IMG/VR virus record: IMGVR_UViG_3300036944_000979
Span: 1 to 28,703 of that record
Direction: 5' to 3' (one strand)
DNA: 28,703 nucleotides
Source: a virus
Shown: one piece after another, positions 1 through 28,703 of the stretch
Position numbering within the stretch: the first letter of the stretch is position 1
Layout: each line of letters opens with the position of its first letter
Notes under the pieces: generated by a model
Databases searched by the model: none
What the model was told of the DNA's origin: nothing
The model's input: the letters and a program-made list of their open reading frames with translations, nothing else
Translations under genes and position numbers: made by a program

Positions 1-1250
1 TCTATCGAGAAGTCGTTTCAGTTATTGGTCAGGATTTGTTTGACGAACTACGCAAAGTCTGGATTGAGTTTCAGTCGCTAGGCGTGCCACAGGTCGAGCG
101 TGCGATTCAACTCTCAAAGAAGTGGGTTGAACTTTTGCGTGAGGCAGACCCAGAGGGCGAGCCACAGGCAGGTTCAGTTGGAAACCCTTTCGAGGAATCA
201 GAGGGCGAATCTGGCGAGGGCGAGGGCGAGGGCGAATCTGGCGAGGGCGAAATGTCTGACACTATGAAAAAGATGATTGCTAAACTTTCGCAGTCTGCCA
301 CAGAAGCAGAGATGAACGCCAGCGATTCTATCGCAGACCAAGAGAAGCACGAGAAGTTTCAAGAGGAATCAAAGGCACGCCAGAGCGAAGCAAGCAAGAG
401 CAACGAACGCAAGCAAAAGGCGAAGCAGGTATTTGATAAGACCCACAGCCACGAAAGCGGAAGTGGCTCTAGTTCACGAGTGGACACTCGCAGACAGCCA
501 ACTGGGTCAGAGCGAGCAAGTGCCGTTTCGATTGCGAAGTCTTTGGAAAAGGCAAAGTATCGTGAACGCTCTGTTCACATTCGCAAGACCCAAATGCCAC
601 AGGGAAAACTGATTGCTAGGAATCTGATTCAGAATCGAGCAGTCGAATCTATGGGTATGCGTGGCGAACTTCCAACTTGGAAGTCAAAGACACGCAAGCA
701 CACAGACGACCCAACACTTCGTCTTGGCGTAATGGTGGACATCTCGGGTTCTATGGGTTCGGCTATGGAAGCAATGGGAACGACAGCGTGGGTTCTCTCC
801 GAAGCAGGTCGCAGGATTCAGGCAGAAACCGCAATGATTTATTACGGCTCGGGTATCTTTCCAACTCTCAAGCGTGGACAGCGTTTGAACGAGGTCACGA
901 TTTACACCGCACCAGACGGAACGGAAATGTTTGGCGAGGCGTTTGAAGCACTTGACGGCGAACTCGGATTGACTTTCGGTGACGGCGTGAGAATGTTGGT
1001 TATCGTTTCAGACGGCAACTACACACCGAAGCAGACGGAATGGGCAGTCAAGGTTCTACGAGAGTGTAAAGCGAACGGCGTGGCGGTTCTCTGGATTACA
1101 CCGAAAGATTGCTACTCGATTGGTGCTAGAAGCATTATCCGAGAATCGGCGTGGGGAGTTCACTTGGACAACCTAGACACCGCCGAGATTGCCCTGCTAG
1201 TCGGCAAGTCGGCAAGCGAAGCCTTAGCAAAGGTGGGTTCACTCACCTAA
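1..1250 (+). CDS. CobT-like VWA-domain protein, 5' end outside the window
   Basis: The reading frame is open to the left edge of the window (codons from base 3), so the N-terminus is missing; the TTG at 36 is only the first start-like codon inside the window. An acidic Gly/Glu-rich stretch (about bases 190-250) and a charged Lys/Ser-rich linker precede a von Willebrand factor A domain. The MIDAS motif DISGS is at codons counted from 36 as D235-S239, and a later V-S-D-G segment (D326) fits the end of the fold. Acidic linker plus C-terminal VWA is the layout of the cobaltochelatase subunit CobT. Phage CobT-like proteins usually work with a CobS/MoxR-type AAA+ ATPase, which would be expected just upstream. 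The true substrate is unknown. Confidence 0.8.
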   Translation, partial: YREVVSVIGQDLFDELRKVWIEFQSLGVPQVERAIQLSKKWVELLREADPEGEPQAGSVGNPFEESEGESGEGEGEGESGEGEMSDTMKKMIAKLSQSATEAEMNASDSIADQEKHEKFQEESKARQSEASKSNERKQKAKQVFDKTHSHESGSGSSSRVDTRRQPTGSERASAVSIAKSLEKAKYRERSVHIRKTQMPQGKLIARNLIQNRAVESMGMRGELPTWKSKTRKHTDDPTLRLGVMVDISGSMGSAMEAMGTTAWVLSEAGRRIQAETAMIYYGSGIFPTLKRGQRLNEVTIYTAPDGTEMFGEAFEALDGELGLTFGDGVRMLVIVSDGNYTPKQTEWAVKVLRECKANGVAVLWITPKDCYSIGARSIIRESAWGVHLDNLDTAEIALLVGKSASEALAKVGSLT

Positions 1251-1338
1251 GCACAACGGATTGCCTATCTAGAGGTTGAGCGAAAGTCGGGAGTTCCCCC
1301 CTTTCACCTGACACTAGTTCCCAACGGATAGTCAATAG

Positions 1339-1388
1339 AAACCCCTATCAAGTTGCTTCCCCCAAGTCTTGGTAGGGGTTTCGCCTTT
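1339..1388 (+). terminator. Terminator after VWA gene
   Basis: A long stem pairs AAACCCCTATCAAG (1339-1352) with CTTGGTAGGGGTTT (1368-1381), with one G-T wobble. The T-rich tail is short and interrupted (TTTCGCCTTT), so termination strength is uncertain. Confidence 0.65.
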
Positions 1389-1492
1389 CCCGAGGTATTG
1401 CTCTGGGAGTTCTAGTGATCATAAAAGTTGCCGGTCTGACTTTCTCTAGCTCGTAAAAAGTTGGCACTCCCCAGCCCGGATTGCCAGCCCAA

Positions 1493-1573
1493 TAGTTATT
1501 TTTTCTAGTGCGACACGCAGGGAACTTTGATTTGCTTTTTGATTGAAAAGGAGTAGGATTGGAGTATCCAATC
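1493..1573 (+). promoter_or_regulatory. Promoter module 1
   Basis: The 14-mer is at 1493-1506 and CGACACG at 1511. The -35 is TTTGCT (1531) with 17 nt to the -10 TAGGAT (1554-1559); the gap from the 14-mer is 24 nt. A perfect inverted repeat GATTGGA-GTA-TCCAATC (1557-1573) begins inside the -10. Confidence 0.75.
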
Positions 1574-1608
1574 AGGGTGAAACAGAAGTAGCCCAAGAGG
1601 GGGGACTC

Positions 1609-1953
1609 ATGACTCAGGTCATTTCCCAAGCAACACAGGCAACACCAGTAGCACAGGTCGTCAAGGTCACAAAGAAGTTCGTGGCTATGTTGGACGAACT
1701 GAAAGATGTTCGTGCGATTGCCAACTCGGCAACCAAGCGTGTAGACGAACTACGCAAGGAAATCTTTGCCGTAGTGAGCGAGCAAGCCCAGACCCTTATC
1801 CACAATGGCGTTGAGGTTGCCGTTATCGCAGAGCAGTCGAAAGAGTCTGTGGACATGGACTTGCTAAAGACCAAGTTCCCAGAGGTCTACGAGGCGTGCC
1901 TCGTCACCAAGAAGCAATACCCTATTCGCTCTGTGACACGACAGGCGAAGTAG
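1609..1953 (+). CDS. Small phage protein, paralog of the gene at 9997
   Basis: The protein has 114 residues starting at ATG 1609, behind a strong GAGGGGGGA ribosome site. The longer frame from TTG 1543 is rejected because it starts inside the promoter. The N-terminal half looks helical and charged. The C-terminal half contains IHNGVEVAVI and then VDMDLL, FPEVYEACLV, which line up with LTHNGIEFARI, VDTEKL, YPEAYEACFD of the gene at 9997. The two are therefore diverged paralogs. No function is recognised. It is the only gene of unit 1. Confidence 0.85.
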   Translation: MTQVISQATQATPVAQVVKVTKKFVAMLDELKDVRAIANSATKRVDELRKEIFAVVSEQAQTLIHNGVEVAVIAEQSKESVDMDLLKTKFPEVYEACLVTKKQYPIRSVTRQAK

Positions 1954-1962
1954 CACCAGAGA

Positions 1963-1990
1963 GGGGTGGGGCGAAAGCCCTGCCCCTTTT
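1963..1990 (+). terminator. Terminator of unit 1
   Basis: GGGGTGGGGC pairs with GCCCTGCCCC around a GAAA tetraloop, followed by TTTT. Confidence 0.8.
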
Positions 1991-2006
1991 CTCGCACCAA
2001 CACCAA

Positions 2007-2077
2007 TAGTTATTTTTTCTGACAGGTTTGACACGACTTGGAAATAAGTGGAAATTGTCGGAAGCAAGTGGTAATCT
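2007..2077 (+). promoter_or_regulatory. Promoter module 2
   Basis: The 14-mer is at 2007-2020 and GACACG at 2030. Exactly 28 nt after the 14-mer lies a poor -35 TGGAAA (2049), then 17 nt, then -10 TAATCT (2072-2077). The spacer starts with TTGTCGG, one of several related blocks in this array. Confidence 0.65.
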
Positions 2078-2101
2078 GATACCAAAGGAAAGGGGTGCTG
2101 A

Positions 2102-2449
2102 ATGAATCAGCCATTGGAACTAGAGGACATCACGGGACTTACCCTCACGGTAGTCGGCGTGCTTATTGAGTCGTATGTGAAAGACGGATACGCAGACCCG
2201 ACTATGTATCGGGCGTTGAAAGCAACCGAGCAACTTGCCGAGCAGTTCAAGGCACGGCTTGAATACGAAGGCACGGACAACACCGACCTTATGGACGGCG
2301 TGGACGACCTGATTACCAATCTAAAACTAACCGCTATGGAATGTGGCGAGGTCGTTGAACGGATTATTGAGCAGAACGGCTGGCAAGAGCAGGGCAAGAA
2401 CTGGTCAGACCCTCACGCTAATTGCGACCACACGGACGGCGAGGAGTAG
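2102..2449 (+). CDS. Unknown small protein
   Basis: The protein has 115 residues from ATG 2102, with an AAAGGGG ribosome site at about 8 nt. It is acidic and probably mostly helical. The C-terminus reads DPHANCDHTDGEE and has one Cys and two His, too few for a convincing metal site. It is first in unit 2 and is followed after 2 nt by an XRE regulator, so the two are probably co-translated. No family is recognised. Confidence 0.85.
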   Translation: MNQPLELEDITGLTLTVVGVLIESYVKDGYADPTMYRALKATEQLAEQFKARLEYEGTDNTDLMDGVDDLITNLKLTAMECGEVVERIIEQNGWQEQGKNWSDPHANCDHTDGEE

Positions 2450-2451
2450 GG

Positions 2452-2766
2452 GTGACCGCAGATTTTCAGACCGCTTTCGGCGAGGTTGTGCGAGAGCAAC
2501 GGCTTGCTAAAGGGTTGACCCTACGAGCCATAAGTGATAACGGATACCTCGCTCTGGGGTATCTGTCTGAGGTCGAGCGAGGACAGAAGTGTCCTTCGAG
2601 TGCGATTATTCAGTCAATCGCAGACGGATTGGGTCTGGCCTCGTATGAACTTGTAGTTCAGGCTGGATTGCGTATGGCTCAAGTCCCAGACAATGTTGAG
2701 AGCATTTTCAAACAAGACCCAATCAGAAACTTGGATTGGCAGAAACAATACGCAGACCTGCGATAG
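2452..2766 (+). CDS. XRE-family HTH regulator, ClgR-like
   Basis: The protein has 104 residues from GTG 2452, with GGAGTAGGGG just upstream; the frame can be read 10 codons further back but overlaps the previous gene. Residues about 8-60 form a Cro/C1-type HTH. The segment LGYLSEVERGQKCPSS and the preceding LTLRAIS closely match the recognition region of ClgR, the actinobacterial activator of clp protease and stress genes (GYLSEVERGQKEASS from memory). The C-terminal tail is short and differs. It may act on the host Clp regulon or on the phage units here; both are inference. Target sites cannot be assigned. Confidence 0.85.
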   Translation: MTADFQTAFGEVVREQRLAKGLTLRAISDNGYLALGYLSEVERGQKCPSSAIIQSIADGLGLASYELVVQAGLRMAQVPDNVESIFKQDPIRNLDWQKQYADLR

Positions 2767-2781
2767 TCAAAAAAGATTCGC

Positions 2782-2810
2782 CCCCTAGCCAAGTGCTAGG
2801 GGTTTTTCTT
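2782..2810 (+). terminator. Terminator of unit 2
   Basis: A perfect 8-bp stem, CCCCTAGC and GCTAGGGG with loop CAAGT, is followed by TTTTTCTTT. Confidence 0.9.
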
Positions 2811-2827
2811 TGTCTGGATTCTATCCA

Positions 2828-2907
2828 TAGTTATTTTTTCTGACAGATTTCTAGAACTTTGACACACTAATCAAATGTTGCTAAATGTCAGACTCTTATG
2901 TCATAAT
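2828..2907 (+). promoter_or_regulatory. Promoter module 3
   Basis: The 14-mer is at 2828-2841. The -10 candidate CATAAT (2902-2907) has a -35 TGCTAA (2879) at 17 nt, and ATGTCAG starts the spacer. The gap from the 14-mer is 37 nt, about one helical turn longer than the usual 28. Confidence 0.55.
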
Positions 2908-2934
2908 CAGAATGTCAAACAGAAAGGGGACAAA

Positions 2935-3180
2935 ATGTCCAGCAACTACCCAGAGGGGTCAATGCGTGGGTCAGGTATCTACGCCGAAGATTATTCAGGT
3001 ATCTTCTACTGCGACAACTGCGAAGATGAGTTCGTGCTAGAGGGGCAGACAGATGATTGGGGACACAACGCAAGTGCCGAGTGTCCAGATTGTCAGGCTA
3101 TTCTCACCAAAGAGATAGCAGATGAGGGCGGCTATGACGAAGATGCCGCTTACGACCAATGGAGAGATGAGAGGGACTAA
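2935..3180 (+). CDS. Small zinc-ribbon protein
   Basis: The protein has 81 residues from ATG 2935, behind GAAAGGGGAC. The frame continues 20 codons upstream, but that part covers the promoter. A CDNC pair and a CPDC pair are separated by about 24 residues and likely bind one zinc. The segment DEFVLEGQTDDW between them resembles DDYVVDQRTQDW in the next gene, so the two are tandem paralogs. The C-terminus is very acidic. The stop overlaps the next start as TAATG. The role is unknown; zinc ribbons of this size often bind nucleic acid or protein partners. Confidence 0.85.
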   Translation: MSSNYPEGSMRGSGIYAEDYSGIFYCDNCEDEFVLEGQTDDWGHNASAECPDCQAILTKEIADEGGYDEDAAYDQWRDERD

Positions 3181-3389
3181 TGCGACTACACGCCGAGAAT
3201 CCAGAACTAACAGACGAGGAACTTACAGACCTCGCTATGCGAACTGGCACACGCCTAAAAGCAGACGAGCCACGATACACGCACACTTGCTACAAATGCG
3301 GAGATGATTATGTCGTAGACCAGCGAACTCAAGATTGGATTGAGAGCCTAGGTGGCAGAATCCCTAAGTGCGGTGCTTGCTATTTATAG
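3180..3389 (+). CDS. Small zinc-ribbon protein, paralog of preceding gene
   Basis: The protein has 69 residues from ATG 3180, overlapping the previous stop by one base. An N-terminal acidic helix is followed by CYKC and then CGAC near the C-terminus, with the DYVVDQRTQDW segment shared with the neighbour. This suggests a tandem duplication inside unit 3. No function is recognised. Confidence 0.8.
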   Translation: MRLHAENPELTDEELTDLAMRTGTRLKADEPRYTHTCYKCGDDYVVDQRTQDWIESLGGRIPKCGACYL

Positions 3390-3402
3390 CCCGTAAAAAG
3401 TT

Positions 3403-3447
3403 TCCCCCGATAACCTTGGACAGCGAGCCAGGTCGGGGGATTTTTTT
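3403..3447 (+). terminator. Terminator of unit 3
   Basis: TCCCCCGA and TCGGGGGA pair around a longer loop that can itself pair (ACCTTGG with CCAGGT), followed by T7. Confidence 0.85.
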
Positions 3448-3466
3448 GCCGTCTGGATTTTGGTTG

Positions 3467-3563
3467 TAGTTATTTTTTCTGGCACTGCCACGACACGACA
3501 CGAATGGTTTGACAAATGTCGGGGGTAGGGTATACGCTTACTTATGTAAGCAACAAGGCTTAC
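3467..3563 (+). promoter_or_regulatory. Promoter module 4 with two inverted repeats
   Basis: The 14-mer is at 3467-3480 and two overlapping CGACACG words lie at 3491-3502. The -35 TTGACA (3509) is 28 nt away; the -10 is TATACG (3531, 16 nt) or TACGCT (3533). GCTTAC-TTAT-GTAAGC (3536-3551) overlaps the -10 region, and GTAAGC-AACAAG-GCTTAC (3546-3563) could form an RNA hairpin at the 5' end. Confidence 0.75.
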
Positions 3564-3585
3564 ACAAAACGAGGGGACAGTCATT

Positions 3586-3903
3586 ATGACTACCACAGCT
3601 GTAAAGGAGCAGGTCGTTCTAGACCTAGCTACCGAACTTGGAGAGCAAAGCTCTGCCAAGGTTTCTGTTAAGAACGACCACGAGAGCGACGCTTACGTGT
3701 CAAACTCGATTGACATCCACACCAGCGCAGACGCAGACGACAACAGCGTATGGGTTTCGATTACTGGTCACACTTACGTATCGTTCAACACCAGAGTCGA
3801 ACCAATCACGACCTATGTGGACATCATCAGCCACAGGTTCACCAAGGCAGAAGCAGAAGCTTTGCTCGCTTGCCTCACCAGCGAACTGGCTAAGTTGGAC
3901 TAA
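3586..3903 (+). CDS. Unknown small protein
   Basis: The protein has 105 residues from ATG 3586, with a GAGGGG site about 12 nt upstream. It looks like a beta-rich middle (VWVSITGHTYVSF, VEPITTYVDII) with a C-terminal helix. It has no Cys, no membrane segment and no known motif. It is the only gene of unit 4. Confidence 0.8.
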   Translation: MTTTAVKEQVVLDLATELGEQSSAKVSVKNDHESDAYVSNSIDIHTSADADDNSVWVSITGHTYVSFNTRVEPITTYVDIISHRFTKAEAEALLACLTSELAKLD

Positions 3904-3919
3904 CCCGAATCACGAGAAG

Positions 3920-3947
3920 CCCCCCGTAAAAATGCGGGGGGTTTTTT
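3920..3947 (+). terminator. Terminator of unit 4
   Basis: CCCCCCG and CGGGGGG pair around an 8-nt loop, followed by T6. Confidence 0.9.
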
Positions 3948-3969
3948 CACGCCATCACTCTTTGATGAA

Positions 3970-4053
3970 TAGTTATTTTTTCTGAGAGTCGTGACACGCT
4001 TCACGAGTAAACGCAAAATGTTGGCGAACACTGCTATACTTTGAGTATCAAAG
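3970..4053 (+). promoter_or_regulatory. Promoter module 5
   Basis: The 14-mer is at 3970-3983 and GACACG at 3993. An extended -10, TGCTATACT (-10 at 4035-4040), has only a poor -35 CGCAAA at the expected 28-nt gap. The inverted repeat CTTTGA-GTA-TCAAAG (4039-4053) begins in the -10; ATACT-TTG-AGTAT is an alternative pairing of the same bases. Confidence 0.75.
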
Positions 4054-4066
4054 AAAGGGGGCAGAA

Positions 4067-4252
4067 ATGCCAAGATACGAAGTAAAAATGCTCATCGAGT
4101 TCGAGGGCGAGATTGAGGCCGATTCAGCAGAGCAAGCCGAGAAGTTGGCTTGGACAAGTTGGGGCGACACCATGGACAACGACATCACCTACTCAGGAGT
4201 CGATTCGATTGAGGTCGAAGAGATTGAGGAAGAGGAAGAGGAGGAAGAATAG
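4067..4252 (+). CDS. Small acidic protein with poly-Glu tail
   Basis: The protein has 61 residues from ATG 4067, behind GAAAGGGGGC. The N-terminus (YEVKMLIEFEGEIEADSAEQ) has the alternating beta pattern followed by an AEQAEKLAW helix, a layout common in tiny phage proteins. The last 14 residues are almost all Glu. The stop overlaps the next start as TAGTG. No function is assigned. Confidence 0.8.
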   Translation: MPRYEVKMLIEFEGEIEADSAEQAEKLAWTSWGDTMDNDITYSGVDSIEVEEIEEEEEEEE

Positions 4253-4587
4253 TGTCAAGAATTGCTAATTACGAAATCAATGGTTACATCAAGAAGTTTC
4301 AGCCATTCGTAAATTACAATGGCACGATTGTGGCGGAGATGAGCGACGCAGGAATCTACACGATTGTTCACTGGAAAACTACGATTCTCGAATACAACAT
4401 TCACACTCACGAGATTGTTTCTCTAGCTGATTGGAAGATTAGCCAGACAACTAGCACGCTAGTGGGCAGAATCCTAAGGTCGCTACCAGCAAATGCGGTA
4501 GAGAAGTTTCTAGCGTATTACTCACCATCACCAACCAAGAAACGCTTGGTTCGTATGCTAAACATTCAATACGCCCCAACTTACTAA
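4252..4587 (+). CDS. Conserved-looking phage protein, unknown function
   Basis: The protein has 111 residues from GTG 4252, coupled to the previous gene. Segments IVHWKTTILEYN and ISQTTSTLVGRILR look like a small phage family in which a W-x-T-T-I-x-x-Y strand is followed by an S-x-T-T-S/T helix; this is recalled, not searched. The C-terminus is basic. It is second in unit 5. Confidence 0.8.
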   Translation: MSRIANYEINGYIKKFQPFVNYNGTIVAEMSDAGIYTIVHWKTTILEYNIHTHEIVSLADWKISQTTSTLVGRILRSLPANAVEKFLAYYSPSPTKKRLVRMLNIQYAPTY

Positions 4588-4602
4588 CCACCATAAAAAG
4601 TT

Positions 4603-4630
4603 AGCCCCGCTTAGGCGGGGTTTTCTTTTA
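4603..4630 (+). terminator. Terminator of unit 5
   Basis: CCCCGC and GCGGGG pair around TTAG, followed by TTTTCTTTT. The word TAAAAAGTTAGCCCC just before it recurs at the terminator of unit 8. Confidence 0.85.
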
Positions 4631-4651
4631 CCCTTTGGCGCTCGCCGAATG

Positions 4652-4726
4652 TAGTTATTTTTTCTGACACTTCACGCGAATCGCCGCTGCCAGTGAGATT
4701 GACTTTTCACGAGAGATTGATAGAAT
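4652..4726 (+). promoter_or_regulatory. Promoter module 6
   Basis: The 14-mer is at 4652-4665. The -35 TTGACT (4699) and -10 TAGAAT (4721-4726) are 16 nt apart, with a 33-nt gap from the 14-mer. No -10-overlapping repeat is seen. GAAA-GGGG-TTTC near 4739-4750 could place the ribosome site in a small loop. Confidence 0.7.
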
Positions 4727-4754
4727 TGGGGCATACCTAGAAAGGGGTTTCGAA

Positions 4755-5147
4755 ATGGGTTCGAGAACAGAGTGGATTATCAAAGAGGACAACAGCGGAA
4801 ATGCCGTTCACCTCTACAGCCACCATGGCGGAGAAGATAAGTTTGCCGACACACAGCGAGCGCTAGCAAGGGCGCAGGTGCGTTGGAGTGATACCAGTTA
4901 TGGCGTGCGTATTTTCATTAGCCAGATTATTGGCAACGAATGGGACACCATAACTGGATTTGGAATTGCCGCAGGCAATGACACAGATAACATGTTCGAG
5001 GAAAGTTATTTTCACGCGGTGATTGACTTCCCTAATCAGCGAGTTACATTCGGTTCACACGAATGGACATTCGAAGAATTCATCATCGCCGATAACATTC
5101 AGGAAGACTTAGTCAATGAGTATTATGGAACTGGAGAGGAAGACTAA
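4755..5147 (+). CDS. Conserved-looking phage protein, unknown function
   Basis: The protein has 130 residues from ATG 4755, with AAAGGGG upstream. Segments VHLYSHHGGED, ALARAQVRWSDTSYGVRIF and GFGIAAGNDTD resemble a hypothetical family often annotated in actinophages; this is recall only. The protein is soluble and acidic. The stop overlaps the next start (TAATG), so the pair in unit 6 is probably made together. Confidence 0.85.
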   Translation: MGSRTEWIIKEDNSGNAVHLYSHHGGEDKFADTQRALARAQVRWSDTSYGVRIFISQIIGNEWDTITGFGIAAGNDTDNMFEESYFHAVIDFPNQRVTFGSHEWTFEEFIIADNIQEDLVNEYYGTGEED

Positions 5148-5431
5148 TGGGACACGTAACAGCAATGGGAATTGCGGAAACAGAATTGACGCTGGAACAG
5201 CAACTGGATTGGCACTTGAGAGGGAACCACTTCCCGCCAGTGCCGTCATCAATGATTACACCATGTGCCGAAGCAATTGACGCCTATTGGGAAGACGACC
5301 TTGAGAAGGAAATTTCTTTACCTGAGGGAGTAACCTATCTCGGTAAGAAGACAGCGCCGGCGAGAGAGATTATCATCAATCACCACCTCGACGCTTGGTG
5401 CGTGGATGCGGAAGAAGAATTTGTAGAGTAG
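5147..5431 (+). CDS. Conserved-looking phage protein, unknown function
   Basis: The protein has 94 residues from ATG 5147, overlapping the preceding stop. The motifs DWHLRGNHFPPVP, ISLPEGVTYLG and HHLDAWC are typical of a small actinophage family of unknown role, again from recall. The clustered His and Trp residues could be structural or metal-binding. It is second in unit 6. Confidence 0.85.
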   Translation: MGHVTAMGIAETELTLEQQLDWHLRGNHFPPVPSSMITPCAEAIDAYWEDDLEKEISLPEGVTYLGKKTAPAREIIINHHLDAWCVDAEEEFVE

Positions 5432-5440
5432 TATAGATTT

Positions 5441-5547
5441 CAACTGGATAGCAGCGAAGTCGCTCACTAACAGTTGAAGACACTAGGTTACCCCCCTTTA
5501 CCTAGTCGCGGCAGTAGATTCCCCCAATCTACTGCCGCTTTTCTTTT
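5441..5547 (+). terminator. Three tandem stem-loops ending in a terminator
   Basis: CAACTG..CAGTTG (5441 to about 5476) encloses AGCG-AAGT-CGCT. ACTAGGT..ACCTAGT (5482-5506) has a C-rich loop. GCGGCAGTAGATT pairs perfectly with AATCTACTGCCGC (5508-5538, 13 bp, loop CCCCC) before TTTTCTTTT. The last hairpin is a strong terminator; the first two are unusual. Confidence 0.85.
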
Positions 5548-5566
5548 GCCGTGAAGTTTCGAGGTG

Positions 5567-5648
5567 TAGTTATTTTTTCTGAGAGCAACACGAACACGAT
5601 AGAACAACTTGACTTATTTGCTAGGTTGCGGTAAAGTAGTAATACTAC
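5567..5648 (+). promoter_or_regulatory. Promoter module 7
   Basis: The 14-mer is at 5567-5580. A gap of 28 nt leads to -35 TTGACT (5609), then 17 nt, then -10 TAAAGT (5632-5637). The inverted repeat GTAGT-AAT-ACTAC (5636-5648) begins inside the -10. Confidence 0.85.
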
Positions 5649-5661
5649 GAAAGGAGTTGGT

Positions 5662-5928
5662 ATGGATACCAATGAGATAAAGGCAAGACTTGCCATTGTT
5701 CAAGAAGAGATGAACGAAGTTGTAGAACAACGCCGAGAGTTGGCTATGACTTTTGTGAATGAACTTGGGGTCGAAGACAACCTAGGGATAAACCTAGACG
5801 AGTTGTCGAAGTGGGCTAGGGAAGTCAAGAAGTTGAATAGCAAGTTGAAAGAACTTGCCGACGAGCGTAAAGAGTTGCGTGAAGCCCGACGAGGACTCAG
5901 CACCTGCGATTGCGGTTGTCACCAATAA
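5662..5928 (+). CDS. Coiled-coil protein with Cys-rich tail
   Basis: The protein has 88 residues from ATG 5662, behind GAAAGGAG. Residues about 3-30 and 45-78 are highly charged helices with heptad-like leucines, so a coiled coil or helical hairpin is likely. The C-terminus STCDCGCHQ has three Cys and a His within five residues and could bind a metal. Single gene of unit 7; function unknown. Confidence 0.85.
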   Translation: MDTNEIKARLAIVQEEMNEVVEQRRELAMTFVNELGVEDNLGINLDELSKWAREVKKLNSKLKELADERKELREARRGLSTCDCGCHQ

Positions 5929-5941
5929 CCAAACACGAAAT

Positions 5942-5970
5942 GCCCCGTCAGAAATGGCGGGGTATTTTTT
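5942..5970 (+). terminator. Terminator of unit 7
   Basis: GCCCCGTC pairs with GGCGGGGT (one G-T), followed by ATTTTTT. The same CCCCGTCAG start appears in the terminator at 8085. Confidence 0.85.
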
Positions 5971-5977
5971 ATGCTTG

Positions 5978-6082
5978 CCGTAAAAAGTAATAGTTATTTT
6001 TTCTGCTGCCGATCGAAACTTTTTACGGAAGTTGCGTAATGTGGTGGAGGGTGCTAGGATTTTCTTAGTCAGAGATTCTGAC
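5978..6082 (+). promoter_or_regulatory. Promoter module 8 with flanking inverted repeat
   Basis: The 14-mer (5991-6004) sits inside a perfect 11-bp inverted repeat, CCGTAAAAAGT (5978) and ACTTTTTACGG (6018). A gap of 27 nt leads to -35 TTGCGT (6032), 17 nt, -10 TAGGAT (6055-6060). GTCAGA-GAT-TCTGAC (6068-6082) would form a hairpin at the start of the RNA. Confidence 0.8.
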
Positions 6083-6098
6083 AGAAAAGGGGACAGAG

Positions 6099-6452
6099 AT
6101 GTCAAAGTCAGCAGTAGTAATCACACCAGCATTGGAAGCAAGTGTCATTGACATTGCTCAGGATGAATTGAGCAAACTTCAGAAGGCCGTTGATGGTTAC
6201 ATCGAAGCAGTAGTCGTTGCTTCAGATGTGATTATGTGGGTGAACGAGGAGTTCATCTTCCGCCCAGAGTTGGAAGCAAACATTATTGGTTCAGCACTCT
6301 ACTCAGAGATTGGTGGCAATCGCCCAATCTTCGGGACAGTAGTTCTCACAGGTGGCACAGACCCAGAGGGTTACACCATTGGCTTGAGTGAGTCAGATGT
6401 CGCAGAGATGTTAGACCTGGTCGAGCAGACACGAAAAGCCTTCACAGGATAG
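6099..6452 (+). CDS. Unknown small protein
   Basis: The protein has 117 residues from ATG 6099, behind GAAAAGGGGAC. It is acidic; an N-terminal helical region precedes the segments RPELEANIIGSALYSEIG and GTVVLTGGTDPEGYTIGL, which may be a beta hairpin. No Cys cluster and no membrane span. Single gene of unit 8, not recognised. Confidence 0.85.
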   Translation: MSKSAVVITPALEASVIDIAQDELSKLQKAVDGYIEAVVVASDVIMWVNEEFIFRPELEANIIGSALYSEIGGNRPIFGTVVLTGGTDPEGYTIGLSESDVAEMLDLVEQTRKAFTG

Positions 6453-6466
6453 TCCGTAAAAAGTTA

Positions 6467-6496
6467 GCCCCTCACGAAAGTGGGGGGTTTTCTTTT
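6467..6496 (+). terminator. Terminator of unit 8
   Basis: CCCCTCAC and GTGGGGGG pair around GAAA, followed by TTTTCTTTT. Confidence 0.85.
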
Positions 6497-6515
6497 GCCC
6501 GTGCTTGGGGGTGGA

Positions 6516-6586
6516 TAGTTATTTTTTCTGGAGCTTCGACACGCCGTTGATGAAAAGTTGAAAATGTCAGAGGGTGTTGGTAACGT
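6516..6586 (+). promoter_or_regulatory. Promoter module 9
   Basis: The 14-mer is at 6516-6529 and CGACACG at 6537. A gap of 28 nt leads to -35 TTGAAA (6558), 17 nt, -10 TAACGT (6581-6586). The spacer begins ATGTCAG, as in modules 3 and 10. No inverted repeat is seen at the start site. Confidence 0.75.
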
Positions 6587-6610
6587 GGTTGATGAAAGGG
6601 GAATACAAAA

Positions 6611-6856
6611 ATGTCAAAGATTCTCAACAAGGTAGCAAAAGATTTATACGCAGAGTTCGCCTTTGAGCGTGCTATGAAGTTGGCTGGTGGCGAGAGCGTT
6701 TATGGTGACAGCACCAAAGCCTCTATCTGGTCAGAGTGCCACGACAATACCGAGATGAAGATTCTGTCTGGTATGTATCTGGTTGGTTCGTCAGCAAGAG
6801 CAGAGCGTAATCTTGCTCGCCTAGATGACAAGTTGCGAGAGGTGTTTGGTATCTAA
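6611..6856 (+). CDS. Unknown small protein
   Basis: The protein has 81 residues from ATG 6611, with GAAAGGGGA upstream. It is mostly helical, with alternating charged and hydrophobic residues and no motif. The stop overlaps the next start (TAATG), tying it to the membrane protein that follows in unit 9. Confidence 0.8.
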   Translation: MSKILNKVAKDLYAEFAFERAMKLAGGESVYGDSTKASIWSECHDNTEMKILSGMYLVGSSARAERNLARLDDKLREVFGI

Positions 6857-7191
6857 TGGCACTTAGTTATCACGAACGCAAACGCAGAGGTCAATACAAG
6901 CGTGCCGTCTATTTGAATCGAATGAATAACGCCGAACACGTAGCAGTTATGTTTCGTGGCGTGACCCTTGGTTCAGCGTTTTGTGTGGTTATGTTTCTGG
7001 TCGCTGGAGTAGACACGACATTAGAACTGATGATTTTGTTTGGAGTATTTTTTCTAGGTGGCATTAGTGCCGTAGAAGCCGAACACGTTCTTTTCCTAGC
7101 AGAGCAGAGTCGCTATCCAAAGAGTCGCCGTAGAACTATGCGGAGTGAGATTTATGATGAATGGCAAGAGTTTAGAAATAGAAAGAGTTAG
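6856..7191 (+). CDS. Small membrane protein, two TM segments
   Basis: The protein has 111 residues from ATG 6856, coupled to the previous gene. Two hydrophobic segments (about residues 34-50 and 54-72) lie between a basic N-terminus (ERKRRGQYKRAV) and a basic C-terminal tail, so both ends probably face the cytoplasm. The function is unknown; a host-membrane effector is possible. Confidence 0.85.
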   Translation: MALSYHERKRRGQYKRAVYLNRMNNAEHVAVMFRGVTLGSAFCVVMFLVAGVDTTLELMILFGVFFLGGISAVEAEHVLFLAEQSRYPKSRRRTMRSEIYDEWQEFRNRKS

Positions 7192-7213
7192 TCCCCCCCT
7201 AACACCCCCCTGA

Positions 7214-7253
7214 CCCCCACTAGGTTTACTGACATTTCCCTAGTGGGGGTTTT
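7214..7253 (+). terminator. Terminator of unit 9
   Basis: CCCCCACTAGG and CCTAGTGGGGG pair perfectly (11 bp), followed by TTTTCCCTT. A C-rich stretch precedes it. Confidence 0.85.
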
Positions 7254-7277
7254 CCCTTGCCGTTCTTTTTCGAAGCA

Positions 7278-7347
7278 TAGTTATTTTTTCTGCCAGGACA
7301 CGACACTCGTAAAAGTTCACGGGAATGTCAGTCGTGGTTGATAAACT
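7278..7347 (+). promoter_or_regulatory. Promoter module 10, weak -35
   Basis: The 14-mer is at 7278-7291 and GACACG at 7297. With the usual 27-nt gap the -35 would be the poor ACGGGA (7319), followed by ATGTCAG in the spacer and -10 TAAACT (7342-7347). The poor -35 suggests activator dependence. Confidence 0.5.
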
Positions 7348-7371
7348 TGCTCATAACAAAGGGAGGCATAA

Positions 7372-8067
7372 ATGCTAGTAAACAATAAAATGATGGCTTA
7401 CAGAACTACACCAAGTGAGAAGTTGCTAGGCACAGTCAATAAGTATGTGGTGATTGGATACTTAGAGGGCATAAAGGCGATAGTCGCCGACAGTGAGTCA
7501 TTGATTGAAGCGCAAGAGCAGTCGTTCGCAGACGCAATAGCAAAAGCCAAAAAAGAAGTTTCCGACTGGGAAGCCGAGTATGTTCAAATTCACACCAAGG
7601 CATTGAGGGCAGAACTCAAACGCAAACTAGAAGCACCAAGCAGGACGACTTACTACCTAAACGCCGAAGAGGTTCGTTTGCCGATTAGAGATGAAGTAAT
7701 GTCAGCCGAGATTGCTACTCTATTGAAGCGCCGACCAGATTCTAGAACTTACGCTATTGCGTCTGGAGAGTTGGGTGCGCCACACGACATTCAATACTCA
7801 AGAGCGTGGGCTAAGGGTAATCGCACGATAGTTGGAACTAACAGACTGACCAAGAGGCGAGTAGTTGAGTGGCAGAAGTCGCTGGATAGTTTGATTACCG
7901 ACCTAAAAGATAGAAACAAGCAAGAAGTCTATCTAGCGCAGGTAATGGAATTGAAGCAAAGCACAGCCTCGATTCTTGCTAACTGGGGCATAGATGTTCA
8001 CAGCGCAACCAAGCCAAAGCCAAAGCCAAAGCCAAAGCCAAAGAGAATGAGTAAGACTAAGAAGTAA
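7372..8067 (+). CDS. Unknown 231-residue protein with Lys-Pro tail
   Basis: It starts at ATG 7372 behind AAAGGGAGG; two further ATGs follow at codons 7 and 8. Long charged helices (about residues 45-90 and 165-195) flank a mixed middle region. The C-terminus is a tandem Lys-Pro repeat encoded by five AAGCCA units (8011-8040), ending in a basic tail. Such tails often bind nucleic acid or are disordered. Largest and only gene of unit 10; no family recognised. Confidence 0.85.
   Translation: MLVNNKMMAYRTTPSEKLLGTVNKYVVIGYLEGIKAIVADSESLIEAQEQSFADAIAKAKKEVSDWEAEYVQIHTKALRAELKRKLEAPSRTTYYLNAEEVRLPIRDEVMSAEIATLLKRRPDSRTYAIASGELGAPHDIQYSRAWAKGNRTIVGTNRLTKRRVVEWQKSLDSLITDLKDRNKQEVYLAQVMELKQSTASILANWGIDVHSATKPKPKPKPKPKRMSKTKK
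8011..8040 (+). repeat. Five tandem AAGCCA units
   Basis: A 6-bp microsatellite inside the preceding gene encodes Lys-Pro five times. Its copy number could vary by slippage without breaking the frame. Confidence 0.9.
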
Positions 8068-8084
8068 TTTTATAGTTTCGCAGA

Positions 8085-8115
8085 CCCCGTCAGAAAACTG
8101 GCGGGGTTTTCTTTT
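8085..8115 (+). terminator. Terminator of unit 10
   Basis: CCCCGTCAG and CTGGCGGGG pair (one G-T) around AAAA, followed by TTTTCTTTT. Confidence 0.9.
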
Positions 8116-8133
8116 CCGTGAATTCTTGAAGCA

Positions 8134-8228
8134 TAGTTATTTTTTCTAACGCTTCCGCAGACACGAGGAAGATGTTTGACTTTAGATGTGGTGCTAGGTA
8201 TAGTTAGTGATGTCAAGATAACTTGACA
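8134..8228 (+). promoter_or_regulatory. Promoter module 11, near-consensus
   Basis: The 14-mer is at 8134-8147 and GACACG at 8160. A 28-nt gap leads to -35 TTGACT (8176), 17 nt, -10 TATAGT (8199-8204). TGTCAAG-ATAA-CTTGACA (8211-8228) starts at the predicted +1 and would cap the RNA with a hairpin. Confidence 0.88.
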
Positions 8229-8247
8229 GAAAGTTAGGGAGAACAAA

Positions 8248-8478
8248 ATGAAGTTTTACATTCGCAGAGCAGTAGCAGGAGTTCTAGCAATTCCATTCGT
8301 AGCAGGTGCTTGGGTATTCCTTTACCTAGTGTTGCTACTGATTGGTGGAGAGCCAAACCAGACCATTAGCGAAACCTTTTTCAACGGGATTAGCATTGGC
8401 ATTATCGTTGCGGTGATGTTTACATTCTCACCGCAGTTCAACAAGTTCGTTTCATTCGTATCGGGAGAGGGTAAGTAA
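8248..8478 (+). CDS. Small membrane protein, two TM segments
   Basis: The protein has 76 residues from ATG 8248, behind TTAGGGAGA. Two hydrophobic segments (about residues 8-31 and 43-62) follow a basic N-terminus. The stop overlaps the start of a 26-codon frame (TAATG). It has no motif linking it to a known holin or exclusion family. Confidence 0.8.
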   Translation: MKFYIRRAVAGVLAIPFVAGAWVFLYLVLLLIGGEPNQTISETFFNGISIGIIVAVMFTFSPQFNKFVSFVSGEGK

Positions 8479-8558
8479 TGAGAAAGTTGCTAACAATTTT
8501 CGGGCTAGTTCAGCCCAAGGGTCGTCACGCAAAGGGGCGTGGCAGACACGCCAAATAG
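8478..8558 (+). CDS. Basic 26-residue peptide
   Basis: ATG 8478 overlaps the stop of the membrane protein, the same coupling used by longer pairs in this array. The peptide starts MRKLLTIFGLVQ and ends with a Lys/Arg/His-rich tail in which GRHAK occurs twice. One short hydrophobic segment plus a basic tail suggests membrane association. It lies before the unit's terminator, so it is transcribed. It could also be a chance frame. Confidence 0.55.
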   Translation: MRKLLTIFGLVQPKGRHAKGRGRHAK

Positions 8559-8603
8559 AGTTGTCCCCTAACAACAAACACACAACTGAATAACCCCCAA
8601 GTC

Positions 8604-8642
8604 AAACCCTCGTAGGCTAATCGCTTGCGAGGGTTTTTCTTT
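8604..8642 (+). terminator. Terminator of unit 11
   Basis: AAACCCTCG and CGAGGGTTT pair around a loop of about 15 nt, followed by TTCTTTT. Confidence 0.85.
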
Positions 8643-8662
8643 TGCCGTTGCGTTGCGTAGAG

Positions 8663-8750
8663 TAGTTATTTTTTCTGCGGCGTGCTGAACTTTTCACGGA
8701 AGTTTGATAGTTGCTTATACCTGAGGTATGTGGTAAGTTTGGACTATCAA
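8663..8750 (+). promoter_or_regulatory. Promoter module 12
   Basis: The 14-mer is at 8663-8676. Two promoter readings are possible: TTGATA (8704, gap 27) with TATGTG (8727), or TTGCTT (8711) with TAAGTT (8734), each with 17 nt. ATACC-TGA-GGTAT (8717-8729) lies in the spacer, and TTGATAGT (8704) pairs with ACTATCAA (8743-8750). Confidence 0.65.
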
Positions 8751-8766
8751 GAAAGGGGAAGCGATT

Positions 8767-8982
8767 ATGGCAAAGCCAAGCGTTTCAGAAGTAAAAGTGT
8801 GGGACACGGTTTACGCAAGCGAACTAGTTGAACTGGCAGTCGGGACTGCCGAGTTTCCAGAGGACTACTGGCGTATGACAGATGTGACTACTGGCAAGAA
8901 GAAGTATTTCTATGGTGAGTCTGCGTGGAGCGATTCACGCCGAGAAGCAAGCGACCTAGATTTCGGAGCGTGGGCAGTATGA
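8767..8982 (+). CDS. Unknown small protein
   Basis: The protein has 71 residues from ATG 8767, behind AAAGGGGAAG. It is Trp-rich (VWDTVYASE, YWRMTDVTTGKKKYFYG, GAWAV) and probably a small beta fold. Its last codons overlap the next gene as GTATGA. First of five genes in unit 12. Confidence 0.8.
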   Translation: MAKPSVSEVKVWDTVYASELVELAVGTAEFPEDYWRMTDVTTGKKKYFYGESAWSDSRREASDLDFGAWAV

Positions 8983-9152
8983 ACGAGTTGAAGCGTTGCC
9001 CTAAGTGCGCTGGATACATTCCGAACAACAAGACCCCAGGGCTATACCCCGGTGCGATTTCACGCCGAGACAACACGACAGAGATTTGTTCAGCGTGCGG
9101 GACAATGGAAGCCCTTGAAGATTTCTTCGAGCGTGAAAAGGTTGGTGCGTAA
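8979..9152 (+). CDS. Small zinc-ribbon protein
   Basis: The protein has 57 residues from ATG 8979, overlapping the previous stop by four bases (ATGA). CPKC and CSAC pairs are separated by about 27 residues, the spacing of a zinc ribbon. The open frame runs 18 codons further upstream but lies inside the preceding gene. Partner and target are unknown. Confidence 0.8.
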   Translation: MNELKRCPKCAGYIPNNKTPGLYPGAISRRDNTTEICSACGTMEALEDFFEREKVGA

Positions 9153-9313
9153 TGGCTCAGATTATTTTGAAGACTCTCAAAGAGCAGACAACTTGCTACA
9201 AGTGTGAAGCAAAGATTGAAGCAATAGTTGGGCAGGTTCACCCCCTATGTGACGATTGCCAGAATGATTTTGACGATTGGCTACAACACGAGATGGGAAT
9301 GTTGGGTTCGTAA
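9152..9313 (+). CDS. Small zinc-ribbon protein
   Basis: The protein has 53 residues from ATG 9152 (TAATG overlap). CYKC and CDDC pairs about 18 residues apart form a compact zinc knuckle; the tail (DFDDWLQHEMG) is acidic. It is a third zinc-ribbon type in the array, in tandem with the preceding gene. Function unknown. Confidence 0.75.
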   Translation: MAQIILKTLKEQTTCYKCEAKIEAIVGQVHPLCDDCQNDFDDWLQHEMGMLGS

Positions 9314-9600
9314 TGAGTAATCTAACCATTCGCCAAAAAGAGATTCAGCGACTTGAAGAACTATTGGAGTTCTATAAGACTCACCTGACTATGGAAGATT
9401 TGGCAAAAAGATACAAAGTCACCGTTCACACCGTTTCAAAGTGGAGGACTCTCTATCGAGATTTCCCTAAAGCAGTAGAGCGAAACATTTCGTCAAGCGG
9501 ATTCAAGGGAGCGCAAAGTCTAAGACGCGCGACAGATGTAGACGAGTGGTTGGCGGTTAGGCGATTCCATAATCCTAATTTTGGAAGAGGCAGGAAGTAG
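9313..9600 (+). CDS. HTH protein, excisionase/AlpA-like
   Basis: The protein has 95 residues from ATG 9313 (TAATG overlap). Residues about 26-50 (TMEDLAKRYKVTVHTVSKWR) form an HTH, followed by DFPKAV and TDVDEWLAVRR. This order matches small winged-helix proteins of the AlpA/Xis/MerR-like type. It could regulate the array or act in recombination, but no integrase is present in the window. Fourth gene of unit 12. Confidence 0.75.
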   Translation: MSNLTIRQKEIQRLEELLEFYKTHLTMEDLAKRYKVTVHTVSKWRTLYRDFPKAVERNISSSGFKGAQSLRRATDVDEWLAVRRFHNPNFGRGRK

Positions 9601-9605
9601 AGAGT

Positions 9606-9809
9606 ATGTCTAGACAAGTCCATTTCGTTGTCACCGTTGATTTAGATTCAGGTGTGCCGTTCATAGATGATGAAACATTCATAGCAAGGTTCGGCAAAGA
9701 CGAACGAGTTTGGGATTCAGAGACGAACGAATGGCGCGAGGAAGATTATGAGACAGAGTATCTTCCTGCGTTAGAGATTCTCAACACAGTCCCGTTAGCA
9801 AAAGAATAG
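9606..9809 (+). CDS. Unknown acidic small protein
   Basis: The protein has 67 residues from ATG 9606, five bases after the previous stop, with a modest AGAGAG site. A beta-type N-terminus (VHFVVTVDLDSG) is followed by an acidic, Trp-containing region. Last gene of unit 12. Confidence 0.75.
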   Translation: MSRQVHFVVTVDLDSGVPFIDDETFIARFGKDERVWDSETNEWREEDYETEYLPALEILNTVPLAKE

Positions 9810-9831
9810 ATTTAGTCCCCCCTAAAGAGAG

Positions 9832-9863
9832 AGCGTCTGCCGAAAGGCAGGCGTTCTTTTTTT
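9832..9863 (+). terminator. Terminator of unit 12
   Basis: GCGTCTGCC and GGCAGGCGT pair (with one G-T) around GAAA, followed by TCTTTTTTT. Confidence 0.9.
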
Positions 9864-9881
9864 GTCTGCGGTGCGAGGGCG

Positions 9882-9965
9882 TAGTTATTTTTTCTGGCAG
9901 AGGCGACACACCAGCAAAGACGATTTGCTTTTTGTTTTGGCATAGGCTATGCTGATTACATCAGC
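9882..9965 (+). promoter_or_regulatory. Promoter module 13
   Basis: The 14-mer is at 9882-9895 and CGACACA at 9904. A 29-nt gap leads to -35 TTGCTT (9925), 17 nt, -10 TATGCT (9948-9953). GCTGAT-TAC-ATCAGC (9951-9965) begins inside the -10. Confidence 0.85.
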
Positions 9966-9996
9966 CAAAAGGTTGAACAAATGAAAGGGATACAAA

Positions 9997-10353
9997 ATGT
10001 CAGTAGCAGTAAACACCCAGACCACCAAGACCACCAAGGCAACCAAGGCAACCAAGGTTGTCCTTGAGCAGGTAAAGCAGTTGGTTGAAGTTCGTGCCGA
10101 GATTGCTCGCCTAGAGAAGATGAAGGTCGCCTTGACCGCCCAGATTGAGGGCGTGTTCGGTGTGGACAAGGACAGCAAGACCAGCGAGTTCGACACCTTG
10201 ACCCACAACGGCATTGAGTTCGCTCGCATTGACCTACGAGTTCGCAAGGGCGTAGACACCGAGAAGTTGGCGGTCGATTACCCAGAGGCTTACGAGGCTT
10301 GCTTTGACCCAGAGATGACCAAGTATTTCCAGATTGTGAGCCTCTACAAGTAA
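9997..10353 (+). CDS. Small phage protein, paralog of the gene at 1609
   Basis: The protein has 118 residues from ATG 9997, behind GAAAGGGATAC. The N-terminus is a low-complexity Thr/Lys repeat (TTKTTKATKATK). A charged helix follows, then LTHNGIEFARI, VDTEKL and YPEAYEACFD, which align with the gene at 1609. The HNG-E-A pattern followed by V-D-x-x-x-L and P-E-x-Y-E-A-C defines the shared domain. Single gene of unit 13; role unknown. Confidence 0.85.
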   Translation: MSVAVNTQTTKTTKATKATKVVLEQVKQLVEVRAEIARLEKMKVALTAQIEGVFGVDKDSKTSEFDTLTHNGIEFARIDLRVRKGVDTEKLAVDYPEAYEACFDPEMTKYFQIVSLYK

Positions 10354-10368
10354 GCCACCAAGCGAAAG

Positions 10369-10400
10369 CCCCAGCCCGAAAGGGTTGGGGTTTTTTCTTT
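10369..10400 (+). terminator. Terminator of unit 13
   Basis: CCCCAGCCC and GGGTTGGGG pair around GAAA, followed by T6CTTT. Confidence 0.9.
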
Positions 10401-10421
10401 GCCGGTCGGGGTCGGAGGGTG

Positions 10422-10517
10422 TAGTTATTTTTTCTAGCGTGTCGTGGCGTGTGGGCGAGGCAACTTGACTTTTATGATGAATGTAGTAGGCTACTTATGT
10501 AGCCAGAAAGTCTGGCT
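10422..10517 (+). promoter_or_regulatory. Promoter module 14 with two inverted repeats
   Basis: The 14-mer is at 10422-10435, followed by CGTGTCG, the GACACG word reversed. A 29-nt gap leads to -35 TTGACT (10465), 16 nt, -10 TAGGCT (10487-10492). GGCTAC-TTAT-GTAGCC (10489-10504) overlaps the -10; AGCCAGA-AAG-TCTGGCT (10501-10517) could be an RNA 5' hairpin. Confidence 0.85.
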
Positions 10518-10533
10518 CGAAAGGGGATACAAA

Positions 10534-10773
10534 ATGACCGCAACACTAACCACCAACGACATCGCAACTGTTGTTTGCGAAGTTGTAAACATCAAGACTG
10601 GCAAGACCATCGAGCCAACCTTTGAGGCTTATGGCTACGAGAAGTTTCAGGAGTTCGTATCGTTCTACCGAGTCGGTCGCTTTGAGGACAGCATTGTCTG
10701 GGTTCGTGGCTACGGCTATGAGAACGGACAGCGTGTGTGCCTAGCCACCGAGTTCATTGGTGTGCCAGCATAA
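10534..10773 (+). CDS. Unknown small protein
   Basis: The protein has 79 residues from ATG 10534, behind GAAAGGGGATAC. The frame extends 30 codons upstream through the promoter, which is rejected. It is probably a beta-rich fold with aromatic residues (AYGYEKFQEFVSFYRVG, WVRGYGYENGQ). Single gene of unit 14. Confidence 0.8.
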   Translation: MTATLTTNDIATVVCEVVNIKTGKTIEPTFEAYGYEKFQEFVSFYRVGRFEDSIVWVRGYGYENGQRVCLATEFIGVPA

Positions 10774-10790
10774 CTTTTCACGAGAGATGA

Positions 10791-10822
10791 AACCCTTGCC
10801 TACGGGCAGGGGTTTTTCTTTT
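10791..10822 (+). terminator. Terminator of unit 14
   Basis: AACCCTTGCC and GGCAGGGGTT pair around a UACG tetraloop, followed by TTTCTTTT. Confidence 0.9.
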
Positions 10823-10841
10823 GCCGTCCTGCCTTGGGGCA

Positions 10842-10924
10842 TAGTTATTTTTTCTGGCGACCACCGTGCTTGGTGTGGCGGTTTGCTTTTTGCCGTGTCC
10901 CGTTGTAGGCTGGTGCCAACCAGC
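10842..10924 (+). promoter_or_regulatory. Promoter module 15
   Basis: The 14-mer is at 10842-10855. A 27-nt gap leads to -35 TTGCTT (10883), 17 nt, -10 TAGGCT (10906-10911). GCTGGT-GCCA-ACCAGC (10909-10924) begins inside the -10. Confidence 0.85.
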
Positions 10925-10957
10925 AAGGGGCTGGGGTTCAACCTAAGGGGTTTTCAA

Positions 10958-11215
10958 ATGTCAGTTTCAACCGCAAATTCAGTTCGTATCCGTGGCGGAG
11001 TCAAGGGCTCTGGCGAGGTCGTTGTCTACATCGAGTCAGCCGATGACGTGCTTGGCGCGTATGAGTCATACCACGAGGATGGCGCAAGCCTAGAGGAGGG
11101 CTACGCCTATGTCGTTGCCGAGGCTGGGCTGGAGGGTGTCGCCCCTGCGTTCGACACTCTGCCGAACATTCGTGGCTGGGTGCGTGAGATTGACTTCGTT
11201 CTAGTCTTGCCGTAA
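10958..11215 (+). CDS. Unknown small protein
   Basis: The protein has 85 residues from ATG 10958, with AAGGGG seven bases upstream; the longer frame from 10757 crosses the previous gene, terminator and promoter and is rejected. It is acidic, with a beta-type start (VRIRGGVKGSGEVVVYIE) and a hydrophobic end (VREIDFVLVLP). Last gene of the array, unit 15. Confidence 0.8.
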   Translation: MSVSTANSVRIRGGVKGSGEVVVYIESADDVLGAYESYHEDGASLEEGYAYVVAEAGLEGVAPAFDTLPNIRGWVREIDFVLVLP

Positions 11216-11957
11216 GCCCTACAGAGAGACCCCCCCCTAGCCCTAGGCTGGGGGGTTTTTTCTTGCCGTGTGCCGTAATAGCCATTCCAGCCTTTTGCCG
11301 TAGCCAGAATAGGCTGGGCATAGCAGGGCTCATCAGCGCCCATTGAGCCAGATACAGACCCCCCCGCCCCCCTATCAGGCGCAGGCAGGGGGTTGCGTGA
11401 CATCCACCCCCTCAGCGGAGTCAGACGGCCTCAGGAGGGCTTGGAGGGGTGTCTGTAAGTATTTCCCTCAGGACAGCCCGTCAGCGCCCCTAGGAGGGCT
11501 TGGAGATACTTGACTAGTATCAGACACCTAACCCACCAGCCAGCCCCTCACAGACCCCCTCAGAGGCCAGGCAGTTCTAGCCCCCTTGACTAGCCCCCTT
11601 AGACTAGACACTCAGACTTAGACCTAGACCCCCCTAGACAAACTTTTATTCTTTGATTCAAGAAAAAATAATTTATTTTTCTAGCCCCCCTAGACAAAAG
11701 TTGTCTAGCCCCCCTTGACAGTTTCTGACTAGACCCCCTCGATTTTAGGAAACAAATTAGGCCTTGCCCGAAAACATGTCGCTGCCTTCTCACCCGTCAA
11801 AAGCAGTTAGCGTTAAGGTACTAAACCCTCCTCTCCGTACACCCCCCCCCCTCTCTTTTTAAAAAACTACCCCACCCCCCTGTTTTTAAACGCACTAAAA
11901 ATTTCCAAAAAATTTTTTAAAAAATAAACGCCCCTACTTCACACTAAACTGAATCGT
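11216..11957 (+). other. Long non-coding region with C-runs and CTAG repeats
   Basis: After a terminator (11230-11264), about 700 nt hold no believable gene. They contain runs of 5-10 C, a direct repeat AGGAGGGCTTGGAG (11433 and 11492), a dyad GATACT-TGACT-AGTATC (11505-11521), about ten CTAG sites between 11500 and 11740 mostly next to CCCCC, a hairpin CTAGACAA-AAG-TTGTCTAG (11690-11708), and AT-rich blocks at about 11640-11680 and 11855-11935 with the palindrome AAAAAATTTTTT (11907). Repeats beside AT-rich DNA fit an origin, terminus or control region; none is proven. Confidence 0.6.
11230..11264 (+). terminator. Terminator closing the small-gene array
   Basis: CCCCCCTAGCC pairs with GGCTGGGGGG, followed by T6CTT. 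Unlike the others it is not followed by the 14-mer element. Confidence 0.85.
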
Positions 11958-12449
11958 ATGTCCAGAAAAGCAGCTCGCGGTCAGAAGCTTCCGCCGCAAG
12001 AGGTAGAGCTTCTAAACTCAATCGCTACAGACGCCCTTATTGGTAGAGTCACCGCCCTCTACACAGAAGGATGGTCTCTCCAGTGCATCGGTGAGGCATT
12101 AGAACCTAGACGCCCGCGCACAACGATCCGCAGCTGGGTAATGAAGAACCAGCCCAATATTGTAGACGCCCCTATTCCATCTCCTAAAGCAGCTGTGTCT
12201 GAAACTGGATACCAGAAAAAGAGAGTGTCTCCAGGTATCCCCCAGAACTCCTTCGAGGACATACAGCAGCTTTCTCCTCTAGCTCGTACTTTTAGATCAA
12301 GAATGGCGTCTACTTCAGCGCCTGCAGTAGCCAACCAGCGCCTAACTCAGATCTGCAAAGATCTATACGCAAATAGCGTCTCAATTCGCGAACTCGCTGA
12401 AGCAGCGGGCGTAACCTACCGAGCAATGTACAAGAGAGTTAAGCTCTAG
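11958..12449 (+). CDS. Two-HTH DNA-binding protein
   Basis: The protein has 163 residues from ATG 11958. There is no ribosome site; TAAACT (11945-11950) ends 7 nt before the ATG, which suggests a leaderless mRNA. An N-terminal HTH-like region (about residues 27-60, ALYTEGWSLQCIGEAL then TTIRSWV) and a C-terminal one (about 135-161, SIRELAEAAGVTYRAMYKRV) flank a Pro/Ser-rich linker. It may regulate the adjacent control region or be a small-terminase-like protein; the sequence does not decide. Confidence 0.75.
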   Translation: MSRKAARGQKLPPQEVELLNSIATDALIGRVTALYTEGWSLQCIGEALEPRRPRTTIRSWVMKNQPNIVDAPIPSPKAAVSETGYQKKRVSPGIPQNSFEDIQQLSPLARTFRSRMASTSAPAVANQRLTQICKDLYANSVSIRELAEAAGVTYRAMYKRVKL

Positions 12450-12456
12450 TTACGAT

Positions 12457-12485
12457 TTGACAAACAGAAAATGACTTACTAGGGT
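12457..12485 (+). promoter_or_regulatory. Promoter of NlpC/P60 gene
   Basis: TTGACA (12457-12462), 17 nt, TAGGGT (12480-12485). A second -10, TGCTATCCT, lies 15 nt further on. The 14-mer element of the array is absent. Confidence 0.7.
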
Positions 12486-12510
12486 CTTTTTTGTGCTATC
12501 CTTTTACACG

Positions 12511-12607
12511 GAGGGCACATTCTTTCACTAAAAGAGAGGGTGTGCTTTTTAGCATCTCTGGAGCATTTGAGCTAGAGTGCAACAACATAACTGAATAGTC
12601 GAAAGAC
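12511..12607 (+). promoter_or_regulatory. Structured 5' leader, possible attenuator
   Basis: Three stem-loops follow the promoter. GCACA (12515) pairs with TGTGC (12541), encloses TCTTT-CACTA-AAAGA, and is followed by T5. The next stem is built from GCA, CTCT and AGC pairing with GCT, AGAG and TGC (12552-12580). The third is GTC-GAAA-GAC (12598-12607). The first hairpin plus T-run could stop transcription. No riboswitch class is recognised by eye. Confidence 0.4.
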
Positions 12608-12667
12608 AACCCCAAACAAGAAACGACCGAGTACTAAAGTATTCAAATTCTGAAAGGTAGGTCGCCA

Positions 12668-13423
12668 ATGCAAAAAAGGTTCATTTCAATTAGCGTAATC
12701 GCGCTAGTGATGACAAGCTCTACGGCAGCATTCGCCAAGTTGACAGACGAAGGTGTTAGCTCCAAGGAGTCAGCAACAATCCAACAGGTAACTGTTGAAC
12801 CCGAATTGATCACCGCTTCACCTGTGAGGGTGGAGAGCGTTCTTTCCGGGCCAGTAAAAGTATCACCACTATCAACAGGTCCAGTGTTCTCAACCGAAGA
12901 GGCTGAGGTTGGATCTGTGGAGTGGCTAGCACAAGAAAAAGCTAGACAGGACAAACTCGAATCAGCTGCTGAGCGCAAGCAGGCAGAACTTGAGGCAGAG
13001 ATTGCACGTCTAGAGAAAATTGCTAGAGACACAAAAAATCTCAACAAAGCAATAGCCGCAACCAAAAAATATGTTGGCAAGACCTGGTATGTGCTAACAG
13101 GATCCACCCCAGACGGGTGGGACTGCTCGGGTCTAGTTATGTGGACATATGGCAATCTTGGAGTCAATCTCTACCATGGCGCTACAGCACAGAAAAACTC
13201 GGGGGAGTTTGTGACTGAGCCAAAGATTGGTGACATAGTGGCGTTTACCCGCAAAGGCTCGAACAGCGCCTTCCATACCGGTATCTACATCGGACCAGAT
13301 GAGATGATCCACGCCGGAGGTAAAAAAGGAGATCGGACTGAAACAGTGTCCATCCGCCGCTGGGCAAAAGGAAACGGCAACGTTGAGGTTACATACACTC
13401 GACTTGTAGAAACAAATAATTAG
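12668..13423 (+). CDS. Secreted NlpC/P60 cell-wall peptidase
   Basis: The protein has 251 residues from ATG 12668, behind GAAAGGTAGG. A Sec-type signal peptide (basic QKR, hydrophobic core, AFA cleavage site near residue 23) is followed by a Val/Ser-rich segment and a charged coiled coil (about 80-130). The NlpC/P60 domain carries the catalytic set: C153 in DCSGL, H203 in FHTGIYIG and H215 in MIHAGG. Such enzymes cut D-gamma-Glu-diamino acid bonds in peptidoglycan stems. A signal peptide is unusual for an endolysin; it could be a Sec-exported endolysin or a wall-modifying protein. A holin-like gene follows. Confidence 0.9.
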   Translation: MQKRFISISVIALVMTSSTAAFAKLTDEGVSSKESATIQQVTVEPELITASPVRVESVLSGPVKVSPLSTGPVFSTEEAEVGSVEWLAQEKARQDKLESAAERKQAELEAEIARLEKIARDTKNLNKAIAATKKYVGKTWYVLTGSTPDGWDCSGLVMWTYGNLGVNLYHGATAQKNSGEFVTEPKIGDIVAFTRKGSNSAFHTGIYIGPDEMIHAGGKKGDRTETVSIRRWAKGNGNVEVTYTRLVETNN

Positions 13424-13428
13424 AAACC

Positions 13429-13462
13429 GAGAGGGCCCCTCTCTCGGGAGGGGCTCTTCTCT
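13429..13462 (+). terminator. Terminator after NlpC/P60 gene
   Basis: GGCCCCTC pairs with GAGGGGCT, extended by AGAG/CTCTT, with a pyrimidine tail rather than pure T. Confidence 0.75.
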
Positions 13463-13467
13463 CTAAC

Positions 13468-13496
13468 TTGACAAATTAAAATTTATGCAGTACCAT
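13468..13496 (+). promoter_or_regulatory. Promoter of holin-like gene
   Basis: TTGACA (13468-13473), 17 nt, TACCAT (13491-13496). A direct repeat CAAACGACA (13497 and 13511) follows at the start site. Confidence 0.65.
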
Positions 13497-13530
13497 CAAA
13501 CGACAAGTACCAAACGACATAAGGATAAAA

Positions 13531-13803
13531 ATGAAAAACGTTTATAAGAGCATCGTGCTCGCAGTTGTATTCGGAAACGCCATTGCGTTCCCTGTTGTCA
13601 CTTACACTTTCCCTTGGGACACTTACCTAATTGACCCAACCCCGTACTACATTGTTCAGGCAGAGTCACTAGGCTTTCTAATTGCCGCTTGCATCTTTGT
13701 TTACGAGTGGGCAAAGTACGGACAGAAGCCAAAGTTCTTCGACAAACTGAAGGGCAAGACAAGTAAACTAAAGGGCCTGACCCCAACTTCGAGATCTAAA
13801 TAG
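13531..13803 (+). CDS. Two-TM membrane protein, holin candidate
   Basis: The protein has 90 residues from ATG 13531, behind AAGGATAAAA. Hydrophobic segments at about residues 7-26 and 42-59 are followed by a strongly basic tail (KFFDKLKGKTSKLKG). Two TM segments plus a charged C-terminus, directly after a peptidoglycan hydrolase, is a usual holin layout; this is inference from context. It has its own promoter. Confidence 0.75.
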   Translation: MKNVYKSIVLAVVFGNAIAFPVVTYTFPWDTYLIDPTPYYIVQAESLGFLIAACIFVYEWAKYGQKPKFFDKLKGKTSKLKGLTPTSRSK

Positions 13804-13811
13804 TACAAACG

Positions 13812-13840
13812 TTGCACATATCCGCTACTAGTGATATGCT
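13812..13840 (+). promoter_or_regulatory. Promoter giving a leaderless start
   Basis: TTGCAC (13812-13817), 17 nt, TATGCT (13835-13840). The ATG of the next gene is 6 nt after the -10, so the RNA would begin at or next to the start codon. Confidence 0.75.
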
Positions 13841-13846
13841 AACGAT

Positions 13847-14053
13847 ATGAATCTTGAAACCTTACTTCCGACCCTCGGATGGTTGTTGGTTATAGCGATT
13901 ATTGCAGCACCAGTTGCAGCTCGCCTATTCAACAACCTCCGTACGGTTCGACGCATCCGCCAGCACAAGAAGAGCCTCCCTGGACCACTTCTTGGTGCTG
14001 TATATCCTGAGCACAAAGACTCAACCATTTATCGCATTAACAGAGAGGACTAA
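13847..14053 (+). CDS. Small one-TM membrane protein
   Basis: The protein has 68 residues from ATG 13847, apparently leaderless. One hydrophobic segment (about residues 5-28) is followed by a very basic stretch (RTVRRIRQHKK), so the C-terminus should be cytoplasmic. First gene of an apparent operon that ends with katG. Confidence 0.75.
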   Translation: MNLETLLPTLGWLLVIAIIAAPVAARLFNNLRTVRRIRQHKKSLPGPLLGAVYPEHKDSTIYRINRED

Positions 14054-14055
14054 AC

Positions 14056-14223
14056 GTGCGCATCTATCTTTTCCTACGTTCAATAGTTTGGACTTCGGTT
14101 TTGTCCGTTGCTTCTATTGTTGCTTCACTGATATCGGCGTTTATCGCTCCGAATCTGACCCTCGCACTTGGACTAGCGTCTATCGCTTTGGCCACGCTAT
14201 CTCCGCGCAGATCTGACTACTAA
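14056..14223 (+). CDS. Small two-TM membrane protein
   Basis: The protein has 55 residues from GTG 14056, two bases after the previous stop. Nearly all residues 9-48 are hydrophobic, enough for two short TM segments, and the tail ends PRRSDY. The stop overlaps the next ATG (TAATG), which supports it as a real gene. Function unknown. Confidence 0.65.
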   Translation: MRIYLFLRSIVWTSVLSVASIVASLISAFIAPNLTLALGLASIALATLSPRRSDY

Positions 14224-14384
14224 TGCAAGAGGCACTACTCCTAATTGCACTCGGCATAGCAGCTCTATTGTTTCTACTGTTTGTAGCTACGTCTATTGCA
14301 GCCTTCTTTGTGTTCCTCGGAGCTCCTGACGATTTCAATGACGTACACATCGAAGGAACCATCAACAGAAAGACAAATGACTAA
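14223..14384 (+). CDS. Small one-TM membrane protein
   Basis: The protein has 53 residues from ATG 14223, coupled to the previous gene. A continuous hydrophobic segment (about residues 4-34) is followed by an acidic tail (GAPDDFNDVH). It overlaps the next gene by 8 bases. Third tiny membrane protein in a row; they may form one complex. Confidence 0.65.
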   Translation: MQEALLLIALGIAALLFLLFVATSIAAFFVFLGAPDDFNDVHIEGTINRKTND

Positions 14385-14676
14385 ATTGCCACAGCCCCAA
14401 AGAAGTAGAACCTTTAGCGTTCACGACTATGACGACTTCAGAGACTTGATTCCTACTAGCGGTCTTTTTGAAATGACAGACTGCGCCGTAGAGATATGGT
14501 GCCCAGAATTAGCTGAAACCGAGGAGATCCAGAAGATGGTTACCTTGATTGAATCTATGGTTCACGTCACAGACATTCGAATCGGTTCTGATATTGAAAA
14601 CTTGACATCTGACGACTACCGTGTTGTACTTATCGAAGATAACAACAATATCGGTAGGAAGCGCTTCATCCGATAA
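14377..14676 (+). CDS. Unknown small soluble protein
   Basis: The protein has 99 residues from ATG 14377, overlapping the preceding gene by 8 bases. The frame also runs 27 codons upstream, but the ATG at 14377 fits the tight spacing. It is acidic, with an alternating beta/helix pattern and two Cys (DCAVEIWCPE). No motif recognised. Confidence 0.7.
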   Translation: MTKLPQPQRSRTFSVHDYDDFRDLIPTSGLFEMTDCAVEIWCPELAETEEIQKMVTLIESMVHVTDIRIGSDIENLTSDDYRVVLIEDNNNIGRKRFIR

Positions 14677-14687
14677 AAGAGAGAAAA

Positions 14688-15272
14688 ATGACCACTACTA
14701 GCGATGATAAGAAATACATCAAGAAGAACCAGCGTCTGCCCGAAAGCATCAACGCAGAGTTCGAGTTGATCACCGACAACTTGCGCAGAGACAGACTGAT
14801 TAAAGAATTAGTTAACGCAAACTGGACTTACGAGGCTATCTCAAACGCTTCCGGTTTGACCAGAGAACGAATTCGACAGATCTCTAATGCCGCGGATAAG
14901 ATCCCCAAGGAAGGGATTATCCTCAACGTTGATATTCCGGAGCCTCCTGTAATTCAGGAGAAGAAGCCTAAGGAATACGTAGAGCCTTCACCAGAAATAT
15001 TGAAGCGCCTATTAGAACTTCAGCCATATGCTCAGCAGGTTCGTGCAAATGGAACTAAGTACCGCGCAGAAGCTGAAGAGTACACAGAGTTGCTTAACCA
15101 CGCTCGAACAGTAGAAGGCGTAACCCTCTACCGTTTGGCTAAGCGTCTAGGCATCACTCACGGTGCGATCCGTTTCCGTTTGGCTCGCTACGGCTACATC
15201 CAACCAAAGAGTGCAAAGTCTAAGGTTTACCAGCCGATCCTAAAAGATAACCGACTAATTAAAGACGTTTAA
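14688..15272 (+). CDS. Two-HTH DNA-binding protein
   Basis: The protein has 194 residues from ATG 14688, with AGAGAG upstream. The first HTH (about residues 35-66: LIKELVNANWTYEAISNASG, then LTRERIRQI) looks like a sigma-70 region 4 fold; the second (about 145-170: VTLYRLAKRLGITHGAIRFR) is a classic HTH. A Pro/Lys/Glu linker separates them. The layout resembles the protein at 11958. It could regulate late genes or the katG operon. Confidence 0.8.
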   Translation: MTTTSDDKKYIKKNQRLPESINAEFELITDNLRRDRLIKELVNANWTYEAISNASGLTRERIRQISNAADKIPKEGIILNVDIPEPPVIQEKKPKEYVEPSPEILKRLLELQPYAQQVRANGTKYRAEAEEYTELLNHARTVEGVTLYRLAKRLGITHGAIRFRLARYGYIQPKSAKSKVYQPILKDNRLIKDV

Positions 15273-15499
15273 TGCAAAACCTAAATGATCTCTACAAACT
15301 TGAGATACAGCAAGAGCGCTTTGCGATGCTTGTTGCTGCTCGCGTTAATGACATCCTTTCTGGAGAAGCCAAGGTTTTGGAATTTCCAGAGGTAGGCAGC
15401 GTGTTTAATCCAACAGAACAGCAACAACTAATTTTTGCTGACAAAACTGCACGAATCGTGTGCGCAACTTTAAATAAATTAAATTCAGGAGAGGTATAA
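15272..15499 (+). CDS. Unknown small protein
   Basis: The protein has 75 residues from ATG 15272 (TAATG overlap with the HTH gene). Helical N-terminus, mixed charge, one Cys. Its last codons hold the AGGAGAGG ribosome site of katG, whose ATG follows the stop with no gap. Confidence 0.75.
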   Translation: MQNLNDLYKLEIQQERFAMLVAARVNDILSGEAKVLEFPEVGSVFNPTEQQQLIFADKTARIVCATLNKLNSGEV

Positions 15500-17668
15500 A
15501 TGACAGACGAGGCAAAATGCCCGGTTCCACAGGGGGCGTCTAACGTAACTAGCAATGCCAACACAAGCAAGTGGTGGCCAGAGCAGTTAACAACTGAAGC
15601 ACTAATCCACAATTCCCCGAAGTCTGATCCTTATGGTCCGGACTTCGACTACGCTACAGAGTTCCTAACTCTAGATCTCGCTGAGGTTGAGGCTGACATT
15701 TCAGCTACCCTAGTTGACTCTAAGAGCTGGTGGCCTGCAGACTACGGAAACTACGGTCCGTTCATGATTCGCTTGGCCTGGCACTCTGCCGGAACCTACC
15801 GAGTCTCAGATGGACGCGGTGGTGCTGGACAAGGTCTACACCGTTTCGCACCACTTAACTCATGGCCAGACAACGTAAACCTAGACAAGGGTCGCCGTCT
15901 ACTTTGGCCAGTAAAGCAGAAGTATGGACGTAAGCTCAGCTGGGCTGACCTATTCATCCTTGCAGGTAACGTTGCACTCGAAGACATGGGCTTCAAGACC
16001 TTCGGCTTCGCCGGTGGCCGCGCAGACGTTTGGGAGCCAGACAACACTTACTGGGGCTCAGAGACCGAGTGGTTGACTAACGGCCGCTACGATGCATCTC
16101 GTGAAGCAGGAACTCTAGAAAACCCGCTAGCCGCAGTCCAGATGGGACTTATTTACGTAAACCCAGAGGGTCCAGACGGTAACCCAGACTTCAAGCTAGC
16201 CGCTGCAGACATCCGCGAGACATTCGGCCGTATGGCAATGAACGATGAGGAGACTGTTGCGCTTATTGCCGGTGGTCACGCTTTTGGTAAGACTCACGGT
16301 GCAGGCGACGCAAGCCAGGTTGGCGTTGAGCCAGAAGGTGCTCCAATCCACCAGGTTGGTATCGGCTGGGCAAACTCGCAGGGCAAGGGTCACTCAGAAG
16401 ACACCATCTCTTCTGGCCTAGAAGTTACTTGGACTCCAAACCCGATTCAATGGGACAATGACTACCTCAAGCTAATCTACGAGTACGACAACTGGGAGAT
16501 TGAAGAATCACCAGCTGGTGCAAAGCAGTGGCGTCCGATAGCTGACGAAGTTCACCTTGCTCCTCACGCGCACTTGGAGAACCAGTTCGTTGAGATCCGC
16601 ATGCTAACTACCGATCTAGCTCTACGCTTCGGCGACGAGAAGTACGACGAAATCTGCCAGAAGTTCCTTGCAGACTTTGACTATTTCTCTGATGTCTTTG
16701 CTCGCGCCTGGTTCAAGTTGACTCACCGCGACATGGGACCGAAGGCTCGTTACCTAGGTTCAGAAGTTCCAGAAGAAATTCTGCTCTGGCAGGACCCAGT
16801 AACTCCTGGTAATTCAGAGCCGCTTTCTGTTTACGAGCAGGAAGAGCTTGATGGACTGATTAACGAGTCTGGCTTGGGTGTGACTCAGCTACTACGTACG
16901 GCATGGGCGTCTGCGTCTACCTTCCGCAACACCGACAAGCGCGGTGGAGCAAATGGTGCACGTGTATTCCTAGAGCCTCAGCGCAGCTGGGACGTAAACG
17001 ATTCAGAAGAGCTAACCACTGTTCAGCGAAAGCTAAACAAGGTTCGAGAACTATTCACTGGAGAGATCTCTCTAGCTGACCTAGTTGTTTACGCTGGAAA
17101 CTATGCCCTAAAGCTAGTAATCGTCCAGACCCCGACTCACGTTGAGATTCCATTCCTTGGCGGCCGTGGAGATGCAACTCAGGAGCAAACTGATGTTGAA
17201 TCTTTCAACCACCTACGTCCAGTTGCTGACGGTTTCCGCAACTATGCTCCAGGACACGAAGACATCGCAGAGCGTCTACTTCTAGAGAAGGCAGCCCTAC
17301 TTGGCTTGACCCCTCCAGAGCTGACAGTTCTTGTTGGTGGTCTACGTGTTCTAGGCGTAACTCATGGTGACATCAAGCACGGAGTTCTAACTGACACCCC
17401 GGGTACGCTAGACAACTCGTACTTCCGCAACCTACTAAGCAACGACATTGCGTGGGCACCTAAGGCTGGCCAGCCGGGCGTCTACGGATCACACGCTTAC
17501 AAAGATGGAGAACGTAAATGGACGGCAACTCGCGCAGACCTAGTGTTTGCTTCGAACTCGGTTCTACGTGCGCTCGCCGAGGTCTACGCTTCGGATGATG
17601 CAAACATTAAGTTCATCAACGACTTCGTTGCTGCATGGACCAAGGTTATGAACGCAGATCGTTTCTAG
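15500..17668 (+). CDS. katG: Catalase-peroxidase
   Basis: The protein has 722 residues, full length for the family (E. coli KatG 726). It converts H2O2 to water and oxygen with heme b and also has peroxidase activity. The distal site IRLAWHSAGTYR gives R91, W94 and H95. The W-Y-M cofactor needed for catalase activity is complete with Y219 (in IYVNPEGP) and M245 (in FGRMAMNDEE), at the E. coli spacing. The proximal heme ligand is H260 in GGHAFGKTHGA. The heme-free C-terminal domain is present to the end (GGRGDA, EQTDVESF, ADGFRNY). It is the last gene of an operon of phage-like HTH and membrane genes and ends at a terminator. No signal peptide, so cytoplasmic. Confidence 0.97.
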   Translation: MTDEAKCPVPQGASNVTSNANTSKWWPEQLTTEALIHNSPKSDPYGPDFDYATEFLTLDLAEVEADISATLVDSKSWWPADYGNYGPFMIRLAWHSAGTYRVSDGRGGAGQGLHRFAPLNSWPDNVNLDKGRRLLWPVKQKYGRKLSWADLFILAGNVALEDMGFKTFGFAGGRADVWEPDNTYWGSETEWLTNGRYDASREAGTLENPLAAVQMGLIYVNPEGPDGNPDFKLAAADIRETFGRMAMNDEETVALIAGGHAFGKTHGAGDASQVGVEPEGAPIHQVGIGWANSQGKGHSEDTISSGLEVTWTPNPIQWDNDYLKLIYEYDNWEIEESPAGAKQWRPIADEVHLAPHAHLENQFVEIRMLTTDLALRFGDEKYDEICQKFLADFDYFSDVFARAWFKLTHRDMGPKARYLGSEVPEEILLWQDPVTPGNSEPLSVYEQEELDGLINESGLGVTQLLRTAWASASTFRNTDKRGGANGARVFLEPQRSWDVNDSEELTTVQRKLNKVRELFTGEISLADLVVYAGNYALKLVIVQTPTHVEIPFLGGRGDATQEQTDVESFNHLRPVADGFRNYAPGHEDIAERLLLEKAALLGLTPPELTVLVGGLRVLGVTHGDIKHGVLTDTPGTLDNSYFRNLLSNDIAWAPKAGQPGVYGSHAYKDGERKWTATRADLVFASNSVLRALAEVYASDDANIKFINDFVAAWTKVMNADRF

Positions 17669-17686
17669 CCAAAGCTAAACAGTAAG

Positions 17687-17727
17687 ACCCCTGCGCTACT
17701 CCACCCGGAGCTGCGCGGGGGTTTTTC
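17687..17727 (+). terminator. Terminator after katG
   Basis: ACCCCTGCGC pairs with GCGCGGGGGT and CTCC with GGAG inside, followed by TTTTCTTT. Confidence 0.85.
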
Positions 17728-17743
17728 TTTGCAAATATTGTCC

Positions 17744-17764
17744 CCCAGCTGGTTCTGCTATAAT
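17744..17764 (+). promoter_or_regulatory. Promoter of fibre-like gene
   Basis: Consensus extended -10, TGCTATAAT (-10 at 17759-17764), with only a weak -35 near 17744 (TTGTCC, 15 nt). Confidence 0.65.
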
Positions 17765-17805
17765 CTTGCTTGGGACCACATTATCGCGAAGAAAGACCAT
17801 CCATT

Positions 17806-18738
17806 ATGGCATCTAACTCAACTCCAGAATACAAAGTAATCGCTGACCAGATTATCTCACCTGACGAAGACATCATTGTAAAAATTGCTGGCGGTATCTA
17901 CAAAGATTCGATCTCAGAGCAGAACCGCTACGTTACCGTATCTGATGGTCTAACCCTTCAGATCCTTGACGCTCACGACACCTACGAGGACTTCATCGAT
18001 GAGCACCCTACTGGCGAGCCTGGCGACCTTCACATTGTTGACGGCGTTCTATATGCATGGAACAACCACACCAACGAGTGGGTAAACTCTGGAAACCTTA
18101 AGGGCGACGACGCGAACTTCCTAAACGTAACTACCAACATTGTTCCAGACACTGACAACACTCGCTCTCTAGGTACAGCCGAGAAGCGCTTCTCAGAAAT
18201 TCACATTGGGCCTGGAACCATCTACATCACCGATGACGTGACTGGCGATGACGCTGGACTAACAGTTTCTGACGGTGTTCTTCAGATTGACGGCGCTAAC
18301 CAGCTTCAGGTTGGTCAGCTAAAGTTTGTTGACAACAACATCGAGTCAACCTCTGGATCAACCGCTATTGAAATCGGTCAGACATCCTCTTCAGCTAACC
18401 TCGTACTAAAGAGAAACACTGTAATCGATGCCACCAAGACACTAGCTGTCAAAAAGATCCTCGGCACCGCAGCCTCTACCGATATCGAGCTCGGCACTTC
18501 AGGTGACAGCGGTGACATCTCTCCAAAGCGAGATATCCACTTTGAAGACGGTCACAAGCTAAAGTTTGGAACTGGCCGTCGAGTTGACATCGAACCATCT
18601 CTAGCCCCGTACGGCAAGCAGACCGTTTGCGTAAAGACTACTGGCGGTAAGAACGACATGTACTGGGGTTCATGCGCAAGCAACGGAATCACCGGTGGTA
18701 CTGACTACTACATGCTTGCTACCTTCACCACAAGTTAA
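17806..18738 (+). CDS. Tail-fibre-like structural protein
   Basis: The protein has 310 residues from ATG 17806, behind GAAGAAAGACC; the frame extends 12 codons back to the predicted RNA start and is not used. The segment DTDNTRSLGTAEKRFSEIHIG followed by GPGTIYI is the hallmark of phage fibre and spike repeats (S-L-G-x-x-x-x-R-F/W-x-x-I-x-x-G). Repeated short beta segments (LTVSDG twice, DGVLQIDG) suggest a beta-helical or trimeric fibre, with a Cys-containing C-terminus. Probably host-binding or tail-tip. It is set apart from its neighbours by its own promoter and terminator. Confidence 0.6.
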   Translation: MASNSTPEYKVIADQIISPDEDIIVKIAGGIYKDSISEQNRYVTVSDGLTLQILDAHDTYEDFIDEHPTGEPGDLHIVDGVLYAWNNHTNEWVNSGNLKGDDANFLNVTTNIVPDTDNTRSLGTAEKRFSEIHIGPGTIYITDDVTGDDAGLTVSDGVLQIDGANQLQVGQLKFVDNNIESTSGSTAIEIGQTSSSANLVLKRNTVIDATKTLAVKKILGTAASTDIELGTSGDSGDISPKRDIHFEDGHKLKFGTGRRVDIEPSLAPYGKQTVCVKTTGGKNDMYWGSCASNGITGGTDYYMLATFTTS

Positions 18739-18753
18739 AGTTTGTAAAAAGAT

Positions 18754-18780
18754 ACCCCTGCCTAGGCGGGGGTTTTCTTT
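18754..18780 (+). terminator. Terminator after fibre-like gene
   Basis: CCCCTGCC and GGCGGGGG pair around TA, followed by TTTTCTTTT. A GTAAAAAG word precedes it, as at array terminators. Confidence 0.85.
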
Positions 18781-18797
18781 TAGGGTAAGATAAAACA
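18781..18797 (+). promoter_or_regulatory. -10 box with likely leaderless start of terminase
   Basis: TAGGGTAAGAT ends at 18791 and the terminase ATG follows 6 nt later, with no ribosome site between. The similar TAGGGTAAAAT occurs at 24032 and GGTAAAAT at 28493. The -35 region is occupied by the terminator and is weak. Confidence 0.5.
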
Positions 18798-20231
18798 ATG
18801 GGTAAAAGCATCATGGAACAGATCTCGTTACTCCCAGATCAGGAGCGATACGAGATCCTCGCTGGCATGGACCCAGACGCACTCGTCTGGGATTGGTCTG
18901 TCTGGGGTAGACCCGAGCAGTTCTGCCCACCTGGTATTGATTGGAACGTCTGGCTTGTACTTGCAGGTCGTGGTTTCGGTAAAACCCGTCTAGCTTCAGA
19001 GTGGGTTCGTGAACAGGCAAAATACACCACTACTGGCCAACGGCGTTTCGCACTTGTTGCTCGTACCGCAGCTGACGTACGTGACGTTATCGTTGAAGGT
19101 GAGTCGGGAATTATCAACGTCTCCCCTCCTTCCGAGAAACCACTATACGAACCTTCGAAACGTCGACTAACCTGGCCAAACGGAAATACTGCCACACTCT
19201 TCACAGCCGATGAGCCTGACTCACTCCGTGGTCCTCAGTTCACTCACGCCTGGGGCGATGAGATTGCCGCTTGGCGTCAGACTCCAGATGCTGCGGGTAT
19301 GACCGCGTTCGACAACTTACGAGTTGGTACTCGTCTTGGTGCTAATCCTCAAATGGTAGTTACCACCACCCCGAAGCGTGTCCCGCTTCTATACAAACTT
19401 ATTGAAGAATCTAGAACTGACAGGTCAGACGGTAGACCATCAAACGTAAGAGTAACTCGCGGCTCGACCCTGGATAACGCAGGTAACTTGTCTCAGGCAT
19501 ACTTGGACACGATTACTGGCGTTTACGAAGGAACATCGCTTGCCCGCCAGGAACTCTATGGTGAAATGTTGGATGACGTCGACGGCGCTCTATGGAGCGA
19601 AGAGATGGTCGAATCAGCTCGCGAAGCTATGTACCCATTCTCGACTCCACTTCGCGTAATTGGTGTTGACCCTTCGGTCGCCGAAAACCCTCGCGACGAA
19701 TGCGGCATCGTAGTAGTTGCATCTACTGCAGATCACGACCTATACAAGCGCAACGCTTGGGTGTTAGAGGATGCGTCTATTCACGGCTCACCGGATACCT
19801 GGGCTCGTAAAGTAGTAGAAATGGCACGGAAATGGGGCTGCCCGGTTGTTGCTGAAGTTAACCAGGGTGGAGCTTTGGTTAAGAATGCCATTCTTTCGAT
19901 TGATCCAAGCATTAAAGTGCTTGAAGTGCACTCAAAGTACGGAAAACAGCTCCGTGCAGAGCCAATTGTGCTCGCATACGAGCAGGGACGTGTTCACCAT
20001 GTTGGATACCTGCCAGATTTAGAGTCTCAGATGTATTCTTGGATCCCAGAAAGCTCATCTAAATCACCTGACCGCGTCGATGCACTTGTTCACGCGCTAA
20101 CTGCACTCCTAATTAAGCCACCTCCAGGCTTTTCAGGCGGAAAAATTCGCGCAAAAAGCTTCGCAGACCGCAAATTGGGAGTGTCAACCTCAAGTAATCG
20201 TCCTGCCGGGCGTGTTTTTAGGGTTAAATAA
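18798..20231 (+). CDS. terL: Terminase large subunit
   Basis: The protein has 477 residues from ATG 18798 (a second ATG at codon 6 is possible). The motor of head packaging: an N-terminal ATPase with Walker A GRGFGKT (residues 57-63) and Walker B HAWGDE (D154, E155), a coupling-type segment VVTTTPK, and a C-terminal RNase-H-like nuclease with VIGVDPS (D291) and later acidic residues including SPDRVDALVHAL near the end. Length and motif order are normal for the family. The stop overlaps the next ATG. No adjacent small subunit is recognised. Confidence 0.95.
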   Translation: MGKSIMEQISLLPDQERYEILAGMDPDALVWDWSVWGRPEQFCPPGIDWNVWLVLAGRGFGKTRLASEWVREQAKYTTTGQRRFALVARTAADVRDVIVEGESGIINVSPPSEKPLYEPSKRRLTWPNGNTATLFTADEPDSLRGPQFTHAWGDEIAAWRQTPDAAGMTAFDNLRVGTRLGANPQMVVTTTPKRVPLLYKLIEESRTDRSDGRPSNVRVTRGSTLDNAGNLSQAYLDTITGVYEGTSLARQELYGEMLDDVDGALWSEEMVESAREAMYPFSTPLRVIGVDPSVAENPRDECGIVVVASTADHDLYKRNAWVLEDASIHGSPDTWARKVVEMARKWGCPVVAEVNQGGALVKNAILSIDPSIKVLEVHSKYGKQLRAEPIVLAYEQGRVHHVGYLPDLESQMYSWIPESSSKSPDRVDALVHALTALLIKPPPGFSGGKIRAKSFADRKLGVSTSSNRPAGRVFRVK

Positions 20232-20590
20232 TGAAAATTGTCCTTGACCGCTTCCCTTGCCACTTAGCGGCGATTGGGCCAGGAAAAGTCGAAGATGTCA
20301 CCACTATGCGAAGCTTTGAGCCGACTCCGGGGTCTAATTATTTAGAGATTACCCGAGTCATAGTCACCGATACTCATGTTGTAGTGGCAAAAGACGGAAA
20401 CAGCGGCCCTCAGATAGTATTTCAAGAGACCTACGAAACATTTATCCCATCTAAGGAGCCTACAAAAGATTCTTTTGTTGTCACGACTTCGGGAAAGATG
20501 ATAGCATTCAAGAAAGATACGGGCTGTGGCTGTGGATCTCGCCTACGAGGTTGGAATCCATACAATACGCTGGGCTCAATAAAGGATTAA
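20231..20590 (+). CDS. Unknown phage protein with Cys-rich tail
   Basis: The protein has 119 residues from ATG 20231, overlapping the terminase stop (TAATG). Beta-rich body, then a conserved-looking C-terminal segment TGCGCGSRLRGWNPY with two closely spaced Cys. Genes with this kind of tail often sit between terminase and portal in actinophages (recall). Function unknown. Confidence 0.8.
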   Translation: MKIVLDRFPCHLAAIGPGKVEDVTTMRSFEPTPGSNYLEITRVIVTDTHVVVAKDGNSGPQIVFQETYETFIPSKEPTKDSFVVTTSGKMIAFKKDTGCGCGSRLRGWNPYNTLGSIKD

Positions 20591-20591
20591 A

Positions 20592-20882
20592 TTGGAAATT
20601 AGTGCAGTAACTTTAGTAATTTTGGCACTTGCTGCCTATAGATTGACGCATTTGGTCACAACTGACGCAATTGCAGACGGTTTTCGCACAAGAGTGTGGA
20701 AAAAGTTTCCCCCAACGACAAAAATTGGATATTTGATTACTTGCAACTGGTGCACTGGATTTTGGGCATCAATTTTTGTAGTTATTTTCTGGTTAACTTT
20801 ACCCCAAGCGGCCTTTGTGGTATCATTAGTCTTGGCTATTTCTGCTTTAGTCGGGCTTTTGTCAGCCTGGACTGAACGCTAA
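20592..20882 (+). CDS. DUF1360-family membrane protein
   Basis: The protein has 96 residues, TTG start at 20592 behind AAAGGATTAAA. An N-terminal TM segment ends in AAYRLTHLVTTDAI, then come a basic loop, the CNWCTGFWAS motif and a second long hydrophobic region (about 55-90). The Y-R-L-T start and C-x-W-C-x-G-F-W motif are the DUF1360 pattern, which is frequent beside terminase genes in phages of Gram-positive bacteria. Biochemical role unknown. Confidence 0.8.
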   Translation: MEISAVTLVILALAAYRLTHLVTTDAIADGFRTRVWKKFPPTTKIGYLITCNWCTGFWASIFVVIFWLTLPQAAFVVSLVLAISALVGLLSAWTER

Positions 20883-20898
20883 CAGGTAGGAGCCCCTC

Positions 20899-22617
20899 TT
20901 GGGTATTTTTAAGAAAGAAAACGCTAAACCGAGCGAAACTCGTAGAAACGTGCGTGCTTCAGCCCCAAAGAACGCTACTCGCGTAGCTCCTGGCATTTCA
21001 GTTGACTCTTTTGGGATTGTTTACGCAGAGCCTCAGGTCTTTAACACCCCTCGACCTATGACAGCAGCTGCTGCACAGGTAAATCTTCAGGACAAGGGCG
21101 AAGCTGAGCTATTTAAGTCTCGTCGTCAGTCTGCATCTACCTCGTGGCAAAGTGAAGCATGGGAATACTACGACTCTATCGGCGAAGTTAAGTACGCTTT
21201 CAACCTAGTTGCGTCTGTTGTCTCTCGAATTAGACTCTACGCCGCTGCAATCAATAACCCGAACGAAGCGCCTGCCCCTATCGACGATGTAACTAAGGTT
21301 GATCGACGTCTAGCAGCCGCTGCAGAGCGTGCGCTAGATCGATTGAGTTCAGCTTTTGGTGGTCAAGCGGGTCTACTCAAGGATGCAGCTCTTAACTTGC
21401 AGGTAACTGGCGAATGCTACCTAGTTCAGATCCCTGAACGTGTTGGTTCTGGTCTGCCAGAGTCATGGGACGTTCGCTCTGTTGACGAACTTCAGATTGA
21501 CCAAAAAGGAAACTACATCATCAACCCTCGTCGCGATGTTGGCGGCGGCGGAATGATGTCTCAGGGCAATAAGGAAGCAATCGGGCTTCCTCCTAAGGCT
21601 TTTGTTGGTCGCATTTGGCGAGCACACCCTCGCTACACTCAGGAAGCTGACTCTTCACTTCGCGGTCTGCTAGATCTTTGTGCCGAGCTTCTACTCCTAA
21701 ACCGTACTTTCCGTGCAACTGCACGTTCGCGCCTAAACGCTGGTGCTCTCTACTTGCCAGACGGTCTATCAGTAGCTGCGTCTCCGGATCCAGATTACCC
21801 ATATGACGAAGACGGCGAATACAACCAGCAGTACAACCCAGAAGAAGCTGCTGACGACTTCGAAGACCAGCTCATCGATGCGATGACCACTCCTATTAAG
21901 GACGAGGATTCTGCGAGCGCGGTTGTTCCGCTAATCATTCGTGGTCCAGCAGAGCTTGGTGACAAGATCAAGCAGTTCAAGTTCGAGCGATCTTTCGACC
22001 CAGCCCTTGCCCAGCGTGCTGACCGTGTACTAGAGCGCATCATGCAGGGTCTAGACGTTCCCAAAGACATCGTAACGGGACTTGCTAACGTCAAGTATTC
22101 CAACGCTTTACAGATAGACGAGAGCCTCTACAAGGCTCACATCGAGCCTCTGATGCTACTTATCGTTGACGCACTGACAGTTATGTACTTGCGTCCATAC
22201 CTAATCGCAAACGGATACTCTGAACAAGAAGTGAAGAACGTTTGCATCTGGTACGACCCATCTCTAGTTGCCACTCGCAACGACCGTGCTGCGGATGCAG
22301 ACATGGGATTCGACAAGATGGCGGTATCCTACGATGCATGGCGTCGTGCTCACGGGTTTGCGGAGACTGACGCTCCAGACCCTACAGAGTACGCACTTCG
22401 ACTAATCATGAGCAAGGGTATGGTAAGCCCCGAGCTGACTGAGCGCATGCTCGGTGCTGTTGCTCCAGACCTTATGCAAAAAATTCGTGCAGCAAAAATG
22501 CAAGAAAGTGGAGCAGAGATTCCACCAGAGATCGACAAACTACTACAGGGCGGATCTCCAGAAGCCGCCCCCGCACCTGGAGCGCCAGCTACAGGACTAG
22601 CAGAGCCAGAGGCATAA
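20899..22617 (+). CDS. Portal protein
   Basis: The protein has 572 residues, TTG start at 20899 behind AGGTAGGAG. The portal forms the dodecameric ring through which DNA enters the head. Supporting segments: an N-terminal helix-rich part with EAWEYYDSIGEVKYAFNLVA, a long core with LLLNRTFRATARSRLNAG, and QGLDVPKDIVTGLANVKYSN, typical of actinophage portals in the clip/stem region. The C-terminus is Ala/Pro-rich and disordered. Its place two genes after terminase supports the call. Confidence 0.85.
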   Translation: MGIFKKENAKPSETRRNVRASAPKNATRVAPGISVDSFGIVYAEPQVFNTPRPMTAAAAQVNLQDKGEAELFKSRRQSASTSWQSEAWEYYDSIGEVKYAFNLVASVVSRIRLYAAAINNPNEAPAPIDDVTKVDRRLAAAAERALDRLSSAFGGQAGLLKDAALNLQVTGECYLVQIPERVGSGLPESWDVRSVDELQIDQKGNYIINPRRDVGGGGMMSQGNKEAIGLPPKAFVGRIWRAHPRYTQEADSSLRGLLDLCAELLLLNRTFRATARSRLNAGALYLPDGLSVAASPDPDYPYDEDGEYNQQYNPEEAADDFEDQLIDAMTTPIKDEDSASAVVPLIIRGPAELGDKIKQFKFERSFDPALAQRADRVLERIMQGLDVPKDIVTGLANVKYSNALQIDESLYKAHIEPLMLLIVDALTVMYLRPYLIANGYSEQEVKNVCIWYDPSLVATRNDRAADADMGFDKMAVSYDAWRRAHGFAETDAPDPTEYALRLIMSKGMVSPELTERMLGAVAPDLMQKIRAAKMQESGAEIPPEIDKLLQGGSPEAAPAPGAPATGLAEPEA

Positions 22618-22618
22618 T

Positions 22619-23074
22619 ATGGAAAGCAACAAGACGGATGTAGCGCAGAAGTTAGCATTAGTGCTATCTGATGTAGTTACTGCAAAATTTATCCTTCACG
22701 GATACCACTGGAACGTAATGGGACCAGACTTCGGCGAGTACCACGAATTCTTTAGAACCTTATATGAAGACGTAGATGGTTCTGTTGACGAACTAGCAGA
22801 GAACATCTTAAAGGTCGGCTTCCCGGCTCCGTACTTGCTGACAGACTTCACCGAGATGTCATGTATCAAGGAAGAGCGTCAAGACGGTACTTCAAGCAGA
22901 TTCCTACTACAGTCAGCCCTGCGTATTATGGAACACCTCTATGATTGCCACAACGAAGCGTTCCGAGCTGCTCAACACTGTGAACTTCAGGGCCTTATGG
23001 ACTTCCTAGCTGCACGCATGGATATGTACTCTAAGTGGATTTGGCAGATCAAGGCATTTTTAGGAGTTCGCTAA
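22619..23074 (+). CDS. Dps-family protein with altered ferroxidase residue
   Basis: The protein has 151 residues from ATG 22619, one base after the portal stop, with a weak AGAGG site. The helix segment HGYHWNVMGPDFGEYHEFF followed by DGSVDELAEN is the Dps signature. Dps shells oxidise Fe(II) with H2O2, store iron and may coat DNA. Against the E. coli site (H51, H63, D67, D78, E82) the equivalents are H30, H42, R46, D57 and E61, so one iron ligand is replaced by Arg. There is no basic N-terminal DNA-binding tail, and the protein is a little shorter than E. coli Dps. The stop overlaps the next ATG. Confidence 0.9.
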   Translation: MESNKTDVAQKLALVLSDVVTAKFILHGYHWNVMGPDFGEYHEFFRTLYEDVDGSVDELAENILKVGFPAPYLLTDFTEMSCIKEERQDGTSSRFLLQSALRIMEHLYDCHNEAFRAAQHCELQGLMDFLAARMDMYSKWIWQIKAFLGVR

Positions 23075-24024
23075 TGTCAGAGTACCTAGATAAAGTTCTT
23101 CAGGCTTCTGGTGGTCACGCAGCCCCTGTAGAGAACCTAAAAGAGCAAGACATCCGTGCCTCGCTTGAGGCAGCTGGAATGCTTGTCCCGGAAGAGCAGG
23201 ACCTCGCCGATGCTCTGCTCAAGATTGTAGAAAAGTACGGTAAGTTCAACGACGACAATAGTGGCGTTTGGGCTGGATACGACTCCGCAGAGAAAAACGT
23301 AGAGAACGCCAAGATTGGCGTTAAGTGCGGAAACTGCGTTTTCTACAACGCACCAAATGGTTGCTCAATCATTGCTGCTGCAGTAGAAGAGGGCGGCTTG
23401 TGCCGCTTTGCCGTACTTCCAGACGGTGCAGTCACTGCAGCCGCAGAACTTGAAAAAAGTGAAGACGACCCTTGCTGGGATGGCTATGTTCAGGTTGGTA
23501 TGAAAAAGAAGAACGGCAATAAAGTTCCTAACTGTGTGCCATCATCTGCAACCATTAACTACTTGATTGACGACATTAATTCGTCTTTCGGTGTGTCACG
23601 CCACGTAAGCAAGGAAGCTGCGTACGAGGTAGCCAGAAAAGCTTGCGACAAGTACAGTTACCTCTCATCGTGCGAAGACATTCACTCTGCAATCATGTGG
23701 GAACTCCACACTTTTGCTGAATATGCAACCACCGGTCTTGTAGCCGACGGCGAAGACTTCTCGATGTATGCTGACTTGCTATCTGAGGGCCACCCGGACA
23801 CGGATTCTTCCTTAGTTGCTTCACTAGTGTGGGTGTCAGGCGCTCCAGAGCTAGATAACTCTGGTCGTCAGGTCCTTATCAATGCCTTTAGCAACGAGTC
23901 TGATTATGTAGATTCTTTGCATTCAAGCACCCGACTTAAGGTTTTAATCTCTAGCGGAAGCCTGTCGGAGGCCACAACGAACCAACTAAAAACTGCGGTT
24001 CAGCGCTACCAACAAGTCGACTAA
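23074..24024 (+). CDS. Head-region protein with four-Cys cluster
   Basis: The protein has 316 residues from ATG 23074 (TAATG overlap with the Dps gene); 13 upstream codons lie inside that gene. The segment VKCGNCVFYNAPNGCS up to C110 gives C85, C88, C97 and C110, a compact four-Cys cluster that could hold zinc or iron-sulfur. Then comes DPCWDGYVQVGMKKKNGNKV with PNCVP, a motif seen in several phage head-associated proteins. The C-terminal half is helical. Role in head assembly is inferred from position only. Confidence 0.8.
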   Translation: MSEYLDKVLQASGGHAAPVENLKEQDIRASLEAAGMLVPEEQDLADALLKIVEKYGKFNDDNSGVWAGYDSAEKNVENAKIGVKCGNCVFYNAPNGCSIIAAAVEEGGLCRFAVLPDGAVTAAAELEKSEDDPCWDGYVQVGMKKKNGNKVPNCVPSSATINYLIDDINSSFGVSRHVSKEAAYEVARKACDKYSYLSSCEDIHSAIMWELHTFAEYATTGLVADGEDFSMYADLLSEGHPDTDSSLVASLVWVSGAPELDNSGRQVLINAFSNESDYVDSLHSSTRLKVLISSGSLSEATTNQLKTAVQRYQQVD

Positions 24025-24031
24025 ATTTTAA

Positions 24032-24047
24032 TAGGGTAAAATTTTAC
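24032..24047 (+). promoter_or_regulatory. Late-type promoter element with palindrome
   Basis: TAGGGTAAAAT (24032-24042) overlaps the perfect palindrome GTAAAATTTTAC (24036-24047). It lies in the only sizeable gap of the head genes, 33 nt before the next ATG. Confidence 0.5.
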
Positions 24048-24079
24048 TTAGATTTTATTATTATCTGTAGAGGATATCC

Positions 24080-27000
24080 ATGCCTAACGAGCTGCACACG
24101 CGCTTAAATTCACTAGTAGCATCCATTGGGTTCAATGATGGTGCTAATAAAGGCTTTTGGCGAGTCCAGCCACGTGAAAAATTTGGCGAAGATGCTGGTC
24201 AGTGGATCGAAATGGGCGCAGAACTTCGCATGTTCTACAAGAACGAGCGTGGCGAAACTGCTAGCGTAACCGGAAGAGCTGTAGGTTCTACTGGTACCCC
24301 TGACGGTGTTCGTGTTCTAATCCAGGGCAAAGACTCTGAAGGTGTTGCCGACGGTATTTATGGTGCTAACACAGCTAACGTTCGAATTGCAGATGCTATT
24401 ATTCCGGACGAAGTCCTAAAAGAGCAGGGCATCGAAAACAAACCACAGATTAGTGAAGAGCAGCAAGCAACTCTTCCAACTCTTGATCAGCTAGAAAGAG
24501 CTGACATCACCGACGAGGACGTCCGCCTTATCAATGAAGGTATCGACTCGCCTGAGGCAAAAGAGCAGGCAGCATACAAGAAGTCTGTAGAAGCTGAAGA
24601 ATCAAAAACCGTTAATCCTGATTTCGATGGAAGGCCTGTACCAGACCTAACTCCGGAAGATGTTCTAGACCAAAAAGAAGACGATGAATACGGCGACAAA
24701 TGGGTAGAGTGGCTAGATGAGCGCTCCCCAAATGTAGAGATCAAGAAAGACCCGAGAAAAGAATCTAGGGCTGTATACTCTCAGAGAGATCAAAAGCGGA
24801 GAATTCTAGAAAAAGCTCTTGGCAGAGGTCTTGAAATAGAAGAGATAAATGCTCTAAAGCTAAATCCTGGAGGAGATGGCGGCAACCCGCTTGAGGACGG
24901 GCCAGAGTTCGAGCGCTACCACAAACAATTAATCGACGGGATGAGAGCAGAGCTCTTAAAAAATGCCCCTGCAGCCGAAACTAAAAAGGCCGTAATAGAG
25001 GAAGAGCCGAAGGTCAGAAGTGCCTCCAAGGACATTTTCCCGGAGGATCCATACAAGAATGACAAAGAACTACCTTCTCAAAAATTTGAACCTAAACGCC
25101 CCGCGGGCGTAAGTGAGAAAGCTAAGTACACCCCAGGGTTTCAACGGATCGGCGGTACCTGGCAACAAGGATTTTGGACCGAACCTAACGGCGACGTACG
25201 CATGGATACCATTACTCCTTTCCCGGGCAGTTCGCCAGTCATTGAAATGCTCGCACCTAGAGACCCAATTGCAGAAGTTATTGCCGATGTTGCCTACAAT
25301 GGTGACACCGAAGAGACCTTAGATGCGCTTATCCAGAAGGTAGAAGCAGAGTCTAAGGTTAAGAAAGTTAAGGGATTCAGCCTTGACCGCGGAAATGTTA
25401 TCCGCTCTAATGATGGAACCGACTTCACTATCGAAGACATTGATTTTGAAGCTAAAACCATGAAGCTGTTGACCGCAGACGGTCGCCCAGTCACTAGACA
25501 GGTGCAGGACCCGAGAGACCCTAGCAAGCAGGTAGCCACTCGACTATTCCCTATTGACCCTAAGAAGGAATACTCTGTCGTCTCAGGTAAGAAGGGCCTA
25601 CCTAAGCCAGCAAAGCCAGCACCTAAGGCCGAGACTCCTGCCGCCCCTGAGGTCACCCCGAACGCACCCGAAACTCCTGAAATCCCGGAAGCTCCAGCTG
25701 CCGAAGTACCTGAAACTCCAGCTAAGCCTCAGAAGATCGGTGCGGCTAAGCGCCGTGCAGATGATGGCAAAACAATCAAGCGCCAGGAATTTACTCCTGA
25801 AGAACTAGAGGCCTTGCGCAAGACTAAGCTAGACCCACTTGTAAACGAGAATGGTGAAGCTACCCTAGAGACCGACTCTAAGGGCAAAGTTCGTCAGCCC
25901 CGTGACCCTAACGCGATGCTAAACTTCTTGGCCGACACCTACAAGAACTCTAAGTTCAACGATAGAGGTCAGCTAGTTCTGATGCGTGAAACTTCTACCG
26001 AGAACGGCAAGAACATTGAGTGGGAGATCCGTGCAGCCATTACTGGTGAAAAGAAGATCGCTTACATGTTCCACTTTAAGGACTTGGACACTGGCGAAGA
26101 GCAGACACTTCTACACAAGGATGCTCGTGACTCTGTTCAGTCTCTAATTGGAAAGACTAACGGTCCAGAGGTTCTTGCTGACATTCTTACCGGTAAAGAG
26201 ACCCGTAAGTACAGCCCAACTTTTGATACAGCTGTCCACGCTAACGACGTTCTAGAGCGCTCTCTATACTTTAAGTATCAGGGCAGAACTAAGACAGTCG
26301 CCGAAAGTGCAAAGTACTACTCGACTGGATACGCCGAGCGAGTAAACCCAGTTAATGGAACACTTCTAGAGCAGGAAGTTCCTAGCACATTTGAAGCTTA
26401 CAAAAACAAAGACCGAGCAGCCCTAGAAGCTAGACTCCGTGCAGTGTTTGGGCGTCTACCGATAGACGAGCAGACTCACGAAGAAGCTAGAACCGCTATT
26501 AGAGAGTTGTTTGCCGAGCGCTTCCCAGAGGAAGACAAGAGAAGCTTCAGCATGGCCGTTACCATGGCATCTAAGGCTGTGCAGCAGAATCTTCTAGACA
26601 CTCCAGAGAACCGAGCAGTGCCTTGGTCATCTAAGGACAAGGTCACCTCACTTGAGGTCGGACAGATTGTCGAGTACGAAAACAACATCAAGGAAAAGTC
26701 GACCGTCCGTGTGATCGGAAAGCAGAAGGTTAACACTTCTAGCCCTGCTCAGAGCGATGACATTTTTGATTACGGTGACTACGTAACTGTAATTGATGCA
26801 GATGGCAAGAGAACATCTCTACCTTCAACTAGCTTGGCTATCCTTAAGGATCAGAAGACTGAGCTAACCACCTATAAGGGTCGTGTATCTGGTGCTCGTC
26901 TTCGTGAAGAGCGTGGAGTATTCTATACACCTGGCACCCTAAGATTCCCTGGACAGACAACTATTCCAGACAGAATCTCTAAGGTCGATGACCTAGTTCC

Positions 27001-28282
27001 AGGCGACAACTTCTATAGCAAGGATGGCTCTAACCTAGGTGTTGTAGTCGAATCTGTCCCGATTGTCGGTAAAGATGGCAAGAAGGGCTTTGGAGTTCTC
27101 TACATCAACAAGGATGGAGAAGTCAAGAAGGCGGCTATCGCAAGCGGCGAACAGCGCGGCCCTAAGCTAATCACCAGCAATGTTGAAGCAGCCAAGCCTA
27201 CTAAGCAGATTGTCGCGGATACCGACGAGTCTGACCCAGACTTCGACTTGGATGCAATCGAGTTCGAGACAGACCCGAACACAATCGAGCGCCCTAAGAC
27301 AGTTGGCCTAGACTTCAACGTTCCAGTTAACTCAAAGCGTAATGCTGAACAGCAGCTTGCGCTAAACGAAGAAGTTCAGAACGAAATCGATGAGCTAGCC
27401 TCCGACTTGAAAGACAAGTTCCCTAACTGGGAGTTTGACGCTTCGTCCCTTAATGCAACTTCATACTTCAACGCTGGCGAACTCTCAAAGCTTATGGAAG
27501 CCGCGAGACTAGAGTACCCAGACCTAACCGATTCTGAGATTCGCACACTGCTAGAGCTAAAGCACTCAAAGCAGCGCGGATTCTTTGGTATGACTAAGCA
27601 GCAGATGATTGCTGAAATCCTAAAAGAGCCAGCTAAGTATAAGAAGACAGATGGAGCAATCCGCGACGTCTCGGTTGACTTGGAGATTGGCCCGAACGGG
27701 AAGCTTATCCCAGCATTCCCTGAGTCTGAGCTAACTGACTACTTCGGAACTATTCAGTCTATTGACAAGTTCCTAACTGACCAGGGAATCGCAGACTCAT
27801 TCGGAACTATGGACCACGGAATCAGACTCGTATCCAAGGAATCTAAGTTCTCTGCACTCTACCGATCTGCAGGCGGAATTGCTCCTCGTGGTGTACTTGG
27901 AGTCAACATTGCGCTACCTAAGATCGATGGAAGCTTCAGCACAACAATTTTGGTTAACGGCGAGGCGCTTCGCGGTGGTGGACTAACAGAGGATGCATTC
28001 TTCGGAACTCCATTCACTCACGTTATTGCTCACGAGTTTGGTCACACAATCCAAAACTTCATCAACATCTTTGGATTTAAGACTAACCCTAGATACGCTA
28101 AGGTTGCAGCCGAAAAGATTACCCGTTACGGCGAGAGTAGCTACGGCGAGCACTTCGCAGAATCATTCTCTAAGTTCCTACAAACAGGCGAGGCAAGCGA
28201 AGTCTTTAAGGACTTCTTGGTTGAATCTGGTATTCTTTCATCTAGTAATGTGGAAGAAGTAGAGAAGAAGGCTAAGGACTAA
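24080..28282 (+). CDS. Giant virion-type protein with C-terminal metallopeptidase
   Basis: The protein has 1400 residues from ATG 24080, behind AGAGGATATCC. The N-terminus (FWRVQPREKFGEDAGQWIEM) looks folded; charged, probably disordered stretches follow, with a Pro/Ala/Glu linker at about residues 510-560. The C-terminal domain has HVIAHEFGHTIQ (zinc ligands H1318 and H1322, catalytic E1319) and SSYGEHFAESFSKFL, where E1361 is the likely third ligand. This HExxH plus E-x-F-A-E pattern fits lethal-factor-like zincins found at the ends of large phage head proteins. It may process head proteins or be ejected with DNA. Genes of this size beside the portal are usually structural. Confidence 0.8.
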   Translation: MPNELHTRLNSLVASIGFNDGANKGFWRVQPREKFGEDAGQWIEMGAELRMFYKNERGETASVTGRAVGSTGTPDGVRVLIQGKDSEGVADGIYGANTANVRIADAIIPDEVLKEQGIENKPQISEEQQATLPTLDQLERADITDEDVRLINEGIDSPEAKEQAAYKKSVEAEESKTVNPDFDGRPVPDLTPEDVLDQKEDDEYGDKWVEWLDERSPNVEIKKDPRKESRAVYSQRDQKRRILEKALGRGLEIEEINALKLNPGGDGGNPLEDGPEFERYHKQLIDGMRAELLKNAPAAETKKAVIEEEPKVRSASKDIFPEDPYKNDKELPSQKFEPKRPAGVSEKAKYTPGFQRIGGTWQQGFWTEPNGDVRMDTITPFPGSSPVIEMLAPRDPIAEVIADVAYNGDTEETLDALIQKVEAESKVKKVKGFSLDRGNVIRSNDGTDFTIEDIDFEAKTMKLLTADGRPVTRQVQDPRDPSKQVATRLFPIDPKKEYSVVSGKKGLPKPAKPAPKAETPAAPEVTPNAPETPEIPEAPAAEVPETPAKPQKIGAAKRRADDGKTIKRQEFTPEELEALRKTKLDPLVNENGEATLETDSKGKVRQPRDPNAMLNFLADTYKNSKFNDRGQLVLMRETSTENGKNIEWEIRAAITGEKKIAYMFHFKDLDTGEEQTLLHKDARDSVQSLIGKTNGPEVLADILTGKETRKYSPTFDTAVHANDVLERSLYFKYQGRTKTVAESAKYYSTGYAERVNPVNGTLLEQEVPSTFEAYKNKDRAALEARLRAVFGRLPIDEQTHEEARTAIRELFAERFPEEDKRSFSMAVTMASKAVQQNLLDTPENRAVPWSSKDKVTSLEVGQIVEYENNIKEKSTVRVIGKQKVNTSSPAQSDDIFDYGDYVTVIDADGKRTSLPSTSLAILKDQKTELTTYKGRVSGARLREERGVFYTPGTLRFPGQTTIPDRISKVDDLVPGDNFYSKDGSNLGVVVESVPIVGKDGKKGFGVLYINKDGEVKKAAIASGEQRGPKLITSNVEAAKPTKQIVADTDESDPDFDLDAIEFETDPNTIERPKTVGLDFNVPVNSKRNAEQQLALNEEVQNEIDELASDLKDKFPNWEFDASSLNATSYFNAGELSKLMEAARLEYPDLTDSEIRTLLELKHSKQRGFFGMTKQQMIAEILKEPAKYKKTDGAIRDVSVDLEIGPNGKLIPAFPESELTDYFGTIQSIDKFLTDQGIADSFGTMDHGIRLVSKESKFSALYRSAGGIAPRGVLGVNIALPKIDGSFSTTILVNGEALRGGGLTEDAFFGTPFTHVIAHEFGHTIQNFINIFGFKTNPRYAKVAAEKITRYGESSYGEHFAESFSKFLQTGEASEVFKDFLVESGILSSSNVEEVEKKAKD

Positions 28283-28296
28283 GGTAGGGTTTACTT

Positions 28297-28476
28297 ATGG
28301 ATGAAAATACTAAAGAAAACGTAATTCACGTAACCATCGACACAGAAGATGGACCGATAGAAGAGCGAATCGACCTAGATTCTCTACCTCTAGACGAGGT
28401 TGCACAGCTCGTCACACTAGTTCCAGAGCTTAAAGAGTACTATGGAATGCGTCTAGTTAAGGAACTCAAAGACTAG
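28297..28476 (+). CDS. Small acidic protein
   Basis: The protein has 59 residues from ATG 28297, behind AAGGTAGGG. A beta-type start (ENVIHVTIDTEDGPIEERID) is followed by a helix (EVAQLVTLVPELKEYYGM). It is too short and plain to assign. It follows the giant gene after 14 nt. Confidence 0.75.
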   Translation: MDENTKENVIHVTIDTEDGPIEERIDLDSLPLDEVAQLVTLVPELKEYYGMRLVKELKD

Positions 28477-28492
28477 TTAAATCAAATATTAT

Positions 28493-28500
28493 GGTAAAAT
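28493..28500 (+). promoter_or_regulatory. Possible late promoter -10
   Basis: GGTAAAAT matches the elements at 18784 and 24035. It stands in a 66-nt gap before the last gene. Confidence 0.35.
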
Positions 28501-28542
28501 AATACTTGATGCTGGTTTTGCCAACTATCGATTAGGAAAAAG

Positions 28543-28703
28543 ATGGCTGAAGATACTAAATATGCAGATTCGGAACTAGTTTCCCTTTACTGCTATGCGA
28601 ACAAAGAGACTGGCACTGTCGACGCCATTATTACATTTAACTTGTTCGGCACAGCCATGCGCCGTGACGGCGACTGGGACCTAGTGCCTAGAACCGACGA
28701 GGA
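28543..28703 (+). CDS. Unknown protein, cut by window end
   Basis: ATG 28543 follows AGGAAAAAG. The 53 codons inside the window read MAEDTKYADSELVSLYCY and on to a mixed beta-type sequence (VDAIITFNLFG, RRDGDWDLVP) without a stop. No family can be assigned from this part. Confidence 0.7.
   Translation, partial: MAEDTKYADSELVSLYCYANKETGTVDAIITFNLFGTAMRRDGDWDLVPRTDE

Follow-up and report, generated by a model that had tools for sequence, protein, structure and literature searches.

Why would a bacteriophage carry a gene for a complete catalase-peroxidase (KatG)? The question is raised by a katG gene in a 28,703-nt viral DNA sequence (IMG/VR record IMGVR_UViG_3300036944_000979), called the window below. 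A preliminary description, made from the letters of this DNA, had interpreted katG as a strong candidate auxiliary metabolic gene for the removal of H2O2 during infection.

The katG gene and its neighborhood

The product of katG matched two NCBIfam KatG models with curated cutoffs over its whole length, TIGR00198 (cat_per_HPI; 965 bits, cutoff of 770) and NF011635 (1,065.8 bits, cutoff of 981). It contained two Pfam peroxidase stretches, and the solved KatG of Burkholderia pseudomallei (5l05) aligned to residues 1 to 722, end to end. All 12 residues that we checked were present: R91, W94, H95, D124, N125, Y219, M245, H260, S305, W311, D372, and R410, which include the distal Arg-Trp-His, the proximal His-Trp-Asp, the Trp-Tyr-Met adduct, and the switch Arg. 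The earlier claims that the gene is full length and retains its heme-site and W-Y-M cofactor residues were thus borne out. An AlphaFold model of KatG, built with 13 viral sequences, was of poor quality (pLDDT of 62) and was set aside; the fold assignment rests on similarity to solved KatGs.

In an alignment of 58 viral KatGs (19 and 39 from the two clades described below) and 108 bacterial KatGs, 11 of the 12 heme-site and adduct residues were invariant throughout. The exception was the serine corresponding to S315 of Mycobacterium tuberculosis, replaced by Gly in 8 of the 108 bacterial proteins; all 12 residues were invariant among the viral ones. Comparison of seven phage pairs yielded dN/dS values of 0.07 to 0.17 for katG, indicative of strong purifying selection. 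The gene is surrounded by the following features.

14688 to 15272, plus strand: helix-turn-helix (HTH) protein resembling sigma-70 region 4; forms the conserved left border of a variable slot
15272 to 15499, plus strand: 75-aa gene, member of a small undescribed family, directly 5' of katG; LVAARVN motif, two predicted helices
15500 to 17668, plus strand: katG, catalase-peroxidase, 722 aa; open reading frame and family match, all active-site residues present
about 17687 to 17727, plus strand: intrinsic-terminator-like hairpin with T tract, putative end of the KatG transcription unit, from sequence and fold
17806 to 18738, plus strand: tail-spike-like protein, optional slot gene; start at 17806 (MASNS...) assigned by homology
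18798 to 20231, plus strand: terminase large subunit (TerL); conserved right border of the slot
20899 to 22617, plus strand: portal protein (phrog_776, 5e-104)
22619 to 23074, plus strand: Dps/ferritin-like protein (PF00210, solved Dps match)

The preliminary description had placed katG in a phage operon, with zero spacing behind small genes and before the terminase module. The first part held: the stop codon of the 75-aa gene (TAA, 15497 to 15499) abuts the katG start (ATG, 15500), and a ribosome-site-like GGAGAGG lies just 5' of that start. The terminase, however, is cut off by the apparent terminator and the tail-spike-like gene. The hairpin 3' of the katG stop is strong (-32.8 kcal/mol, z of -5.8) and is followed by a T tract, and an extended -10-like motif, TGCTATAAT, lies between the hairpin and the tail-spike-like gene. 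Thus, most simply, katG would be the last gene of an upstream transcription unit and lie outside the terminase unit. For the 75-aa protein, AlphaFold predicted a two-helix hairpin (pLDDT of 85), so simple a shape that a fold search would be of little use.

The order of the HTH gene, the 75-aa gene, katG, and the terminase gene was seen again in contigs of other metagenomes, and its extension to portal and Dps was found in many other contigs, with KatG identities of 60 to 81%. An independent contig (L001) was identical to positions 11851 to 26933 of the window across 15,083 nt, and the GC3 of katG (0.51) was like that of neighboring genes. Together with the low dN/dS, these results exclude misassembly and gene decay for practical purposes. 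katG therefore lies within phage genes, reproducibly and under purifying selection, as is expected of an auxiliary metabolic gene.

Two other parts of the window were of note. The stretch from 11226 to 11950 comprises about 700 nt with no convincing gene; it is G+C rich, its GC skew is reversed, and it contains clustered repeats around CTAGCCCCCCTAGACAAA at 11586 to 11724. It is possibly a control region or an origin. Downstream of Dps, positions 24080 to 28282 encode a 1,400-aa protein with an HEFGH motif (HExxH, metallopeptidase-like) near its C terminus and an N-terminal "GANKGFW" module resembling slot open reading frames of contigs L206, L199, and L212; no Pfam family scored above the cutoff for this protein. 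Scans for Rfam families and tRNAs in the window gave no matches.

Exchange of genes in the variable slot

We examined contigs containing both borders of the slot (the HTH gene and the terminase, at least 78% identity), which were dereplicated to 46. These slots were drawn from the best-scoring terminase relatives and not randomly, and most records are fragments. The distance from the HTH gene to the terminase ranged from 26 to 6,537 nt, and the terminase-to-Dps intervals were mostly a few to tens of bases. KatG was found in 14 of the 46 slots, in the same place before the terminase (the window's virus is counted here, as L001). Three slots contained an AhpC-type peroxiredoxin, two of them with thioredoxin reductase (TrxB) and thioredoxin (Trx), and none contained both KatG and AhpC. 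Heme oxygenase was present in 12 slots, 8 of which had KatG, which it often follows. Peroxiredoxin, TrxB, Trx, and heme oxygenase were identified by Pfam. Since 25 of the 46 slots had none of KatG, AhpC, and heme oxygenase, the peroxide cassette is dispensable or placed elsewhere, which counts against the explanation that we favor below.

The closest KatG-free relatives, with TerL proteins 96% (L165 and L166) and 90% (L170) identical to that of the window, had AhpC-TrxB-Trx in the slot. The 75-aa gene was also found 5' of AhpC in relatives; overall, it occurred in 15 of 17 peroxidase slots versus 1 of 29 others (Fisher's test, 4e-9, uncorrected for relatedness). Among the seven whole records longer than 100 kb, three had KatG, two had AhpC, and none had both above the cutoff. 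In one of the three (G405), KatG was at a distant locus and belonged to the same clade as the window's KatG; in one of the two, AhpC was likewise at a distant locus. The rule that KatG and AhpC never occur together rests on these few long records, because the others may be incomplete.

Among 15 KatG-bearing relatives, KatG identity did not follow TerL identity (Spearman coefficient of 0.16). The identities of the portal, Dps, and the HTH gene did so, with coefficients of 0.71, 0.65, and 0.53, respectively. In contig L005, for example, the terminase, portal, and Dps were 97%, 95%, and 93% identical to those of the window, versus 75% for KatG. This uncoupling indicates that KatG is swapped among phages as cargo, independently of the terminase, and peroxide defense in these viruses appears to be an exchangeable component.

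A Dps/ferritin-like gene was present in 18 of 19 records of the phage family and adjoins the portal gene in the window, where its product (22619 to 23074) matched PF00210 at 8.7e-11 and a solved Dps at 2e-17. Of the putative ferroxidase ligands of the Dps type, H30, H42, D57, and E61 were invariant; the acidic residue expected four positions after H42 was not conserved.

Several slot genes deserve separate mention. The GDLSGGQ motif seen in solved heme oxygenases is retained by the L005 enzyme; the heme oxygenase of L165 (8834 to 9421) is divergent, with GDLAAGP at this position, and may differ in function. An open reading frame of about 180 aa directly 5' of the terminase (7619 to 8152 in L008, 9457 to 9996 in L165) is common to KatG and AhpC slots and had no Pfam match. 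In L355 (G405:20000-34000) and L011, a KatG of the window's type lies far from the terminase and a few kilobases from a serine-recombinase-like open reading frame.

Origin of the viral KatGs and the phage host

In a tree with 118 rows, the viral KatGs formed two clades. The clade of the window (19 rows) was purely viral, had a long stem, and fell outside the sampled bacteria, and the other (39 rows) was nested among KatGs from actinomycetes with small genomes. In a tree with 69 rows, the two viral clades were joined with a support of 93, and the addition of five KatGs from small-genome actinomycetes (1.3 to 1.8 Mb) to the joined clade was not rejected (AU, 0.91). Viral KatG may therefore stem from one or from two old acquisitions; both are possible. 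A recent transfer from a host was rejected, as the nearest bacterial KatGs found were only about 60% identical. Contigs of the 39-row clade reach 120 kb and carry Hsp20 and HslV-like genes. Some have a glutathione peroxidase (GPx)-like gene beside KatG or about 2 kb away (L057, 9551 to 9982; L036, 13837 to 14295; L068, 14373 to 14831; L044, 14433 to 14894), a label based on a sequence motif, as the matching PHROG 5295 carries no assigned function.

KatG matches in records of enterobacterial and Acinetobacter "phages" appear to be cellular katG genes within entries filed as phage and were set aside. Three short, unannotated enterobacterial records with katG or pieces of it (OR845325, OR851603, and OR851039) probably contain host DNA.

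The window's TerL was 72% identical to that of Actinomycetia phage DSL-LC01 and 63% identical to those of 190-kb Microbacterium phages, and its terminase kin infect Microbacterium and Gordonia. Relatives in IMG/VR reach 152 to 154 kb, so that the window, at 28.7 kb, probably represents part of a larger phage genome. WhiB, an actinobacteria-specific transcription factor, can be used to recognize actinophages (PMC9878933). It was found in 15 of 19 relatives and in all 4 tested records of the other KatG-bearing phage group; among 14 control genomes, it was found in Corynebacterium only. WhiB genes in relatives and terminase kinship to Microbacterium phages thus provide good support for a host within the Actinomycetota. 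This evidence reaches the phylum level and does not extend to the acI lineage ("Candidatus Nanopelagicales"). The contigs appear to come from freshwater environments.

Proposed role in infection and comparison with known systems

An auxiliary role in peroxide defense, as first suggested, is still the best reading of an intact KatG in a slot where AhpC, TrxB, and Trx can take its place. More specifically, we consider it likely that these phages carry an exchangeable anti-peroxide cassette that works during infection and that Dps is the constant part, which handles iron and protects DNA. In a large actinophage of this type, the slot between the HTH gene and the terminase would hold the cassette, which in the window would consist of the 75-aa gene and katG, with transcription most likely starting upstream and stopping at the terminator. 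KatG, made by the phage during infection and supplied with host heme, would destroy H2O2 via its catalase and peroxidase cycles. Using H2O2 as the oxidant, the phage Dps would sequester Fe(II), and it would also shield DNA; replication and packaging would thereby be spared damage in peroxide-exposed hosts.

What argues most strongly for peroxide removal as the function under selection is the nonorthologous replacement of KatG by AhpC, TrxB, and Trx. In mycobacteria, KatG and AhpC are partly interchangeable, as seen in the overexpression of ahpC in katG mutants. An exchange of one for the other within a single phage slot, with the same small gene in front, would amount to a natural experiment in which peroxide removal is selected. 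Peroxide limits the growth of some abundant freshwater actinobacteria, and the exchange would thus link phage gene content to host peroxide sensitivity. The 75-aa gene provides a new lead. A bolder proposal, to which we give slightly less than even weight, has two parts: a modular peroxide-defense island, in which the 75-aa partner accompanies either KatG or AhpC-TrxB-Trx, often with heme oxygenase, a constant Dps lies elsewhere, and enzymes of different chemistry interchange; and a phage-specific KatG lineage, its proximal pocket altered, that evolved for peroxide-sensitive planktonic hosts.

Heme complicates the cassette model. KatG needs heme, for which Nanopelagicales have no recorded pathway (PMC7527133); a host from this group would therefore depend on heme uptake. 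The heme oxygenase beside KatG in many relatives would consume heme, which also counts against the model. Unlike these relatives, the window has no heme oxygenase, at least in the slot. Iron recovered from heme could plausibly feed Dps.

Possibly, KatG serves phage replication less than it shields the infected cell from outside peroxide, such as H2O2 formed photochemically or released by protist grazers in an oxidative burst. In one study, genes against reactive oxygen species (ROS) occurred in >10% of the freshwater phages, for which "phage-mediated ROS defense" was proposed (Kavagutti et al. 2019, PMC6802176), and a second, distinct actinophage group has KatG, in some cases with the GPx-like gene nearby. 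This interpretation is compatible with the cassette model, and sequence cannot tell the two apart.

It is rather unlikely that KatG instead makes up for an absent or poor host KatG, as in acI group A, and so restores a lost host function. Some acI strains depend on catalase, so the help to acI growth cited in the preliminary description is documented, and the cloned KatG of "Ca. Planktophila rubra" was no functional catalase, with added catalase enabling growth (PMC7527133). The reduced KatG tree can also hold the viral clades together with KatGs of the 1.3- to 1.8-Mb actinomycete genomes. However, the phage host is resolved to the phylum only, and the larger tree places the window's clade outside.

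It seems improbable that phage KatG does not work as a catalase and is instead a weak or repurposed peroxidase. The residue right after the proximal heme His is Ala in all 58 viral KatGs and Thr in 102 of 108 bacterial ones; the KatGs of small-genome actinomycetes have Thr as well. Moreover, the cloned acI KatG lacked catalase function although its group has all known active-site residues (PMC7527133); such residues alone are thus no proof of activity. Against this stand the same Ala in 4 of 108 bacterial KatGs, the invariance of all catalytic and adduct residues, the strong purifying selection, and the replacement of KatG in its slot by other peroxide-scavenging enzymes. An assembly chimera or bacterial contamination, in favor of which no evidence was found, can be dismissed, given the identity to L001 over 15,083 nt, the synteny in many contigs, the phage-like codon composition, and the position of KatG in a clade of viral sequences only.

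Returning to the cassette model, we found no report in the open-access literature of an exchangeable slot, heme oxygenase, or 75-aa companion, and nothing relevant on heme oxygenase or peroxiredoxin in actinophages. Cellular KatGs (HPI; B. pseudomallei 5l05 and M. tuberculosis 1sj2) share the two-domain protein and active site with phage KatG, but the phage clades are separate, with long stems, and have Ala for Thr immediately behind the proximal His. A related terminase (72% and 63%) and portal are found in DSL-LC01 and in Microbacterium phages such as A3Wally; unlike the window, these phages are without KatG, and no Dps was found within the genome stretches compared. KatG is encoded by viruses of Lake Mendota, where katG is listed among the auxiliary gene families said to be consistently active over decades (Zhou et al., as cited in PMC12713726), and of a European estuary, where metatranscriptome data gave higher gene and transcript counts at low salinity (PMC13390420). 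PMC12713726 and PMC13390420 describe viral katG without gene order, AhpC/TrxB/Trx exchange, or a Dps or heme oxygenase context. The freshwater phages of Kavagutti et al. (2019, PMC6802176) have genes for ferritin, superoxide dismutase, glutathione peroxidase, and thioredoxin, ROS genes as here, but the main text of that study names neither catalase nor KatG. KatG as a viral auxiliary gene and ROS genes in freshwater phages were thus known, and the gene arrangement in the slot seems to be new.
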